From NCBI RefSeq assembly GCF_014863545.1, contig NZ_CP062260.1:2418001-2482000 (forward strand): a stretch of 64,000 nucleotides of DNA, written 5' to 3'. Position 1 is the stretch's first letter; every line of letters starts with the position of its first letter. Shown here piece by piece: positions 1-64,000 of this stretch. The notes beneath the pieces were generated by a model, which had not been told where the DNA came from, ran no database searches, and saw only the letters and a list, made by a program, of their open reading frames with translations. This DNA is from Paenibacillus sp. JNUCC32. GTDB taxonomy: Bacteria > Bacillota > Bacilli > Paenibacillales > Paenibacillaceae. Both the position numbers and the translations under genes were made by a program.

Positions 1-129
1 GATGTTTCCCTATATTTGGTTGAGCGTGAATTGGGACCTCAAATCGCAAATGCTGTTGAACAGTTATTCGAGTACGAACGAAGAGGTACAGTTTGGCAAG
101 CTGAGGGCATTGCACCGATCAACTTTTAA
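1..129 (+). CDS. C-terminal end of a DJ-1/PfpI family protein (partial)
   Basis: The first reading frame is open from base 1 to a TAA at 127-129 and encodes 42 residues beginning DVSLYLVERELGPQIANAVE. The pattern LYLVERELG-IA-AVEQLFEYERR resembles the last helix of GlxA/PfpI-type DJ-1 superfamily proteins, which are glutamine-amidotransferase-like stress or regulatory proteins. The N-terminus, including the nucleophile-elbow cysteine, lies outside the window, so the activity cannot be judged. An overlapping 79-codon frame starting at base 2 has no recognisable content and was not annotated. Confidence 0.6.
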   Translation, partial: DVSLYLVERELGPQIANAVEQLFEYERRGTVWQAEGIAPINF

Positions 130-212
130 ACTGGTAGTTTACAAAGCAAAAATCAACCGTAACTCGTTCTTTAGCTCTAACTATCTGGTGATATATATAG
201 TTTATTTCGCAC

Positions 213-272
213 AAAAAAACTCCACACCATACACAGGGTAAACGTTTGCCTATCCCTGTGCGGGTGCGGAGA
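213..272 (-). terminator. Rho-independent terminator of the DUF896 gene
   Basis: CTCC-CACC and CACAGGG (220-238) pair with CCCTGTG and GGGTG-GGAG (254-271). Read on the minus strand, the stem is followed by a run of seven T. It lies about 40 bases past the stop of the minus-strand DUF896 gene. Confidence 0.7.
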
Positions 273-310
273 CCAATGAATCCAAAACAGAAACTAACCA
301 AGCACGAAGC

Positions 311-547
311 TTAATGGAGCTTTGACGTATTCTGTTTTTGCGTAATTTTCAGTTTCTCCGGGGTAACGTCCTCGCCATTCGGGTCCACAACTTTCAACGT
401 AGACATGGTCGAGAGAACCTGCCCTCGGATGGCTTGCAAATATTCCTGACGAAGCTGCTGCTGTTCAGTGTATTCTTCTTGGCTCAGACCTTCGGTCTTC
501 TGCTTGCGGCTCAGTTCATTAATTCTATGCAATGAAGGTATGGTCAT
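311..547 (-). CDS. DUF896 (YnzC-like) small protein
   Basis: This 78-residue protein matches the DUF896/UPF0291 family (B. subtilis YnzC and relatives). Family signs are an N-terminal helical hairpin with RINELSRKQKTEGLS and EEYTEQQQLRQEYL, then the hallmark DPNGEDVTPEKLK and a C-terminal KLH. The family is small, cytosolic and helical; a precise function is not established. The ATG at 547 is preceded by AAGGATGAAAG. It stands alone between two minus-strand terminators. Confidence 0.85.
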   Translation of the reverse strand: MTIPSLHRINELSRKQKTEGLSQEEYTEQQQLRQEYLQAIRGQVLSTMSTLKVVDPNGEDVTPEKLKITQKQNTSKLH

Positions 548-663
548 GGTTATCTTTCATCCTTCCGTATAACAAGTTGTAACAGACAGTTTACTGTAAA
601 TAACCTGTGGTTGCAACTAATCCAAGGAAACCATGCCAAGATGCGAATGGATTTTCCAGCCAA

Positions 664-691
664 ATCAAAAAAGCCGCCCATTTGGCGGCTC
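664..691 (-). terminator. Terminator of the DUF1835 gene (AGCCGCC/GGCGGCT type)
   Basis: AGCCGCC (672-678), a five-base loop and GGCGGCT (684-690) form a stem followed on the minus strand by six T. It directly follows the stop of the gene ending at 693. It belongs to a set of near-identical hairpins in this window (see 2775, 30739 and 36723). Confidence 0.85.
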
Positions 692-692
692 C

Positions 693-1811
693 TTAAGCTT
701 TAGGCAAACCTATCGAAAATTGATGGGGAAAGCCCGGTAACCCCTTGAACATGAGGACCCCCTCACTGACTAAAAACCAGATTCTGTGCACGATATAAGA
801 ATAACTTACGAATTGGCGTGAAATTTCGAATATACGATCTAAGACGTCCCCTGCTTTAACCAGATCACCAGAATGGTGCTGCTCTTGCAGTTCAGCGACC
901 GATTGTAAGATAAGCGCATCCATTCGATTCTCTTCGCAGCCGATGACCCCGTCCTCTTCCCAGAATCGAAGAACATGATCCTGTCCTGCCAGCTCCAGCC
1001 ATTCGGATTCGTACCGTCTCCTTAGATCCGAGTCCAGCGGAATCCCATCACCATAAGTTTTAACGATTTCAATGTAAATCTCCCGCTCGATCCTGGATTG
1101 ATAGACTGGGATCTCACCCTTATTCAGCTGCATACTCGATTCTTTGAGAATTTGCGTCACATTCACCACATGAACGCTTTTCCGCCCCCTCAGCAAGTAC
1201 GATGCAAAGCGAAGCCCGGTTTGATCATGGGCGTTATCCGCGCACCAAATGACCACGGTCTTGCTCTCCGGTATGGTCTTTAGTGTTTGAATCATCCGCT
1301 CAATTTGGTGCTCTTGGTTAATCATGTTGGAAAAGTAGGCTTCTTTGTCGTGTTCCATCAACCAGAACTGCCTGCGCTGCTGCCCTTCCGCTGTGCTTAA
1401 ATCCCTGATAGGGCCGGTGGAAAAGCATTCATTAAATGCTAATACGCGGGATTTCTCCCGATTCCCCACTTGACTGAGCGCCACTTTTAATGAACCGGCA
1501 TTCGAGAGACTGAAAATGATATGAACATGCGTTTGGAGATTCTCCTCCTGCAGCCGCTCATGGTGAACGATCTCTGCATGATGTTCGATCAGCTTGTACA
1601 ATCGCTCAGCAGCCCTTTTCTCTTCATGCCCGACGTTCGTGGCATCCTGGATCGCTGTGTTCAGCAACCGACGGAGTAAAAGCCAATTCTCTCTTTCCCC
1701 AAACCCTTGCAATTTCTCGTATAGCTTATCGATAAGGATCCCTCCGAAGCGAAGTTCAACTGTTTCGTCACCTCTTGTTAGTCGAGCAGCTGCCGCGTTT
1801 GGAAGCAGCAT
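693..1811 (-). CDS. DUF1835 domain protein
   Basis: This 372-residue cytosolic protein has a central DUF1835-like segment (about residues 95-225: HIIFSLSNAGSLKVAL, ECFSTGPI, TVVIWCADNAHDQTGLRF). The C-terminal part (about 270-370) resembles the DUF3658 domain usually paired with it. No catalytic function is known for the family. The N-terminal 90 residues are helical and unassigned. The first ATG (1811) overlaps the end of the upstream Rrf2 gene by 44 bases, suggesting cotranscription and coupling; its ribosome binding site is weak (GGAGGAG is 23 bases away), so the start is uncertain. Confidence 0.7.
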   Translation of the reverse strand: MLLPNAAAARLTRGDETVELRFGGILIDKLYEKLQGFGERENWLLLRRLLNTAIQDATNVGHEEKRAAERLYKLIEHHAEIVHHERLQEENLQTHVHIIFSLSNAGSLKVALSQVGNREKSRVLAFNECFSTGPIRDLSTAEGQQRRQFWLMEHDKEAYFSNMINQEHQIERMIQTLKTIPESKTVVIWCADNAHDQTGLRFASYLLRGRKSVHVVNVTQILKESSMQLNKGEIPVYQSRIEREIYIEIVKTYGDGIPLDSDLRRRYESEWLELAGQDHVLRFWEEDGVIGCEENRMDALILQSVAELQEQHHSGDLVKAGDVLDRIFEISRQFVSYSYIVHRIWFLVSEGVLMFKGLPGFPHQFSIGLPKA

Positions 1812-2253
1812 CCAATACCGATTGGATCGTTTGCTCCTCCAAGTATTGATTCAACTGCCGTTCCGCACCGTCCATCACCTGTTTGACCAGACATACGCAA
1901 GCACCCGGGTTGTCTTCCTTCCTGTCGCTAGGCTTCTCTTCGGTTAGCAATCGATGCTGCTGCGAATTGAGATTGGAGCATTCAAACAGCTGCTGCCTGC
2001 CTTCGATCACTTGGATCACTTCTAAAAATGTAATCTGCCGGGCCGGCTTTGCCAGCTCATAACCACCGTTTACCCCCGGCACGGCACGCACGATTCCGTC
2101 CTGTCTCAGCTTGGACATGATTTTGGACAAATAGCTTTCCGAAACGCCTAGTGTCGCAGACAGCTCCTTGATTCCGATGTTGTGGTCACGCTCCGATTGA
2201 GCCAGATGAATTAAGGCGTGCAGAGCATAGTCAACGCTTTTGGAAAACTGTAT
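1768..2253 (-). CDS. Rrf2 family transcriptional regulator with apparent ATA start
   Basis: The winged-helix Rrf2 signature is intact when read from 2253: QFSKSVDYALHALIHLA, then IKELSATLGVSESYLSKIM and the wing PGVNGGYELAKP. Three cysteines (FEC, then ACVC) lie where IscR/NsrR-type proteins often bind an Fe-S cluster. A good ribosome binding site (AAGGGGGA) stands seven bases before the triplet ATA, at the place where relatives have the ATG of an MQFSKS-like start. The only in-frame canonical starts are far downstream (TTG at 2130) and would delete the DNA-binding helix. Either ATA is used or the base is a recent mutation or sequence error. Length from ATA is 161 residues, normal for the family. 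Confidence 0.75.
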   Translation of the reverse strand: MQFSKSVDYALHALIHLAQSERDHNIGIKELSATLGVSESYLSKIMSKLRQDGIVRAVPGVNGGYELAKPARQITFLEVIQVIEGRQQLFECSNLNSQQHRLLTEEKPSDRKEDNPGACVCLVKQVMDGAERQLNQYLEEQTIQSVLDAASKRGSCSTNKR

Positions 2254-2423
2254 GGCGGTTTCCCCCTTTGCTTTATTTTATTTACCATAGACCCATGATA
2301 TCCATTATATTGATTCAGTTTCTTATTTGCAATGAATCCGCGAGGGTCAGAATAAACCATGGCGACTTCCTCAAACAACAAAGACCAGGACCAAGCAAGA
2401 ATCATTAAAAGATATTACCTTCA

Positions 2424-2456
2424 AGAGCCGCCATATTTTATGCTTAGGGCGGCTCT
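2424..2456. terminator. AGAGCCGCC/GGCGGCTCT hairpin
   Basis: A nine-base perfect stem (2424-2432 with 2448-2456) with a 15-base loop. It shares its core with the other AGCCGCC terminators but lacks a long T run on either side. It lies in the intergenic gap upstream of the Rrf2 gene. Confidence 0.4.
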
Positions 2457-2770
2457 CCTACCTCCCACCACCCTTGTGGGAGATGTGCTCTTCTCCAGTG
2501 ACCTGGCAATCCATTAGCTTCGAAGCAGTGAAGAGGACGAATCGATTCCGGAAAAGCGGAGCGGTCGCCTTTGGAGCCGAATTTCAACCCCTATCATACA
2601 ATCCAGAAATTCGGCGACAACAGCGATTGGAGGAACGATACGTACGCGGAGCTTCAAATGTTAACTCTTCGAAGCTCTCGCGTAAAGCAGCTCTCTTTAA
2701 AGCCGCTTTCACATAATTCACCCATCTTTAAAGCGTCCACGATTAAGCTTTACTCCGGAACCTCGAACAT
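2457..2770. other. Intergenic stretch with possible dispersed-repeat sequence
   Basis: Between the Rrf2 gene and the AI-2E transporter gene there are about 630 bases without a convincing gene. Two short frames on the plus strand (2474-2716 and 2571-2870) lack a credible ribosome binding site, and the second runs through a terminator stem. The purine-rich run with CGATTCCGGAAAAGCGGAG resembles sequence I associate with repeated intergenic elements in Paenibacillus; this is recollection and was not checked. Confidence 0.3.
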
Positions 2771-2774
2771 GAAA

Positions 2775-2795
2775 AAGCCGCCAAAACGGCGGCTT
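2775..2795 (-). terminator. Terminator of the AI-2E transporter gene
   Basis: AAGCCGCC (2775-2782), loop AAAAC, GGCGGCTT (2788-2795). On the minus strand the stem is followed by five T. It lies about 85 bases past the stop of the gene at 2881-4038. Confidence 0.8.
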
Positions 2796-2880
2796 CGCAA
2801 GCGCAGCTTCATACGCTTCTATGGATCTCGGTTAAAGTTTATCAAGGTTACGCCTCCTATTCATCAATAGGCACGCCTTG

Positions 2881-4038
2881 TTATTTGGACATATGGCCAT
2901 CATTCGAAGGATCGTATAATCCCGATGTGTTCTTGAACCATTCGAATATATGGGTAACGCAAACCTTGAGAACAGCGTAGCCGGGTACGGCCAACAGAAT
3001 GCCAACCACGCCGAACAGATTGCCGGCAGTCAGTATGACAAAGATAATCGTAATCGGATGAATTTTCAGCGTTTTGCCCATAATTTGCGGAGAGATGAAT
3101 TTGCCCTCGATCAGCTGTACGATCGTCCATACCGCCACCATCTTCAGCAGCATCACCGGCGAAGTGACCAGAGCCACTATCAACGCGGGCGTGATCGCAA
3201 TGGCAGGCCCCAAATAGGGGACTACGCTGGTGAACGAGGCGATGATGGCAAGAATAAGCGCGTAATCCAGGCCGATGATCATGTACCCGATGTACAGCAG
3301 AATACCGATGCAGACACTGACAATAATCTGACCGCGGATGAACGAACTGATCTGGTGATTGATATCCTGAAGCACATGCAGGATCCCCGAACGACTCTGG
3401 GTCGGCAGGAACGACAAGATTTTCCGAGGCAGCTTTTTGCCGTCTTTCAGCATATAGAACAGGACAAAAGGAACCGTAATGATCGACAACACGATCTCCG
3501 TAAACGCGCCAAGGAAACCGCCTACCTTGCTCCATGTCGAGTTCAGGATTTCGGTTGCTTTCTGCGTTATCGTGCCCCACCATTCCTGGGAGTTGATGTT
3601 CACGGCTTCTTGCAGCTGACTATACAACTGGCTGCCGGTCAGCTCTTCAAACTGCTGCCTGACTTTCTCGCTGTACGTCGGGAAATTGTCTATCAGACTC
3701 ATAATCTGGGTGCGGAGCACCGGAATGACCGCCAGCACCACAACCGTCAAAATTCCGGCAATCAACAGATATAATATCAGGATGGACCATCCGCGTTTGA
3801 TTTTCCTTTTTTCCATCATATCCACCAAGGGATTCAGCAAATAATACAGGATTCCGGATAAAATGATCGGCAGCACGATCGTCTTGATCAGAACCGCGAT
3901 CGGATGCAGAACAAACGAGATTTTGCTTAATACCATGACGTTTAAACCGACCAGCAACAGAACAAGCAAAAGCAGCACAAACTTATTGTTTAGAAAAAAG
4001 CGCTTGAACCGATCCGGCCAAATGCGAGGTTGCTCCAT
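2881..4038 (-). CDS. AI-2E family transporter (YueF/PerM-like membrane protein)
   Basis: A 385-residue membrane protein of the AI-2E transporter family (PF01594). Several hydrophobic segments are present: around 19-42, 53-68 and 80-105 near the N-terminus, and a block from about 205 to 345. Family marks include the soluble loop between residues 115 and 190, the [10 protein letters not shown] segment, [14 protein letters not shown] and [22 protein letters not shown]. Some members export autoinducer 2 or ions, but substrates differ and cannot be read from sequence. The ATG at 4038 has a good GGGAGG site. It appears to be a single-gene transcription unit. Confidence 0.85.
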
Positions 4039-4081
4039 ATATGTCCTCCCTTATTTAGGTTTATCGATTCCAGACACAAAA

Positions 4082-4097
4082 CTTGCATCGATGCAAG
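4082..4097. repeat. Perfect 16-base palindrome upstream of the AI-2E transporter
   Basis: CTTGCATCGATGCAAG is its own reverse complement and lies about 45 bases before the start codon at 4038. It may be an operator; no matching regulator is identified. Confidence 0.4.
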
Positions 4098-4237
4098 CCC
4101 CTATGGCGTCAAGATAATCGAGCACAGCTTCGCTAACTCCATTCTTTTAACTATAATGTTTCTTCAGGGCACATGTCCAGTCAACCAAGGGCCAGCATGA
4201 GGGTTCGTATTTATGGTCGGTCATCTCATGATGGAAT

Positions 4238-4268
4238 AAGCCTGCGTGTCATGAAGACACACAGGCTT
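4238..4268 (-). terminator. Terminator of the AAA-VWA fusion gene
   Basis: AAGCCTG-GTGTC (4238-4250) pairs with GACAC-CAGGCTT (4256-4268) around one mismatch and a five-base loop. It follows the stop at 4299 on the minus strand. Confidence 0.65.
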
Positions 4269-4298
4269 AAGCTGTACAAACACGCTTCACCCACGGTT

Positions 4299-6518
4299 TT
4301 ATAAGTACCGAGAAATGATGCGCACTAATTTTGCGGGCAGCTCATTCAGGTTGGTAATGTCCAGAAACCTCTCGGCACCATAAATCCGGCTAATGACATC
4401 CTTGTCTTGTCCGATGGCGGCAGCCAGAAATTTGACTCCTTTTCTTTCATATTCGGATAAGGTCTGCTGCATGTCTTGAATGGCAAGACTTCCGGTATAG
4501 TCTTCCATCGCCTTAGGCTGCCCGTCGCTGATGCTGATCAACAGCTTGGTCTGCTTCGGTGAAGCTGCCAGCCGTTCCGCCATGATCCTTAACGCCATAC
4601 CATCCCGATTGTTGCTTCTCGCGCGGATTCCCATCAACCTGAAGCGATCGCGAACATCCGGATGATCATAGTCGGCATAAGCGAAGATCGACATCTGCTC
4701 CAAGCGGGACACATCGGCCGTATCGCCGTAGATCAGAACAGGAATATGGCAAATCTGACAAAATTCATAGACCGCAATGACCGCACGCTTGGCTGCCTCC
4801 AATCTACCGAACGCAGCCATCGATGCGGATTCATCGACCCTCAGTCCGACCACAAGACCAGGGGATTCCGTCGGAGGACGTTTCTTGGCAAATAACCTGA
4901 AGTCCCGGTAGGCTACGCTGTCTGCCTGAAATTTTGATCCATAGTATTGATTTTTGGCATACTCCGCGGTGATTTCGTGCTCCAAGAGCGGCAGCGTTTT
5001 TCTGGCGATCTCCCGTACAACCGGCATAAGCCCCTGACTTAACCGCCCATATTCCTCCTGTAGGTTCGGATCATAATCAGGGCGATGAACGATCAGCTTT
5101 ACCGACCGATGAAGAGAATCGGACACGATTTCTCTGGAAACCCGATTCAGCTTCTTGCGGAAATCCCGTTCCTTCTGCTTCTCCTCTTCCGACATGGGCT
5201 CAGGATTAGCCTGGTGATAATTCGGCTTGCCCTCCTCGCCCGAATCCGTGCTCTCCATCTCCGCTGATTCATCCGATGAAACGGATGTGCTGCCTTCGCT
5301 CTCAGCGGATTTTTTTAAGCGGACCCCTTCTTCCCCGGCTTGCTGATCCGGATTGGAGTCAACATCCATATCGATTTCCCAGGTTGAGATCTCCACGGCA
5401 TCCCCTCTTCGTTTGCTTGGGGGTTCAACCGGAATTTCGTCCAGCAGCCCCAACAGGCCTTGGCCTTCCAGCGCATCTTCCAGCAGTTTGATTTCTTCCG
5501 GATCGGTCGTAATCTTGTAGATCACTTTGTGATAAAGGGATTCTCTTGCAGAAGATCCCTGAGCCACGGCATCCGCCCAATAGAAATAGGAACGCATCCC
5601 GGCAACCCCCTTAATGGCATTGGCCCGGGCTGTTTTGTCCAACAGAATGATGACCCTTGCGAGGATTTCCAGCATTCCATCGTCCTCGCAGCCGATTTTG
5701 GCCTTTGCGCGCTCCATCATCATATCCTTGGTTGGCAGATCCATTTTCTCCGAATGCTGTATCCTGTCTCGCAATGCTTCATTTAGCGGCCTGGATCCCG
5801 CATAACTGCGGTTGGCCGTGATCACCGCAATGAAATCCGGATGCCTGTGCACGATACCCATCGGCAAATTCAGCGTGCCGCCGGGCTCAAGCGCGGAATT
5901 CAGCGCCATTAATACGGCAGCATCACGTATCACGTTCGGTTCCTGTATTTCCAGCAGATAGCCGTTCTGAAAGGCTCTGACGATCTCGGAAGCGTAAAAT
6001 CGATATTCTACCGCCTTATTCTCTGCGGCATTCGCGGCCAGCTTCAATACATGCTTCATCTTCGCTGAAGCATGCTCCCGCGAAATTCCCAAAGCCTCCA
6101 TTAGAATCTCCGTCGAACTTCGAAAGCCGTCACTATCGTATAGGGCTTTCAAGGCAGCCTGATCGGCAGGTTCCAAGTACTCTATTTGATCGGAAGTAAT
6201 GACCGGTAAAATGGCTCCGATAATATCCGATTTATCCATATCGGCAAAACATGTGACTTTGGTGTAGGGGAGCCTGAAGTTCGCGGATAAAGCTTTGGCG
6301 AGCTGCGTCTTTCCGGATCCGGCATCCCCCTCTAACAAAACATTGGCGATTTTCATCTCGCCCCGATCCCAATTCCGCTTAATTTCATTCGAGATTCGCC
6401 GTTCTTCCTCACTTCCTTTATGCGTTAACGGTTTTGTCCAGACAAGGCTCTTTTCTTCTTCGGTCAATGCTCTCCCGGGAGACAGCACGTAATATTCATT
6501 GTCATTCTGTTCTAGCAT
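4299..6518 (-). CDS. Fused MoxR/CobS-like AAA+ ATPase and CobT-like VWA protein
   Basis: A 739-residue protein with two modules normally found in separate polypeptides. The N-terminal AAA+ module (about 30-340) has Walker A GDAGSGKT at 64-71 and the sequence VITANRSYAGSRPLNEALRDR, typical of MoxR/CobS-type ATPases. An acidic, serine-rich linker (about 365-440) follows. The C-terminal module (about 530-739) is a VWA domain of the CobT type: metal-site motif DESAS at 562-566 and SDGQP near 664. Such AAA/VWA pairs remodel or load metal into partner proteins (cobaltochelatase, NorQD, MoxR). No large CobN-type partner sits beside it; the only neighbour is the DUF6530-like gene 78 bases upstream, probably in the same operon. 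The start at 6518 has a GGAGG site. Partner and substrate are unknown. Confidence 0.8.
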   Translation of the reverse strand: MLEQNDNEYYVLSPGRALTEEEKSLVWTKPLTHKGSEEERRISNEIKRNWDRGEMKIANVLLEGDAGSGKTQLAKALSANFRLPYTKVTCFADMDKSDIIGAILPVITSDQIEYLEPADQAALKALYDSDGFRSSTEILMEALGISREHASAKMKHVLKLAANAAENKAVEYRFYASEIVRAFQNGYLLEIQEPNVIRDAAVLMALNSALEPGGTLNLPMGIVHRHPDFIAVITANRSYAGSRPLNEALRDRIQHSEKMDLPTKDMMMERAKAKIGCEDDGMLEILARVIILLDKTARANAIKGVAGMRSYFYWADAVAQGSSARESLYHKVIYKITTDPEEIKLLEDALEGQGLLGLLDEIPVEPPSKRRGDAVEISTWEIDMDVDSNPDQQAGEEGVRLKKSAESEGSTSVSSDESAEMESTDSGEEGKPNYHQANPEPMSEEEKQKERDFRKKLNRVSREIVSDSLHRSVKLIVHRPDYDPNLQEEYGRLSQGLMPVVREIARKTLPLLEHEITAEYAKNQYYGSKFQADSVAYRDFRLFAKKRPPTESPGLVVGLRVDESASMAAFGRLEAAKRAVIAVYEFCQICHIPVLIYGDTADVSRLEQMSIFAYADYDHPDVRDRFRLMGIRARSNNRDGMALRIMAERLAASPKQTKLLISISDGQPKAMEDYTGSLAIQDMQQTLSEYERKGVKFLAAAIGQDKDVISRIYGAERFLDITNLNELPAKLVRIISRYL

Positions 6519-6596
6519 AACCTATCTCCTCCAAGCTTTTCCCAGCGTGGAGGGATACTCTCGCTCCATTCCCCCGCTATCCGGGATGCCTCCTCA

Positions 6597-7082
6597 TTAT
6601 TCGTACCCCAATTCTCTCAATGCTCTGGTTAATGTCCGCAGTCTTTCACCAATCATCTCGCCGTTATCGCTCAAAGCCTCGTTAAACAGCCTGATATCCT
6701 CATGGATCTGTTCATTGTCCGTGCATACGGCTACCGTCATGGCGCTTCCCTGCAGCCCGATCCGGTCGATCACGGGATTCTGCGGATCATAGAGCTGCTC
6801 GTATCGATAGGCTTCGCTAAAATGCGCCAGTGCGCTGCAAACGAGAATAGACAAATCCAGAATGCGATGAATCGGAAGCTCTAACGATTGTTCGGTTGCT
6901 TGCTCGTCCACATTTCTCCACACTCTGGCAGCAACATTTGCCTGGCCTTCCTCGTTTCCCTGAGACAGTCCGAGGGATAACGCCCTGACATCGGTGGCGC
7001 CCGCAAACCGCCCATCGACCTCCCCATAATTATCCGACACAATGACAGGCTTATGATTCATAGAAGCGTGTATGTCCATCAT
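6597..7082 (-). CDS. DUF6530-like protein of unknown function
   Basis: A 161-residue cytosolic protein that I associate with DUF6530: HKPVIVSDNYGEVDGRFAGATD near the N-terminus, ELPIHRILDLSILVC in the middle and YDPQNPVIDRIGLQGSAMTVAVCTDN toward the end. No catalytic motif is visible. It is the first gene of a two-gene unit with the AAA-VWA fusion, so it is a plausible client or partner. A strong AGAGGAGA site precedes two adjacent ATG codons (7082 and 7079). The assignment rests on remembered family features. Confidence 0.6.
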   Translation of the reverse strand: MMDIHASMNHKPVIVSDNYGEVDGRFAGATDVRALSLGLSQGNEEGQANVAARVWRNVDEQATEQSLELPIHRILDLSILVCSALAHFSEAYRYEQLYDPQNPVIDRIGLQGSAMTVAVCTDNEQIHEDIRLFNEALSDNGEMIGERLRTLTRALRELGYE

Positions 7083-7158
7083 TTCTCCTCTTTTCTCAAA
7101 AATGGATCTTACATAAACATTTCAAGCGCATCGTTTGCCATAGAACATATAAGTAATG

Positions 7159-7177
7159 ATTAATGATTATTATTCTG
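7159..7177. promoter_or_regulatory. Candidate Fur-type box upstream of the DUF6530/AAA-VWA unit
   Basis: The reverse strand reads CAGAATAATAATCATTAAT, matching about 14 of 19 positions of the classical GATAATGATAATCATTATC Fur box. It lies about 80 bases upstream of the start at 7082 in an AT-rich stretch that probably contains the promoter. AT richness makes chance matches likely. Confidence 0.35.
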
Positions 7178-7292
7178 ATAAACATTTTTATTATTCATCT
7201 ATTTATATAATAGACATATTTTATTTTGTTGTAAATACCTGACTGGTAACGCCCAGCAAAGCGTGAATTTATGAATTGAACAAAAAAGAAAA

Positions 7293-7325
7293 GAAGCATC
7301 CCCATGTTCAGGAGATACTTCTTCG
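7293..7325 (-). terminator. Probable terminator of the sugar transporter operon
   Basis: An imperfect stem AGAAGCATC-CCC pairs with GG-AGATACTTCTT around an ATGTTCA loop, followed on the minus strand by CTTTTCTTTTTTG. It lies about 80 bases past the stop of the binding-protein gene at 7403. Confidence 0.55.
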
Positions 7326-7402
7326 GAATTAATGATGGTATGGTCTGTTTCACCGACAGTTCTCAATTTCAGCCGCTTCGTTGCTGGAACACGGAGAAAC
7401 CC

Positions 7403-8863
7403 CTATTGTTTAGCTGCCAAGAATTCATCCAGCTGACGCTGTATCTCGGCGACATACTCGTCAATCCCAGCCGCCTTCAGCTTCTGGATCGCTTTGGGAT
7501 ACTCTGTCTCAAAATCGACAAATCCGGAACGGATCGCAGCTAGATCTTTGCCTGCGACTTCTTTCAAGGATGTCTCGATCAACTTAACCTTTTCGTTATT
7601 GAATCGGAATCCCAAGGATTCGGATCGAACAGCCTGATCATCCCAGCTCTTATATTGATCGATGGATTCCTGGGCCACGTTCGGCCCGAACAATTGGTAA
7701 TTCTGGTTTCTAAACATCCATTCATAGAAGAATTCACTCGGGGTGAGCTTGTTGATTCTTCCGTCCACGATCTCGTAGTCCTTGCCTTCGACGCCATAGA
7801 GAGCAAACTGGTAATTTTCCTTGGATTTATAAATCCAGTTCACAAACTTCATGGCTCCTTCCGGATTCGGAGCATTGACTGGAATGCCCAGAACTTCCCC
7901 GCCTGTGGCGGTCACATAACGCGGCTTATCCTCGGCTAACAGGTAGGTCTTAACTTCGGCATCCGGGGCATTGGCTTTGATGGCATCAACGATTTCCATT
8001 TCCTTGCCCAGAGATCCTTCCACCCATAAATATAGGCCGGTCTGCATGCGGGAGTCTCTCTCGTTGTATTTGATGGTCAAATCCTCTGTGTATAAACCTG
8101 CTTCATACATTCCCCGGTTAAATTTCGCCACTTCCTGGAATGCTTCCGTTTCATAATAGCTGTATGCTTTCTTGCTGTCTTCCCCGAATACAACCAAATC
8201 TTCGACGGCGATCCAGTTATATTGTTCATCGGTAAAGTATCGAGTCAACGGTTTGAAGATAATGTCGGCGGGGCCTTTCATTTCAGGAAACTTCTCTTTC
8301 GCCTTGGTCGCGAAATCTTTTAAATCGTCGGGTGTCTTCACGTCGGTCATCCCCACGGCTTCCAGTATATCCTGTCGGACGGCAACCAGCTGGTACATGG
8401 CCGAGGACGGTGCATAGGCCGACGGAATGCCGTGAATTTTCCCATCGATGGTTGCGCCTTGAAGCTGTTCCATCGGCAAAACTTTCAACATATCCTGACC
8501 ATATTCCTGGATTAAATCATCCAGAACCATGGCTTGTTTCTTGTTGACGATCGTGGAAAGATCCGGAAGACCATCCCAATACAAATCGATCGGTTCGTTC
8601 GCGGCCAGCATGATATCTTTCTGTTCCCAGTACTGGGCCCACGGCACATATATGACTTCGACCTTTAGACCGAGATCGGCAGCCATTTTCTCTGCGAATT
8701 CATTGTTTAAAAATTCGTTCATGCGATCGCTTCGTTCCCCCGGATACAAAATCGTGACGGTTTCGAGCGCGGCTGCCCCCTCTTTTTTGCCGCTGCATCC
8801 TGCCATTACCGAAACGGATGCGATCAATAAAACCAACAAGATCAGCATTTTTTTTGCTTTCAT
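7403..8863 (-). CDS. Extracellular sugar-binding lipoprotein of an ABC transporter (family 1)
   Basis: A 486-residue lipoprotein. It has an N-terminal signal MKAKKMLILLVLL and lipobox VMAGC (Cys 23), then a family 1 solute-binding fold like LplA and other Paenibacillus carbohydrate-binding proteins. It would capture an oligosaccharide outside the membrane and deliver it to the two permeases encoded just upstream. No ATPase is encoded nearby; such importers commonly share an MsmX-type ATPase encoded elsewhere. It is the last gene of a seven-gene minus-strand unit. The ATG has a GGGAGGG site at good spacing. Confidence 0.9.
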   Translation of the reverse strand: MKAKKMLILLVLLIASVSVMAGCSGKKEGAAALETVTILYPGERSDRMNEFLNNEFAEKMAADLGLKVEVIYVPWAQYWEQKDIMLAANEPIDLYWDGLPDLSTIVNKKQAMVLDDLIQEYGQDMLKVLPMEQLQGATIDGKIHGIPSAYAPSSAMYQLVAVRQDILEAVGMTDVKTPDDLKDFATKAKEKFPEMKGPADIIFKPLTRYFTDEQYNWIAVEDLVVFGEDSKKAYSYYETEAFQEVAKFNRGMYEAGLYTEDLTIKYNERDSRMQTGLYLWVEGSLGKEMEIVDAIKANAPDAEVKTYLLAEDKPRYVTATGGEVLGIPVNAPNPEGAMKFVNWIYKSKENYQFALYGVEGKDYEIVDGRINKLTPSEFFYEWMFRNQNYQLFGPNVAQESIDQYKSWDDQAVRSESLGFRFNNEKVKLIETSLKEVAGKDLAAIRSGFVDFETEYPKAIQKLKAAGIDEYVAEIQRQLDEFLAAKQ

Positions 8864-8932
8864 GAAAGACCCTCCCTATGAAATGGTTAATCTATGTTAA
8901 AAGCCTGAATCGGCCAATAACCACGCAGGTGT

Positions 8933-9829
8933 CTATTCTTTTACCGCTCCGGCCATAATCCCGTGCACGAAGTATTTTTGAATGTAAGGATACAGGAAAA
9001 TGATCGGACCGATCGTGATGACCGTAATGGCCATCTTCACGGTTTCGGCAGGCAATGTGATGTTGCCCGATGCCCCTGACGGAATTCGTCCGGAACTTAT
9101 CGCATTGACGTTCGACAGAATGTTGTAGAGGAAATACTGCAGCGGAAACAAATCGCGTTCGTTAATGAAGATCAGCGCGTGCCACCAATCATTCCAATAT
9201 TGAAGCGCATACATTAAGCCGACCGTCAGCAGTGCGGTTTTACTTAACGGAAGGGCTATTTTGACATAGATCGTAAAATAATTGGCGCCGTCCATCTCGG
9301 CCGCTTCATATAAAGATGGAGAAATGCTTGCAAAGTACGTTCGCATCAGAAACATGTTCCATACGCTGAATATGGACGGCAGGATCAAAGCCAGAATGCT
9401 GTTCTTCAACCCGTAATAATTGACGCTGACCATGTACCACGGTATCAAGCCGGCCGAGAAGATGATCGTAAAGTTGCTAATGAAAGCGAGCACGTTGCGG
9501 TATTTCAGCTTTTTGATAGATAGGGAAAAAGCAATCATGCTGGTAATCAACAGAGCCCCGAACGTCCCCACAGTGGTTACAAACAGGGTAACGCCGTAGG
9601 ATTTGAGCAGTTTCATTCCACTATTAACAAAGATATATTTATATGTATCCAAGCTCGGGCTCAGAGGGATGATCGAATATCCGTTTCTTGCAACGGCCTG
9701 TTCCGAAGAAAAGGACACGCTTAACGTTAATACAAGAGGATACAGACAAACGAGTGCGAATAAGCCAATGAATGCATAGGCAAAGCCAATCACCAATTTA
9801 TCGCCAAGCAATCTATTCTTTTCCATCAT
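8933..9829 (-). CDS. Carbohydrate ABC transporter permease (YtcP/LplC-like)
   Basis: A 298-residue inner-membrane protein with six hydrophobic segments and the cytoplasmic coupling loop EAAEMDGANYFTIYVKIALPLSKTAL (described here as the EAA motif, EAAEMDGAN..P). It ends with the YVHGIMAGAVKE-like tail common to this subfamily. The ATG at 9829 overlaps the TGA of the partner permease gene, so the two are translationally coupled. An in-frame TTG three bases earlier (9832) is less likely. It forms the import channel with the gene at 9829-10755. Confidence 0.9.
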   Translation of the reverse strand: MMEKNRLLGDKLVIGFAYAFIGLFALVCLYPLVLTLSVSFSSEQAVARNGYSIIPLSPSLDTYKYIFVNSGMKLLKSYGVTLFVTTVGTFGALLITSMIAFSLSIKKLKYRNVLAFISNFTIIFSAGLIPWYMVSVNYYGLKNSILALILPSIFSVWNMFLMRTYFASISPSLYEAAEMDGANYFTIYVKIALPLSKTALLTVGLMYALQYWNDWWHALIFINERDLFPLQYFLYNILSNVNAISSGRIPSGASGNITLPAETVKMAITVITIGPIIFLYPYIQKYFVHGIMAGAVKE

Positions 9830-10755
9830 CAAAATAGACCCTCTCCGTCGTTTATTTTCTTAGCGGATTTGTTAGCAGCCGTAATCAGGATCAAGCCCAT
9901 CAATGACTGGAATAGCCCGATGGCCGTCGAGTAAGAAAAGCCCAGCGTACGCATCGACTGATAAACGTAGGTATCGATGACCGTTACTTCTTCAGCCAGG
10001 ACCGGGTTGTTGCCAACGATACCGTAAATCATCCCAAAGTCCCCGTAGAAGATTCGTCCGACGCTCAGCAAGCTTAAAACGATGATCGTTGGCTTCAGCA
10101 TGGGCACGGTCAAGTAAAGAATTTGCTGCAATTTGTTGGCGCCATCCACCTTGGCCGCTTCGTATAGGCTCCCGTCAAAATTGGACATCGCCGCCATGTA
10201 GACAATGGAGCTGTATCCGCTCCATTTCCAGACGCTCGACAGAATGATGATCCACTTCCAATACTTTGGCTCCGAGTACCAGGAGATCGGCTCTGCACCG
10301 AAGAACTTCAAAATATGATTCGCTACGCCCACATCCGTGGAGAAGATTCCGTACAGAATCGCACCGACAACGACCCAAGATATGAAATACGGAAAAAACA
10401 TCATGCTTTGCGCGATCTTTTTGTAGGCTTTATGCCGGATTTCATTGATCAGAATGGCAATGCTGACAGGAATGATAATGCCTAAGATGAGACCGAAAAA
10501 GTTGATATACAGCGTGTTATAGGTAACCTTCCATCCCATGCTGTTTTCCGAAAAAAAGTATTTGAAGTTGTCCAGACCCACAAATTTGCTGCCGAAGATG
10601 CCGTCGACCACATTGAAGTCGGTAAACGCCATCCATATCCCGGCAAACGGGATATAGGAGAACATGATCAGCACGATCAGCGCGGGCACGCACATGAGAT
10701 ACAGGATCCTGTGTTTTTTTATTTCATAGAGAAATCCCTTGACAGCCGAACTCAT
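9829..10755 (-). CDS. Carbohydrate ABC transporter permease (LplB-like)
   Basis: A 308-residue membrane protein of the binding-protein-dependent permease family. It shows six hydrophobic segments, the N-terminal YLMCVPALIVLIMFSYIPFAG typical of LplB/UgpA-type subunits, and the EAA loop LYEAAKVDGANKLQQILYLTVPML. The start was set at the ATG at 10755, seven bases after AAGGGG; an upstream in-frame ATG (10773) has no site. It overlaps its partner permease gene and follows the oxidoreductase gene by about 30 bases. Confidence 0.9.
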   Translation of the reverse strand: MSSAVKGFLYEIKKHRILYLMCVPALIVLIMFSYIPFAGIWMAFTDFNVVDGIFGSKFVGLDNFKYFFSENSMGWKVTYNTLYINFFGLILGIIIPVSIAILINEIRHKAYKKIAQSMMFFPYFISWVVVGAILYGIFSTDVGVANHILKFFGAEPISWYSEPKYWKWIIILSSVWKWSGYSSIVYMAAMSNFDGSLYEAAKVDGANKLQQILYLTVPMLKPTIIVLSLLSVGRIFYGDFGMIYGIVGNNPVLAEEVTVIDTYVYQSMRTLGFSYSTAIGLFQSLMGLILITAANKSAKKINDGEGLF

Positions 10756-10785
10756 TCCATCACCCCTTTGCATGTGATTACACGA

Positions 10786-12051
10786 CTATGCTGTAATGCC
10801 TTGCTGCAGCTTCATCTTTAGTTCATCCAGATCGATCACGGTACCGGTAATTCTCGCCTCTTCCGCGGCATAGGCCATCATATGGCTTTCAACGGACATG
10901 TCGATGGAGGATCTGCTGCTGAAGTCGGCATTCCCCAGATTCTCCAAGAAGTCATTCATCAGACCGGTGTCGCCGCCGTTATGTCCGCCGCTCACCGTTG
11001 CCGGCCGAATGACGGTTTGCTGTACGGGTTCTGCCATATTGGAGTTAAAGCGGGTGACTTCGATAATGTTCAAGTTATCGTCGCCTCGGATTTCCCCATG
11101 CTCGCACATGATTTTGAGCGTACGGTACATTTTGTTTGTGAATCCGCTTAAATTAAACGTTGCCGTTACCCCGTTTTTGAATTCGATCAGGGTGACTTGA
11201 TGGTCGCATACATCATTGTCAAGCCGATATACGCAGCGTCCGTAAGGACTCGTTGCTAGCGCTTGGAGCAGTCCCTCTTCGCTCTGATCCGCCGAAATGA
11301 CGGTAGCGGGCCATTGGCCCCTTATCGGCAAATAGGCTTTTCTTGCGTCGAATCGGCAGTTCGCGGCTGCCTTACAATCGAGGCATCGTTCCGCACTGCC
11401 TGCCGGTGCATTCTCCTCTTTGAAATACGTAAGGCTTCCATACGATGAGATACGCTTCGCCCCGCTGTCCACAAGCCAGGATAGAATATCCATGTCATGA
11501 CAGGATTTCTGCATAATGATCGGGCTCGCCAGATCGCTTCTTCTCCAATTGCCTCTTACGAAGGAGTGTGCCATATGGAAATTGCCGATGTTCTCGTTGT
11601 GCTGTATGGTCACGATTTTCCCGAGTTCATTGCTATCGATGATTTTCTTAATTTCCGCAAAGAAGTTCGTATATCTGAGTACATGGCATACAATCACCTT
11701 GCGTCCTTTTTCATTGGCTTTCTCCTGAATTCTCATGCATTCTACCGGACTTGGTGAAATGGGCTTCTCGAGCAAAATATCATAGCCAAGATCAAGCGCC
11801 ATCATCGTTTGCTCGTAATGGTCCTTGTCCATGGAAGAGATGATGACGGCATCGCAAATTTTCCCCATTGCATAAAACGCATCCACGGATGCAAATTGTT
11901 TCTCCAGCGGAATCTGAAACTCATCCGCCGCTGCCTTTCTTCTGCCGGCATCCGGCTCGATGACCGCCACGATTTCCTCGCTTTGGTAAGCGTGCCTTGA
12001 ATAGATCATGCCTCTTTGTCCTGCACCAATTAATGCTAGTTTCAACTCCAT
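10786..12051 (-). CDS. Gfo/Idh/MocA family oxidoreductase
   Basis: A 421-residue cytosolic NAD(P)-dependent sugar dehydrogenase. The Rossmann dinucleotide-binding sequence LALIGAGQRG is at the N-terminus, and the EKPIS motif typical of the family follows near residue 97. The C-terminal part has a cysteine pair region (ERCLDCKAAANCRF, about 205-220) that could bind zinc or simply be structural. Family members oxidise or epimerise sugars and inositols; substrate cannot be told. Its place between the sugar permeases and the DUF4832 genes suggests it processes the imported sugar. The ATG has CTGGAGG upstream. Confidence 0.85.
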   Translation of the reverse strand: MELKLALIGAGQRGMIYSRHAYQSEEIVAVIEPDAGRRKAAADEFQIPLEKQFASVDAFYAMGKICDAVIISSMDKDHYEQTMMALDLGYDILLEKPISPSPVECMRIQEKANEKGRKVIVCHVLRYTNFFAEIKKIIDSNELGKIVTIQHNENIGNFHMAHSFVRGNWRRSDLASPIIMQKSCHDMDILSWLVDSGAKRISSYGSLTYFKEENAPAGSAERCLDCKAAANCRFDARKAYLPIRGQWPATVISADQSEEGLLQALATSPYGRCVYRLDNDVCDHQVTLIEFKNGVTATFNLSGFTNKMYRTLKIMCEHGEIRGDDNLNIIEVTRFNSNMAEPVQQTVIRPATVSGGHNGGDTGLMNDFLENLGNADFSSRSSIDMSVESHMMAYAAEEARITGTVIDLDELKMKLQQGITA

Positions 12052-12084
12052 AACCTCCAGCGAGCTCGTATTTGTCTAGATCGA

Positions 12085-13176
12085 TTATTCTTGTCCCGGC
12101 ATCTGGGGATCTTCCAGGGGATAATATCCTTCCGGATAATAGGTGTCCCATATATTCTTGAGCGGATCCTCGCGGGCGGCTTCGACTTGTATCGTACCCA
12201 TCTCATAAAAACCATCCTGTTGCCGGTTCTGTATATTCAGCGTGAGTGAAGAACGGTCTTCGAAACAGAGCGCTATGCCAAGCGAATAGGTTCCCGCCGC
12301 GATGTCCTGCAAGTGTACGATCTCGTTATGGACAAGGTCGCCGGTTAACCAGGAATGCGTTGCCGCGTGCAGCGGAAATTCATGGGACACGTCTTCCTGC
12401 TTTAGCTGCAGCCGCAGCTGAAATTTTCGATAGATTCTTGAGCTTCCCGAGTTTACGAACCAGAATCGCAGCGGCAGGCTCCCGCTGCCGGACACCGTTT
12501 CCGGGTAGGTTAGCCGACGTAAAGCAAGGTTGTAACCAAGCCCTAGGTTTACGTTGGACATCCCGGCATGCCAGCGAAAGGCTTCCCGTCTGATATGGGA
12601 ACCGCCAGCTTCATCGGTCGCATGGAGGAACACCGGGTAGCTCTTCCATACCCGCTGCAAATGATGTTTGGCAAAGGCTTCGCAGCATTCGATCCAATTC
12701 TCCTCGCCGCACTTCACCAGCAAGCCAAAGCCGCGGCCGCGCTCCTTTAAATATCGAATCAGTGGTTCATTCTGCAAATCTGCAAGCAGTACCTGGGATC
12801 CAAAGGAATCGATATAGGCGTTCCATTCTTCCTTGCTGTTTGCCAAGGTCGAGATCATGACGGCCGCAAGGCGTTTATCCGAATCGATCATACTCCCGAC
12901 TTTTCGGATCAATGCCGCATAACATGCTTCGTGGTTATCCTTCGTCCATTCTGGCAGGTCCGGCGTCAGGAAAAGAACAGGATTCGTAATCGCTTTCAAT
13001 ACCTTGTCGATCCCTCCGAGCTTATACTCTCCTCGCGCAGGTTCTAGTTCCTTCCATGCAAAAGCCGCATATTCGAATCGACCGTGGCTTGTATCATACT
13101 CCTTGACCGATAAGGGCTTCGGCCTGATTTTGACGGTTTTGTACTTCTCGTAGCTCTCAAGCGAATATTTCCCCAT
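12085..13176 (-). CDS. Reduced DUF4832-like protein, probable glycan-binding or glycosidase-like
   Basis: A 363-residue protein without a signal peptide. The N-terminal half is a shortened TIM-barrel-like region (FAWKELEPARGEYKL, as in glycosidases with a W-ELEP motif). The C-terminal half (about 215-345) resembles the beta-sandwich DUF4832 domain: LRFWFVNSGSSRIYRKFQLRL and SLGIALCFEDRSSLTLNIQN. It looks like a truncated relative of the 454-residue protein encoded two genes upstream, sharing the QDGFY-MG ending. The start at 13176 was chosen for AAGGAG eight bases before the ATG; it overlaps the preceding gene by 20 bases. The catalytic acid residues are not evident, so activity is doubtful. 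Confidence 0.55.
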   Translation of the reverse strand: MGKYSLESYEKYKTVKIRPKPLSVKEYDTSHGRFEYAAFAWKELEPARGEYKLGGIDKVLKAITNPVLFLTPDLPEWTKDNHEACYAALIRKVGSMIDSDKRLAAVMISTLANSKEEWNAYIDSFGSQVLLADLQNEPLIRYLKERGRGFGLLVKCGEENWIECCEAFAKHHLQRVWKSYPVFLHATDEAGGSHIRREAFRWHAGMSNVNLGLGYNLALRRLTYPETVSGSGSLPLRFWFVNSGSSRIYRKFQLRLQLKQEDVSHEFPLHAATHSWLTGDLVHNEIVHLQDIAAGTYSLGIALCFEDRSSLTLNIQNRQQDGFYEMGTIQVEAAREDPLKNIWDTYYPEGYYPLEDPQMPGQE

Positions 13177-14482
13177 CCTCTTCGCTCCTTTGTAAATGGC
13201 TGTCAACGGTTCCGCGGAACAATTCTATATCTGCGTCGGTTATATAAGGCATGCTGCCAATCCGGCCGATATCTTCCTTCAGCACGATCATGCTTAACGT
13301 ATTGAATCTGGCCCCGGTCCGCATATACTCAGCTGCCGCTCTTTGCAGCGAGGTCGTATATTCGCTGGTGTTCAACGCCGGATCAGCATTCCGGTCTCCA
13401 AAGACTTCATAGCGCAGCATGCCGTCCCCTTCATGGGTGGGATAATTATAAAACTGCCGTTGAACGTGGACGATATTGCTTCTATCATTGTCCAAAACGA
13501 GCGAGAGCCTGGAATCATAAAGCCAGCTTGAACTCCAGAAGCCTCTGATGGGCAATTCCGGAAAATATCGATCATAGAACCCGATGGCCATCGCCATGGA
13601 ATTCCTCAGCCTGTCTGGCGTGTACCCGGGCCCGGAAGGAATGTGAAGCGCCAACAGGGTATCCCCTTTTTGAAGCACGGTATCCCAGTCCTTCTTTAAG
13701 ATTGGCGTTGTTTCTCTTTCGACGAATCCCATGGGATTGATCCGATTCGCTATGATGAATTCGGCATTCTCCTGCCATTCCGATGTGAAGCGGCCTTGCG
13801 AATCATAAACATCGTTGATTCCGTTCCGCTGTCCATCGCTGCGGAAATCCTCTCCGGGATGGCGAAGGGCAAGCACTTCCTGCGTATCCCTATGGCGGAA
13901 CATGGTGAAGGAATCCTCGAATCGGTACGGAATAAAATAGAAGCGGTCCAACAGAAAGATGGAGCAGGTATAGAAATTCATCACCCACGGGAAATCATGA
14001 ACCTTGGCATCGCCCTGCAGTGCCAATTTTTCCATTTGCAGCTTCAGCGGTTGATGTGGAATGTCCTCATAATAGGTTAGGGGTACGGAACGCTTCTCCA
14101 GCATCTTCATGGAAGGCACCACGCAGGCTAGCAGCAACAAAAATGAATATAATTCGCCGTACTTCTTCATGCATGCGGGCGTCATATTGGTATAATGGGC
14201 TTCATCACAGCGATTGCGCGCCGAGCACAGATCCTCCACCAAAAATTTGGTGAAATGAAACAATACGGCGTCTTCCTCTATCGCTAAAATCCCCTGTTTA
14301 ATCCATTGCCGAGTCTCCTCGGGAGTCTGATATCGCTCAAAGATTCCATTCAAGAAGCCCCTTGGTATGAGATAGGGCTCGCCATCCGGTAGATAGCGAT
14401 CATATTTTGCTTCCAATCCATCAGGCAGATAATCAAATTCACAGATCGCTGTTACTTCTTTATAATTCATCGGCCTTTCCAT
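13157..14482 (-). CDS. GNAT-like acyltransferase domain protein (NAT_N/GNAT_C type)
   Basis: A 441-residue cytosolic protein. The segment around residues 270-340 (LHIPSGPGYTPDRL, YDRYFPELPIRGFWSSSWLYD) resembles the GNAT_C domain, and the N-terminal part the matching NAT_N domain (PF18164/PF18082 by memory). Such proteins are common in Paenibacillus beside sugar transporters and glycosidases; their acyl donor and acceptor are not known. It is the second gene of the operon: its ATG overlaps the end of the DUF4832 gene by 23 bases and has a GGGGGAGG site. An acyl-sugar modifying role is only an inference from location. Confidence 0.6.
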   Translation of the reverse strand: MERPMNYKEVTAICEFDYLPDGLEAKYDRYLPDGEPYLIPRGFLNGIFERYQTPEETRQWIKQGILAIEEDAVLFHFTKFLVEDLCSARNRCDEAHYTNMTPACMKKYGELYSFLLLLACVVPSMKMLEKRSVPLTYYEDIPHQPLKLQMEKLALQGDAKVHDFPWVMNFYTCSIFLLDRFYFIPYRFEDSFTMFRHRDTQEVLALRHPGEDFRSDGQRNGINDVYDSQGRFTSEWQENAEFIIANRINPMGFVERETTPILKKDWDTVLQKGDTLLALHIPSGPGYTPDRLRNSMAMAIGFYDRYFPELPIRGFWSSSWLYDSRLSLVLDNDRSNIVHVQRQFYNYPTHEGDGMLRYEVFGDRNADPALNTSEYTTSLQRAAAEYMRTGARFNTLSMIVLKEDIGRIGSMPYITDADIELFRGTVDSHLQRSEEDGEIFA

Positions 14483-15824
14483 TAGCCTGCCTCCCCCTTT
14501 CGACGAATAGCTTACCCATCGGGTAAAAGCCGTCTTGATATCCCGTGATTGCCAGCTGGATATTCCCGATTTCCTTCACGCTGGTTTCGATGCCAATCTC
14601 CAGCGCATACTCGCCCGCCGGCATATCGTCCGGCAGCGAAAAGCTTTCTGTCCAAGCAATATCCTCATCCGGGAGCCATTCCCTGATGTCTTCACTGCTA
14701 TGAAGCGTATACGATCGACATTGGCCGGTTAACCTCACCGCCAGCGGATAACGATGATAAATCGGAGCGACGCCGACATTAGCCCACAACGCATCGATGT
14801 TTAGCTCTCCGCCAACGAACGCTATCGAATCGTACGCGAATTTCCTTAATTCGAAGCGGTAGCCCATCTTGTTAATCCAAGCCTTGACCTTCTCTTTCCA
14901 CGGTTCCGGTACTACCGTCCCTTTGTTGTTAAAGGATGAAATATGCCACTTGAGCGTTTCCTGTATGATATAGTCGATATCCCAGCCCTGCAGATACCAG
15001 TCATTCATATGCCAGCATGCTTCGAACAGGATCGGCGCTTTCTCCCAAGCATCGCCCATCTCAAAATTCTGAATATTTTGCGGATAGAAATCGGTCATGT
15101 GCGACCATTGATCGCCATGAAAGCCGCCCATATCCCCCAAGCAATCCACGCGAAATCCGACTTTGGCTTTGCGTTCATTTATGATTCGGATCGACAGCGG
15201 ATCATGCAGCAGTGCCTGGAGAGGCGTTATTTTAAAACCGTCCAAGTAAGCATCCGTTATCTGCTTAATCGCGCCAGTCGTTAGAAATTCGGTTCCGCCG
15301 CCTTCCCCCCAGGCTCCGACTATGGTCAAATCGATCGAGCTGATAAGCGGATGGCCGTCAAAGCGGGCGGCAAACGCCTTGATGAAATCAGACCAATACT
15401 CGGCATATGGGGTGGTCAGAGGGTCTACTCTCCAGAACGGAAACTCGGGCTCCTCCGGATATTCGGCCCGGAACCAAGACGGAATATCGTCTTCTTCGCT
15501 TAATGCATATGGCGAACAGCGCACCACGGCAGTACAGCCTAATGATTTGGCGTAATTCAGCTTTTCTTCCAGCACGATCCAGTCGTAACTCCCTTTATCC
15601 GTTTCGATGTCACGCCAACGAACGCTACAGAAATATACTTTGCTGTCCGGATGGTTGTACGTCCTGCTGTCTTCCGCAAACTTGTATTTGCGCTGCGCTT
15701 CCCCCCGGTTATCAACAATCCGTTCCGGATCTCCCATCAAGCCCGGCGCCGTGGTAAAGCCAATACCCGGATTGGTCAACATTTCATCCGATATCATAGG
15801 GTAAACCGTAACTCTCTTGTTCAT
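14460..15824 (-). CDS. DUF4832 domain protein, putative intracellular glycoside hydrolase
   Basis: A 454-residue protein lacking a signal peptide. Residues about 10-330 look like a glycosidase TIM barrel: YFCSVRWRDIETDKGSYDW near the N-terminus and IVGAWGEGG with a candidate catalytic glutamate near 172. The C-terminal DUF4832-like beta-sandwich runs from about 345 to 440 (ALWANVGVAPIYHRYPLAVRL). It is the first gene of the seven-gene sugar operon and lies divergent from the LacI gene, so it is the main candidate for cleaving the imported oligosaccharide. The GGGGGAGTTGGGAT site supports the ATG at 15824. The exact substrate is unknown. Confidence 0.7.
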   Translation of the reverse strand: MNKRVTVYPMISDEMLTNPGIGFTTAPGLMGDPERIVDNRGEAQRKYKFAEDSRTYNHPDSKVYFCSVRWRDIETDKGSYDWIVLEEKLNYAKSLGCTAVVRCSPYALSEEDDIPSWFRAEYPEEPEFPFWRVDPLTTPYAEYWSDFIKAFAARFDGHPLISSIDLTIVGAWGEGGGTEFLTTGAIKQITDAYLDGFKITPLQALLHDPLSIRIINERKAKVGFRVDCLGDMGGFHGDQWSHMTDFYPQNIQNFEMGDAWEKAPILFEACWHMNDWYLQGWDIDYIIQETLKWHISSFNNKGTVVPEPWKEKVKAWINKMGYRFELRKFAYDSIAFVGGELNIDALWANVGVAPIYHRYPLAVRLTGQCRSYTLHSSEDIREWLPDEDIAWTESFSLPDDMPAGEYALEIGIETSVKEIGNIQLAITGYQDGFYPMGKLFVERGRQANGKADEL

Positions 15825-15860
15825 ATCCCAACTCCCCCATGTACTAAACAGAACTCTCTG

Positions 15861-15884
15861 TTTGTTACGTTGTTTGTTACGTTG
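15861..15884. promoter_or_regulatory. Tandem 12-base repeats, candidate LacI operator
   Basis: TTTGTTACGTTG occurs twice in direct succession (15861-15872 and 15873-15884), 37 bases upstream of the operon start at 15824. Its core GTTACGTT has the central CG usual in LacI-family operators. A 16-base piece is repeated inverted at 16062-16077. Confidence 0.55.
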
Positions 15885-16040
15885 AATCTGTTTTATTACA
15901 CAATTTGTTTAGTGATTTCATGTTATATCATTCGCATGTTATCTGGCAATATCAATTTTGAAATACTTCGAAATTTCTAGTGACAACGCATGGAATATAC
16001 ATGTTACTCTTGATTTTGATTAAGGAGGAATGTAAAATGA

Positions 16041-16077
16041 AGTAACGTAACAATATTGCGCAACAAACAACGTAACA
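16041..16077. promoter_or_regulatory. Second candidate LacI operator cluster
   Basis: AGTAACGTAACAAT and AACAAACAACGTAACA lie about 100 bases before the LacI gene. The second is the exact reverse complement of 15863-15878. Paired sites some 190 bases apart would allow looping. Just upstream, a strong AAGGAGGA at 16022 precedes only ATG-AAG-TAA. Confidence 0.5.
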
Positions 16078-16175
16078 TAATCTATAATAAAAGCAAATCA
16101 TTGTTAACAATGTAACATTCCTATAAACTCTAAAATGGCGATTATTAGTAACTTAAAAGGAGAATGTGTTTATAC

Positions 16176-17198
16176 ATGAGTACGATTCGGGATGTTGCTA
16201 AACTTGCAAATGTATCCACAGCCACCGTGTCCAGAGTGTTAAACAATGATACGAAGTATAAAATCACGGACGAAACCCGGGAAAGGGTTTGGCAAGCCGT
16301 TACGCAGCTGAACTATAAAATCGCATCAGGGCCCAAGCGGAAGGTTTCTGCTCAGGATCCGGCCGAAAGCAAATCGCATATCAAAATCGGATGCGTCTTA
16401 AGCGTCACCAAGGATAAATACAACGATCCCTACTTCATGTCGATCTTATCCGGCGTGGAAGAACGCTTGCTTGGCGCCGGTTACAACATGTCCTTTATCC
16501 GGACGGGAATTGAATTGAACGACAGCAAGATCCTATTTAATACATTCAGCGAACCGATTACCGGCCTCATTCTCATGGAATCGCTCGATCACGAGACCTA
16601 CGAATATATTCGCAAGCAGGTCCCGTACATCGTAGGTATCGATACGGAACGCGGGGATATCGACAATGTCGGCTACGATCATTACAATGTCGCTTCGATG
16701 GCCGTCAGCCATCTTATTGAAAAAGGCCATACCCGAATCGGATATATCGGGGGCAGCGGATTATCGAGCAACCTCAAAGACAGCCGTCGTTATCGGGGCT
16801 ACTACGCAACCATGCATGCTGCCGGATTGTCGGTCAATCCCGATTGGGTTATTGATTGCATGTGGGATGAGGCGGTCTGCATCGAAAAAATCAATCATCT
16901 ATGTACAAACCGAAATTTCCCGACTGCCTTCTTTGCCGGCAGCGATTTAATGGCTATGGCCGCCCTCAACGGCCTGTATAACAACGGTATTTCCGTTCCT
17001 GACGAAGTAGCGGTTATTGGGCTATCCAACATTGAGGTATCCAAGTATTCCAATCCGCCGCTGTCTACGATCGATGTGCCGATGAAAGAAATCGGCATGG
17101 TAGCTGTCGATAACTTAATCGACCGAATCAACGGAAACAAGCTGCTGCCCAAAAAGGTGATTTTGCCTACCCGCTTGGTGGCACGCAGCTCAACTTAA
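16176..17198 (+). CDS. LacI family transcriptional regulator
   Basis: A 340-residue repressor. The helix-turn-helix and hinge TIRDVAKLANVSTATVSRVLNN is at the N-terminus, followed by a periplasmic-binding-protein-like effector domain (GCVLSVTKDKYNDPYF, VDTERGD, FFAGSDLMAMAALNGL, AVIGLSNIEVSKYSNPPLSTI). The start at 16176 was preferred: the earlier ATG at 16164 sits one base after AGGAG and would add a non-family MCLY. It lies divergent from the sugar operon, with repeats on both sides of the shared promoter region, so it probably controls both that operon and itself in response to a sugar. Confidence 0.9.
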   Translation: MSTIRDVAKLANVSTATVSRVLNNDTKYKITDETRERVWQAVTQLNYKIASGPKRKVSAQDPAESKSHIKIGCVLSVTKDKYNDPYFMSILSGVEERLLGAGYNMSFIRTGIELNDSKILFNTFSEPITGLILMESLDHETYEYIRKQVPYIVGIDTERGDIDNVGYDHYNVASMAVSHLIEKGHTRIGYIGGSGLSSNLKDSRRYRGYYATMHAAGLSVNPDWVIDCMWDEAVCIEKINHLCTNRNFPTAFFAGSDLMAMAALNGLYNNGISVPDEVAVIGLSNIEVSKYSNPPLSTIDVPMKEIGMVAVDNLIDRINGNKLLPKKVILPTRLVARSST

Positions 17199-17363
17199 AC
17201 GGTTTTTTTGGCAAGAGGAAACTTAACGGCGTCCCATGCTTTTTCAGAACAAGCGCCTGGAACCGTTGCACGTATTCACGAATTGTTAATTGCCTGGCTC
17301 GGAAAGGAGGTGAAGGATTCGATTTCTTGAGAGTAAAAGAACAATTCTGTGAGGAGGTTTGAC

Positions 17364-19352
17364 ATGAAAGCACGGGGTATCCATTGGAAGCAGCCGTTTG
17401 CCCTAATTATCATGACGGCCATTCTACTTGCCTTATTCCCTTTTCCCCGCTTTACTTGGTCTGCGGAAGCTGCTTCTGCCTCTATCGTTGTTGACGGCGA
17501 TCCGAGCGACTGGGAGGGCATTCCGGCCCTATCCACGAATACGGGAACGGCTCAAATCTTAAAGGCTTCCCATGACGACAAGAATCTTTATCTGCTTGTG
17601 CAAGGCTCCGGCCTTAGCACTACGATGGGAAGCTTCTGGTTGAATACGGACGGGAATGCTTCTACCGGATATCAAGCTTTTGGCTGGGGCACGACAGGCG
17701 TTGAGTGGCTTCTCGAGAACCAAACCTTATACCACTACTCAGGCAATGGAAGCAGTTGGAGCTGGAATTTTTCATCGTCTCTGACTTCTTCTCAATATGT
17801 ACGTTCCTCATCCGTGATTGAAGCAGCGATCCCTCTTTCTACGCTTGGACTTGGCGAAGGCAGCAGCGTGAGCATCGGGTATCTGGATAACAATTCGGAT
17901 ATGCACCGCCTGCCGGCTCAGAACCAGCCGCTTCCGGTCTATACCTTACAAGCACATCATCCGGGAGGCAATATGATCGAATTCTATCCAACCGAGCTGA
18001 ATGATCCGTTGAATAACCCGTTTAAAGGCTGGGCTCCATCCGCGAAATCTACCAATTATCCTCAACCTCATCGGCTGGTATATGCCGGCGTGACTTGGAA
18101 GGAGTTTGAGCCGACGAAGGGCAATTATGATTTCAGTGCGATTGAAGCCTCCAATCATTTCGACTATTGGAAAAGCCGCGGCGTCAAGGTAATCCTTCGC
18201 TTTATTCTGGACAGTCCTTCCGGCGTGGCTCACCGGGATATCCCGGATTGGCTGTACAACGACATGGCAAGCCTGGGACAATCGCCGGGCAAGGCCTATC
18301 GCGACGATACTGGAGGCATGGGAGACGGCAACAACACGGGCTTCTCTCCTAATTACAGTTCCGACTATCTGATCGCCAGGCACAAACTTGCAATCGAGGC
18401 GATTGCGGACCATTACGACTCCCCGGATAGCCCGATCGCTTTTGTGCAAATCGGTTCGCTCGGACATTGGGCCGAATTCCATACCTGGCCTTATGTCGGA
18501 CCGAACGGGGAAAGCAACTATACGGGGGCATTTCCCCCGAACAGCATATCCAACCAATATATTCAGCATTATATCGATGCCTTTGCCGATCAGGAGGATC
18601 ACACGCAGCTATTGATTAGACGCAGCGTAGAGCTGGCCAAGAATAACAACAAGGGTTTGATTCTGGGAATGTACAATGACGTCTTCGGCGATCAGCCGAG
18701 CTTCGATTCCGATTGGGGCTGGTATACAGGCACCCAGAACGGATATTGGGATGACATCGGCCAGCAGCAACCCGCACATGCAAACTTTTGGGATACTCGC
18801 GTCTCCGGCGGCGAATTTTATGGCGGTGCTTATGGCATGAATGCTGCGCTTACGTCAGGCAGCGGCTTCAATGAGACCCTTCGGCAAACCGAGCTCAGCA
18901 AGCCAAGCTGGCTGGGACCGAATTCTCCGGCTTCCCTGGCGGTTGGGAATCCATTGCAAGGCAACATCGATACGCTCAAGAAACGAATGGGTTATCACTT
19001 TGTCTTAAACAAGGCTGCATACCCGCAAGTAAATAGCGGAAGCACGCTCGAGGTATCCGTCACGGTGGAGAATAAGGGGGTTCAACACTTCCCGTTCAAT
19101 TGGCCTCTTGAAATCCAGCTGCGCAGCGGCGGCCAGATCGTGGCACGCCAAACCACATCGGCGGACTTAACGACCTGGAGAACAGGGCAGCACACGGTCA
19201 CAGGCTCTCTTCCTACGAATACACTGCCGAGCGGTACTTATGAATTAGCCATTGCGATTCTCGATCCATCGACGAACCAGCCGGCGATTGATTTCGCTAA
19301 CACAAACCGGCTTTCAGACGGAGCTTATAAGGTCGGTTCATGGACCAAATAG
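17364..19352 (+). CDS. Secreted DUF4832 protein with N-terminal CBM9-like domain
   Basis: A 662-residue exported protein. It has a signal peptide (MKARGIHWKQPFALIIMTAI, cleavage probably after AEAAS or nearby), then a domain like CBM9/DOMON (about 40-190: IVVDGDPSDWEGIPAL, FWLNTDGNASTGYQ). A TIM-barrel-like region (about 195-540) contains VYAGVTWKEFEPTKGNYDFS and FVQIGSLGHWAEFHTW with a candidate catalytic glutamate. A DUF4832 beta-sandwich (about 550-662) follows. It is a larger, secreted relative of the cytosolic DUF4832 proteins of the neighbouring operon. It would start glycan breakdown outside the cell. The start at 17364 has GAGGAGG seven bases before; the in-frame GTG at 17349 overlaps that site and is rejected. 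Confidence 0.75.
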   Translation: MKARGIHWKQPFALIIMTAILLALFPFPRFTWSAEAASASIVVDGDPSDWEGIPALSTNTGTAQILKASHDDKNLYLLVQGSGLSTTMGSFWLNTDGNASTGYQAFGWGTTGVEWLLENQTLYHYSGNGSSWSWNFSSSLTSSQYVRSSSVIEAAIPLSTLGLGEGSSVSIGYLDNNSDMHRLPAQNQPLPVYTLQAHHPGGNMIEFYPTELNDPLNNPFKGWAPSAKSTNYPQPHRLVYAGVTWKEFEPTKGNYDFSAIEASNHFDYWKSRGVKVILRFILDSPSGVAHRDIPDWLYNDMASLGQSPGKAYRDDTGGMGDGNNTGFSPNYSSDYLIARHKLAIEAIADHYDSPDSPIAFVQIGSLGHWAEFHTWPYVGPNGESNYTGAFPPNSISNQYIQHYIDAFADQEDHTQLLIRRSVELAKNNNKGLILGMYNDVFGDQPSFDSDWGWYTGTQNGYWDDIGQQQPAHANFWDTRVSGGEFYGGAYGMNAALTSGSGFNETLRQTELSKPSWLGPNSPASLAVGNPLQGNIDTLKKRMGYHFVLNKAAYPQVNSGSTLEVSVTVENKGVQHFPFNWPLEIQLRSGGQIVARQTTSADLTTWRTGQHTVTGSLPTNTLPSGTYELAIAILDPSTNQPAIDFANTNRLSDGAYKVGSWTK

Positions 19353-19384
19353 CATGATAACCGGATTTCAACTAGCATAATAAA

Positions 19385-19432
19385 AAGAGCAGCAGATGGC
19401 CGCGTATCATTCACGGCAACTCTGCTGCTCTT
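19385..19432. terminator. Bidirectional terminator between the DUF4832 gene and the aldolase gene
   Basis: AAGAGCAGCAGA (19385-19396) pairs perfectly with TCTGCTGCTCTT (19421-19432) around a 24-base loop that itself contains GCCG/CGGC. A-rich and T-rich flanks suit both convergent genes. Confidence 0.75.
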
Positions 19433-19474
19433 CCTTCATTTAAAGGCTATAGATCATGAACGCCAGGTTCTTGC

Positions 19475-20767
19475 TCATGATTCCAGATGAAATGCTGCTT
19501 CAAGCTCGCGGATTCGCTCATCATCGATGTGGATGACATCGCCTAGCGTTCTCGCCGACAAAATGGATTTCGCGCTGTACTCCGCAACTTCCAATCGATC
19601 AAAAGCGTTGAGCAGGCTTTGACCGGCAACGATTACGCAGTTATTGTTCACAATGGCAATCGGCGTATTGGCTTTAAACAGCGAAGCGGTACGCTCAGGC
19701 TCGTTATACACCGCATGAAAGGGGAGCTTCGGCGTTCCGCGAAGCAATATATAGCTTTCCGGAATCGTCCTCGAATCGAAGGCCGTGTCGGTGACCGCAA
19801 ATGCCATAATGTTGGGAGGATGCGCGATGATGACCGAATGGACATGCGGCTGCGTGTTATAGATCGCTTCATGGAGGAAAACGGATTTGCTCGGCTGTTT
19901 GCCCGCTTCCGCTTTGCCGTTCTCTATGCGGACGAGGTCTTCCGGTTCCAGATCATTGCGGTCTTTGCCATAGGGCGTGATGACAAAATCGTTTCCTTGC
20001 AATCGATGGGAGAAGGTGCCCTGCGTGCTGGTGAACAATCCCTGTTTATACGCGCGTTTCATCAATCCGCACATATCGCGGCGCAGCTCTTTTTCTTCCG
20101 ACGTGCAGGAATCGCGGATGAACGTATCCATCTGCAGCGTGCTTTTGTTGCGCACGGTTTCGTAATCCTCATCGTTAAGCAGGACCGGTTTACCGATTCG
20201 ACGTGCCTCAATCTCAAGGCGTGCACAGAAGTCGAGGGTTTCGAACCGACGAAACGCTTGAAATAGGTCCTCTCCCCCGACCACGACCCCGTGATTCTCC
20301 AGCATGACCGTGTCGATCCCTTGCTTGAAGACGGCTGCGATGTTCTCCCCAAGCTGCTTGCTTCCGGGCAGCGCATAAGGCGCGATTCCGATCTCGCCGC
20401 AGATTTGCCTTTCGTTCGGAAGCAGCCTTGTATCCGGAATGCGCCTTACTATGCTGAACGAAACCAGTGCAGGCGGATGGGCATGAATGATCGACTTCAA
20501 ATCCGGGCGGGCTTGATAGATGAGCCGGTGAAAGGGAAATTCGCTGGAAGGCTTGTGAATTCCCTCTACCCTGCCGTCCTCCTTCACGCATACCATATCC
20601 GACCGGTTAAGCGACCCTTTGTCCACTCCCGCTGGCGTAATCCATATATCCCCGTTTTGGTCCCTGATCGACAAATTGCCTCCCGACGTGGTTGTCATCC
20701 CATGGTTGTAAATGCGATTGATAAAGAGAAGAAGCTGATCTGCCGGATGCACAAAATCCTGATTCAT
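19475..20767 (-). CDS. Tandem class II aldolase/adducin protein with degenerate second domain
   Basis: A 430-residue protein built of two class II aldolase domains. The first (about 1-200) keeps the family residues: TSGGNLS, PSSEFPFH with the acid, HAHPP and ENHG for zinc. The second (about 215-430) is recognisably related (STQGTFS, PSKSVFLHEAIY, IIAHPP, NNNCVIV) but has lost the acid (PSSE to PSKS), the first His of HAH and the His of ENHG, so it is probably non-catalytic. Such enzymes cleave or epimerise sugar phosphates (fuculose-1-P, ribulose-5-P). The start was set at the ATG at 20767; earlier in-frame codons to 20872 encode a low-complexity leader without homology. It appears to be transcribed alone. 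Confidence 0.8.
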   Translation of the reverse strand: MNQDFVHPADQLLLFINRIYNHGMTTTSGGNLSIRDQNGDIWITPAGVDKGSLNRSDMVCVKEDGRVEGIHKPSSEFPFHRLIYQARPDLKSIIHAHPPALVSFSIVRRIPDTRLLPNERQICGEIGIAPYALPGSKQLGENIAAVFKQGIDTVMLENHGVVVGGEDLFQAFRRFETLDFCARLEIEARRIGKPVLLNDEDYETVRNKSTLQMDTFIRDSCTSEEKELRRDMCGLMKRAYKQGLFTSTQGTFSHRLQGNDFVITPYGKDRNDLEPEDLVRIENGKAEAGKQPSKSVFLHEAIYNTQPHVHSVIIAHPPNIMAFAVTDTAFDSRTIPESYILLRGTPKLPFHAVYNEPERTASLFKANTPIAIVNNNCVIVAGQSLLNAFDRLEVAEYSAKSILSARTLGDVIHIDDERIRELEAAFHLES

Positions 20768-20883
20768 TCCTGCCACCGCCCTATCCGAATGTTTTTGTTT
20801 AATTTTGTTTGTTTTTATTATACTGTTTTTTCTGTTGATGTTCGAGGAGAATTGTGGCAAAAACAATAACAATAGCCGTAAAT

Positions 20884-20902
20884 AATAATGATAATGATCC
20901 TG
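20884..20902. promoter_or_regulatory. Weak Fur-like box upstream of the aldolase gene
   Basis: AATAATGATAATGATCCTG matches about 14 of 19 positions of the Fur consensus; the repeated ATAATGAT unit is suggestive. It lies about 120 bases upstream of the aldolase start. Chance is likely in this AT-rich stretch. Confidence 0.25.
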
Positions 20903-20918
20903 AACCGGAACATAAAAA

Positions 20919-20948
20919 AACAGGGATGATTATGATATCATTCCTGTT
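20919..20948 (-). terminator. Terminator of the chelatase/ABC transporter operon
   Basis: AACAGGGATGAT (20919-20930) pairs with ATCATTCCTGTT (20937-20948) with one G-T pair. On the minus strand it is followed by seven T. It lies just past the CobN-like stop at 20985. Confidence 0.8.
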
Positions 20949-20984
20949 TTCCCCGTTTGGCATAGTGGATCTTCACTTTACGAC

Positions 20985-23900
20985 CTAGGTATTACGGCCT
21001 TCCAGATCCCCTTCAAGCTCCAAATAACGATCACGCAACATTCCCAATTCATCCTCCGACGCGTCCCAATAATTCCGTTGATGACTCTCCAGCAGAGTTT
21101 CCAGCATACTGTGATATGCAGAACGGTTATTGTCCCGCATTTGCTTGCTGCGCTGTTCGTCCGCAACATATTCCTTGTGAACCGAAGAGAAGATCCAGGA
21201 ATCCACCTGGTTCGTTGTCGCTGCCAGACCGAGCAAGTTTTCCGTTCGGTCGGCTATGTTCTGTGCCCCGTGAAAGTCGTGCTTCAGCAATCCGTCCATC
21301 CACTTGGGATTAAGCAAGCGGGTTCGAACGCCTCGCTGAATCGATTTGCGTACTTCTTCCGTTAATGCCTGCTCGCGCGTTGTATCGGTGATATACATTT
21401 CCGCTCGACTGCCCTTAACGATTTCTACCGATTTCGCCAACCCCCCGAAAAATTCGTAATAATGGTCCAAATCCGTAATTTCGTGCTCATGATTGCTCCG
21501 AATTTGCGAAACGATATCCACGGCCGCCAAGTTGGCCTGATACAGCTCAAGCATTTCCTTGCCTCTGTAGTTGGCGCTATATACATGCTTCAGGCTGTTC
21601 ATAAATGACGCGCCTATTTGGCTTTCCTCTTCCCACTGTTTGGTCTCGATCAGCTTGGTTACGGACGTTCCATATTCTCCTTCGGCAGGTCCGTAAATGC
21701 GGGCGCACGCCAAATCCCAAGCCTCGTCGTGCCCGGCGCCGGCATTGCGCAGCTGTCGGTACAGCAACTCCGAGTGCTGTTTGAACCAATTTTGATCCAT
21801 CGGCTCATCCAGCTCGGATACTTCTCTAAAAATGCGATAAAGCATGAATAGCTGGTCCGGAAACATATCGCGGAAAAAACCGCAGATATGCACGACGACA
21901 TTGATTCGCGGTCTGTTCAGTTCGGAAAGTGGAATGATTTCATATCCCATATGCATGGAATGTCCCCTTTCCTTGATTCTGACGCCGAGATAAGCCAGAA
22001 TCTGGCCTAACGTCTCTCCCTGGGTCCGCGAAGTTTCCAGCCCCCACATCACGAGTGCCGTCGTTTCAGGATATTTTTGATGGGCCTCGTAGTACAGCTT
22101 CAAGGTATTCTCGGCAATTTTCAACCCGGTCGCAGCTGCCGTCCGGCTTGGAATGGATCGCGGATCGAACTGAACCAGGTTATTTCCGGACGGCAAAACC
22201 TCCGGATTACGAACGCTGTCCCCGGCTAGGCTAACCGGCAAATACGCCCCATCCAGCGCCCGCAGCAGGTTCTTAAGCTCCATATCCGCTTTGGTGGAGT
22301 GATATGCCGTTAACCCGTGATTCCAGATGTCGTTCCAGCGTGCCTTCATTTCATCCGGCAACTGTGGAGGCTCAGGGATGGCTTCATTATGAATAAAGGA
22401 TAACACGGCTTTTCCTACACACTCATCCAGCAGTTGCAGTCTTTCAATGTCCCGGTTTTCCAGCAGGCTGTCATAATCCCAAGCCATGGATGCCGCAAAT
22501 ACACTTTGCAGCGATCCAAGTTTTCCCTGCTCATGGCTCAAAATCATTTTCATATGCCCTGCCGCTTCTTCATGGTTGTAGCCCTCGCCGACGACATGCA
22601 GACCGTTCGGGATCACGGATCTTCGAATCCGATACAGCTCGATTTCGAGCTCTTCCAAATCGTCCGTTTCCATAGAAAGCGATGCCGCCTGGTCCCGTAT
22701 CCTCTTCCTTACGTCGGGAACACGCGTTGGATTCAGCCGTTCCGTTTCCCGGTACTCGTGCAGCATCGCTTCAAGCTCGACATATTCACCATATAATCCG
22801 CTTGACGTGAAGGGCGGGGATTGGTAACCGATCAAGGCAGCATGCGACCTTCGCTTCGCGATCATTGCCTCGGACGGATTTCCAACGTAATACATATAGA
22901 AATGCGGAAGATCTTGGATCAGGGCATCCGGCAAACAATCACCGGACATTCCGCTCTCTTTTCCCTCCAGAAACTCAAGGGTTCCGTGGGTTCCTACGTG
23001 CAGGATGGCATCCGCCTTGAATTCGTCCCGAATGTATTGATAAAAGGCTAAATACTGATGGTGCGGAAGAAGGCTCTTGTCATGGTAAGCAGCCTCGGGA
23101 TGCTCGTGAACGCCCCGGCTGGGCTGAACCCCGATAAACAGGTTTCCACTTAGCAAACCGGGGATTTTGAATGCTCCCTCCTCCGTCGTCATAATATTGC
23201 CCGGCGCCTCTCCCCACTGCTGAATAAGCTCATCCCTGCGATTGGCAAACACTTTATTATTCTGCTCATAAGCCTTATTGTCGTACGTTGGAAGTTCAAC
23301 GGACCAACGCTCGTCCGTCCAGACTCCGGAATTGACCGCTCCTTCCCGAAGGAAGCGTTCCCTTAATTCAGCTCCGGTAAATGCCTCTGTCGTGTAGCCG
23401 TGATCTTTCATCGCTGTCGCGATTCGGGATATGGATTCGAACGTATCCAGAAACGATGCCTGAAATAAATGCCCCTCTCCGGGAGGATAGTTATAGCCGA
23501 TGATGGCGATACGCTTTTCCGACGGCTGCTTGGTTCGAAGGTCCAAATATCGACGAACTCTGCTGATCAACCGCCGCGCTCGCTCCTCGATGACCCGCAG
23601 TTCCTTCGTGTGAAGCTGCATTTCCTCATCGTATTCACGACCGGATAATGCGGCAACCGGAAGCATGTCAATGCTCCCGTCGAGCTCGGGCAGCATCATT
23701 TGGACCAAAAATTCGGAAGGCGATAAACCTTGCAGCGAGCCTTCCCATTCTTCCCGTTCCCTTCGCGTTAAGAAGAACGGATGGAACATCGGCGCTTCAA
23801 CTTCCTTTATTAAGGATAGGATCTCATCGCTTTTCCCTCCGGTAGGCCCCGCGCCAAGCCGGAACGGAACAAAATTTACGATTAGATCGATCTTACCGCC

Positions 23901-24695
23901 CTGGGAGCCTCCTTGCATCAGCAAACTTCGCAGCCTTTGGGGATCGACGCGTACCAATGAAGTGAGTGCGATGGGTAGGACATTCGCAAATTTCCGAAGG
24001 TCCTGAATGATACCGCCTACGATTTCACCGGTATGGAGCGGATAGCTGTATCCCATAAATAGCACGGCTACCGTCGGCAAATCGGTCCGAACGGGCGTCA
24101 CGCTCTGATAGGCCTTTAAAGATTCATACGGTCGCTTCAAGAGTGGGTCGTAAATACCCAACGTCTCTAGAACAGAAGGCGGTTCCACCGGCGGCCAATC
24201 CGTTATTTGGCCAAATGTTGTAGCGATATAGCCCAGCATATGCTCCAAATTGTCGATACTTGAATGTCTCCAGTAATCAAGTAAGGTTCGATAATGCTCG
24301 AGATCTTGATTTATATCAATCCGTGCGGAAGAACCCGTCGGATCCCCTCGTTGACCGCTTCCGGCAATATCTTCATAACGCAGCGATCCCAATCGGAACA
24401 AATCTTGAATCCCATCCGCATTCCCTCCTAAAATCACCTGCTGCGCCTCATGACCTTGGCAAAGATCATAAATGCGGGAAAGGGTCTGAGCCGGCGTACC
24501 GTGCGGATCATGAATAATAAACTCCGCTTCCTCTACCTTTGCCTTCAGCCGCTTCCATTCTTCATCCGACAATGTTCCTTCTACATTTAACACGGATAAC
24601 GCTAGACGACTGCGAAAAGATGCGTCCCATTTCTTATATAGCTGCGACAAATCCCTCATCGCTGCATGCGATGTCGTCAGAACGGCGATTTTCAC
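20985..24695 (-). CDS. cobN: CobN/ChlH-like large chelatase subunit
   Basis: A 1236-residue protein, near the usual CobN length. Conserved blocks include GYNYPPGEGHLFQASFLDTF (about 400-419), IGVQPSRGVHEHPEAAYHD (521-539), HVGTHGTLEFLEGKE (566-580), SMAWDYDSL and the C-terminal ADRTENLLGLAATTNQVD. In aerobic B12 or chlorophyll synthesis this subunit binds the tetrapyrrole and, driven by AAA+ partners, inserts cobalt or magnesium. Here the partners are the ChlD- and ChlI-like genes directly upstream, and no corrin or chlorophyll synthesis gene is in the window. The operon begins with a metal/tetrapyrrole-type ABC importer under a Zur box. A role in handling zinc or another metal in a complex during zinc shortage is inferred. 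The start is GTG with a GGGGAGG site. Confidence 0.9.
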   Translation of the reverse strand: MKIAVLTTSHAAMRDLSQLYKKWDASFRSRLALSVLNVEGTLSDEEWKRLKAKVEEAEFIIHDPHGTPAQTLSRIYDLCQGHEAQQVILGGNADGIQDLFRLGSLRYEDIAGSGQRGDPTGSSARIDINQDLEHYRTLLDYWRHSSIDNLEHMLGYIATTFGQITDWPPVEPPSVLETLGIYDPLLKRPYESLKAYQSVTPVRTDLPTVAVLFMGYSYPLHTGEIVGGIIQDLRKFANVLPIALTSLVRVDPQRLRSLLMQGGSQGGKIDLIVNFVPFRLGAGPTGGKSDEILSLIKEVEAPMFHPFFLTRREREEWEGSLQGLSPSEFLVQMMLPELDGSIDMLPVAALSGREYDEEMQLHTKELRVIEERARRLISRVRRYLDLRTKQPSEKRIAIIGYNYPPGEGHLFQASFLDTFESISRIATAMKDHGYTTEAFTGAELRERFLREGAVNSGVWTDERWSVELPTYDNKAYEQNNKVFANRRDELIQQWGEAPGNIMTTEEGAFKIPGLLSGNLFIGVQPSRGVHEHPEAAYHDKSLLPHHQYLAFYQYIRDEFKADAILHVGTHGTLEFLEGKESGMSGDCLPDALIQDLPHFYMYYVGNPSEAMIAKRRSHAALIGYQSPPFTSSGLYGEYVELEAMLHEYRETERLNPTRVPDVRKRIRDQAASLSMETDDLEELEIELYRIRRSVIPNGLHVVGEGYNHEEAAGHMKMILSHEQGKLGSLQSVFAASMAWDYDSLLENRDIERLQLLDECVGKAVLSFIHNEAIPEPPQLPDEMKARWNDIWNHGLTAYHSTKADMELKNLLRALDGAYLPVSLAGDSVRNPEVLPSGNNLVQFDPRSIPSRTAAATGLKIAENTLKLYYEAHQKYPETTALVMWGLETSRTQGETLGQILAYLGVRIKERGHSMHMGYEIIPLSELNRPRINVVVHICGFFRDMFPDQLFMLYRIFREVSELDEPMDQNWFKQHSELLYRQLRNAGAGHDEAWDLACARIYGPAEGEYGTSVTKLIETKQWEEESQIGASFMNSLKHVYSANYRGKEMLELYQANLAAVDIVSQIRSNHEHEITDLDHYYEFFGGLAKSVEIVKGSRAEMYITDTTREQALTEEVRKSIQRGVRTRLLNPKWMDGLLKHDFHGAQNIADRTENLLGLAATTNQVDSWIFSSVHKEYVADEQRSKQMRDNNRSAYHSMLETLLESHQRNYWDASEDELGMLRDRYLELEGDLEGRNT

Positions 24696-24729
24696 TCTTG
24701 TCGCCTCCCCTCTATAATCATTCGATAGG

Positions 24730-26697
24730 TCATTTCATGGTGGTGCGGACAGCCCGTGCAATACCTTCGTCATCTACGTGGTCAAGTAATCTGTATTCAG
24801 CGCCTAAAGCGTCAGCCAGCTCCCTCGAACGTCCCAATTTGACAAATCCCTGCTCCGTATCTAATACCAGGGACCAAATTCCGGCAGCGCGGATCAGCTT
24901 AGCCGCTTCCAGACATTCGTTCCAAATGTCAGCATACGCGCTTAATCCGATGGAGCTTTCATTGGCACGGCCATCCGTTACGATGATCATGACCGGAAGC
25001 GTATCGTTATTTCTGCGTTTCTCCGAATGGAGCACCTTGTGCGCTTTGGCCAGCCCGTCTGCCAGAGGCGTCTTTCCCCCTGTGGGAATGTCCCGAAGCT
25101 GCTTGGACGCGGCTTCGATGCTGCGCGTCACCGGAAGGATCAGCTCGGCTTCGTTGTTTCTGAAGGCGATCATCCCAATTCGGTCTCTTTTCTCATAAGC
25201 ATCCTGCAGCAGTGACAGAATAGCGCCTTTGACGGCGGTCATTCGCTTTCGAGCCGCCATAGACCCGCTGGCGTCAACGACGAACAGCAAGGTTGCCCCT
25301 ACCCGGTTCTCTCTTTTCTTTAGACGCAAATCATCAAACTCAATGGCAAACGCCACCTCGTCTTTTTTTGTTCTGATTGTTTGATAGGGAGCCGCTGCGC
25401 GGATCGTGGCATCCAAAGCCACGTCGGTTCGCAGGTTCCTGCCCGGGTACATATACCCCATAGCTCTCCCTTTCTTCTGGTTAGCCCGGGATTTATTTCG
25501 TTTTCCCGATCCCTCGTGTTCAATCTTGCGCTTCCCCTCGAGCTGCAACGGCTTCATTGTAAACGTTTCGTCTGGCAGCAGCACCCGTTCCTCCAAACCT
25601 TCTGATACGTGCTGTCGATCATCCGCATGCTGCTCTACCGTACGGCTGGCCACATCTTGTTTGTTGTCAGAAGAAGCGTTGCCCGTATTATGGGGATTCC
25701 GTTTCGGTTCGGGACTTTTCTGTAGAGGAATTGGATAGGAGCGGGCATGATCCTCAAAAGAACGTTCCGGCTGTTTACTGTTATCCTGTTCAGGTGAGCC
25801 GCTGCTAGAAGCACGGGGCTTCTCCATTACATGTGTCATTCTGTGGGGCAGCACAAATTCAGCTATCTCCCGGATGTCGGCGGCGGTAACCGCGGAACGC
25901 CCATCCCAAGCGGCGGCAGCTTTTGCCCCTTCAATCAGACTGAGATCGCCCCTGGAGCTGCTGATCCCGGCTTCTCTGGCGATGGAGGCTGACAATTGAA
26001 TCATGTCCGCGCTCACCTGAACTTGGGGAAGAGCTTGTGCGGAGGCTTCGACGCGAAGACGCAGCGTTTCATCCTGCGGCCGATATCGGTTCTGGAATGC
26101 GAACGGATCATGCTCAAACTGCAGATTTCGGCGTATAATCTCTGCTCTTGATACGGAATCGTGAACATAGTCCAACGTAACGCAATAACCAAAATGGTCC
26201 AGAAGGGGAGGCGATACCCGGCCTTCATTGGGATCCATTGCTGCAAGCAGCATAAAACGGCTTCTCCGAACCGTGGATATCCCCTCTCTTTGCACATAGA
26301 TCGAGCCCGTAGACAGCGTGCTGACGATCTCCTTCAAGATCGCTTCAGATAGTAGATTCATATGGTCTACAAGCAGGAGCTGTCCATTGGCTTCTTCCAG
26401 CAATCCCGGAGCAAGCGCTAGCTTTCCGCCTTTCATGGCGGCTGCCATATCCAAAGCGCCGAGCAGCCGGTCAGCCGTAACGTTGACGGGTACGGATAGG
26501 ATTCGGCGCGGCTTGACCAAAGAAGAGGCCGCATGCAGCAGGGCGCTTTTTCCTGACCCGGGATTGCCGTTAACAAGTATGCCTCCAATCGCTGGATTGA
26601 CAAGATAGAGCAGTAAAGCTCGTTTGGCCTTCTCTTGGCCCAGAATCGCACTGAATGGATATACCGGGACAGCGCTCTTCCATTCTTCCGTTATCAT
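24730..26697 (-). CDS. ChlD/BchD-like chelatase subunit (AAA+ plus VWA)
   Basis: A 655-residue protein with an N-terminal AAA+ module (Walker A GNPGSGKS about 44-51, [10 protein letters not shown] as Walker B region), a charged, proline-rich linker (about 290-410) and a C-terminal VWA domain. The metal-site motif is DASGS, followed by GKTPLADG and TDGRAN. Unlike many ChlD subunits the Walker A is intact, so it may hydrolyse ATP itself. ChlD and ChlI form a hexameric motor acting on CobN/ChlH. The ATG at 26697 overlaps the ChlI stop as ATGA; another ATG four codons earlier (26709) is possible. Confidence 0.9.
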
Positions 26698-27623
26698 GAC
26701 GGTACCCATTCGACTGAAGTCAGTATCGTCTGTAATCGCTGCTCAATGCCGCCGGTGGCTTCAAATGGCTGCCGTCTCATGCGATGAGGCAAGACCAAGT
26801 GCGCCGCTTCTTGCATATGATCTAGGCTTACAGTCTCCTTCCCCTGCCAGGCAGCCAGGGCAACCGCCGTTTTGATGAGGGTGATATCGGAACGGTGTCC
26901 CTCCACCTCCAGTGCAATCCCGATTTTCGCTGCCAGCTCAAGCATATCGTCCGAGATCGGGATATGGCCCAGACGGTCTCGGGCCTGCAGGATCTGGTTC
27001 AATACTCTCTTCTGCTCCGTCTCAAATCGCGCTGCAAATGAAGCAGGGTCCCGTTCATATTCCAATCGTCTACGGATGACAAGCGTGCGCTCTTGAACGT
27101 CCCTTTCCCCGCCGATCTCCACCGACAGTGCAAACCGGTCCAATAGCTGCGGTCGCAGGTCCCCTTCTTCGGGGTTCATCGTCCCTACCAAAAGGAACCG
27201 TGACGGATGGGAATAGGAAATGCCTTCTCTCTCAACGGTATTAACCCCCATCGCAGCCGCATCCAGAAGCACATCTACGATATGATCATCGAGCAGATTA
27301 ATCTCATCGACGTATAAGATATGGCCGTGGGCCGCAGCCAGCAATCCGGGTTCGAATTTCTTTTCTCCTTTCTTGATCGCATGCTCGATGTCTAAAGCAC
27401 CGACAATCCGGTCTTCCGTCGCACTAACCGGCAAATTGACAACGTTCAGATCAGGCACAAGCCCCGATAAGGCACGTACCGTCGTTGATTTCGCCGTTCC
27501 TTTTTCCCCTCGTATCAGAACGCCCCCGAGTTTCGGATTCACGACATTCAGAATGAGAGCCAACTTCATTCGGGATTGGCCGACAATGGCTGTAAAAGGA
27601 TATTGATGATCTATATGTTCCAA
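26694..27623 (-). CDS. ChlI/BchI-like AAA+ chelatase subunit
   Basis: A 309-residue AAA+ ATPase. Walker A is GEKGTAKS (39-46), followed by the ChlI signature [14 protein letters not shown] with [25 protein letters not shown] (helix-2 insert and Walker B). Sensor residues appear in VGTMNPEEG and the arginine finger region in [11 protein letters not shown]. It powers the large chelatase subunit together with the ChlD-like protein. The start is TTG at 27623, nine bases after AAGGAG. It lies 13 bases after the transporter ATPase gene, in the same operon. Confidence 0.9.
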
Positions 27624-27636
27624 AGCGTTCGACTCC

Positions 27637-28422
27637 TTATTTCTTGATTAATCCGGTAATCCGGCAAATCGGCTTGTCGCGAACCGGATCGGTTTCCACA
27701 GAAGCTTCAACACCGAACACCCTGCCCAGCAGATCCGGCGTCAAAACCTCGGATGGTGAGCCATAGCCTTCCACCTTCCCTGATTTCATCGCCAGGATAT
27801 AGTCGGAATAGATTGAAGCGTGGTTAATGTCATGCAGAACCATGATAACGGTCATATTTAATTGTTGATTCAATCCCCGAACCAGCTCCAAAACCTCCAG
27901 CTGATGGGCAATGTCCAGGTATGTGGTCGGCTCGTCCAGAAGCAGCACGCCTGGCTGCTGAGCCAGAGCCATGGCAATCCACGCTCTCTGTCTTTCTCCG
28001 CCAGACAGCGTATGCAGAAGTCTGTCCTCATAAGGCGTAAGAGCGGTTGCCTCCAATGCCCAATCCGTGATCTCGCGGTCCTTGGCGCTGACATGATTCC
28101 AGTAAGGCTGATGGGGCGTTCTTCCATATCCCACCAATTCCTTCACCGTGATTTCTATGGGCTCTTGCGATTGGGCCATATAGGACAGCTGCCGGGCCAC
28201 GTCCTTCCCGTTTAAATCGGATAACGGCTTGCTGTCAAGCAGAACCTGCCCTCCTGCGGGCTTCAGCTGGCGAGCAAGCGCTTTAAGCAACGTGCTCTTC
28301 CCGCAGCCGTTCGGACCGATAATGCTGTACACGGATCCTTTCTCGAAGGAGATGCCCAGATGTTGAATAACAAACTTATCCTGGTATTTCAGCGAAAGAT
28401 CGCGAGTCTCCAAACGTGTCAT
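27637..28422 (-). CDS. FecE/BtuD-like ABC transporter ATPase
   Basis: A 261-residue nucleotide-binding subunit of a type II importer: Walker [11 protein letters not shown]-loop [13 protein letters not shown], signature LSGGERQR, Walker [14 protein letters not shown] and H-loop VLHDINHA. The subfamily imports ferric siderophores, heme or cobalamin. It overlaps the permease gene by the four bases ATGA and precedes the ChlI-like gene by 13 bases. Confidence 0.9.
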
Positions 28423-29414
28423 GCTTTCCTCCTCCTTAACAGATAAAGGAAAAAGGGTGCTCCCAATGCGCCCATGATGATTCCGACTGGAAGCTCAATC
28501 GGTGTAAACATCATTCTTGCCAGCGTGTCGCAGAACGTCAGAACGGCAGCGCCCAGCAAAGCAGAGGACGGGATGAGAATCCGGTAATCTCCGCCGACAA
28601 GCAGCTTGGCGATGTGGGGAACGATCAGACCGACGAACCCCAGCAAACCGGCGATGCTGACGGCGCTGGCTGCGAGCAGCGTGGCGATTGCGGTTATCAT
28701 GAAACGGGACAGCTCAACCCGCGTCCCCAAATTCCGTGCATTGATGTCACCCAGCATCATAATATTCATCTGCTTGGAGAAGATCATCGCCAGAAGAAGA
28801 CCGATAAGCGAGTAAGGCAGTATGGTCGAGAGATCCGGCCAGCTTTTGGCTGCAAGCCCGCCGACCATGAAGATTAAAGCGCCATGCACGCGGTCGCTGT
28901 AAAAGGTAAGCATCGCCGATATCCCGGACCCCAAGAATGCGGAGACAGCGACCCCGGACAGAACGATCCGCAGAGGGCTAACGCCATCCTTCCAAGACAA
29001 AAGATAGATAATGAACGCGGTGAGAGTCGCTCCGAGAAATGCTGCAGGCGTCAGTAAGTAATCATATTGCGGTACAACCACCAGCAGGAAAATCCCGAAT
29101 AGTCCGGCGCCGCTGGAGACTCCGATAATGTGGGGATCAGCGAGCGGATTGCGCATGACGCCTTGCAAAAGCGCCCCGGATACCGCGAGGTTCGCGCCTA
29201 CAAGCATCGCGACAAGCGTCCGCGGAAGCCGGATATTCCAGATAATATCCCGGTTCATCCCTGGCAGCTCATGATGCAGGATACCCGTGACAATGTCCCG
29301 AAGCGGAATCATAACGGCACCGGTAGCTATACTGATCAAGCACGCCGAAGCTGCAGCGATCGTGAAAATAATGATCAGGGATGCATGACGGACCGATCTA
29401 TTCAACATCACCAT
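28419..29414 (-). CDS. FecCD-type ABC transporter permease
   Basis: A 331-residue protein with about nine to ten hydrophobic segments. Family blocks are WNIRLPRTLVAMLVGANLAVSGALLQGVMRNPLADPHIIG, ALIFMVGGL, LGFVGLIVPHIAKLLVG and the C-terminal ELPVGIIMGALGAPFFLYLL (positions about 60-100, 180, 265-280 and 305-325). The protein would work as a homodimer. Three near starts exist: ATG 29414, GTG 29411 and ATG 29408; a GGAG site lies just upstream. It overlaps both flanking genes, showing tight coupling. Confidence 0.9.
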   Translation of the reverse strand: MVMLNRSVRHASLIIIFTIAAASACLISIATGAVMIPLRDIVTGILHHELPGMNRDIIWNIRLPRTLVAMLVGANLAVSGALLQGVMRNPLADPHIIGVSSGAGLFGIFLLVVVPQYDYLLTPAAFLGATLTAFIIYLLSWKDGVSPLRIVLSGVAVSAFLGSGISAMLTFYSDRVHGALIFMVGGLAAKSWPDLSTILPYSLIGLLLAMIFSKQMNIMMLGDINARNLGTRVELSRFMITAIATLLAASAVSIAGLLGFVGLIVPHIAKLLVGGDYRILIPSSALLGAAVLTFCDTLARMMFTPIELPVGIIMGALGAPFFLYLLRRRKA

Positions 29415-30432
29415 AGATCTCCGGATACACCAGCTTGGCTAAATACGCCAGGGATTCATCATAGTGAAGCCCCGGGTTGGTAAGAAACAGATCGGATGGT
29501 ACGACAATGACGTGTTGTTCCTTGACGGCCCCGATGGAGGCCCATGCCGGATTGTTCTCAAGCTCCTCTTTAATCTTCTTCTCGCCAACGGTCTTTTGTC
29601 CGTGGATAATCAAAAAGATATAATCCGGATCCTGTTTCACAAGCACCTCCATGCTGTAAGGCGTCGTGGTTGGACTGTTAGGCGACGATTCCAGATTCTC
29701 GGCAGCGTTGGTCAGACCCAACATCTTCGCTATTTCCAGACCCGATGTGCCGTTCTTTTGTATCGAGATCCCGCCCGGCGTGACGTTCATATTGATAAAG
29801 GTACGTTCCTCATCCGGTAATTTTTCCACGATTTCGTTTACTCGAACCTCCAGAGCTTCGAGCTTTTCCGGGAGCTGCGCTTTCGTACCCGCTATCTTCG
29901 CCATCCATTCGGCTTTGGTTTTCATATCCTCATAGCTGGTCAGACTCATCAAGGCAACAGGAATCCCGCTGCTCTCCAGCGATTGCACAAGCTCTTTATG
30001 AAACCGCGCCTGCCCGATAACCAGATCGGGTCTGAGCGATACAACCTGTTCCAGGTTGATCTGGCTGACGCTGCCGACGGACGATATCGCTTCGGCCTCT
30101 TCAGGAATCGAAACCCCGGTAGCTTCCATCCGTCCCACGGCCTCTCCGCCGACCGCGTATAATAGATCAAGGAATTCGGGCGATAGCACAACGATGCGTT
30201 CAGGCTGCTGCTGAAGCGTTATGGTGCGATCCGTTGCGTCCTGGAATGTTATGTAATTTTCCTGAGGATCAGACCGTACCGGTAACGATGCATTGTCACT
30301 CGGCTTGGTTTCCGGATTGCTGGAAGTCTCACTCCCCCCGCAAGCTGACATGATGAATCCCAGTAATAAGAGAAATGAACTGACGGCTGCGATATAAGAT
30401 GTTTTCTTGCGTTGCTTGAATCTAAAGTACAT
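29398..30432 (-). CDS. FecB/BtuF-like substrate-binding lipoprotein
   Basis: A 344-residue lipoprotein with a basic start, a hydrophobic stretch and lipobox IMSAC (Cys about 31), followed by a class III periplasmic-binding fold typical of siderophore, heme and cobalamin binders: RTITLQQQPERIVVLSPEFLDLLYAVGG, LEQVVSLRPDLVIG, NPAWASIGAVKEQHVIVVPSDLF. It is the first gene of the six-gene unit. A GGGAGGG site precedes the ATG at 30432, and Zur boxes lie 77 and 147 bases upstream. The ligand is unknown; a metal complex or tetrapyrrole is the best guess given the chelatase genes downstream. Confidence 0.9.
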   Translation of the reverse strand: MYFRFKQRKKTSYIAAVSSFLLLLGFIMSACGGSETSSNPETKPSDNASLPVRSDPQENYITFQDATDRTITLQQQPERIVVLSPEFLDLLYAVGGEAVGRMEATGVSIPEEAEAISSVGSVSQINLEQVVSLRPDLVIGQARFHKELVQSLESSGIPVALMSLTSYEDMKTKAEWMAKIAGTKAQLPEKLEALEVRVNEIVEKLPDEERTFINMNVTPGGISIQKNGTSGLEIAKMLGLTNAAENLESSPNSPTTTPYSMEVLVKQDPDYIFLIIHGQKTVGEKKIKEELENNPAWASIGAVKEQHVIVVPSDLFLTNPGLHYDESLAYLAKLVYPEIYGDVE

Positions 30433-30508
30433 AGATTGACTCGCCCTCCCGATGATAAGTTTGTCTCTGAGCCACCGATCTTTCGTTTGTTTTCAGTGAC
30501 CTGTTTAT

Positions 30509-30523
30509 TCGTAATTATTACGA
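30509..30523. promoter_or_regulatory. Perfect Zur box of the chelatase/ABC operon
   Basis: TCGTAAT-T-ATTACGA is a perfect 7-1-7 inverted repeat and equals the B. subtilis Zur consensus TCGTAATNATTACGA. The CG pairs separate it from Fur (TGATAAT) and PerR (TTATAAT) boxes. It lies just downstream of the -10 element, where a bound repressor would block transcription. Confidence 0.85.
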
Positions 30524-30530
30524 TTAACAA

Positions 30531-30558
30531 AATATACTTTATCCCGATTATACGTCAA
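30531..30558 (-). promoter_or_regulatory. Predicted sigma-A promoter of the chelatase/ABC operon
   Basis: On the minus strand, TTGACG (30553-30558) and TATATT (30531-30536) are 16 bases apart. An alternative TTGACA starts six bases upstream. It lies between the two Zur-type boxes. Confidence 0.6.
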
Positions 30559-30578
30559 TGTCAATCGTTTTCAGAAAA

Positions 30579-30593
30579 TCGTAATCATTCTTA
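30579..30593. promoter_or_regulatory. Partial second Zur box
   Basis: TCGTAAT-C-ATTCTTA has one perfect half and 11 of 14 consensus positions overall. It sits upstream of the -35 element, 70 bases from the perfect box. Confidence 0.5.
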
Positions 30594-30738
30594 TTAGTTG
30601 AGGGCATAAACGGATATCGATTCAGAAAAACATCTATCGATGTAAATTCTAAGTAGAAAGACCGGCTTAAGCTGAAGTTTTCTTGCGAGCTAAGGATGGT
30701 TAAGGCTCCGAAGTTTATACTTTCTTATCTCATAAAAA

Positions 30739-30759
30739 AAGCCGCCAATATGGCGGCTT
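30739..30759 (-). terminator. Terminator of the ABC-hydrolase fusion gene
   Basis: AAGCCGCC (30739-30746), loop AATAT, GGCGGCTT (30752-30759), followed on the minus strand by seven T. It lies about 57 bases past the stop at 30816. The stem and loop core is identical to that at 36731-36750. Confidence 0.85.
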
Positions 30760-30815
30760 CGAAAGTGTATTTTTTATTGCGGCATGATGCTCCATCGCGG
30801 TTCACGCCTCTGACA

Positions 30816-33800
30816 TTAAGGAATAAAATCAACCATGGGATAGTCTGCGGACGGGGAGTTCAGCAGCGGCTGTGGTGCACCCTTTAGATGATAATCGAAA
30901 AAAGCAGCGACATACTCTCGATGGGCGGCGATCGTCAGTTCGGGCTCAGCTGTCCCGATAAATTGTTGGACGACTCGCGGCGAAAGGCTCAGCCTCTCCT
31001 GAAGCTGTGGAAGGAGCGACTGATAATCTGTAAACGTATAATGTGCTCCCTCGGGTATGCTTAAATCGAGCTTCCAGCCGGTCGAATGCTGCCAGAACGA
31101 TTGACGGTCCATCGCGGTTAGATGGGAATCAACCTCGCCCTCTTTATTGTAGCCTGAATTCATGAGCATGAAAGGACGATCCAAACCGTGCTGCGCCACC
31201 GGGAGCGGGTTATCGGGCATGTGCCCCATCGTTCCATCCATATCGATGCCGGCGTCGACCCGGTCATCCTCATACATAACCTGAGCAGCGGTAGCCCCGC
31301 CTGCGGAATGTCCGAATATTCCGATCTTTGACAGGTCCCATGCTTCTTGAAATCCAGCGGGTAAAAGATCGCCTGAATAACGGCCTTTCTTTATGAATTC
31401 GAGTTGATCCAATACATATTGGATGTCATCCACTCGTACCTCTAGCATCTTCAGTACCGTTTCTGCACTGAATGGCGGTAACGACTCCGTGGCCACACGA
31501 CCATCGGGAAACTGGACCGCAGAGGCTTCATACGTATGATCGACTGCAACCACCACATAACCTCTGCTGGCCAAGTCTTCGACTACAGCCGTCCCGAAGT
31601 TTCTTGGAACAGATCCGCCAGGTGTGTAGATGAGGATCGGCCACCCATCGCCGTTGTTCAGTGGAGGAGCATTCACCCAAGAGTGTGTGCCGATACCGGA
31701 TAGATCGACGCTGCCGGGATCCAACCCGATCGTGGAGATCGTGTTTTCGTCGTAATACTTTGCTGCTTCGGGCTGCATGTACAAAGCCTTCTGCTCGCTT
31801 TTTCCCGTGGCCGGGTACCATATGCTGACCATCAGCTCCCTGTCTCTGTCCTGTTTCCAAGGGTCCACCCGGTTGTCATCCTTGAAGTGCATTTCCATCG
31901 TCCCCACAGCGTATTTTCCAGTAGGTTTTGGAAGCTGTAACTGGATTTTCTCTGCCGGGCCCCTTTCATCCTGCGTTGCAGGGGTTTCCGTGCCGAAGAA
32001 TATGCCAATCAGTACCAGAATACAGACCGTAATGGCTATAGCTGCAATTCTTGCCACGGGGGCAGACTTTCCATGGACGATCCTGCTGATGGAGTTGACC
32101 GTGAGCACATAATAAACCGTATAGATCAGGATAAACACAGCGACGCAGATCAGGATGGGCAGCAAGAGACTGGTGCCTGCCATATTGCTGAATAACCTTT
32201 TCAACAATTGCAGGATGACCATGTAGTGGGCAAGCCCGATCGCGAGCGGCAAAGCAAAAATGAAGGCGTTCTGCTTGATGATGGCCATACTGATTTCTTT
32301 TCCGCTTACTCCGACTTTTTTAAGAATATCGAATCGAGGTTTGTCTGTCGCCGCTTCTGTCAATTGCTTGAAATAGATCATGCTTCCTGTTGCCATGACA
32401 AAAACGAGTCCCAAAAATCCTAATATAAACACATTAAAGGCCGCTTCTTCGATTCCAAGCCGGTATTCGGAATAAAAAGAAGACAGGTTCGATTCCGGTG
32501 TCTTCAGCGCCGCCAGCGCATCGGCCGTGTGCTTCGTCGTCTTCTGTTCCTGCACGGAATACCCGACATAGCGGGTCGGCGAAACTTGCGCCTCGATGTT
32601 GTCGTAGGTGCCGTTACTTACAACAATCATCACGTCCGGATAACTCCAATTGATGATTCGTTCTACGGTCATCCCCGCAAAAGCAAGGGTTATCCGTTGA
32701 TCAGGCAATTCGATGTCGACCGTTTCGCCTTCGTAATCGGACCACTCATAGTCCGTATACATGGGCCGGATCGCAACGGCTTCATCCTGTTCGATCGGAT
32801 CAAGAACGGGGAAGCGCAACACCTTTGCCACCTGGTTGTATTGATCGATCGAAACCACTTTGAGCGGGGTTTTATCGGCTTCGATCATTCTCTCCGGAAG
32901 GATCTCTGGATCGGAAGCCTCCCCTTTTGTCTCCAGCACCGGAATCGTCATTTGCGCTATAATCGGATGCGCTTCATCCCCGCGTATGATATCGTCTACG
33001 TTCTGATTAAAGGCTTTGTCCTGGGCAATATACATGTAGCTAAACGGTGCCGTGAGCTTCGATGTTTTGTCAAACGTGAAATACGCACCTAATCCGACAC
33101 TGAAAGCGCACAAAGCCGCTGCGGATAACAGGGAAATGACGCTTAACAAACGAGCGTTTCCTTTAATCCGGTACACCAAATTAGAGGTGATGACCAGATT
33201 CATGCCTTTATAATAACTTCGCTTTCTCTTCTTGGCGGTTCTCAACAAGACAATGACCAAGGAGGAGAAGAGCAGAAGCGTTCCAGCGATAATACCGACG
33301 GTCATCACGCTCAGGTTGACAAGAATTTCTTCGGTGACGGAAAAATCGCGGAAAGCGAATCCGTATCCCGCAGCCAGACAGAGAACCGCACCCACAGCCG
33401 ATAGAAACGACGCTTTCGGTTCCTGCTCCCCTTTCTGCTCCGCGCGAAACAATTCGATGAGTTTAAAGCTGTAGATCAATCGATAGCCTTGGATCGATGT
33501 CGCCAAAATAATCACCATGAACACGATGAGCGTATGAACCAGCGCGCGAAGGGAGAAAGCCATGCCTACCTGTACAGGCGTCCCCAGCAGTTTGATTAAT
33601 ATCATGGCGAACAGCTTGGATAACAATGTGCCGATCATGATTCCTATGATTAAAACCGTCACCCCAATGATCAGGTTTTCATAAAACAGCATTTTCCCGA
33701 TCTTTTTTTTGGGCAAACCAAATAGCGCGTACAAACCTACTTCCTTTTTACGCTGTCTCGAAAAAAAACGGTTGGAGTACATGATAAAGACGGCAACAAA

Positions 33801-34754
33801 CACAATCAATAGGATGGACGCCATCATAAAAACGGATTGCATGCTCTGCGACGATTCGATTGAACTCGCAATTTCTTGGCTGTACTGCAAAGAAAGGAAA
33901 GTATAATAGATGATGACGCTGAACAGGATGGAAATGAAATAGAGGGCGTAGTTTTTGAAGTTCCCTTTCATGTTCTTTTTCACGATGTCAAACAAGGTCA
34001 CTTGCATTCCCCCCAGTACGGTCAATACATCCAGTATTTTTTTGAAGAAGTGTTTGCGGGATGCCTCGCCTTTCGTCAGTTCCGTGAAAATGCGACCGTC
34101 CTTAATAAACAGCACGCGCTTGCAGTAACTTGCCGCAAACGTATCGTGGGTGACCATCAGAATCGTTGCCTGATCATATTCATTCAAGTCCTTCAGGCTC
34201 TCCAGCAGGTCGGTCGCCGATTTCGAATCCAGAGCGCCGGTCGGCTCATCGGCCAGCAGCAGGCTGGGGCCGGAAATCATGGCGCGTGAAGCCGCAGTCC
34301 GCTGTTTTTGCCCTCCGGAAATCTGATACGGGTATTTGTCCAGAATCGGGGTGATGCCGAATTTGTCCGCGATCTCCCCCACTCTAAACTCCAGTTCTTT
34401 GACATTCATCTTGGCCAGCGCCAAGGGCAGCAAGATGTTCTCCTTCACGGTTAACGTGTCCAGCAAATTGTAATCTTGAAAAATGAATCCCAGTTTATCC
34501 CGGCGAAAAGCGGATAGCTGTTCCTCATCCATCTTCAGCACGTCCATCCCGTCTATCACAACGTCTCCGGAGGTAGGCTGATCGATCGTTGCCAGCACAT
34601 GGAGCAACGTCGATTTGCCTGCGCCCGACGGCCCCATGATCCCTACGAACTCTCCCTCCTGCACGGTCAAATCGATATCATCCAAGGCGGTATAGACATT
34701 TCCTTTTACGCCATAAACCTTTCGAACCTGAGCCGCGTTCACTACCATTTTCAT
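30816..34754 (-). CDS. BceA-type ATPase, BceB-type permease and PAF-acetylhydrolase-like domain in one frame
   Basis: A 1312-residue open frame. Residues 1-249 are a BceA/MacB-type ATPase (GPSGAGKST, ISGGQKQR, LLLADEPTGALD). Residues 250-898 are a BceB-type permease: FtsX-like membrane segments and a large extracellular loop (about 560-770), which in this family senses or removes peptide antibiotics from lipid carriers. Residues about 899-1312 start with a membrane anchor (VARIAAIAITVCILVLIGIF) and form an alpha/beta hydrolase like PAF acetylhydrolase, with GHSAGG at 1148-1153 (Ser 1150), a likely acid in MDG and His in GAHYTF. Normally these are separate genes. The ATPase-permease joint lies on six G (34009-34014); with one more G the ATPase would end LGGNASDLV-stop and the permease start at its own ATG (34007). 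The divergent BceRS-like pair is the likely regulator. Confidence 0.85.
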   Translation of the reverse strand: MKMVVNAAQVRKVYGVKGNVYTALDDIDLTVQEGEFVGIMGPSGAGKSTLLHVLATIDQPTSGDVVIDGMDVLKMDEEQLSAFRRDKLGFIFQDYNLLDTLTVKENILLPLALAKMNVKELEFRVGEIADKFGITPILDKYPYQISGGQKQRTAASRAMISGPSLLLADEPTGALDSKSATDLLESLKDLNEYDQATILMVTHDTFAASYCKRVLFIKDGRIFTELTKGEASRKHFFKKILDVLTVLGGMQVTLFDIVKKNMKGNFKNYALYFISILFSVIIYYTFLSLQYSQEIASSIESSQSMQSVFMMASILLIVFVAVFIMYSNRFFSRQRKKEVGLYALFGLPKKKIGKMLFYENLIIGVTVLIIGIMIGTLLSKLFAMILIKLLGTPVQVGMAFSLRALVHTLIVFMVIILATSIQGYRLIYSFKLIELFRAEQKGEQEPKASFLSAVGAVLCLAAGYGFAFRDFSVTEEILVNLSVMTVGIIAGTLLLFSSLVIVLLRTAKKRKRSYYKGMNLVITSNLVYRIKGNARLLSVISLLSAAALCAFSVGLGAYFTFDKTSKLTAPFSYMYIAQDKAFNQNVDDIIRGDEAHPIIAQMTIPVLETKGEASDPEILPERMIEADKTPLKVVSIDQYNQVAKVLRFPVLDPIEQDEAVAIRPMYTDYEWSDYEGETVDIELPDQRITLAFAGMTVERIINWSYPDVMIVVSNGTYDNIEAQVSPTRYVGYSVQEQKTTKHTADALAALKTPESNLSSFYSEYRLGIEEAAFNVFILGFLGLVFVMATGSMIYFKQLTEAATDKPRFDILKKVGVSGKEISMAIIKQNAFIFALPLAIGLAHYMVILQLLKRLFSNMAGTSLLLPILICVAVFILIYTVYYVLTVNSISRIVHGKSAPVARIAAIAITVCILVLIGIFFGTETPATQDERGPAEKIQLQLPKPTGKYAVGTMEMHFKDDNRVDPWKQDRDRELMVSIWYPATGKSEQKALYMQPEAAKYYDENTISTIGLDPGSVDLSGIGTHSWVNAPPLNNGDGWPILIYTPGGSVPRNFGTAVVEDLASRGYVVVAVDHTYEASAVQFPDGRVATESLPPFSAETVLKMLEVRVDDIQYVLDQLEFIKKGRYSGDLLPAGFQEAWDLSKIGIFGHSAGGATAAQVMYEDDRVDAGIDMDGTMGHMPDNPLPVAQHGLDRPFMLMNSGYNKEGEVDSHLTAMDRQSFWQHSTGWKLDLSIPEGAHYTFTDYQSLLPQLQERLSLSPRVVQQFIGTAEPELTIAAHREYVAAFFDYHLKGAPQPLLNSPSADYPMVDFIP

Positions 34755-34925
34755 GTTGATCTTTCCTTCCTGGTTATCAATATAGAAACAATGTCAGCAC
34801 GATTTCGAAATCATGTATTTCTTATCCTGATCTTAATACAGGTCGCCTTTACTTTAGCTTACAACTTCCCTCTCAACCTTACATTCTTGTCACATTAGAC
34901 AAAGGAAGCAGTCCCGGAAACTTGC

Positions 34926-34954
34926 TTGTCTGCCGCGGGAAGATCGTATACAAT
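34926..34954 (+). promoter_or_regulatory. Predicted promoter of the BceRS-like genes
   Basis: TTGTCT (34926-34931) and TACAAT (34949-34954) are 17 bases apart, 40 bases before the ATG at 34995, whose site is GGGAGG. The gap 34755-34994 also must hold the promoter of the divergent ABC gene; no clear BceR inverted repeat was identified. Confidence 0.5.
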
Positions 34955-34994
34955 GTGTTTAATTTGCCGCTAGTAACGCCCGGGAGGATCGTTT

Positions 34995-35666
34995 ATGAAA
35001 ATCATGATCGTAGAGGATGACCCGACCATTCGGGGGATGATCCAGTTAGCTTTAACCAAATGGAGCCTGGAAACGGTCAGCGTCGATAACTTTGACCAGG
35101 TCGCGTTATGCTTTATTCATGACCAGCCTCATCTTGTGATCATGGATATCAACTTGCCGTCGTATGATGGATTTTACTGGTGTCAAAAGATCAGGGAAAT
35201 CTCCAATGTACCGGTGCTCTTTCTTTCTTCCCGCGATTCGCCCATGGATGTTGTCATGTCGGTGAATATGGGCGGGGACGATTATATTCAGAAGCCGTTC
35301 CATATGGATGTTTTGACCGCTAAAGTCAATGCGCTGCTGCGCCGAACGTATTCCTATTCGGACATGCAATCCAACGTGTTCGAGCATGAGGGGGTCGTGT
35401 TCCTTCCGGACAAAGGGACGCTCACGTATGAAACCGAACAAGCGGAGCTTACCAAAACCGAAGTCAGTATATTGAAGATCCTGATGCAGCAGAAGGGAAC
35501 CGTTGTAGACCGCAAGAAAATCATGCGTCATCTTTGGCAGGATGAAAGCTTTGTGGACGAAAACACGTTAACCGTCAACATCGTCCGCTTGCGCAAAAAA
35601 CTGGCCGGCATCGGCAAGGAAAACTGGATTGTAACCAAGAAAGGGAAAGGTTATATGATCCCATGA
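34995..35666 (+). CDS. BceR-like response regulator (OmpR family)
   Basis: A 223-residue regulator with a receiver domain (acidic DD at 9-10, phospho-acceptor in VIMDINLP near residue 53, conserved Lys in IQKPFH) and a C-terminal winged-helix DNA-binding domain (TKTEVSILKILMQQKG, ENTLTVNIVRLRKKL). Sequence and position beside a sensor kinase and a BceAB-type transporter fit the BceR group. It overlaps the kinase gene by ATGA and lies divergent from the ABC gene, whose promoter it most likely activates. Confidence 0.9.
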   Translation: MKIMIVEDDPTIRGMIQLALTKWSLETVSVDNFDQVALCFIHDQPHLVIMDINLPSYDGFYWCQKIREISNVPVLFLSSRDSPMDVVMSVNMGGDDYIQKPFHMDVLTAKVNALLRRTYSYSDMQSNVFEHEGVVFLPDKGTLTYETEQAELTKTEVSILKILMQQKGTVVDRKKIMRHLWQDESFVDENTLTVNIVRLRKKLAGIGKENWIVTKKGKGYMIP

Positions 35667-36688
35667 GTTTCTTTCAATACATTAAGGACAAACGTTATTT
35701 TTTGTTGCTGTACGCCGGGATGATGGGCTTTATTTCGATGATTGTTGCCCTATCCGTCAACACGGGCCACGCCTTAGGCAGCGTTCTTTATATTCAAATC
35801 GTTTGTTCGGCCTTCACCGCAGCCTACTTACTGATTGGCTATGTTTATCGCAAATCCTATTACCGCAAGCTGCAGGAGCTGATCGATCTTGACCGGGAAG
35901 ATTGGCCTGTCGCTGCCCCGGAACCGCAAAATTCGCAGCAGCGGCTGTATCTCGAGCTTTTTGCCAAATTGCACCGGCATCATGAACGGGACCTCCGGAA
36001 ACTCAATGAAGAGAAAATAGATCACCAGGAATTTATCATGTCCTGGATTCATGAGGTAAAGCTACCGATTGCAGCAAGTCGTCTGCTCATGGAACACAGC
36101 ATGGGGGAAACGGCAGATTCCCTGGCCGATAAACTTGAGGATGAACTGGATAAAATCGAAAATTACGTGGAGCAGGCACTGTACTATTCTCGAATCGATT
36201 CTTTTTCCAAGGATTATTTCATCACGGAAGAACCGTTGGAAGCGATCATTAAAACCTGTGCGAAAAAATTCGCCAAGACGTTTATCAATAAACAGATTCG
36301 GTTCCATATGGAGGACATTCGGCAAACCATCCATACCGACCGCAAATGGCTCGGATTTATCCTTGATCAAATCGTTGCAAATGCGTTGAAATATACGGAC
36401 GAAGGCGGGAACATTACTTTCACGGTCGAAGAAGACCGTAAAGAAAAGCGGTTAAATATTGTAGATACGGGGATCGGGATCCAGCCGGAAGACCTTCATC
36501 GAGTCTTTGAGAAAGGATTTACCGGATCTACCGGAAGAAGCCATCCCAAATCAACCGGCATGGGACTTTATCTCGCAAAACAATTGGCGCATAAGCTGGG
36601 ACATCATTTGTCTATCCGATCGGAGGCTGGAAGGTATACATCAGTCACGATTCATTTTCCGAAAACGGACACGTATTACCGCTTATAA
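35663..36688 (+). CDS. BceS-like intramembrane-sensing histidine kinase
   Basis: A 341-residue kinase with two transmembrane helices in the first 65 residues and almost no extracellular loop, the hallmark of kinases that sense through a BceAB-type transporter. The phospho-acceptor His is in FIMSWIHEVKLPIAAS (about 132), followed by ATPase motifs (NALKYT, VDTGIGI, EKGFTG, STGMGLYLAK). It should phosphorylate the regulator encoded just upstream when the transporter meets its peptide. Confidence 0.9.
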   Translation: MSFFQYIKDKRYFLLLYAGMMGFISMIVALSVNTGHALGSVLYIQIVCSAFTAAYLLIGYVYRKSYYRKLQELIDLDREDWPVAAPEPQNSQQRLYLELFAKLHRHHERDLRKLNEEKIDHQEFIMSWIHEVKLPIAASRLLMEHSMGETADSLADKLEDELDKIENYVEQALYYSRIDSFSKDYFITEEPLEAIIKTCAKKFAKTFINKQIRFHMEDIRQTIHTDRKWLGFILDQIVANALKYTDEGGNITFTVEEDRKEKRLNIVDTGIGIQPEDLHRVFEKGFTGSTGRSHPKSTGMGLYLAKQLAHKLGHHLSIRSEAGRYTSVTIHFPKTDTYYRL

Positions 36689-36722
36689 GCGATAACGGTT
36701 GGAGCCCGCTGCTCAATCTAAA

Positions 36723-36757
36723 GCTAAAGAAGCCGCCAATATGGCGGCTTCTTTAGC
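36723..36757. terminator. Bidirectional terminator between the kinase and hydrolase genes
   Basis: A perfect 15-base stem (GCTAAAGAAGCCGCC with GGCGGCTTCTTTAGC) and a five-base AATAT loop between two convergent genes. Confidence 0.85.
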
Positions 36758-36818
36758 GTATTTAGTTCGTGTCGACTTGCAGTCGTCAAAGTCATCCTAT
36801 CAGACCATATCAAACATG

Positions 36819-39077
36819 TTACGATCGGATCCCTATGTCACTCAACAGCACGGTTCCCCGCTTGGTCAGGTTGAATTGAATGCGGACCTTGCTCAGCTGC
36901 TGCGGGTTGAAGTCCGGATTCAATTGTTCAAAATCCCTTATCGGGAAGTCATAGCTTTGAAATACGGGCTCCGAAATGTTCCCGGAATTCGAGAACGGCC
37001 ATTTGAGAAGTTTACCTTCGATAACAGGCGGCAATTTGGATATGTGGCTGAGGGGAAGACTTGCCTGATTGCCTTTCTTGTCTTCAACGGAAACCGTTGC
37101 ATTGATCAGTTCATTCGGGTCGCCGCTCGCGTCTTTTCCACGGGCGTCCGCCATCGAAAATACGACAGAGCTTTCCGTTCCCGTTTCCATGCCGCGTTCC
37201 GGCAGCGTGACCGTGAAGGATGCGGGTTCGGATTCTCCTCTCGTGTCCCAGCCTAAGCGAACCGCGCTGTAATCGGCCAAGCCATGCTTGGTCCTTACCT
37301 TCTCCTCCTTCCATACCCGGAGATGTTCGCCCATCAGGCTGCCGCCAGGCAGCGTCGTGCTCTGCAGATCGATGTCTTCTTCAAAATCGGCAATCATGGT
37401 CGTCCCCGAATCATAAACATTGCCCACGTACAGGTTGTCGGGAATCCATTCCTTGGCGTAACCCAAATCCGTGAACATCTCCCGATATTGACGTTGGTCC
37501 TTAAGCGTTGCATCGAGAAAACCGGAAATAAACACCTTGGCAATCGTTTCCTGCTCTTCCCGCGGCATGATTTGACGAAGGTTAAAGAGACGATTCGCAA
37601 GACCTGCCCCATCCCCTCTGTTCCAGCCTCCGTTGAACTGGCCATGGTTGGCTCCATAGACATAAATCATCGACTTCATGTAATCTTTGCCTTCGGTATA
37701 ACGGATCCGATGATATTGTTTGGCAGCGTCCAGGCTGTTGACGTCCATATCATGAGCTCCATGCAAAGAGAGATAATTCACGTCCTGCAGCGGCAGCGGT
37801 TTGCCTTGCGGCTGATACTGCCCGTCCGTTCCCGCAATGGAAATGAGAGAGCGGATCGAGAAGTTATAGTCGAACTTGATATGGCCGTGATCCGGGTGAC
37901 GTCCGAGCTTGTTATAGGCTGCGGCGATCGCGACCGCTTCGCCTCCCCTGGAATGACCGACGAGGGCGATTCGTTCCATATCGACCTTTTGATAAAACGG
38001 GTTGTCCGGATCGCTGTTCCAGCCCTTCCATGTCTTTAAGTGCTCCAGCAGCAGCAGACCTCTTGCCGGATTTTCGCGTTGGAGGGCGCTAACCAGAAAA
38101 AGGTCCTCGTACGGGGCGGCATTCAGGAAATTTTCATCCACGGAGACGAAAATATACCCTTTGCTCGCGAGCAGTTTGCCGAGGTATTCGTAACCGGGAT
38201 CGGAGTAATCGTTCATTAAGTGGTTTCCATGCACAATCAGGACCAGCGGAAATGCCCCCTCCCCTTCGGGATACCATACTTTTCCGTTTAACGGCAGGGC
38301 ATCCGGTCCGAATCCAAGCGACTTCGTTCGCCCTGAGGACCATTTCTCGACAAACTCGGCTGCATCCACCGTTTTGGTCGTCAGCGAACCGCTTTGATTA
38401 AACTCTTTCCGGTAGTTGTCAGGACTTCCGTATAACAGGCTTTGGACGGGATATGGGCCTTGTTCTGCCGGATTGTTCATCGTCGAATCTTCATACCGGC
38501 TTGAGGTTTTCAGCTGTTGTAACGTGATGGCCGGAGCTGCTTCATCTCCCTCCCGAATCAACCAGAAGCTGCCCGCTCCGATCACAATGGTGATTAAGGA
38601 CAAGCAGGCCATGGCGCCGATTCTCCTTGCTTTTGAGACTTGCCTGTAGCTTCCGGCTGCAATTTTATAAAGCAATGCCCCAAATAAAGAAAAAACAAAG
38701 GCCAAACATGCAATGAACAAGGCCGATACTTTCGACGGCACGATGAAGCAGAATACAAGCAAGGTCAGTGAGCCTGTCAACGTCCAAATATAACGGCTTG
38801 GCAGTTTCTTGACTCCGTGCAGCAGCAATGCGGTCAAGCCGCTTATCAAGGCAATCGCTAGGACAAACAAAAACGTGCCCGCGATATATTTTATGAAACC
38901 GTGCCCCGTCAATAAATAATCGGCCTGGATCAGGATTAGAATGAAGGCGATGCCTCCTAGTCCAAGCGACGCTCCCTTCCATCCAGGAGTTAAAGGCTGC
39001 ATACGTTTCCGGTTGGCAACGATTCTTTGTATAATGGCAATGCCCTTCTCGTTCTCTTTCTCTTTTTGTATTTCCAC
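36819..39077 (-). CDS. Membrane-anchored alpha/beta hydrolase
   Basis: A 752-residue protein. About five hydrophobic helices lie within residues 38-175, followed by an alpha/beta hydrolase core: oxyanion region VLIVHGNH (279-286), nucleophile elbow GHSRGG at 374-379 (Ser 376), then DYNFSIRSLISIAGTDGQYQP and a candidate catalytic His in YGANHGQF. A beta-rich C-terminal region (about 560-752) is unassigned. The catalytic part should face outside. It is a distant functional cousin of the hydrolase domain of the nearby ABC fusion. It follows the kinase gene by about 100 bases on the same strand and may be the output of that two-component system. The start is GTG with AGGAGG upstream. Confidence 0.75.
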   Translation of the reverse strand: MEIQKEKENEKGIAIIQRIVANRKRMQPLTPGWKGASLGLGGIAFILILIQADYLLTGHGFIKYIAGTFLFVLAIALISGLTALLLHGVKKLPSRYIWTLTGSLTLLVFCFIVPSKVSALFIACLAFVFSLFGALLYKIAAGSYRQVSKARRIGAMACLSLITIVIGAGSFWLIREGDEAAPAITLQQLKTSSRYEDSTMNNPAEQGPYPVQSLLYGSPDNYRKEFNQSGSLTTKTVDAAEFVEKWSSGRTKSLGFGPDALPLNGKVWYPEGEGAFPLVLIVHGNHLMNDYSDPGYEYLGKLLASKGYIFVSVDENFLNAAPYEDLFLVSALQRENPARGLLLLEHLKTWKGWNSDPDNPFYQKVDMERIALVGHSRGGEAVAIAAAYNKLGRHPDHGHIKFDYNFSIRSLISIAGTDGQYQPQGKPLPLQDVNYLSLHGAHDMDVNSLDAAKQYHRIRYTEGKDYMKSMIYVYGANHGQFNGGWNRGDGAGLANRLFNLRQIMPREEQETIAKVFISGFLDATLKDQRQYREMFTDLGYAKEWIPDNLYVGNVYDSGTTMIADFEEDIDLQSTTLPGGSLMGEHLRVWKEEKVRTKHGLADYSAVRLGWDTRGESEPASFTVTLPERGMETGTESSVVFSMADARGKDASGDPNELINATVSVEDKKGNQASLPLSHISKLPPVIEGKLLKWPFSNSGNISEPVFQSYDFPIRDFEQLNPDFNPQQLSKVRIQFNLTKRGTVLLSDIGIRS

Positions 39078-39174
39078 TCTTCCCAGTCCTCCTGCACTCT
39101 ATTTAGTAGATCGTTCTACATCTGAGGATACCGGATCACTCTTTCTGTGCACTTTCTCAATTCTTTCAGAAATC

Positions 39175-40332
39175 TTACATATTGCTCGGCAGAAACAGAA
39201 CGAATGTCGTCTGCCCGTTTGTTGTTGTAAGCCTGATCTTTCCTCCATGCTTCTCTGCCACTTGTTTGGCAATCGCCAAACCGAGTCCCGTGCCGCCATC
39301 GCTTGTCCGTGCCGTGTCTCCGCGAACGAAAGCTTCAAACACCCTATCCTTTAGGGCATCCGGGATACCGGCGCCATCATCCGCAACGTGAATCTCAACC
39401 CCGTTCTCTGCGATTACCAATTTCAATTCCACGGTTGTGCCGGGAGGGTTGTATTTCCATGCATTGGACAGCATATTGGAAACCGCCCGGTATAACCAGA
39501 TCGCGTTGAACGGGACCCTCATTTCCCGATCGGGAATATCGTAACGGAAAACAAGCTGTTTATCTTCGAAAACCTCATAATATTCGGCCGCGATTTCCCT
39601 CGTAAATTCCGTAATGTCGGAGAATTCAACGGAAAAAGGAACATCGGCACTGTCCAGCTTGGACAGGTCAAAGATGCCGTCAATCAGCTCCGACATCAAA
39701 CTGGCTTTGTCGGATATCAAACGCAACACCTGTCGTCTTCTCTCTTCCGTATCCACGACTCCCGCCTCCAGTGCTTCGATATAGCCCCGTATGGTAGTCA
39801 ACGGTGTCTTCAAGTCATGGGAGATGTCGATCAGCATGCGCTGCTTGCTTTCTTCCAGCTCCTGCTTTTCCCGCTCCATCCGCTCGAGACGCTCTGCCAT
39901 ATCATTGAAATCGTCTTGGATCTGCGCGAGCTCATAGCTTGCTTTGAAGTTTAGTCTTTTACGGTATTGACCTTGGGCAATGTTTCGAATACCGTCGGCT
40001 ATGGAGCTGAGCGGAGTCGTGAGCCTCGAAGCGGTCCTTCTTCCGAACGCATACACGGTGATCGCAAACAAAACGAGAAACAGAAGCAGGGTCTGAAGAG
40101 CCATTTTATAAAATACGCGCTCTTGTTGATCGCTGTATCTCTCCTCTGGCGTAGCGGGCGAATGGCCCTTCTTAGTCTCCTCCACCTTTATCTGACCGGT
40201 TGAATCGAGAAAATAATTCATGATTTGCGCATTCAATATAAACAACGATAACGCCGCAATGATGGCAATCGTAACAAAGAAATACAAGTATTGTCCGATC
40301 AGCGAACGCTGTAAACGATTAGGCGTTTTCAT
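39175..40332 (-). CDS. Sensor histidine kinase with HAMP domain
   Basis: A 385-residue kinase: transmembrane helices at about 16-34 and 75-92 flank a short external loop; a HAMP linker follows (about 95-150, TTPLSSIADGIRNIAQGQYRK), then the phospho-acceptor His in LIDISHDLKTPLTTIRGYIEA and ATPase motifs (NMLSNAWKYNP, DDGAGIPD, GTGLGLAIAK). The ATG overlaps the stop of the response regulator gene by four bases. Its stimulus is unknown. Confidence 0.9.
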   Translation of the reverse strand: MKTPNRLQRSLIGQYLYFFVTIAIIAALSLFILNAQIMNYFLDSTGQIKVEETKKGHSPATPEERYSDQQERVFYKMALQTLLLFLVLFAITVYAFGRRTASRLTTPLSSIADGIRNIAQGQYRKRLNFKASYELAQIQDDFNDMAERLERMEREKQELEESKQRMLIDISHDLKTPLTTIRGYIEALEAGVVDTEERRRQVLRLISDKASLMSELIDGIFDLSKLDSADVPFSVEFSDITEFTREIAAEYYEVFEDKQLVFRYDIPDREMRVPFNAIWLYRAVSNMLSNAWKYNPPGTTVELKLVIAENGVEIHVADDGAGIPDALKDRVFEAFVRGDTARTSDGGTGLGLAIAKQVAEKHGGKIRLTTTNGQTTFVLFLPSNM

Positions 40333-41042
40333 GTGTCTAACTCATCTTTCTTGGCAAACCGGTAGCCGAGGCCGCGGATGGTTTTGATATAAACGGGGTT
40401 TCTCGGATTGGTCTCGATTTTGTCCCGCAGCCTGCTAATCTGCACCATAACGGCGTTATCGTCGGCCAGGTACATCTCGTCCCAGGCATGCTCAAACATT
40501 TGACGTTTCGTAAATACGCGCCCCGGTTCTCCCATAAACAGGTTTAACAATTTATATTCGATCGCGCTGAGCGAAATGGGCTTTCCCTGGATATACAGTA
40601 TATATTCGCGATGATCCAGCACCAAATCACCGATGCGGGTGACGGAAACCGGGTCAGGTTCCGACGGCTCATTGAATTCATAGGACCGTCTTAACTGGGC
40701 CTGAATTCTTGCCATTACTTCCATCGGGCTAAACGGTTTGGAAACATAATCGTCTGCTCCGAGCTTGAGACCCGTGATTTTATCAAGCTCCTGATTTTTG
40801 GCCGATACGAGAATGACCGGGATTTTATAATCCTGTCTAATCGTGCGGAGCAGCTGGTATCCGTCGATGACCGGCATCATGATATCGAACAGAGCGAGAT
40901 CGACGCGTTGGCTTCGGAGATGCTCAAGCGCAGCAAGCCCGTCGAAGGCTGCCAAAGTCGTATATCCTTCTGCGTCTAAATAGAGTTTCAGCATGTCTAC
41001 GATATCCGGATCATCATCGACTACAAGTATGGTTCTAGGCAT
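40329..41042 (-). CDS. OmpR family response regulator
   Basis: A 237-residue regulator: receiver domain (VVDDDPDIVDML, LALFDIMMPVIDG with the phospho-Asp, SAKNQE, VSKPFSPMEV) and winged-helix output domain (AIEYKLLNLFMGEPGRVFTKRQM, MVQISRLRDKIE, VYIKTIRGLGYRF). The ATG at 41042 was chosen because AAGGAGG lies nine bases upstream; the earlier ATG at 41051 touches that site. It forms a pair with the kinase gene and probably drives the membrane hydrolase gene. Confidence 0.9.
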   Translation of the reverse strand: MPRTILVVDDDPDIVDMLKLYLDAEGYTTLAAFDGLAALEHLRSQRVDLALFDIMMPVIDGYQLLRTIRQDYKIPVILVSAKNQELDKITGLKLGADDYVSKPFSPMEVMARIQAQLRRSYEFNEPSEPDPVSVTRIGDLVLDHREYILYIQGKPISLSAIEYKLLNLFMGEPGRVFTKRQMFEHAWDEMYLADDNAVMVQISRLRDKIETNPRNPVYIKTIRGLGYRFAKKDELDT

Positions 41043-41132
41043 AAAAAGCATCCTCCTTCAAGTAGTATATGGTTCTCCTTGGAAGGTTAATTTCCTTTTT
41101 TGCGTTGTCTCGTCAGCATTATTAAACAACAG

Positions 41133-41168
41133 AAATAACCTCTCACCCGATACGGCGGAGGTCATTTT
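41133..41168 (-). terminator. Possible terminator of the TetR gene
   Basis: AAATAACCTC (41133-41142) pairs imperfectly with GAGGTCATTTT (41158-41168). It lies just after the TetR stop at 41181. Confidence 0.4.
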
Positions 41169-41180
41169 ATTATTGATTCA

Positions 41181-41750
41181 TTAGCGTCCGATAAAACCAA
41201 ACAAGAGAAGCTGGTTAAGTTCAGCCATCTTGTGGTTATAATTCCCGGCTCTTGCCCAGGAAGCTTGCAGCGTCCCGACGGCATTCAATAATTCCAATAG
41301 GGTCTCCAGCGAAACCGAAGTATGAATCGCCCCTTCCTTCTTCCCCAGCTCAATAAATTCCTGAATAAGCTCCATTCTAATGTTATTGGTGCTTTCGCTG
41401 TATAAACTCGCAAGTACCTGATCTTCAACCGCGCCTGGGGTACAAAGCAATTGATAGTCTTGGTCGGCGCAGATCGCAAGCACGCGGGATAACTTGTCTT
41501 TAAACTCGATATCTTGGTTTAATAGCTCCGTGGCCATACGGATGGTATTCTGCATCAGAACGTTTGCGCATTCTTTGACCACCCCTTCTTTGCTGCCAAA
41601 ATAGTTATACAGCGATACGGACGACACTCCGGATTCTTCGGCAATGTCTTTGATGCTGACGTGGACGAAGCCTTTTTCTTTGAACAGCTTTAAGGCCGCT
41701 TGAACGATCGCATCCTTCTTCTGCTGCGTTCTCACTTCGAATTTGTTCAT
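41181..41750 (-). CDS. TetR family transcriptional regulator
   Basis: A 189-residue regulator with an N-terminal helix-turn-helix (AIVQAALKLFKEKGFVHVSIKDIAEESGVSSVSLYNYFGSKEGVV in outline: the SxxxIA-GVS-LYNYF pattern at about 28-46) and a helical effector domain. The start at 41750 has GAGG six bases upstream. It is divergent from the reductase gene, and two matching inverted repeats lie between them, so it probably represses that gene and perhaps itself. Confidence 0.85.
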   Translation of the reverse strand: MNKFEVRTQQKKDAIVQAALKLFKEKGFVHVSIKDIAEESGVSSVSLYNYFGSKEGVVKECANVLMQNTIRMATELLNQDIEFKDKLSRVLAICADQDYQLLCTPGAVEDQVLASLYSESTNNIRMELIQEFIELGKKEGAIHTSVSLETLLELLNAVGTLQASWARAGNYNHKMAELNQLLLFGFIGR

Positions 41751-41808
41751 CAAAATCCTCACTCGCTTCCGCATTCATCACTACACGTAGTTTAACATAA
41801 CCTGTACA

Positions 41809-41840
41809 GTTTTTAAATTAAACAGAAAATATTTAAAAAC
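41809..41840. promoter_or_regulatory. Candidate TetR operator 1
   Basis: GTTTTTAAAT (41809-41818) and ATTTAAAAAC (41831-41840) form a perfect inverted repeat with a 12-base spacer, ending just before the -35 element of the reductase promoter. Confidence 0.6.
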
Positions 41841-41843
41841 TTC

Positions 41844-41871
41844 TTGACAGTCTTAGCAAGATCCATATAGA
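41844..41871 (+). promoter_or_regulatory. Predicted promoter of the reductase gene
   Basis: TTGACA (41844-41849) and TATAGA (41866-41871) are 16 bases apart, between the two candidate operators. Confidence 0.5.
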
Positions 41872-41883
41872 ATCAAGCTGTAA

Positions 41884-41913
41884 TTTTTAAATATTAAGTC
41901 GATTATTTAAAAA
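41884..41913. promoter_or_regulatory. Candidate TetR operator 2
   Basis: TTTTTAAAT (41884-41892) and ATTTAAAAA (41905-41913) repeat the same arms and the same 12-base spacing as operator 1, 75 bases away. Confidence 0.6.
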
Positions 41914-41990
41914 CTATGATCAATACATTCAATATGCGCTCGAGCAAACTCGTTTTGATCCAAGAGTTAATCTACAATGGGGGACCTATT

Positions 41991-42938
41991 ATGCGAATAT
42001 TGGTTTACGGCGCAGGCGTTCTGGGCAGTTATTTAGCCCACGAGCTGGTGCGCGTAGGACACAACGTCACGATGCTGGCCAGAGGACAAAGAGCGGATGA
42101 GCTGGAGAAGAACGGCAATGTCATCCGTCATTATTTTCAATTCAAAACTACGGTTCATAACGTGAGGGTCATCCGCGAGCTAGAGCCGGACGATGTATAT
42201 GACCTTATTTTTGTCGTGATGAAATATCCGGATTTCGAGGCCGTATTGCCTGCACTGGCTGCGAATCACAGCCGCCACGTCGTGATCATGGGCAACAATG
42301 CAAGCCCTCAGGATATGCAAACCTACTTGCAAGCCCATAGCCCCGTAACGAAACATGTGGCCTTCGCTTTTCAATCGATCGCCGGCTGGAGAGAGAACGG
42401 CCTTGTCATTAGCGTGCGCGGCCCAAGAACCAAAATCAATATCGGAGGTTTAGGCGAGGATCTGTCTTGGCGGCCGTTCATCGATCAGGCTCTGGCAAAC
42501 ACCAAATATGCATGGACCTACCAAAACAATATGAATGAGTGGCTGAAGAGCCATTATGTCATGATCTTGGCTTTGAATTCCATTGCTTCTACATATAACG
42601 GGAATTTGCGCAAAGCCGCCAAAGACAGGAAGCTTCTTCATCTTGTCATCCATGCTATGGATGAGGGGCATCAAGTATTGGAGAAAAACGGGTTCACGGT
42701 TACGCCTGCCGCTCAAAAGCAGTTCGCCCGCAAAAACAGAAAGCTCTTTTACATTCTATTGAAGATGATGCTGTCTATCCCGATCAGCAGAATTCTGTTA
42801 AGTGATAAGGCGGTGTCGGCCAACGAGGTGACAGCGCTGCAGCAAGCTTTTGCCGAATTAAAGAAAAGCGCGAATATGGCGACGCCGCATTGGGATGAGC
42901 TTCATCAATATTCCCTGCCTGAGCGGCAGAGATCTTAA
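41991..42938 (+). CDS. Ketopantoate reductase (PanE/ApbA) family protein
   Basis: A 315-residue NAD(P)-dependent dehydrogenase. The Rossmann motif MRILVYGAGVLGSYLA starts the protein; the C-terminal helical domain carries the family-type stretch around VILALNSIASTYNGNLRKA. True ketopantoate reductases make pantoate for coenzyme A; many paralogues act on other 2-oxo acids, and this one is regulated by a TetR protein, which suggests a specialised or detoxifying role. The start was set at 41991 (GGGGGAC eight bases upstream) rather than an ATG 25 codons earlier that would lie next to the operator. Confidence 0.8.
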   Translation: MRILVYGAGVLGSYLAHELVRVGHNVTMLARGQRADELEKNGNVIRHYFQFKTTVHNVRVIRELEPDDVYDLIFVVMKYPDFEAVLPALAANHSRHVVIMGNNASPQDMQTYLQAHSPVTKHVAFAFQSIAGWRENGLVISVRGPRTKINIGGLGEDLSWRPFIDQALANTKYAWTYQNNMNEWLKSHYVMILALNSIASTYNGNLRKAAKDRKLLHLVIHAMDEGHQVLEKNGFTVTPAAQKQFARKNRKLFYILLKMMLSIPISRILLSDKAVSANEVTALQQAFAELKKSANMATPHWDELHQYSLPERQRS

Positions 42939-42991
42939 ATGATGGCTTATGGATCACGTAGCCAATATAAGTAGCTTTTGAGTAAATCAAA

Positions 42992-43026
42992 AAGAATATC
43001 TGCTCAACCAGCGAGCAGAGATTCTT
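42992..43026. terminator. Bidirectional terminator between the reductase gene and the zincophore operon
   Basis: AAGAAT-TCTGCTC pairs with GAGCAGA-ATTCTT across one internal mismatch and a seven-base loop. It separates the convergent reductase and exporter genes. Confidence 0.7.
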
Positions 43027-43046
43027 GAACCTTCAGGCGTACATTG

Positions 43047-44261
43047 CTAAACATCCCCTTCTCTCTCCCTGATATGGGTGGAGTTTGAAGCAGCAAAGCT
43101 TCCTTTTCGCTCGTACGCGAAAATAACCATCATCATGCTTAAAATTGCACAGATCATATACATGGTGGAGTAGGACAAATAATCGGCGATCGGTCCCATC
43201 GCGACCCCGCCCAAGGATACGCCTAAATCGGCCATCGCAATGAACAAACCGATTAACACGTTGCGGTTGGACGAGGGCAATACAAATGACAAATAAGTCG
43301 TTAACGTAGGGTACAGCAGCGCCTGGGCCATGCCCATAAGAATGGCGCCTGCGTACAGCAGCATGCTACCCAACTCTAAAGACAGGCTGATGCATGCCGA
43401 AGCCAGGGTTACAAGAAGCATGGTACCCATGATAAACCATGAATGCCATCTGCCATCGGACGGAATTCGTTTTCTCAGGACAAACCGCGAAGCGACAACG
43501 ACCGCAGCCTGGAGCATCAAGTAAATGCCGGCGCTGCCGCTGTTCAGCTGCTCGCCGTATAAAGGCATAAACGTGGTGACCGCTCCGAATACGATGGATG
43601 ACGACAGCATCAAGACACTGCATCGGAACAGGAACCGATTCTTGACGATTTGCCCGAAGGAATGGAACACGCCTGAACGGCTTGTCGCTTGTTCCGGTGG
43701 GGCATTCTCTTTGTCCATCTTGACGCTGTACCCGAATAAACCTGTACAAATGGCGATCACAACAAGAATAACGGTGAATGAATCCATGCCGTCCGTCTGC
43801 CAGAGGCCTAATGCGAGAACCGGACCGATCACGCCCGGGATATAAGTGAACAATGAATAAAACGAAATGCCTTGCGAACGCTCCTTCTCAGGCAGCGCAT
43901 CAATGATGCCGATCTGTAATGCCATCGAAAAAAAAGCCGTGCATATGCCTTGCAAAATTCGAGCCATGAGGTATCCCCCTAATCCGGTACAAGTGTACAG
44001 AATCAGGGCAGTGCCGTTTACCAACAGAACCAGGCGCAGCACCTTAACGGGCCCATGCTTTTGGATCAAATGCCCGGCCCAGGGCCGAAAGAACATCGTT
44101 GTCAGCATGTAAGCCCCCATGACGAGTCCGATGGTTGTGCTGCTGGCTCCCCATGCGGCTCCTTGAAGCGGAATGATGACGTTGAGTAAGGCATTGGCGC
44201 TGAAATAAAGCAGGGCCAGCATATATAAACGCAAAAACGGCCAAGACATCGCTCCACTCAC
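43047..44261 (-). CDS. cntE: MFS exporter of the nicotianamine-like zincophore (CntE-like)
   Basis: A 404-residue major facilitator protein with about 12 hydrophobic segments and the MFS loop motif GPVKVLRL after helix 2 (RPWAGHLIQKHGP, about 58-70). It is the last gene of a minus-strand run whose order K-L-M-A-B-C-D-F-E equals that of the S. aureus cnt operon, where CntE exports staphylopine. The GTG at 44261 has AGGAGGAG seven bases upstream. The assignment rests on family and position; MFS proteins alone would not show the substrate. Confidence 0.85.
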   Translation of the reverse strand: MSGAMSWPFLRLYMLALLYFSANALLNVIIPLQGAAWGASSTTIGLVMGAYMLTTMFFRPWAGHLIQKHGPVKVLRLVLLVNGTALILYTCTGLGGYLMARILQGICTAFFSMALQIGIIDALPEKERSQGISFYSLFTYIPGVIGPVLALGLWQTDGMDSFTVILVVIAICTGLFGYSVKMDKENAPPEQATSRSGVFHSFGQIVKNRFLFRCSVLMLSSSIVFGAVTTFMPLYGEQLNSGSAGIYLMLQAAVVVASRFVLRKRIPSDGRWHSWFIMGTMLLVTLASACISLSLELGSMLLYAGAILMGMAQALLYPTLTTYLSFVLPSSNRNVLIGLFIAMADLGVSLGGVAMGPIADYLSYSTMYMICAILSMMMVIFAYERKGSFAASNSTHIREREGDV

Positions 44262-44291
44262 TATATTTCTCCTCCTGCTTGGGTGTAAACG

Positions 44292-45038
44292 TTAGAACGT
44301 AATCAAATGCTCCATTAATTTTTTGGCATAATCCGACTGAACATGCTTTAATTGCTTGACGTCGATCGTCTCCTCCACCTTGCCGCTCCTGAAAATAAGT
44401 ACCCTGTCGCAAATATAAGCGGCAGCTTGAATGTCGTGCGTGATGAAAACGTAACTCATCTGATAGATGTCTTTAAGCTCCTTCAATAAGCGGAGGACTT
44501 GTATCTGTACGGATACGTCCAAAGAACTGATCGCCTCGTCGAGCACGATGCACTTGGGCTCCGTGGCAATCGCTCTGGCAATGCAGACCCTCTGCGCCTC
44601 TCCGCCGGATAACTCATGCGCATATTTCGTTTTGTAGGAAGCGTCCAACCCGACCTGTTGCAGCAACCGATCGACTCGGGCGTCTTGGTCGGAACGTACC
44701 GGACCCTGCGCCGTTAAGGGCTCCATAATGGCTTCCTTCACGGTATAGAACGGGTTGATCGAAGACGTATAATCCTGAAAAACGGCACTCATATTGCCGG
44801 AACGCACATGACGATTCCTCACATCGTTTCCTTCGAATAAGACGGCCCCTTGGTCCGGTTGTTCAATACCCAAAATCAATCGTCCAAGGGTAGATTTTCC
44901 GCTTCCGCTCTCGCCGATGATGCCAAGGCATTCGCCGCTTCCGCATTCAAAGCTTACATCGTGCAGAATTTGTTGCTTTTTCCTCGTAAACAGGCCGCCT
45001 ACCCGGTAGGATTTATGTACGTTCTCTACCTTCAGCAC
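44292..45038 (-). CDS. cntF: Zincophore importer ATPase (CntF-like, OppF type)
   Basis: A 248-residue ATPase of the nickel/oligopeptide transporter group: Walker A GESGSGKST, SAVFQDYTSSINP, signature ELSGGEAQR, Walker B IVLDEAISSLD, His in ITHD. It pairs with the CntD-like ATPase to drive uptake of metal-loaded zincophore. The GTG start follows the CntD stop by one base and has a GGGGGGAG site. Confidence 0.9.
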   Translation of the reverse strand: MLKVENVHKSYRVGGLFTRKKQQILHDVSFECGSGECLGIIGESGSGKSTLGRLILGIEQPDQGAVLFEGNDVRNRHVRSGNMSAVFQDYTSSINPFYTVKEAIMEPLTAQGPVRSDQDARVDRLLQQVGLDASYKTKYAHELSGGEAQRVCIARAIATEPKCIVLDEAISSLDVSVQIQVLRLLKELKDIYQMSYVFITHDIQAAAYICDRVLIFRSGKVEETIDVKQLKHVQSDYAKKLMEHLITF

Positions 45039-45039
45039 G

Positions 45040-45849
45040 TTACTCCCCCCTCATAATCTCGTTGAAATGGCTGCTCAGCTCAAGACGGGTAGAAACCAGG
45101 TGCTGCGTATAGGGATGCCGCGGTGCCGATAATACCTCTTCAACGCTCCCGCTTTCTACAATGACGCCGTTTCTCATGACCATTACTTCATCGGCAATCT
45201 TCTTCACGACCCCCAAGTCGTGGGACACAAAAATCATGGAGCCTCCCATTCGCTCGCGGAGCTGGATGAATTGTTCAACGACCTCGTACTGCGAGATGGT
45301 ATCGAGTGCCGTCGTCGGCTCGTCGGCGATCACGATGTCGGGCGAAAGAACCAGCGTGAGCGCAATCATCAAGCGCTGCAGCATGCCGCCCGATAGTTGG
45401 TAAGGGTACTTATTCATGATTTCGATCGGATGGTTGAGCATCACGCTCTCCATCGCTTTTTTCATCGCGGTTTCGACTTGGCTCTTGCTCCAGCCGAAAT
45501 GCGCTTTTAACGTCTCTTGGAAATGAATCCCGACTACGGAAGATGGATCAAACGCCCCCATGCCGTTCTGCATGATCATCCCAATCTGTTTACCCCTTCT
45601 TCTTCTCATTTCTTTATCCGAAAGTTGATTCAAATTCTCGCCTTTGAACAGAATCTCCCCGGATTGACGAATCCAGGGCTTATGCAATCGGATGATCGAT
45701 CTGCACGTAAGGGATTTTCCGCTCCCGCTTTCCCCTACGATTGCCAGGCAGGTTTGGGGCTTTAACCGAAAAGAGCTGTCACGGATGATCTCTTTGCCCT
45801 CCTTCGTATCCCATACCCTCAAATGGTTAACCTCTAGCATATTCAACAT
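45040..45849 (-). CDS. cntD: Zincophore importer ATPase (CntD-like, OppD type)
   Basis: A 269-residue ATPase: Walker A GESGSGKS, signature QLSGGMLQR, Walker B IVIADEPTTALD, His in VSHD, and the C-terminal HPYTQHLV typical of OppD/NikD. The start at 45849 was chosen from GGTGGAG seven bases upstream; it overlaps the CntC gene by 23 bases. An in-frame ATG at 45840 is an alternative. Confidence 0.9.
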   Translation of the reverse strand: MLNMLEVNHLRVWDTKEGKEIIRDSSFRLKPQTCLAIVGESGSGKSLTCRSIIRLHKPWIRQSGEILFKGENLNQLSDKEMRRRRGKQIGMIMQNGMGAFDPSSVVGIHFQETLKAHFGWSKSQVETAMKKAMESVMLNHPIEIMNKYPYQLSGGMLQRLMIALTLVLSPDIVIADEPTTALDTISQYEVVEQFIQLRERMGGSMIFVSHDLGVVKKIADEVMVMRNGVIVESGSVEEVLSAPRHPYTQHLVSTRLELSSHFNEIMRGE

Positions 45850-46714
45850 TCGGTTTCTCCACCTCTGCAATTCGCGGCTGCTTGCCGGAATTCATTCGTT
45901 GGGGATCCAGCGCGACCTGAAGCCCATCCGCCAGAAAATTAAATGCCGATACGGCAATGACGATCGCCATGCCGGGCGCGAACATCAGCTCGGGATGTGA
46001 AAACATAACCTCTCTCGCTTCATTCAGCATCATTCCCCATTCGGCGTGAGGGGCCTTGATGCCCAGCCCCAAGAAGGATAATCCGGAGATTTGCAATATC
46101 ATGGAACACATCGAACCACTGGCAATGACGGCAATATCCGAGAATGTTACGGGAACGATATGCTTCATGATGATTATACGATTGCTGATGCCGGCAGCTT
46201 TTGAAAACTTCACATAATCCATTTCGGCATACTGCTGGACCGACGTTCGGATGACGCGTGCAAACCACGCCCATTTCATGGCAACAAAGGCAATCAGGAT
46301 GTTCTCAAGGCCTGCACCCAGAATGCCGACAACCGCTAACGTCATGACATACCCGGGAAAAGAAAGCATGATATCGCAAATTCTCATCAGAATCGCGTCC
46401 GTTTTGCCTCTGAAGTAGCCCGCCACGAATCCAACGGCCGCACCTACGCCTACCGATGCCAACAAGGCGGCCAGAACCCATAAAATACTGGGACGTATGC
46501 CATAAATCAGCCGGGACAGGATGCATCTCCCCAAATGGTCGTTGCCGAACCAATACGCCCAGGACGAGCCGGCATAGCGCAGCTTCATATCGACATGGTT
46601 CGGATCGTGCGGCGCGAATATAGGGGCGAACAGCCCCAAGATTACGATTGCGGCAATAAGGAGCAGTGACAGGCTGGCCAGCTTGTCTTTGCTCAGATTT
46701 TTCAGTGCTCTCAT
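45827..46714 (-). CDS. cntC: Zincophore importer permease (CntC-like, DppC/NikC type)
   Basis: A 295-residue permease with about six membrane segments, the N-terminal cytoplasmic DKLASLSLLLIAAIVILGLFAP region, HLGRCILSRLIYGIRPS and the coupling loop KFSKAAGISNRIIIMKHIVP. The ATG at 46714 shares a base with the CntB stop (TGATG) and has AAGGAAGG upstream; a much longer upstream extension to 46876 overlaps CntB and is rejected. Confidence 0.9.
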   Translation of the reverse strand: MRALKNLSKDKLASLSLLLIAAIVILGLFAPIFAPHDPNHVDMKLRYAGSSWAYWFGNDHLGRCILSRLIYGIRPSILWVLAALLASVGVGAAVGFVAGYFRGKTDAILMRICDIMLSFPGYVMTLAVVGILGAGLENILIAFVAMKWAWFARVIRTSVQQYAEMDYVKFSKAAGISNRIIIMKHIVPVTFSDIAVIASGSMCSMILQISGLSFLGLGIKAPHAEWGMMLNEAREVMFSHPELMFAPGMAIVIAVSAFNFLADGLQVALDPQRMNSGKQPRIAEVEKPNVEYARG

Positions 46715-47646
46715 CAGATTTCCTTCCTTAATTTCGGATTGAACGCAGCATTGATCATGTCCGACAAGGTGTTGAATAAGACAAAGGCTACAGCCAGTAT
46801 CAGGACATAGGCCTGAATGACCGGAAAGTCCCTGCTCAATATGGATTTCACGCTCAGTCGCCCAAGTCCCGGCCATGCAAATACATTTTCAATGACTACG
46901 GTACTGCCCAGTATAATAGGGATCGCCATGCAAAAGATGGATACGGCGACTTGCAGCGAATTTCTTAGAATATGTTTCGTAATCTTCTTCTCGGGCAAAC
47001 CGCAAGCTCTCCCATAAACCACATAGTCTTCATGCAAGTGGCCCAGCATGGAGCTTCTTACGTTTCTGAAGTAAATGCCGACATAACTCACCGATATGAC
47101 CGTTACGGGAAGAATATAGCTTTGATAGGAGTCCATGCCGCTGGTCGGCAGCAAGTCCAGCCGGACGGAGAAATACCAGATCATGATCGAAGCCAGCCAA
47201 TAAGAAGGCATCGCCGTCAGAAAGAAGGAAACGCCTCTTACCGATCGATCCAGCATTTTACCTTCGTTTAATGCGCAGACAACCCCCAAGACGACGGACA
47301 TGACGATGATGATGATCGACGAAACCAACGTTAGCTTTAACGTGTTGAGAAACGCCGGGCTGATCAAGGACCACACCGATTGTCCCGTGACGAAGGACTC
47401 TCCGAAATCCAATTGAAGACAGGCCATCACCCAGTCGGCATATTGCTTCAGGAACGGTTGATTCAGTCCCAGCTCTTCACGCGTCTTAGCGATCAGTTCC
47501 TCCGTGATTTCGGGAACTTCCTGGGCGCGGAGCACCACTTCGGCAGGATCCATGGGCGACAGGTTGATCAATAGAAAGGTCAAGAATGAAATCATGAGCA
47601 GAATCGGAACGGACAGCAATAATCGTTTAGCTATATAACTTCCCAT
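46714..47646 (-). CDS. cntB: Zincophore importer permease (CntB-like, DppB/NikB type)
   Basis: A 310-residue permease with the N-terminal helix AKRLLLSVPILLMISFLTFLLINLSPMDPAE typical of DppB/NikB, about six membrane segments and the coupling loop YGRACGLPEKKITKHILRNSL. It pairs with CntC. The gene follows the binding-protein gene by 32 bases. Confidence 0.9.
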   Translation of the reverse strand: MGSYIAKRLLLSVPILLMISFLTFLLINLSPMDPAEVVLRAQEVPEITEELIAKTREELGLNQPFLKQYADWVMACLQLDFGESFVTGQSVWSLISPAFLNTLKLTLVSSIIIIVMSVVLGVVCALNEGKMLDRSVRGVSFFLTAMPSYWLASIMIWYFSVRLDLLPTSGMDSYQSYILPVTVISVSYVGIYFRNVRSSMLGHLHEDYVVYGRACGLPEKKITKHILRNSLQVAVSIFCMAIPIILGSTVVIENVFAWPGLGRLSVKSILSRDFPVIQAYVLILAVAFVLFNTLSDMINAAFNPKLRKEI

Positions 47647-47678
47647 AATGACTCCTTATCGATTGATGAGCACGCAGC

Positions 47679-49283
47679 CTATTCGAAATACATTTGTTCA
47701 AAAGGCAGCTCAAATTGGGTTTGCTTGAACGTAATGCCTTTCAAGTTCTTCGGTGCGAGAACCGTGACGCTCCCGCTCGAAATCGGGATAAATACGGCTT
47801 CATCGTGAACCGTCCGCATGATCTCGGCATACAACGCCTTTCTGGCTTCCTCGTCAGTCGATACCATAACCTGCTGTATCCGGTCATAGAGATGATCCGC
47901 TTCGGCGATCCCTTTGGTCGTATGCAGATAAGAAGCCTCGGAAGTGAACGCAGCGATGGTGCTTTGGGGGTCATACGCCAATCCCCAGGTCTGATTAAAC
48001 AATAACTCGTAGTCGCCTGTAGACCTTCGATTCGCGATCGAACTCGATTCTTCGCCGATGATATCCAGCTTTATTCCGATCTGCATTAGCGCATGCTGAA
48101 TGAATTCCGCCTGTGTTTTTTGCGATGATGAATTGCTGTCATAATATAAGTTCATGGCCAGCTGCTGCCCGGACTTGGTCCGGGCCTCGTCGCCGCTGCC
48201 TTTTTTCCATCCGGCTTGTTCCAAGATTAACTCGGCCGCTCCCGGATCATAGCCGCGTTCCTTCAATTCGACATCCGCATAGTTCACGTTGGAGGAGAAC
48301 AGTCTGTTCGCCTCGGCTTCGGTTCCTTCGAATATGTCCTTGCTGATCGTTTCGCGATCGATTGCATACCAGAATGCCTCACGCACCGCGGTTTCGCTTA
48401 CCGGGCTGTCCGATTTGCTGCTGTTAGCGACAATCATTTTCGTATTCATGGCTTCGCTGCGAACAAGCTGATAGGTTCCGGCGTCAATTAGTTGATTCAT
48501 CGCTTGCACGTCGATGCTGTCTGCCCCCCGATCATCGGTGAATACGAAGTTCACCTCTCCTTTCTGCATGGCCAGAAACGTCGTCTCGCCGGCAGGCAGC
48601 ACCTTGGCCGTAATTTTCTTGATTTTCGGCGCACCGTTCCAGTATTCTTCATTGGCGGTAAAGACGGCGTACTCATCGATTTTATGCTCCGTGAACTTGT
48701 AAGGACCTGTACCGTTATGGCCGTTAACGCCATCCTTCGTTTCTCCTTGAATGAAGTCCTTCGGCGATAGGAATACATACGGCCGCGTCATGGACAATTC
48801 GACCAGCGTTGGGTAATAAGCTTCGCTTAAGATCAATTGGACAGTGTATTCATCCACGACCTTCACGTTTTTGATTTTGCTCGACAGCTTAATCCAAGCA
48901 TGTTTTTCGGCATTACGCTGCACGGCGTCGATGTTCAATTTGACCGCTTCGGCATTAAACGGTTCTCCATCATGGAACTTCACGTCTTTTCTTAAATGAA
49001 AGGTATAGGTCCGGCCGTCTTCGGAAAGGTCCCAAGATTCCGCAAGCAGCGGCTTGATGCCCTCCTTCGTGTTCTCCACCAGCGACTCGTATACCATGCC
49101 CTGAGCCGGCATGGACCCCGTGTACAAATGCGGGTTCATATCATGAATATCTTTTGCTGTCGCATAGATTAATTCTTCCTGGACAGCCGATGCGGATTTG
49201 TTTTCATGATTCGTCTCTCCGCAGCCTGCCAAAAGCGCCATCGTGCATAAAAACATCCATATGATTACGGTTTTTCTTTTCAC
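47679..49283 (-). CDS. cntA: Zincophore-binding lipoprotein (CntA-like, SBP family 5)
   Basis: A 534-residue lipoprotein: basic start VKRKTVIIWMFL, lipobox LLAGC, then a family 5 solute-binding fold (GLSEDGRTYTFHLRKDVKFHDGEPFNAEAV in outline at about 85-115, NGTGPYKF, FWYAIDRETIS). In S. aureus CntA captures staphylopine-metal complexes. The start is the GTG at 49283, six bases after AGGAGG; the GTG at 49304 lies before that site. Confidence 0.9.
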   Translation of the reverse strand: MKRKTVIIWMFLCTMALLAGCGETNHENKSASAVQEELIYATAKDIHDMNPHLYTGSMPAQGMVYESLVENTKEGIKPLLAESWDLSEDGRTYTFHLRKDVKFHDGEPFNAEAVKLNIDAVQRNAEKHAWIKLSSKIKNVKVVDEYTVQLILSEAYYPTLVELSMTRPYVFLSPKDFIQGETKDGVNGHNGTGPYKFTEHKIDEYAVFTANEEYWNGAPKIKKITAKVLPAGETTFLAMQKGEVNFVFTDDRGADSIDVQAMNQLIDAGTYQLVRSEAMNTKMIVANSSKSDSPVSETAVREAFWYAIDRETISKDIFEGTEAEANRLFSSNVNYADVELKERGYDPGAAELILEQAGWKKGSGDEARTKSGQQLAMNLYYDSNSSSQKTQAEFIQHALMQIGIKLDIIGEESSSIANRRSTGDYELLFNQTWGLAYDPQSTIAAFTSEASYLHTTKGIAEADHLYDRIQQVMVSTDEEARKALYAEIMRTVHDEAVFIPISSGSVTVLAPKNLKGITFKQTQFELPFEQMYFE

Positions 49284-49320
49284 GGTTTTCCTCCTGCTAC
49301 CCACTTGATTATGTTAACGT

Positions 49321-50616
49321 TCATGTATTGGTTAGGTCCTTGCATATCATGGCCAGTTCTTCTCCGAAACTCTGAACCGCGAAGGCGCCGGACAACGACC
49401 GGTCCTTATGAGCAAGTGCCACGCTGACGATTTTGCTTTCATATGCTGAAATGAACCGATCGATGGTTGGACATTCCACCTTTAAGAAGCCGGCAATGCC
49501 TTGTATGATCTTGATCCGATAATAGTCCTCCTTGGGCATTCTCGGGATATCCAGGCAGCCTTCCAGATTGATAAACAAACTCCGGATCGGCACCGCCGAG
49601 AAATCAAAGTACTTTCCTTCAGGATCCGGCTCAGAGAAGGGATCGATCAACAATGAGGCGTAACGGATATACAATAAATACTCTTGATGAATGCTTTCCA
49701 AGTGCTCGAAGCTGTCAATATCCCGGCGTGATAAACTCTCATTTCTCACCGGATAGGTATCATCCGTCATAAACTTCAGCAAATTGATGCCTCTCATCCC
49801 TAATCGACCCAAAATGTTCATCATTTCTTTCCACTGGGATAACATATTGCGGATCAGTTCCTGCGTAATAGGGCCCTCAGGGAAAAGCTTATAGACATAC
49901 TTGCGAGTACCCGCTTCGTCAAAAATGGCGTTTAATGAGAAGTCATTCATGAACAAAGCGGGATGGACATATAACGAAATATTTCGCGCTTCTGCCTCCA
50001 GGGGCGTCCTCATGAATTCCACTTCAATGTCCGATTGCTTATACAGACCGCACAGCCTGTCAACAAGATCTGAGCGGCCCCGTGTCGAGCCGATATAGAC
50101 TTTTTTCTTGACCCCCGTCGTTATGACATGATTGGAAACCCGGTCATCCACCCATCTGGTGTCCCCGATATATGTAGAAAAGCTTATGACTTCCGCACCC
50201 GGATTCAATTGCCCGATATAACCGGTTACCAAGCTGTTGGAACCGAACGTCGGGGAGATCAGCACCAAGCTGTTTACTTTTCGCAGAACGTCTTGGTCGA
50301 TCTGTCGCATGACTTCCAAATAAGCGTCGGTGGTCACTGCCAAAATCAGGGTATCCCACTGGCCTTCGATCGTCTCAATTCCACGAAATACGCCGTCCAA
50401 ACGGCACTCGCCTTCCAAGGCACGATGTTTTTCGTTTTGGATGCTTACGCGAACCCTTTGACCGCTGGCCGAAAGCGATTCAAAGAAATCCGCGGAACGG
50501 ACCGATTCCCGGCCCGCAATGCCCAAATGACAACGGTCCCCTTTCTTAAGGATCACTGCCAGCTGCAAGGCGGCTGGACCCGTTCCCAATATCAGGACTC
50601 GCTCCATATCTCTCAT
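49321..50616 (-). CDS. cntM: Opine dehydrogenase of zincophore synthesis (CntM-like)
   Basis: A 431-residue NAD(P)H-dependent opine dehydrogenase, the family length. The Rossmann motif RVLILGTGPAALQLAV is at 6-21; family stretches ISPTFGSNSLV and FSTYIGDTRW follow. It condenses the CntL product with a 2-oxo acid. Asp 152 (in YIGDTRW) seems to line up with the aspartate that in S. aureus CntM favours pyruvate, whereas alanine in P. aeruginosa goes with 2-oxoglutarate; if so, the product would be staphylopine rather than a pseudopaline- or bacillopaline-type compound. That alignment is from memory. The ATG has GAGGTG five bases upstream. Confidence 0.9.
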   Translation of the reverse strand: MRDMERVLILGTGPAALQLAVILKKGDRCHLGIAGRESVRSADFFESLSASGQRVRVSIQNEKHRALEGECRLDGVFRGIETIEGQWDTLILAVTTDAYLEVMRQIDQDVLRKVNSLVLISPTFGSNSLVTGYIGQLNPGAEVISFSTYIGDTRWVDDRVSNHVITTGVKKKVYIGSTRGRSDLVDRLCGLYKQSDIEVEFMRTPLEAEARNISLYVHPALFMNDFSLNAIFDEAGTRKYVYKLFPEGPITQELIRNMLSQWKEMMNILGRLGMRGINLLKFMTDDTYPVRNESLSRRDIDSFEHLESIHQEYLLYIRYASLLIDPFSEPDPEGKYFDFSAVPIRSLFINLEGCLDIPRMPKEDYYRIKIIQGIAGFLKVECPTIDRFISAYESKIVSVALAHKDRSLSGAFAVQSFGEELAMICKDLTNT

Positions 50617-50634
50617 AAGAACACCTCACTTCGT

Positions 50635-51441
50635 TTAGCCATGTGTTATGGTGCCTTTTTTGTACAACGCGATGTCGAATATATCGTTTTGGCGCAATAC
50701 CGTATCAACTAGTTTCCATTTGTCGTCATCCGTTTCTTTCATGGGGTAATTGAATAAAGACTTCAAACCGTTTCCGTGCCTCATGGCCACAACGACCTCT
50801 TCGTTCGTTAATGGATGTAACCGCTCCAACATGTCGTACTTTTCAGCAACCGTTGAACTGAAAATGATGTGGGTGACCTCTTGTATGTAATCAAGATTTT
50901 CTACTGGTGTATTTATCAGCCGGATCTTCAGCTCCGGGCCCAATGCCTCGATAACCTTGACCCCGAGCCCAATGGCCTCATCGTCAATGTCGATGCCGAT
51001 CACCTCGGCTCCCGTTCGCTTGGCGATCAATAGAGCCGTCATCGGAAATGCGCCGGAGCCAACCAGCAGTACGATCGACTTCGAAGTCACTTGGAAGCTT
51101 CCGAACTCTTTCTCGATGCATTCTTCGATATTCCTGAAATAATCGGTGATCCCCGTGTCTCCCTTGATCAATTTCAATGCGCGATATTTCTCCAGGGTCG
51201 CTACGCAGCGTGCCGAATACGCTCTCAATTCCTCCGCAAGCCCGTTTAAACCTCCAGTTCCTTGCCGCTCCAGCCCATCCCATATATTGGAGTTGGACTC
51301 GTCGGTGATAAACGTTGAATAATCATCGACCAGACGTTCCAGCTCGGTTCGGTGACGGGAAATATGATCGAAGCAGTCTGCGAAGTACTTAAACCTTGTT
51401 AAATAATCAGCCAAGGATTGATCAAACATGGTTAGTTTCAC
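50635..51441 (-). CDS. cntL: Nicotianamine synthase-like aminobutyrate transferase (CntL-like)
   Basis: A 268-residue SAM-binding enzyme. The motif LLVGSGAFPMTALLIAKRTGAEVIGID (outline GSGAFP and IDIDDEA at about 130-160) binds SAM; the helical N-terminus resembles bacterial nicotianamine synthase-like proteins. It transfers the aminobutyrate group of SAM to histidine. The start is GTG at 51441, seven bases after GGAGGTG; it overlaps the CntK gene by 20 bases. The length agrees with S. aureus CntL (about 270). Confidence 0.9.
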   Translation of the reverse strand: MKLTMFDQSLADYLTRFKYFADCFDHISRHRTELERLVDDYSTFITDESNSNIWDGLERQGTGGLNGLAEELRAYSARCVATLEKYRALKLIKGDTGITDYFRNIEECIEKEFGSFQVTSKSIVLLVGSGAFPMTALLIAKRTGAEVIGIDIDDEAIGLGVKVIEALGPELKIRLINTPVENLDYIQEVTHIIFSSTVAEKYDMLERLHPLTNEEVVVAMRHGNGLKSLFNYPMKETDDDKWKLVDTVLRQNDIFDIALYKKGTITHG

Positions 51442-52303
51442 GAATTCCCACCTCCGCGATATGGTCTTCATCCAGATCAATGAATGCGATGCCTTGAGCC
51501 GCAATGCCAACGGCCCCTTCGATTTCCAGATGCGTCACCCGGTTTTGATCAAATAGTGCCTTTACATGAATCGTTCCGCCGGGCTGTTTGATGGAAGCCT
51601 CGACATCCCTCTTAAGCTTCCGAGCTAAGTAGGCGCCTACGGAAGCCGTTCCGGATCCGCAACCTCTTTCCCACACCGCGCTATTAAGCTCCGGTACATA
51701 AATGAGCGGAGTCAGTTCCCTAGTGCGGGAGTTGTATAACAGGATCCCGACCATTCTCGTATCGAGAGAGGGTCCGATGTGCTTGGCCAGGGCCAACATG
51801 CTGCTGTTCATTTGCGCATCAAAGCGCTCCACTTCAATTACGAAATGAACAAAATCGTTGTATCGAACGACAACCGCGTCAACAAGGGAGCACCCGTCTT
51901 GAAGGACCGTTTGATCAATTCTCACCGGAAGCGGCATGTTGACCCTGCAACGATAATCCTCCTTGTTTTTTGTTACATAGCATGACACTAACCGCTCCGC
52001 GCCTGAAACCTCCAGTCGAAATTCAGTTGTTATATGACGTTTCGTCCCTTGAACCTCTGCCAGGTATGCCGCTAAGGCCATGCAAGCATTCCCGCAAAAT
52101 TCACCTCCTGCCATCCGCAGAAACGCATCCGCATGATCTATCTTGGATTGTTCGATAAAACCAACCTGCTCTGCATAAACGTTGTCGTACGACATGATTT
52201 TAGCAGCGACGCGTTTATGTTCATCGTGCGGAAGCTTGGTGTTAATGAGAATCGTCATGTTCTGCGTGGGATTGCATTTCACAAAATCGATCTTCTGCTT
52301 CAT
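51422..52303 (-). CDS. cntK: Histidine racemase of zincophore synthesis (CntK-like, DapF fold)
   Basis: A 293-residue cofactor-independent racemase of the diaminopimelate epimerase fold. Both catalytic cysteines are present: Cys 70 in GGEFCGNACMA and Cys 215 in ERGCGSGTASVGA, one per half. It would convert L-His to D-His for CntL. Its presence points to a D-His based product, as in staphylopine, unlike the L-His products of Pseudomonas and Yersinia, whose clusters lack this gene. The ATG at 52303 follows AGAGGGAG; the ATG at 52324 has no site. First gene of the nine-gene operon, under a Zur box. Confidence 0.9.
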   Translation of the reverse strand: MKQKIDFVKCNPTQNMTILINTKLPHDEHKRVAAKIMSYDNVYAEQVGFIEQSKIDHADAFLRMAGGEFCGNACMALAAYLAEVQGTKRHITTEFRLEVSGAERLVSCYVTKNKEDYRCRVNMPLPVRIDQTVLQDGCSLVDAVVVRYNDFVHFVIEVERFDAQMNSSMLALAKHIGPSLDTRMVGILLYNSRTRELTPLIYVPELNSAVWERGCGSGTASVGAYLARKLKRDVEASIKQPGGTIHVKALFDQNRVTHLEIEGAVGIAAQGIAFIDLDEDHIAEVGIRETNHV

Positions 52304-52353
52304 CACGGGCTCCCTCTGTTCCAATGGATTGCCAGTTGGCTTGATGTCTTTAT

Positions 52354-52368
52354 TCGTAATATTTACGA
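52354..52368. promoter_or_regulatory. Near-perfect Zur box of the zincophore operon
   Basis: TCGTAAT-A-TTTACGA matches 13 of 14 arm positions of the Zur consensus TCGTAATNATTACGA. It lies just downstream of the predicted transcription start of cntK, a blocking position. Confidence 0.8.
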
Positions 52369-52382
52369 TTTAGAATGATGAG

Positions 52383-52411
52383 AATATAGCATGGCCATTT
52401 GAAATAGTCAA
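52383..52411 (-). promoter_or_regulatory. Predicted sigma-A promoter of the zincophore operon
   Basis: On the minus strand TTGACT (52406-52411) and TATATT (52383-52388) are exactly 17 bases apart. The Zur box begins 14 bases after the -10 element. Confidence 0.75.
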
Positions 52412-52428
52412 CATTTTTGCATAAAAAA

Positions 52429-52458
52429 AACTCTTTCGACGTCATCATCGGAAGAGTT
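52429..52458 (-). terminator. Terminator of the DUF421 gene
   Basis: AACTCTT (52429-52435) pairs with AAGAGTT (52452-52458), with further partial pairing inside and a run of T on the minus strand. It overlaps the DUF421 stop codon and lies before the zincophore promoter. Confidence 0.7.
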
Positions 52459-53179
52459 ATTTATGCGTATATTGGCTGCCTTGGATGGAATAAAAGCGCA
52501 AGTCTTCATGATCGTTAATGGTGGCTAATGCCACATCTTGAATATTCTTATGAACGGGCGTTACTTTTGATTTGAGCCAATCAAGATCCTTACCGATTTC
52601 CTGAAGGAGCAGCATATCGATTTTTCCATCAACGATAATCGGCCTTGAGATCGTAAATGGTTGGGTCCTAATGTTCATATCAGCCGGAGTAACCGGTTGG
52701 TATGGGGTGTCCACGAATACGGAAACGGTTCCCCCCGGTTCCCACAAAGCCAGAGATACTTTCTGTATATCCTCTATTTTCTCTTTTCTAAGTTCGGAGA
52801 ATAAATAATCGACAGAGATCCTTGCTTTAGACAGGTTATGGAATTGGATGAGACCATTTGTAACGAGCGTAATGGGTGGCGGATCTAGATATCGTTTGAT
52901 GAACGGCCACTTCAGGCTCAGCCATGTTGCCGCAACATACAGCACAATGATCACGATAGTGGTGATCATCGATCCTTCCAAGCCCAATCCCTCGTCTGAA
53001 AGCGGGTGAGCAATTATATTGCCGAGAATGAGAGCGACAATGAAATCTAGAAATCTTAATTGGGATATGGAGCGCTGCCCCATTGCTTTCGTTACTAAAA
53101 GTAAAAAAACAAAGCTAACGATGCCTCTTAAGATCCATTGGACGGACGTCAGCGTTTCTTGGCTTTCAAAAAAATCCAA
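52457..53179 (-). CDS. DUF421 family membrane protein (YetF/YdfR-like)
   Basis: A 240-residue protein with three N-terminal transmembrane helices (about 12-32, 42-60, 68-88) and a cytosolic domain. Family marks are TKAMGQRSISQLRFLDFIVALILGNI and DPPPITLVTNGLI with RKEKIEDIQKVSLALWEPGG. Some members act in spore germination or in stress adaptation of the membrane; the mechanism is not settled. The start is probably TTG at 53179. Confidence 0.85.
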   Translation of the reverse strand: MDFFESQETLTSVQWILRGIVSFVFLLLVTKAMGQRSISQLRFLDFIVALILGNIIAHPLSDEGLGLEGSMITTIVIIVLYVAATWLSLKWPFIKRYLDPPPITLVTNGLIQFHNLSKARISVDYLFSELRKEKIEDIQKVSLALWEPGGTVSVFVDTPYQPVTPADMNIRTQPFTISRPIIVDGKIDMLLLQEIGKDLDWLKSKVTPVHKNIQDVALATINDHEDLRFYSIQGSQYTHK

Positions 53180-53287
53180 TTCCTTCAGCCCTTTCCCACA
53201 AAATCTGACATATTCAGTAAGTTCCCCTTATGCTTCAATCTCTATGCAAGATCGAGTATATAAAGGAGATCCTCAATCAAATAAAAA

Positions 53288-53317
53288 AAGAAGAAATACA
53301 TCAGCGTATTTCTTCTT
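53288..53317 (-). terminator. Terminator of the chemoreceptor gene
   Basis: AAGAAGAAATAC (53288-53299) pairs perfectly with GTATTTCTTCTT (53306-53317), followed on the minus strand by seven T-rich bases (TTTTTTTAT). It lies about 45 bases past the stop at 53360. Confidence 0.85.
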
Positions 53318-53359
53318 CCTGCAAATAAAATTGAAGAATTTAGGAGAGTCTCGGTTATC

Positions 53360-54229
53360 CTATTGCTTATTTTCTTTGGAATACAAGGTTTCTTCAGCAA
53401 CCTGTGCCAGTTCCTCAGCCTTGATGCTAATCTCATGAATCGTTGCCGAGAACTCCTGAATCGTCCTTGACTGGGTATCGGTCAGCGTGTGGATATCGGC
53501 AAAAGCATGATTTAGCCGCTGCAAAAATTCTTGAATATTCTTGGTGATGCCATTAATCTGGTCCACATTCTCTTTGGAGCTTGTCGCCAGCTTCCGAATC
53601 TCATCGGCAACGACCGAGAACCCCCTACCGACTTCCCCAGCCCTTGCCGCTTCGATAGAAGCATTAAGGCCTAACATGCTGCTCTGATCCGAAATTTCCT
53701 TGACGACGGTGGAAATCTTGCCGATCTGCTGCGCACTGGAGCTAACCTCCGACATTTGGCCGGTTACGTCCGACACCCGATCGGTAAGGCGAGCGATGGA
53801 TTGGTTAATATCTTCAATGGATGCGGTGGTCTGCTCGACAATCGCGGAAAAGCTCTCGGCCATCTCAAACAGCATATTCGCTTTTTCTAGGCTTGTACCC
53901 ATGCCTACGCCGCCGATTACCCTGCCAAACTCGTCATGCAGCGGGATCGCCCGTGCAGCAAGCGGAAATCCAAACAGCTCTTTCGGAACGACTGCCGATA
54001 TAGCTTTATTATTGCGGATGGCATCGGTTACGATATCCCCCTCCACGAGCGGGTCCCCAGGCTTGACGTTCAGCGAAAAGGTTCTTCCCGGAATGTTGAT
54101 GATGAGCTTCTCCGTGTCGTAAATGCCAATCGTGATGTCATCATTCGTAAGACTTTTCAGAAGTGGAGCTACCTTGACAAAGGCCCCTATCATCTCGTGC
54201 TGTGTTTGTTCTTCAGTTACATTGCTCAT
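53360..54229 (-). CDS. Soluble methyl-accepting chemotaxis protein (YfmS-like)
   Basis: A 289-residue chemoreceptor without transmembrane segments. Residues about 1-110 form a sensor region ([27 protein letters not shown]), and about 115-289 the helical signalling domain with the hairpin tip [38 protein letters not shown] in outline ([22 protein letters not shown] tip near 190-215). Length and layout agree with B. subtilis YfmS. It would couple to CheA/CheW in the cytosol. The signal it senses is unknown. Confidence 0.9.
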
Positions 54230-54391
54230 GCTATCTCCCCCAACCCTTCATACGGGTGCTATTGTCCGCCATACCGTGTCCTTAAGCTTATTGGCGTATC
54301 ATTGGGAACTGCATCTTCCCTTCTGATCACTATATTTATCGTCCGAATGCAGCGAATCGTTGAGTAGGATGACGGGCTGGAACAATAAATA

Positions 54392-54418
54392 TCCCTTCCT
54401 CATTCGGTGAGGAAGGGA
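54392..54418 (-). terminator. Terminator of the Ric/ScdA gene
   Basis: TCCCTTCCTCA (54392-54402), loop TTCGG, TGAGGAAGGGA (54408-54418): a perfect 11-base stem just past the stop at 54432, with an AT-rich tail. Confidence 0.8.
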
Positions 54419-54431
54419 CGTTGTCGAAAGG

Positions 54432-55130
54432 TTATACCGCTTGGCGCAGCCGCTCAAACAATATGTTGTTTTCCAGATGGATATGCTCGAAGGTATCCTT
54501 TTCAAGCATGGCTAACCGTTGAAAGACAAGCCGATACGTACCGCAGGCATCAGCCGGAAGCTCGAAATCGGATGTTACGTCCCGGAGCTCCTGCAGCAAG
54601 CTGCCGGCATGAGCATGTTCATGCTCCAGTTCGGATACGTGCGGCTTAAGCTCTGCTGCCGCTTGGTGGCTAGGGTCCGCCACAAATTTCAAGATGAGCG
54701 GAAATACACGTTCGTCCTCGTCCTTCGTATGCTCCAGCAGCTCCTTTTTCAATTCCGAGAAGAGCACCTGCACGCGAAGCAGCTCGGGATGGCGATCTCC
54801 ATGCACACGGGCCAATTTCGTTACATAGGGCGTTAATGCCGGTAATTCATCACGGAGGAAGGCATGATGTTTTTGTTGGATGTGATCAATCAGTTCGGAT
54901 TCCTTCAATGAAGCGGGACGGCTTTCCTGGTAATCGGCAAACTTGCTCTCTACGGACCGAACCTGCTCCAGAACGACGGCTGGATCCAGAAGACGCTGCT
55001 TGGCTGCCTCTTCCAAAGGCACCTGGCCGCCACAACAAAAATCGATGCGGAGGGATCGAAATAAATCCGCGGTTTGCGGGATAGATGTCACAATATCGGA
55101 TACTTGGCTCTGAAGCGTGAATGAACTCAT
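54432..55130 (-). CDS. scdA: Iron-sulfur cluster repair di-iron protein (Ric/ScdA/YtfE)
   Basis: A 232-residue cytosolic protein that repairs Fe-S centres after nitric oxide or oxidative damage. An N-terminal ScdA_N domain with LRIDFCCGGQ (double Cys about 31-32) is followed by a hemerythrin-like di-iron domain with His and Glu ligands in IQQKHHAFLRDEL, HTKDEDERVFPL, ELEHEHAHAG and HIHLENNILF. The start at 55130 has AGGGAGG seven bases upstream. Fnr-like boxes upstream suggest control by oxygen or nitrogen-oxide stress. Confidence 0.92.
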   Translation of the reverse strand: MSSFTLQSQVSDIVTSIPQTADLFRSLRIDFCCGGQVPLEEAAKQRLLDPAVVLEQVRSVESKFADYQESRPASLKESELIDHIQQKHHAFLRDELPALTPYVTKLARVHGDRHPELLRVQVLFSELKKELLEHTKDEDERVFPLILKFVADPSHQAAAELKPHVSELEHEHAHAGSLLQELRDVTSDFELPADACGTYRLVFQRLAMLEKDTFEHIHLENNILFERLRQAV

Positions 55131-55160
55131 ATTCAAACCTCCCTAGACTTAATACGTGTT

Positions 55161-55230
55161 TGTGAACTTTTTCACTCTTACAACTCAAGTATATGAAACT
55201 CCCATCCCCGCATATGTGATTGCAGTCATA
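55161..55230. promoter_or_regulatory. Fnr/Crp-like boxes upstream of scdA
   Basis: TGTGA-N6-TCACT at 55161-55176 differs from the Fnr consensus TGTGA-N6-TCACA in one base. A weaker TGTGA-N6-TCATA lies at 55215-55230. Both precede the scdA start. Confidence 0.5.
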
Positions 55231-55291
55231 CTGAAATGTAACACTATGTGAACGATAGTATCGAAAGGACCACAGTAGCCAGGACAACAAC

Positions 55292-55317
55292 AAACAGGGA
55301 TGAAATCATCCCTGTTT
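55292..55317 (-). terminator. Terminator of the pectate lyase gene
   Basis: AAACAGGGATGA (55292-55303) is the reverse complement of TCATCCCTGTTT (55306-55317). On the minus strand it is followed by GTTGTTGTCC; its position past the stop at 55357 fits termination. Confidence 0.65.
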
Positions 55318-55356
55318 TGTTCTCAAAGCTGCCCAGTTTCTTCGTCATCGTTCACA

Positions 55357-57570
55357 TTACTCGGCCTTCGGACCGATGCCTGTCTTCGCCGAGATATTTA
55401 CATTGGAAAATGTGGAAGTATTGTATTTCCACGTCTCGTTGTTAACTTTAGCCGCATCCGCCACAAGCCCGACATAGACTTGCTTCGGCAAATCGACTTG
55501 GACGTTTCCAACCGTGGTCCAGCTGGTTCCATCTTGAGAAACGAATGATGTGAATTGATTATCCTTGCGGACAAGCTTGATCCAATATGGCAGCTGAAAT
55601 TCCTGTTCCGGCTGAATCCTCGCGACCTCGCCGCCCTCCTCGGCTCGACTAAGGGTTACGCCTCTTTTCCCCGTGCGAATATAAGGGACGACAAGGGAAA
55701 CGAACGGGGCATCCTCTTTCAGGCTCTCGCGGAACATGATTCCGGCTTCCGCTTCCTCATTCGTCGGAGTGATGCTTTCAATCCGGGCAACGATTTCAGC
55801 ATCTCCCTTTACCTTCTGATATGCAAAATGAAAGACGTCCTTCGTGCCGCCGATATCACCCGCGGATTTGACGGTCACTTCGCCCGGCGCGCCGCCGAGC
55901 TGCGTATGTCCCGGAATTCCCGGACTGCCGACATCGGCCGATTTCCAAGGCCTGATGCTCCCTTTAGTGTTCGCATGAACGACCACGCTCGTTGAGAATG
56001 CCATCGTGCCTGTATCGTCGATCGCTTTTGCGGCCCAGTAATGGGTGCCATCCGCAACGTCCGTCCACTGATAGCGGAACGGCATGCTTTCGTCCTCTCC
56101 AACCTTCTCTCCGTTCCGGTAAAACTCCACCTTGGTTACGCTGCCGTCTTCATCGGAAACGGACGCTTCAATCGTGACGTTCGAGCCGGCTTTTACCACC
56201 GTGTTGTTTGCCGGGGCGGTAATGACGGCTGAGGGATTGGCCGATCCGTTTCCTGGTATGGAATTCAGATAAAGCTCCAGATTCGTAAATCCTTCGTTAT
56301 TGGTCATATTGCGGTCGCTCGGATCTATCGGGTCCAGCCCATGGGCGATCTCCCAATCATTCGGCATTCCATCATGATCGTCATCTTCTATTGTGGAAAC
56401 AACCGGCTCCACGAGCGGATATCCGCCCACCTCATTCTGGGAGTTAATATGCATGCCGGTTCGGTGGATCACATCCTGGATGATTCGGGCATCAACGGCA
56501 TCCCGCTTCGGCAGAATGGCTCCGGCGCTTTGCATGACCGCCTCATAAGCCTCTTCGGCGGATTCGGTCGGCAATGGATTGGCAAAGGAAGCGGGGGTTT
56601 CCAGCTTCACGTAATTCGGATAGGGATGAACACCGGACCAGTTATCCTGCGTATATTCCGGATACCCGTCCATGATATTGCCGTCAATGTAGTAGCTCCC
56701 AGTGCTCTCTGCATTCATAAACCTCACGACTTCCGTTTCCGGGCCGGGCTTGTAATAATTGTTGATCATATTGGTAACTGCGCCTTTGCCTCCGTACGAA
56801 GCAAAGAAACCCCAGTTGTATACCACGTTATTTCGGAAATCATGGGAGTTGCCGGCCGTGCTGTCAAACGCAGGGTTGCGGCTGGAATTGTGAGCGATCA
56901 AGTTATGATGGAAGCTGGTGTTCTTTCCGCCCCATATCCCGCCGTACCCGTGTCTGCCTTTGACGTGTCTGCTAATATGCATGGCATCGGCGATGATCGA
57001 CCACTGCACGGTGACATTTTCGTTGCCGTAAGGGCTGAGCACTTCGTCAACGGACCAGCTGAACGAGGAGTGGTCAATGATAATGTCTTTCTTGTACCGT
57101 CCGCCAAAAGAGTCTGCTTCCGTTTCATTCATATCGCCCAGCCGGAAGCGCATGTAACGGATGATCAGGTTGTTTCCATCGAAGGTCGTTGGATACCCGA
57201 TAACCGTAATCCCATCGCCCGGCGCCGTTTGACCGGCAATCGTCAGGTTGTCTCCGAGAATCTTCAGTGGGGATTTCAGCTGAATCACGCCGCCGACTTT
57301 AAATACGACGGTCCGGTTACCGGCGCTGACCGCGTCACGAAGCGACCCCGGTCCCGAATCGGCAAGCGTCGTTACCTCGTACACTTCGCCGCCCCGGCCG
57401 CCTGTCGTATATTTTCCACCGCCTTCGGCACCCGGAAATGCAGGCGTTTGCGGGGAATTTGCCGGGCCTGGGGATTCAGGATTTTCCTCAGCATAAGCAC
57501 CTCCGCCGGATAAACCGGTAAACAGCATCATGAAGACAAGCATTTGCTTCAACCATTTTGCTGCTTTCAT
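55357..57570 (-). CDS. Secreted pectate lyase (PL1-like) with C-terminal modules
   Basis: A 737-residue exported enzyme. The signal peptide (MKAAKWLKQMLVFMMLFTGL, cleavage near AYAEE) is followed by a parallel beta-helix lyase domain (about 40-380: FPGAEGGGKYTTGGRGG, IIIDHSSFSWSVDEVLS, ADAMHISRHVKGRHGYGG, HNLIAHNSSRNP). A short DDDHDGMPNDWE calcium-type (dockerin/thrombospondin-3-like) motif follows, then an Ig-like domain (about 445-535) and a C-terminal DUF1349/laminin-G-like beta domain (about 550-730). It cuts polygalacturonate or related pectin by elimination. The ATG has AAGGAGG upstream. It is the last gene of the pectin-side cluster on this strand. Confidence 0.85.
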   Translation of the reverse strand: MKAAKWLKQMLVFMMLFTGLSGGGAYAEENPESPGPANSPQTPAFPGAEGGGKYTTGGRGGEVYEVTTLADSGPGSLRDAVSAGNRTVVFKVGGVIQLKSPLKILGDNLTIAGQTAPGDGITVIGYPTTFDGNNLIIRYMRFRLGDMNETEADSFGGRYKKDIIIDHSSFSWSVDEVLSPYGNENVTVQWSIIADAMHISRHVKGRHGYGGIWGGKNTSFHHNLIAHNSSRNPAFDSTAGNSHDFRNNVVYNWGFFASYGGKGAVTNMINNYYKPGPETEVVRFMNAESTGSYYIDGNIMDGYPEYTQDNWSGVHPYPNYVKLETPASFANPLPTESAEEAYEAVMQSAGAILPKRDAVDARIIQDVIHRTGMHINSQNEVGGYPLVEPVVSTIEDDDHDGMPNDWEIAHGLDPIDPSDRNMTNNEGFTNLELYLNSIPGNGSANPSAVITAPANNTVVKAGSNVTIEASVSDEDGSVTKVEFYRNGEKVGEDESMPFRYQWTDVADGTHYWAAKAIDDTGTMAFSTSVVVHANTKGSIRPWKSADVGSPGIPGHTQLGGAPGEVTVKSAGDIGGTKDVFHFAYQKVKGDAEIVARIESITPTNEEAEAGIMFRESLKEDAPFVSLVVPYIRTGKRGVTLSRAEEGGEVARIQPEQEFQLPYWIKLVRKDNQFTSFVSQDGTSWTTVGNVQVDLPKQVYVGLVADAAKVNNETWKYNTSTFSNVNISAKTGIGPKAE

Positions 57571-57652
57571 TTGCGTACCTCCTTATCATTTTGAGATTCT
57601 GACAACGGTTATAATCCGATCACCCCCTTCTAAGCCATATTTAATCCGAAAG

Positions 57653-59224
57653 CTACTTGATCACGACCTCCCCCGGTTCCACTTCGGAAGAGATCTCGAT
57701 CCCCCTAGCCTTATCGGCCTTCAGCCCCGAGCATTCGATTTGGCTGGACCGTTCCCCGGTCACCACCAACAGGCGGTCGTCCAGCGAACCGCCTTCTCCG
57801 CTGACATTCGCCACTTGAACATTTCGGCTTTGGTGAAAAAGAAGCAGCGGATTATCCTGGGTGCGAAGGACCATGTCCTGAATGCTCAGGTTTTGTCCAT
57901 TTCGGCATACAATGCCTTCCCGACTTGTGATGGCGGACCGCTTCACCGTCAAGTTCTCCACCGGCATCTCCGGCAGGCCGTTGATGAGGAGCGCAGTATG
58001 CGCGCCGCTGCACACGATATCCTGAATGACAATGTTCCGGAACACGGGAGTTTCCTCGGTAACGGGCAGCATTACTTCCTCTTGGTATTCGCCGGAGCCG
58101 GCTTTCCCTTCGTAATATAAATTGAAGGAGATGGCATCCCCGTCGATATCCCGCATTCGAATCCGTTCAATCAAGATGTTCTCGACCACGCCGCCGCGAC
58201 CGCGGCAGCTTTTAAAGCGAATGCCGATATCGGTGCCGATAAAAGTGCAATCGGATACGTATACATCCTTGATGCCTCCGGACATTTCACTGCCGACCAC
58301 GATGCCGCCGTGGCCGTGATAAACGGTGCAGTTCCGGATGCGGATCCGCTCGCTCGGCTTTCCCAGCAGGCGCCCGGCTTCATTTTTGCCGGACTTCAGG
58401 CAGATCGCGTCGTCTCCTACATCAAACGAGCTGTTTTCTACGGATACGTATTTGCACGAATCGATGTCCAGACCGTCCCCGTTCTGGGCATACCACGGAT
58501 TGCGGACGGTAATGTTTTGAATGGTGATCTGCTCCGATGCCCAAGGATGCAGGCACCAGGCGGCGGAGTTTTGAAAGGTGGGACCGCTGAGCAGGATCCG
58601 CTTACAGTTTCTCAAGCTGAGCAGATTGGGTCTCAAGTAGTCTCTGACGGGCTCATAATCCTGTGGTTCCTCGCTGCCTGTCTGTTCAATACGGTCCAGG
58701 GTCTCCTGACCGTCCCGAGCTGCGGGCGTTGGCCACCACAATCCCTGGTCATCCACGACACCGCCGGATTGTATTAAGCGCTCCCACTGGCTTTCCGTCA
58801 GCTTCCCTCTCTTAACGGGCCTCCAGGCTTCGCCGCTTCCGTCAAAAATCCCGCCCCCGGTGATCGCGACATCCTCCAGCCCTTCGCCATCGAGCGGAGA
58901 CTGGCAGCGAAACATCTGCCGGCCCTCATACGTGGACATCAGGATCGGATAATCTTCGAAAAACTTGCTGAACATGACGAGGGCACCGGCTGAGGCATGA
59001 AGCTCAATCCGGCTCTGCAGCTTGATCGGACCGGTGAGCCATATTCCCGGAGGGATGACCACCGTGCCTCCTCCTGCCTTTGCGCAGGCTTCAATCGCTA
59101 GATGAAATGCTTGAGTATTGTCATAAACACCGTCTCCAACCGCGCCATAGTCTGTAATCGTTACCGTATGTTGCGGGATCACGGGCAAATCAGGGCATAT
59201 CGCTTCTTCGGTTATCCTTATCAT
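57653..59224 (-). CDS. GH28 polygalacturonase-like glycosidase, cytosolic
   Basis: A 523-residue beta-helix enzyme with no signal peptide. GH28 signs: N-terminal ITDYGAVGDGVYDNTQAF, NGDGLDID (catalytic Asp region), GDDAICLKSG (DD pair), GHGGIVVGSE (GHG) and IRFKS (in place of RIK). It would hydrolyse galacturonic acid links in short pectin fragments taken up by the cell. The start at 59224 has GGAGG four to seven bases upstream and lies 11 bases after the GH95 stop; the longer frame to 59446 runs inside GH95 and is rejected. Confidence 0.88.
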   Translation of the reverse strand: MIRITEEAICPDLPVIPQHTVTITDYGAVGDGVYDNTQAFHLAIEACAKAGGGTVVIPPGIWLTGPIKLQSRIELHASAGALVMFSKFFEDYPILMSTYEGRQMFRCQSPLDGEGLEDVAITGGGIFDGSGEAWRPVKRGKLTESQWERLIQSGGVVDDQGLWWPTPAARDGQETLDRIEQTGSEEPQDYEPVRDYLRPNLLSLRNCKRILLSGPTFQNSAAWCLHPWASEQITIQNITVRNPWYAQNGDGLDIDSCKYVSVENSSFDVGDDAICLKSGKNEAGRLLGKPSERIRIRNCTVYHGHGGIVVGSEMSGGIKDVYVSDCTFIGTDIGIRFKSCRGRGGVVENILIERIRMRDIDGDAISFNLYYEGKAGSGEYQEEVMLPVTEETPVFRNIVIQDIVCSGAHTALLINGLPEMPVENLTVKRSAITSREGIVCRNGQNLSIQDMVLRTQDNPLLLFHQSRNVQVANVSGEGGSLDDRLLVVTGERSSQIECSGLKADKARGIEISSEVEPGEVVIK

Positions 59225-59235
59225 GGGTACCTCCG

Positions 59236-61563
59236 TTATTGTAAGAATGCATTTTCGGTTTGTATCGGCTGGACGAAATACCTTCCGCCGGTTTCGGTAG
59301 CCATTTCGATGACATGGCCCTGACGTTCCATCGGCACCTCCCTTCCATCCGAGGTCGTGACCCGTACGGACCGCTTCGCATGGAGACGAAGCTTCTGACC
59401 GCTTACCGAAGCGATCACCGCTTTCGCAAGGCTCCCGTCTCTCCAATCGATATCCACCTGGAAGCCTCCCCTGGCGCGAAGTCCCTGTACGCGCCCTTGC
59501 GGCCAGGCATCTGGCAGCGCCGGCAGAAGACGGATGTGATCCAGGTGACTCTGGATCAGCATTTCGGCGATTCCCGCGGCAGCCCCGAAGTTGCCGTCGA
59601 TTTGGAACGGCGGGTGATTGTCGAACAGATTGGGGAGCGTCGATTGCCTCAGCAATTCCTTAAGATGAACATAGGCCTGTTCGCCGTCCAACAGCCGTGC
59701 CCAGAAGTTGATGATCCAGGCCCGGCTCCAGCCGGTATGTCCCCCGCCGTGGGCGAGACGCCGCCGAAGCGTAACCCGGGCCGCTTCCGCCAAGCCCGGC
59801 GTCGAGTCCGGACTGATCGTCGTTCCGGGATGAAGACCGAACAGATGGGAGATGTGCCGGTGCCCGGGGTCGGCCTCTTCGTAATCCTCCAGCCATTCCT
59901 GCAGCTGCCCGTGCCTCCCTATCTTCATCTCCGGCAAACGATCCTTGATGGCCGCCCATTCTTGGCGGGCACTTTCGTCGATGTCCAGCTCCAGGCTTGC
60001 CTGGATGCAGGCACTGTACAGCTCCGATATGATTTGCGTGTCCATGGACGGTCCGTAACAGAGCGTTCCGGATTCGCCGTTCCGCAGCAAATAACGGTTC
60101 TCCGGCGAAACGGATGGATTCGTCACGAGGTATCCTTCAGGACTTTCCACCAGAAAGTCGGTGAAGAAGAGTGCCGCTTCCTTCATGGTCTCATAGGCTC
60201 TTTTCAAGAAATCCGGATTCGGATTGAATTTGTAATGCTCCCAGAGATGAAGGGTCAGCCATGCGGCGCCCATCACCCATTGGGTGGCCGGAGGATAAAT
60301 GTCCTGGGGCGCGGTGTCAGCCCATATATCGGTGTTATGATGGGCGACGAATCCGCGGCAGCCGTACATTGTTCGTGCCGTTACGCGCCCGTTGTCCCTC
60401 ATGCGTTCAATTAATTCAAACAGCGGTTCATGGCATTCGGGCAGATTGCAGCTTTCCGCCGGCCAGTAATTCATCTGGGTATTGATATTGATCGTAAATT
60501 TGCTGTCCCAGGGTGGAGCCATGGAATCGTTCCAGATGCCCTGGAGATTGGCCGGGAGCGATCCGGGGCGGCTGCAGGCAATAAGCAGATATCTTCCGAA
60601 GTGAAAATACAGCGTGTACAGGCCTGCGTCGTCCTCTCCCGCCCGGACACGCTCAAGCCGCTTAGGCGTCGGCAGCAAATGGCGCTCCCGATCTGCAGGA
60701 GCTCCCAGGTCCAGCTTTACCCGCTCAAACAACGGCTGATAATCCGCAATATGACGCTTCTTCAAAGCGGAATGGCCCTGGTTCGTAGCATGTTCCAGCA
60801 GCTCAGCACAGTGCAATTTCGGATCGTCTACGCGAAAGGTGCTGGCCGCGGCAAGGATAATGACGACTTCGTCGGCCTCATCCACCAGCAAATGCTCGCC
60901 GACAACGCGTACGGTTCCGCCGGCAGTTATGGCTTTTGCAGCGGCACTGTAGGTAAGCCCGTCCTTCCCACCGCAATCATTCGTCATGACCACCGTGTCC
61001 GTGCCATGCCGATGGACTGCATCCATGTGCTTCCCTTTCTGCCGCTCAAATCGCGATGTCAAGGTCAGAGCACCCGGTCGATCGGCTTCCAGCCGGATGA
61101 CCATCACCTGGTCCGGATAGCTGCAAAACACTTCCCGGGTAAAGGTAACGCCTCCGTATTGGTATGACGTTACGGCGATCGCCTTTTCAAGATCCAGCTC
61201 CCTGCGATAGTGGGACAACTCGCCTTGCGGATGATCGACCTGAATGCAGAAATCGCCCGCCGTCAAATATGGCCTCTGGCTGCGCGGCGTCCCGGAAAAA
61301 GCCGTCTCCGACAGCCGGTGGGCTTCCTTCAGCCGCCCTTCGAACAACAGCTTGCGGATGAGCGGAAGATGTCGGAGCGCATCCGGATTGTTGCGGTCCC
61401 TCGGACCTCCGTACCATACCGAATCCTCGTTGAATTGGATTTTTTCCTGCTGGGCGCATCCGAATACCATGCCGCCAAGTCGACCGTTCCCAATCGGTAA
61501 AGCCTCGTTCCAGTTCTGGGCCGGCTGATCGAACCATATCAAGGTTTCTGAAGTTAATGGCAT
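59236..61563 (-). CDS. GH95 glycoside hydrolase (alpha-L-fucosidase or -galactosidase type)
   Basis: A 775-residue enzyme lacking a signal peptide. GH95 marks: N-terminal [27 protein letters not shown], central [22 protein letters not shown], the catalytic-region [31 protein letters not shown] and [12 protein letters not shown]. These are (alpha/alpha)6-barrel inverting enzymes that remove L-fucose or L-galactose from plant side chains. It forms an operon with GH28 (11-base gap), suggesting work on pectin or xyloglucan oligomers inside the cell. Start: TAGGAGG upstream of the ATG at 61563. Confidence 0.92.
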
Positions 61564-61594
61564 TCTGTCCTCCTAAGCTTCTTATGCTAAGAAT

Positions 61595-61609
61595 TTGTAA
61601 GCGTTTTTA
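61595..61609. promoter_or_regulatory. Candidate cre (CcpA) site upstream of GH95
   Basis: TTGTAAGCGTTTTTA matches the cre pattern WTGNAANCGNWNNCA except for one base near the end. It lies about 32 bases before the GH95 start and would allow catabolite repression. Confidence 0.4.
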
Positions 61610-61725
61610 AAAAAGTTGGTGATTGCGGCCAAAACCCTTGAAGATCGGCTGCAGGCATGATATATAATTTTCTACGATCACTATCGATGTTTATCCAACC
61701 ATGCGTATAAAGGAGATAGAGAGGA

Positions 61726-62568
61726 ATGATTGACCGTCTGCAGCCTAAATACCACATCGGAGATCATGATTTCTCCATCCAATACATGTCGCGAAACGGT
61801 TCCAGCAGCATGCCGCGCCCCCATGAACATCCCTACTTCGAGCTATACTACTTGCTCAACGGGGAGCGAGTTTACTTCATGGACGATAACGTGTTCACCG
61901 TCAAAAAAGGGGATCTGATGATCGTGAACCCGCATGATCTGCACTCGACGGCAAGCTCCGAGAAGCTGCTCTTCGAGCGGGTGCTGATCGGCTTCTCCAG
62001 AACCTTTATCGAACAGGGGGACGCTGGCGTCGCCAATCTGCTCGATTATGGGACCTCCAGGCTCGTTCGTATTCCGCTTAAGCATCAGCCTGAAATCGAG
62101 CGGCTGCTGCATTCCATGCTCGCAGAATGCCAAACGGAGCAGACTCACTACAGCTCATTGGTTCGCTCGCTGATGAACGAGCTGCTTATCCGCCTCCACC
62201 GGATTGAGACCACGCTGCAATCCCAAACCCATGAATACGAGCATCCGATGCATCAAAAAATTTCGGAAATTGCCCAATATATCAAATCGAATTTCCATGA
62301 AAAGCTCACGCTGGAACAGGTCGCCAAGCAGTTTTACATCAGTCCCTCCTACCTCAGCAGGGTATTCACCAGGTTGACAGGCTTTCACTTTCGTGAATAC
62401 GTGCAGGTGGTACGAATCCGCGAAGCCCAAAAAATGCTCGTGAGCAGCCGGGACTCCGTGCAAATCATCTCCGAGCTGGCCGGATTTGAACATATTGCCC
62501 ACTTCAATAAAACCTTCAAAAAAATAGCGGGCACGACGCCTCTCCAGTATCGCAAGCGTCACGGATAG
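61726..62568 (+). CDS. AraC family transcriptional regulator
   Basis: A 280-residue regulator with an N-terminal cupin-like sugar-sensing domain (RPHEHPYFELYYLLNGERVYFMDD, NPHDLHSTAS) and a C-terminal pair of helix-turn-helix motifs (LTLEQVAKQFYISPSYLSRVF and IISELAGFEHIAHFNKTFKKIAGTTP). It is divergent from the GH95-GH28 genes and convergent with GH43, so it is the likely activator of this cell-wall locus. The ATG follows AAAGGAG and GAGAGG sites. Confidence 0.9.
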   Translation: MIDRLQPKYHIGDHDFSIQYMSRNGSSSMPRPHEHPYFELYYLLNGERVYFMDDNVFTVKKGDLMIVNPHDLHSTASSEKLLFERVLIGFSRTFIEQGDAGVANLLDYGTSRLVRIPLKHQPEIERLLHSMLAECQTEQTHYSSLVRSLMNELLIRLHRIETTLQSQTHEYEHPMHQKISEIAQYIKSNFHEKLTLEQVAKQFYISPSYLSRVFTRLTGFHFREYVQVVRIREAQKMLVSSRDSVQIISELAGFEHIAHFNKTFKKIAGTTPLQYRKRHG

Positions 62569-62571
62569 AAT

Positions 62572-62613
62572 CGGGGCTGTTCCAAAGTAGTCACCCGTCT
62601 TGGGACAGCCCCG
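62572..62613. terminator. Bidirectional terminator between AraC and GH43 genes
   Basis: CGGGGCTGTTCCAA (62572-62585) pairs with TTGGGACAGCCCCG (62600-62613) with one G-T pair, between two convergent genes. Confidence 0.8.
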
Positions 62614-62619
62614 CCTTTA

Positions 62620-64000
62620 CTACATCTCTCCTCTTCCGACCCTAAACCATTCGACATCCACATACCCTCTGTCTGGATGATCCTCCTTACAAACCGCGAA
62701 CAATCCAACCTTGGCCCCGACCCAGTGACCTTTCTCCGCTACGAAATCCTTTTTCCCGCACGGCATGTAACGACCGTCAGCAGCAGCGTAATCGAAGCGG
62801 CATAACGCACCAGGATGAACCGTGACCCGAATCGTTACCTTCCCATCATTCCATCCGCCGGACCATACGATATTCTCCTCCTTGTCATTCCCTTCGGCTT
62901 GAATAATCTCCATCCCGGATCCGTCCGTCTTCATCCGAACGCCGACATAGGCGAAGGTTCGTCCGAATATGATCAGACCCGCCCGTTCACCGGGCTTGAG
63001 TGACGTTCCATCCAGTTTGGCTTCCGCATGAAATACTTCAGCCGGAAATTTCTGCAGCAGCAAGTGAGGGGCATCGTAGATCGTTTGCGATGGCCGGTGC
63101 TCCGGCACGGGAAAGGAGAATAATCGCAAATGGCTTTCCTTCTCGAACGCGTACCAGTCCGGTTTCGGGTTGGCCTGCCATTGCCACTGAAGGCCAAGCG
63201 TTGCGCCTTCGAATTCGTCCGAATCGTCCGGGACTTGAATCATATGCTCCCCAAGGACACTTGGCTTCGGATAACGCAGAACCGGTTCGCCGATCCCGTC
63301 TCCATTCGTGTCGATCCCGATCTGCGGCCAATCATCCACCCAGTGCATGGGCTGCAGATGTGTTATTCGTCCGTAAGCCCCCTTGTCTTGAAAATGCATA
63401 AACCACGATTCGCCCGATGCCAGCTCCACCCAGCCGCCTTGATGCGGACCGTTAACCGGGCCATCGCCTTGATGCAGCACGATTTTGTCCTCATAAGGGC
63501 CAAAGACCGAGGTAGACCGAAGCACGGTCTGCCAACCCGTTGATACTCCTCCGGCAGGAGCAAAGATATAATAATAGCCATTCCGTTTATACAGCTTCGG
63601 GCCCTCCATCGTCGGATGGCGCTCGGTCCCGTCGAAGACGATCTGACCTTCATCCAGCAGCTGTTTTCCATCCGGGGACATCCGGCACATTCGTAATAGA
63701 TGCTTGATGCCGCATCTGCTTTTGGCAAACGCGTGAACCAGGTAAGCCTGGCCGTCATCGTCCCAGAACGGACACGGGTCGATTAAGCCTTTTCCCTCTT
63801 GAACCAGATGGAGTGGGGTCCAGCTGCCTGCCGGGTCCTCTGCGGTGCTCATCAAGATGCCGACATCCGGATCTCCATAGAACACCCAGTACTTGCCGTC
63901 ATGGAATCGAAGGGCCGGAGCCCAGACGCCGTTCCCATGCTGCGGGACGTCATAGCCCGGCAGATCCATCCGGGGCAGCACATGATTCATGATCCTCCAG
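62620..64000 (-). CDS. GH43 family glycosidase (beta-xylosidase/arabinosidase-like), N-terminus outside window
   Basis: The frame stays open to the window edge (459 residues seen; WRIMNHVLPRMDLPGYD at the edge shows that the start, with the first catalytic Asp, lies outside). The five-bladed propeller shows NGVWAPALRFHDGKYWVFYGD, the middle acid in GLIDPCPFWDDDG and the general acid in HPTMEGPKLYKRNGYYY. A C-terminal beta-sandwich (about 265-459 of the visible part) resembles the DUF1349/GH43_C2-type accessory domain. It would remove xylose or arabinose from plant polysaccharide side chains. Confidence 0.88.
   Translation of the reverse strand, partial: WRIMNHVLPRMDLPGYDVPQHGNGVWAPALRFHDGKYWVFYGDPDVGILMSTAEDPAGSWTPLHLVQEGKGLIDPCPFWDDDGQAYLVHAFAKSRCGIKHLLRMCRMSPDGKQLLDEGQIVFDGTERHPTMEGPKLYKRNGYYYIFAPAGGVSTGWQTVLRSTSVFGPYEDKIVLHQGDGPVNGPHQGGWVELASGESWFMHFQDKGAYGRITHLQPMHWVDDWPQIGIDTNGDGIGEPVLRYPKPSVLGEHMIQVPDDSDEFEGATLGLQWQWQANPKPDWYAFEKESHLRLFSFPVPEHRPSQTIYDAPHLLLQKFPAEVFHAEAKLDGTSLKPGERAGLIIFGRTFAYVGVRMKTDGSGMEIIQAEGNDKEENIVWSGGWNDGKVTIRVTVHPGALCRFDYAAADGRYMPCGKKDFVAEKGHWVGAKVGLFAVCKEDHPDRGYVDVEWFRVGRGEM

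Follow-up and report, generated by a model that had tools for sequence, protein, structure and literature searches.

A putative Zur-repressed operon that joins a FecBCD-type importer to a CobN/ChlI/ChlD-like chelatase, and its possible role in mining zinc from tetrapyrroles

HmuS, encoded in the hmu operon of Bacteroides, is a demonstrated heme de-chelatase whose activity is abolished when His-538 is replaced by Ala, and it is a membrane-bound, NADH-dependent protein with a Met-rich insertion (PMC12583661). Cobaltochelatases of the CobNST and CobN-ChlID types and the Mg-chelatase ChlH/ChlI/ChlD are built on a plan of H, I and D subunits that is also found at the locus described here. The Gram-positive heme importers Isd and Hup have a FecBCD-type importer, and in Isd systems the iron is released by heme oxygenases, not by a chelatase. 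Zinc depletion in Pseudomonas aeruginosa induces both a FecBCD-type importer and a CobN-like protein, each with Zur sites. PA1922-PA1925 comprises a TonB receptor, the CobN-like PA1923, ExbD and a hypothetical protein, PA2911-PA2914 a TonB receptor and the importer, and the same Zur regulon holds a nicotianamine-synthase/TonB operon of the cnt type (PMC4542158). The preliminary description of our locus had pointed to this precedent, and it is real, although P. aeruginosa differs in having two separate operons with TonB/ExbD components and no ChlI or ChlD among the genes listed there (PMC4542158).

Gene content and the Zur-type box

The window, i.e., the whole analysed stretch of 64,000 nucleotides, contains six ORFs in the order fecB-fecC-fecE-chlI-chlD-cobN on the minus strand (20985-30432). 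Their order and close packing, with overlaps of 4-17 nt and gaps of 13 and 34 nt, are as previously claimed. The product of fecB (29398-30432) is a class III substrate-binding lipoprotein (PF01497, Peripla_BP_2) with lipobox Cys31 and with His145 and His277 invariant in 10/10 copies of alignment A2. The FecCD-type permease gene fecC (28419-29414; PF01032, 313 bits) overlaps fecB by 17 nt, and the importer ATPase gene fecE (27637-28422; PF00005, ABC_tran), with FecE/FhuC-like NCBIfam matches below their cut-offs, overlaps fecC by 4 nt. After a 13-nt gap follows chlI (26694-27623; Pfam Mg_chelatase/AAA_lid_2), an AAA+ motor subunit with GEKGTAKST where a standard Walker A is expected, which is overlapped by 16 nt by chlD (24730-26709), an AAA+ plus VWA subunit (Mg_chelatase/AAA_lid_2 and VWA). 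The 34-nt gap between coordinates 24695 and 24730 separates chlD from cobN (20985-24695), which encodes a CobN-like H subunit of 1236 aa (PF02514, CobN-Mg_chel, 1033 bits) and is the single PF02514 gene of the 7.0-Mb genome. A terminator-like hairpin with a T-run 3' of cobN (about 20914-20947, minus strand), read by eye and not picked up by the scan, could be the operon end.

A perfect 7-1-7 palindrome, TCGTAATNATTACGA (30509-30523, no strand assigned), lies about 76 nt upstream of the fecB start codon (ATG) and agrees with the central part of the ZUR consensus quoted for Gram-positive bacteria, TAAATCGTAATNATTACGATTTA (PMC545781). As had been claimed, it stands between promoter and first gene, directly following the minus-strand promoter match that scores best (-35 TTGACA, -10 TAAAGT, spacer 17; 30536-30564; a match to consensus only), which is overlapped by TTGACG-16-TATATT. 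The box would cover the transcription start point expected from this promoter match. The three best minus-strand matches (10/12) in 20700-30850 all fall at 30531-30574, directly upstream of the box, and the plus strand of the same interval has four matches of equal score (10/12).

Under a first-order model built from the window, the number of perfect boxes expected by chance is 0.0002 for 64 kb (1 seen) and 0.024 for the 7.0-Mb genome (3 seen). The box is thus very probably a site for Zur: its three perfect genome copies, against 0.02 expected, are located before yciC, an L33 gene and the window operon. Five boxes with no or one mismatch lie outside ORFs, and each of them stands before the window operon or before genes of zinc starvation. 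The box is found before the canonical Bacillus subtilis-type Zur targets yciC, rpmG and rpmE2 (target lists from PMC6103462 and PMC5007448). Together with its retention in related cassettes, its rarity and these canonical targets strongly support the earlier claim of Zur control. The genome has four Fur-family genes as candidates for Zur itself. Two further one-mismatch boxes (L005 and L006) were dropped as targets, both being inside ORFs. With at most two mismatches, the genome has 47 sites, where about 24.5 would be expected from the model and the reversed pattern gives 13; the 40 two-mismatch boxes were treated as mostly chance, and none of the eight inspected (L009-L016) was used. Within the window, a shuffle control at up to three mismatches gave 3 seen and 3.1 expected, which is not significant at that laxity.

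Features of the CobN-like subunit

The window CobN belongs to the same superfamily as HmuS and shares with it the motifs HxGTHG and DHxYEFxGG; HmuS harvests a nutritional metal from a macrocycle, as the window protein would. H570 aligns with H538 of HmuS and D1077, H1078 and E1081 with its D1208, H1209 and E1212, and the active-site motif reads DHYYEFFGG, against DHVYEFMGG in HmuS. Where HmuS has HFG(T/A)HG and LSLDHxxEFMGG, the window protein has HVGTHG and TDLDHYYEFFGG, so that His, Asp and Glu of the catalytic site are conserved and the flanking letters differ. The solved B12 CobN chains read DDYYQFEGG and DDYFQYHGG at this position, i.e., the window CobN has the His/Glu pair of HmuS instead of Asp/Gln, and lacks the DD-Y-[YF]-Q motif of these chains. 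It scores 607.8 bits with the cobaltochelatase model TIGR02257, below the equivalog cut-off of 822. It likewise falls below the cut-offs of the ChlH models (TIGR02025, 796.4 against 829; NF009140, 734 against 1300), and ChlH has SHYFDSD in place of DHYYEFFGG, although E574 aligns with the ChlH residue that is changed in chain 6ytj. Over the whole length, the window CobN scores highest with ChlH (493 bits), then with CobN (424) and HmuS (352).

Unlike HmuS, the window CobN shows no membrane span (hydropathy does not exceed 1.6 in any 19-residue window) and is nowhere rich in Met (40 residues include 4 Met at most), and it is encoded together with two AAA+ subunits and an importer of the ABC type. 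Because HmuS is membrane-bound and NADH-dependent, with no AAA+ partner mentioned in the accessible part of the report, it offers no direct precedent for ATP-driven removal (PMC12583661). CobN-like proteins from archaea and cyanobacteria, which may be insertases, have DHYYEFFGG too; this set was partly selected by motif, since DHYYEFFG was one of the search patterns.

Regulators of related cassettes and B12 synthesis

The preliminary description had proposed a check for Zur boxes before homologous operons. Among 15 related cassettes, the window operon included, 11 have a box with at most one mismatch near the first gene, and boxes with 0-1 mismatch occur in three Bacilli families. In the remaining four, the directly upstream box has two mismatches (two cassettes) or three (two cassettes); one of the latter, L033, lies behind znuCBA-rpsN, which has a one-mismatch box. 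Several related cassettes adjoin zur-like, znuCBA, yciC-like or ribosomal-paralogue genes. The divergent Bacilli cassette L137 (CobN 33%) has neither a Zur box nor a Fur box or riboswitch; a suspected FecE-CobN fusion in it was rejected, fecE being a separate overlapping ORF.

The earlier account had overlooked two other versions of the cassette in relatives. A cobalamin riboswitch lies upstream of the orthologous cassette in 13 of 20 loci, mostly clostridial, so the older ligand was probably a corrinoid. In a scan that covered the window operon, L034, L035, L038, L044, L134-L137 and L118, no such riboswitch was found upstream. Fur boxes together with an IsdE-like binding protein were found in 2/3 Bacillaceae cassettes, the evidence for this type coming from two genomes; a search for further Fur-type cassettes in the family to which the genome of L057 belongs returned L057 alone (1/17 genomes). 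Fur control of the window operon itself was rejected, its best upstream Fur match having four mismatches. Mapped on the CobN tree, the regulator states require two changes, and on this tree the riboswitch state looks ancestral and the Fur and Zur states derived. Cassettes under zinc, iron or B12 control suggest that a single device for mining metal has been adapted to one metal or another. The riboswitch locus L055 also has a two-mismatch Fur-like site.

A B12 or cobaltochelatase role, which the preliminary description had named as the outcome that would overturn its reading, is contradicted by the gene content. CbiC was absent from 17/17 genomes checked that carry a CobN of this group, and the window genome has no CbiC or CbiK match. 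Elsewhere in that genome, a cobalamin riboswitch precedes a separate BtuF-like binding protein. Each of the 13 clostridial genomes checked encodes a different candidate for the B12 chelatase, which is a strong CbiK in 12 and, in the remaining genome, a short match of the CbiK/CbiX type next to CbiC. Judged from these sequences, a role of this CobN group in B12 synthesis is unlikely, and it was rejected for the cassette group.

Ligand, reaction and competing explanations

The best solved match of the window FecB is 8y4v (64 bits, ligand not named), followed by siderophore proteins (57-46), the heme-binding protein 2r7a (36), BtuF (about 33-35) and IsdE (23). No named heme protein heads its solved matches and it is not specifically IsdE-like, unlike the FecB of L047 and L057, which match a heme protein best. 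In the Fur-box Bacillaceae cassettes, FecB is best matched by IsdE and Lmo2184, the latter presumably with a heme role. In IsdE, the His of the PHG motif, which we take to be the axial heme ligand, is aligned with His277 of the window FecB, invariant in the 10 FecB of A2. Profile A2, built from the FecB group of the window, places the iron-uptake binding protein 2phz first (presumably FeuA), and the clostridial profile A3 places 8bf6 first (named only 'ABC transporter'), followed by a siderophore protein. The mixed profile A1, headed by Lmo2184 and IsdE, was set aside as a ligand clue, its ranking being driven by the mixture since A2 and A3 give other top matches.

The genes, the Zur-type control, the orthology, the changes of regulator and the absence of B12 synthesis are well supported; the ligand, the direction of the reaction and the metal released are what we infer. 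We give about even odds to a Zur-repressed operon in which an ABC importer and an ATP-driven de-chelatase mine zinc from an imported zinc-tetrapyrrole. Under zinc starvation, Zur would leave its box and the operon would be switched on. The FecB lipoprotein would bind a tetrapyrrole that carries a metal, the likeliest being a Zn-porphyrin (for example Zn-coproporphyrin or Zn-protoporphyrin), which FecCE would then import. In the cytosol, the CobN-like subunit would clamp the macrocycle between H570 and H1078, and the ChlI/ChlD AAA+ motor would spend ATP to run the chelatase in reverse, yielding free Zn2+ and a metal-free macrocycle; the Zn2+ may then be passed to a Zur-controlled COG0523 protein. 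The module is orthologous to the clostridial B12-riboswitch cassette, and its control would have passed to Fur (heme iron) in Bacillaceae and, in the lineage that includes the window genome, to Zur (zinc). Both derived regulators argue for removal, because inserting zinc or iron would consume the scarce metal. The earlier interpretation is partly supported, and its proposal of metal removal or exchange from an imported tetrapyrrole fits these comparative data.

Counted against the zinc-tetrapyrrole reading were the FecB scores, the NADH-dependence of HmuS, DHYYEFFGG in possible insertases, the top score of ChlH, the four weaker boxes among the 15, the box-less L137, the Fur evidence from two genomes and the L055 site. 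Wider still, and tentatively, at somewhat under even odds, zinc-tetrapyrroles may be a natural zinc currency and the operon the first ATP-driven zinc de-chelatase, within a module rewired from riboswitch to Fur and Zur that mines the metal its regulator senses (in Clostridia one linked to corrinoids, in Bacillaceae the iron of heme, and in the family of the window genome and its allies zinc). If true, this would account for unassigned CobN-like genes in zinc regulons, including PA1923, add to the CobN/ChlH superfamily a reverse reaction powered by ATP, besides that of HmuS, and make zinc-porphyrins a bacterial zinc source. New here are the B12-riboswitch and Fur versions of orthologous cassettes and the HmuS-like His/Glu pair in CobN. 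Among titles and abstract beginnings, we found no description of a Zur-controlled CobN/ChlID/FecBCD cassette, its B12-riboswitch version or a zinc de-chelatase, which is weak evidence of absence because it covers open-access literature only.

Cobalt might instead be the metal gained, with a corrinoid imported and its cobalt stripped or exchanged so as to replace zinc in starved zinc enzymes. We consider this unlikely, even though it would fit the riboswitches of the 13 mostly clostridial loci and the link to cobalt drawn for PA1922-PA1923 and PA2911-PA2914 in PMC4542158, PMC8531726, PMC13083405 and PMC11761036. The window genome keeps its own riboswitch-preceded BtuF-like protein, and the window FecB matches BtuF no better than siderophore proteins. 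Moreover, we know of no enzymatic removal of cobalt from a corrin. An insertase acting on an imported or salvaged macrocycle, as in B12 or corrinoid salvage, would agree with the homology to the CobN and ChlH insertases, the clostridial riboswitch context and the listing of ChlID and CobN as cobalt-insertion genes in reviews (PMC8123684). It is nevertheless very unlikely given the missing CbiC, the other chelatase candidates in Clostridia and the consumption of scarce metal by insertion, and the same source points out that, in bacteria without the corrin genes, what is annotated as cobNST may be chelatases of other kinds for metals.

A system for acquiring heme or iron whose induction by zinc starvation is incidental, with heme taken in and iron taken out, has a precedent in HmuS and finds echoes in the IsdE-like FecB of the Fur-box cassettes and in the His277 alignment. 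The four-mismatch Fur match, the Zur boxes across three Bacilli families and the 23 bits to IsdE make it quite improbable for the window operon. Hardly probable at all is an importer for a zinc-loaded small metallophore, with CobN-ChlID acting on the imported metallophore complex or on porphyrins of the cell itself. Siderophores are frequent cargo of FecBCD-type importers, 2phz heads profile A2, and an opine metallophore operon lies in the same window; to our knowledge, however, every characterised member of the H-subunit superfamily acts on tetrapyrroles, and FecBCE is not needed for the opine metallophore because that operon has its own CntA-type importer.

This operon, also overlooked earlier, is cntK-L-M-A-B-C-D-F-E (43047-52324, minus strand), a distinct system for scavenging metal that includes both an importer and an exporter. 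CntK, CntL and CntM matches lie below their cut-offs, as does the match of the second ATPase to NikE. The models for CntA, CntC, CntD and CntE exceed theirs, permease B exceeds that of Opp1B, and the CntD ORF also exceeds that of CntF. Thirty nucleotides before cntK stands a second Zur-like box with one mismatch, TCGTAATATTTACGA (52354-52368, no strand assigned).

Zur-type control of the chelatase operon

The six-gene operon fecB-fecC-fecE-chlI-chlD-cobN (window 20985-30432, minus strand) has the order, strand, tight spacing and gene families claimed for it in the preliminary description, as judged by ORF calls and profile matches. The perfect palindrome TCGTAAT-N-ATTACGA reported with it is present at 30509-30523. 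It follows closely on the highest-scoring promoter-like matches of the minus strand and is identical to the central part of the ZUR consensus quoted for Gram-positive bacteria in PMC545781. The 7.0-Mb genome holds three perfect sites versus 0.024 expected, and seven sites with at most one mismatch versus 1.16 expected, under a first-order model built from the window. The perfect boxes stand before a yciC-type COG0523/ZigA-like gene (8 nt to the ORF), an L33 (rpmG) gene and the chelatase operon. Among the four one-mismatch boxes, one precedes the type B L31 gene (rpmE2), one (window 52354) precedes the cnt operon and two lie within ORFs; chance alone would give about one site of this kind. Known Zur targets in B. 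subtilis include the yciC, L31 and L33 genes (PMC6103462, PMC5007448). Four Fur-family regulators are encoded in the genome. The site excess and the known Zur targets behind the other boxes strongly support the initial assignment of the box to Zur; the chelatase operon itself is confirmed, and its control is very probably of the Zur type.

CobN homologues are rare in the Paenibacillaceae (15 of 295 genomes, counting that of the window, at E <= 1e-20), and class-wide at E <= 1e-100 they occur in six of 398 genomes (the window's own, G118, G610, G485, G382 and G337). G610 and G485 carry newly found cassettes with Zur boxes and G337 a lone CobN-like gene; at the divergent Bacilli cassette of G382 (L137 1-9213, minus strand; 1.9-Mb genome, CobN 33%, active site DHYYEFYGG), searches for a Zur box, a Fur box and a riboswitch found none. 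The proposed survey of boxes before homologous operons found, close to the first gene, a box with one mismatch or none in 11 of the 15 Zur-group cassettes compared (the window, L033-L041, L043-L045, L134 and L135, leaving out L042 and L046 on truncated contigs), with L034 counted by the box before a Fur-family gene preceding fecB and some sampled genomes being near-copies (CobN of L038 and L039 is identical). In the 13 of these 15 stretches where two control patterns were scanned as well, their best matches had four to six mismatches. The weaker boxes, with two (L036, L037) or three mismatches (L033, L045), are weak evidence because in other stretches of the same scan a control reaches two mismatches (L118) or three (L057, L062).

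Neighbouring genes in the relatives, with ribosomal and COG0523 names assigned partly by reading, agree with Zur-type control. In L033 (CobN identity 74%) a one-mismatch box is followed by znuC-znuB-znuA-rpsN-fecB-fecC-fecE-chlI-chlD-cobN; L034 has two COG0523-like genes, a box, the Fur-family gene, the cassette, a two-mismatch box and an rpmE2-like ORF; and L135 has boxes before the cassette and before an rpsN-like ORF with a COG0523-like ORF behind it. In L044 (14129-16911), a GTPase of FeoB type that carries Gate domains is paired with an FAD/NAD(P) oxidoreductase; the pair adjoins the cassette near Zur-like boxes and is possibly another Zur-controlled metal route. Similar ORFs were recognized by reading in L035 and L135. 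A protein of ~165 aa adjoins Zur boxes in two genomes (L004 737-1234; L034 5578-6069, a copy for which a Pfam search gave no match) and is a possible uncharacterised zinc-starvation protein. The cobN gene is apparently split in L045 (11508-15748) and interrupted in G014 (L046 3385-6704, in pieces on a short contig with an internal stop).

One module under three regulators

The cassette gene set is widespread in Clostridia in varied gene order; within the stretches examined, L054 and L058 are without fecB/fecC and L049 without chlI/chlD. Twenty loci were scanned with Rfam (L048-L050, L052-L056, L058, L061-L065, L098, L101, L109, L115, L119 and L124, of which L056 is Dehalococcoidales by title), leaving out L051, L059, L097, L120 and L121. 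A cobalamin riboswitch lies upstream of the cassette in 13, directly before the first gene in nine (at threshold in L124, 31.6 vs 31.5) and with intervening genes or a longer gap in L062, L063, L065 and L109. The other seven showed no upstream cobalamin riboswitch; L054, L058 and L061 have one downstream instead, and the L050 contig begins 290 nt before fecB. The riboswitch cassette of L062 (Alkalibaculum) is flanked or interrupted by two NEAT-domain proteins and a sortase (6049-6789 and 14257-15803), apparently an Isd-like surface relay under cobalamin control. Upstream of the cassette in L052 (2-7038) are two more divergent CobN-like proteins and, by reading, a radical-SAM-like ORF.

Fur boxes occur at two of three Bacillaceae cassettes, as two overlapping one-mismatch sites in L057 and a two-mismatch site in L047 (chance per region 6e-4 and 7e-3, respectively). 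The L047 site by itself would be weak evidence, since the riboswitch locus L055 also has a two-mismatch Fur-like site, between riboswitch and fecB. No Zur box, Fur box or riboswitch was found when looked for in the third cassette, L118. Fur-type boxes also precede a ferrochelatase gene and a 2Fe-2S ferredoxin-like ORF beside the L047 cassette (707-1711 and 13863-14898).

In a CobN tree of 41 rows (quick method, SH-aLRT support only, L137 left out), the 11 Zur-labelled rows, including L033 and L045 despite their weak direct boxes, cluster together with the truncated L042 (support 99). The two Fur rows join each other (support 80), and both clusters are nested among riboswitch rows. Two changes account for the labelled regulator states, 15 unlabelled rows being outside the count, and a wider tree agrees on the Bacilli group. 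A single module thus occurs under three regulators, and its past switching between them is unexpected.

Reaction, metal and ligand

The operon is unlikely to serve B12 synthesis. Besides a single CobN-family gene, the window's genome has no match to CbiC, used here as the marker for B12 ring synthesis, or to CbiK, another B12 chelatase candidate. CbiC is absent in all 17 genomes with CobN of this group (the window's own, 14/14 and 2/2, two of the 14 with truncated contigs) and also missing from G382 and G337; G485 has a weak, partial CbiK-model match (5.9e-9). The window's genome has two cobalamin riboswitches at other places: the first precedes the gene of a binding protein resembling BtuF, which adjoins cobalamin-salvage-like genes, and the second precedes a ribonucleotide reductase (names read from translations). 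CbiC is present in 13/13 clostridial genomes checked; CbiK is strong in 12 and in two short pieces in G300, one adjoining CbiC, so CobN-ChlID is unlikely to be the only B12 chelatase of these Clostridia. The L119 cassette itself contains cbiK.

In the active site, window CobN E574 aligns with the ChlH residue changed in chain 6ytj, E660 in the usual numbering. H570 (in HVGTHG) aligns with H538 of HmuS, and D1077, H1078 and E1081 (DHYYEFFGG) with its D1208, H1209 and E1212, whereas B12 CobN chains have DDYYQFEGG or DDYFQYHGG and ChlH has SHYFDSD. HmuS takes iron out of heme, and changing His-538 to Ala abolishes removal (PMC12583661). The motif alone does not fix reaction direction, because archaeal and cyanobacterial CobN-like proteins, in a sample drawn partly with the motif peptide as search pattern, have it too. 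Window CobN has neither membrane spans nor a Met-rich insertion and is therefore no HmuS by definition; it would work like HmuS only if the inferred metal removal holds.

Removal is the sensible direction, because inserting iron or zinc under Fur or Zur would waste limiting metal. We read the regulator as indicating which metal is handled: iron from heme where Fur controls the cassette, and zinc in the window operon. The FecB proteins of L057 and L047, closest to the heme-type binding proteins IsdE and Lmo2184, support heme iron for the Fur form. For the window operon, the best reading is that CobN-ChlID would act as a zinc de-chelatase, with about an even chance of being correct. Its strongest rival is that cobalt would be removed from corrinoids as a substitute for zinc, because the ancestral context of the module appears to be corrinoid and authors working on P. 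aeruginosa tie similar genes to cobalt (PMC4542158, PMC13083405, PMC8531726, PMC11761036). On the ligand side, FecB His145 and His277 are invariant in 10 copies of the window's group, and His277 aligns with the His in the PHG motif of IsdE; 10 clostridial copies have Met at this second position.

Neighbouring genes in the window

The cntKLM-A-B-C-D-F-E opine metallophore operon (43047-52368), whose one-mismatch Zur box lies 30 nt before cntK, is a second metal-scavenging system ~12 kb from the chelatase operon. At 30816-34754 (minus strand), one 1312-aa ORF combines matches to an ABC ATPase and an FtsX-type permease with a C terminus resembling PAF-acetylhydrolase, an unusual three-part fusion that adjoins a two-component system at 34995-36688.
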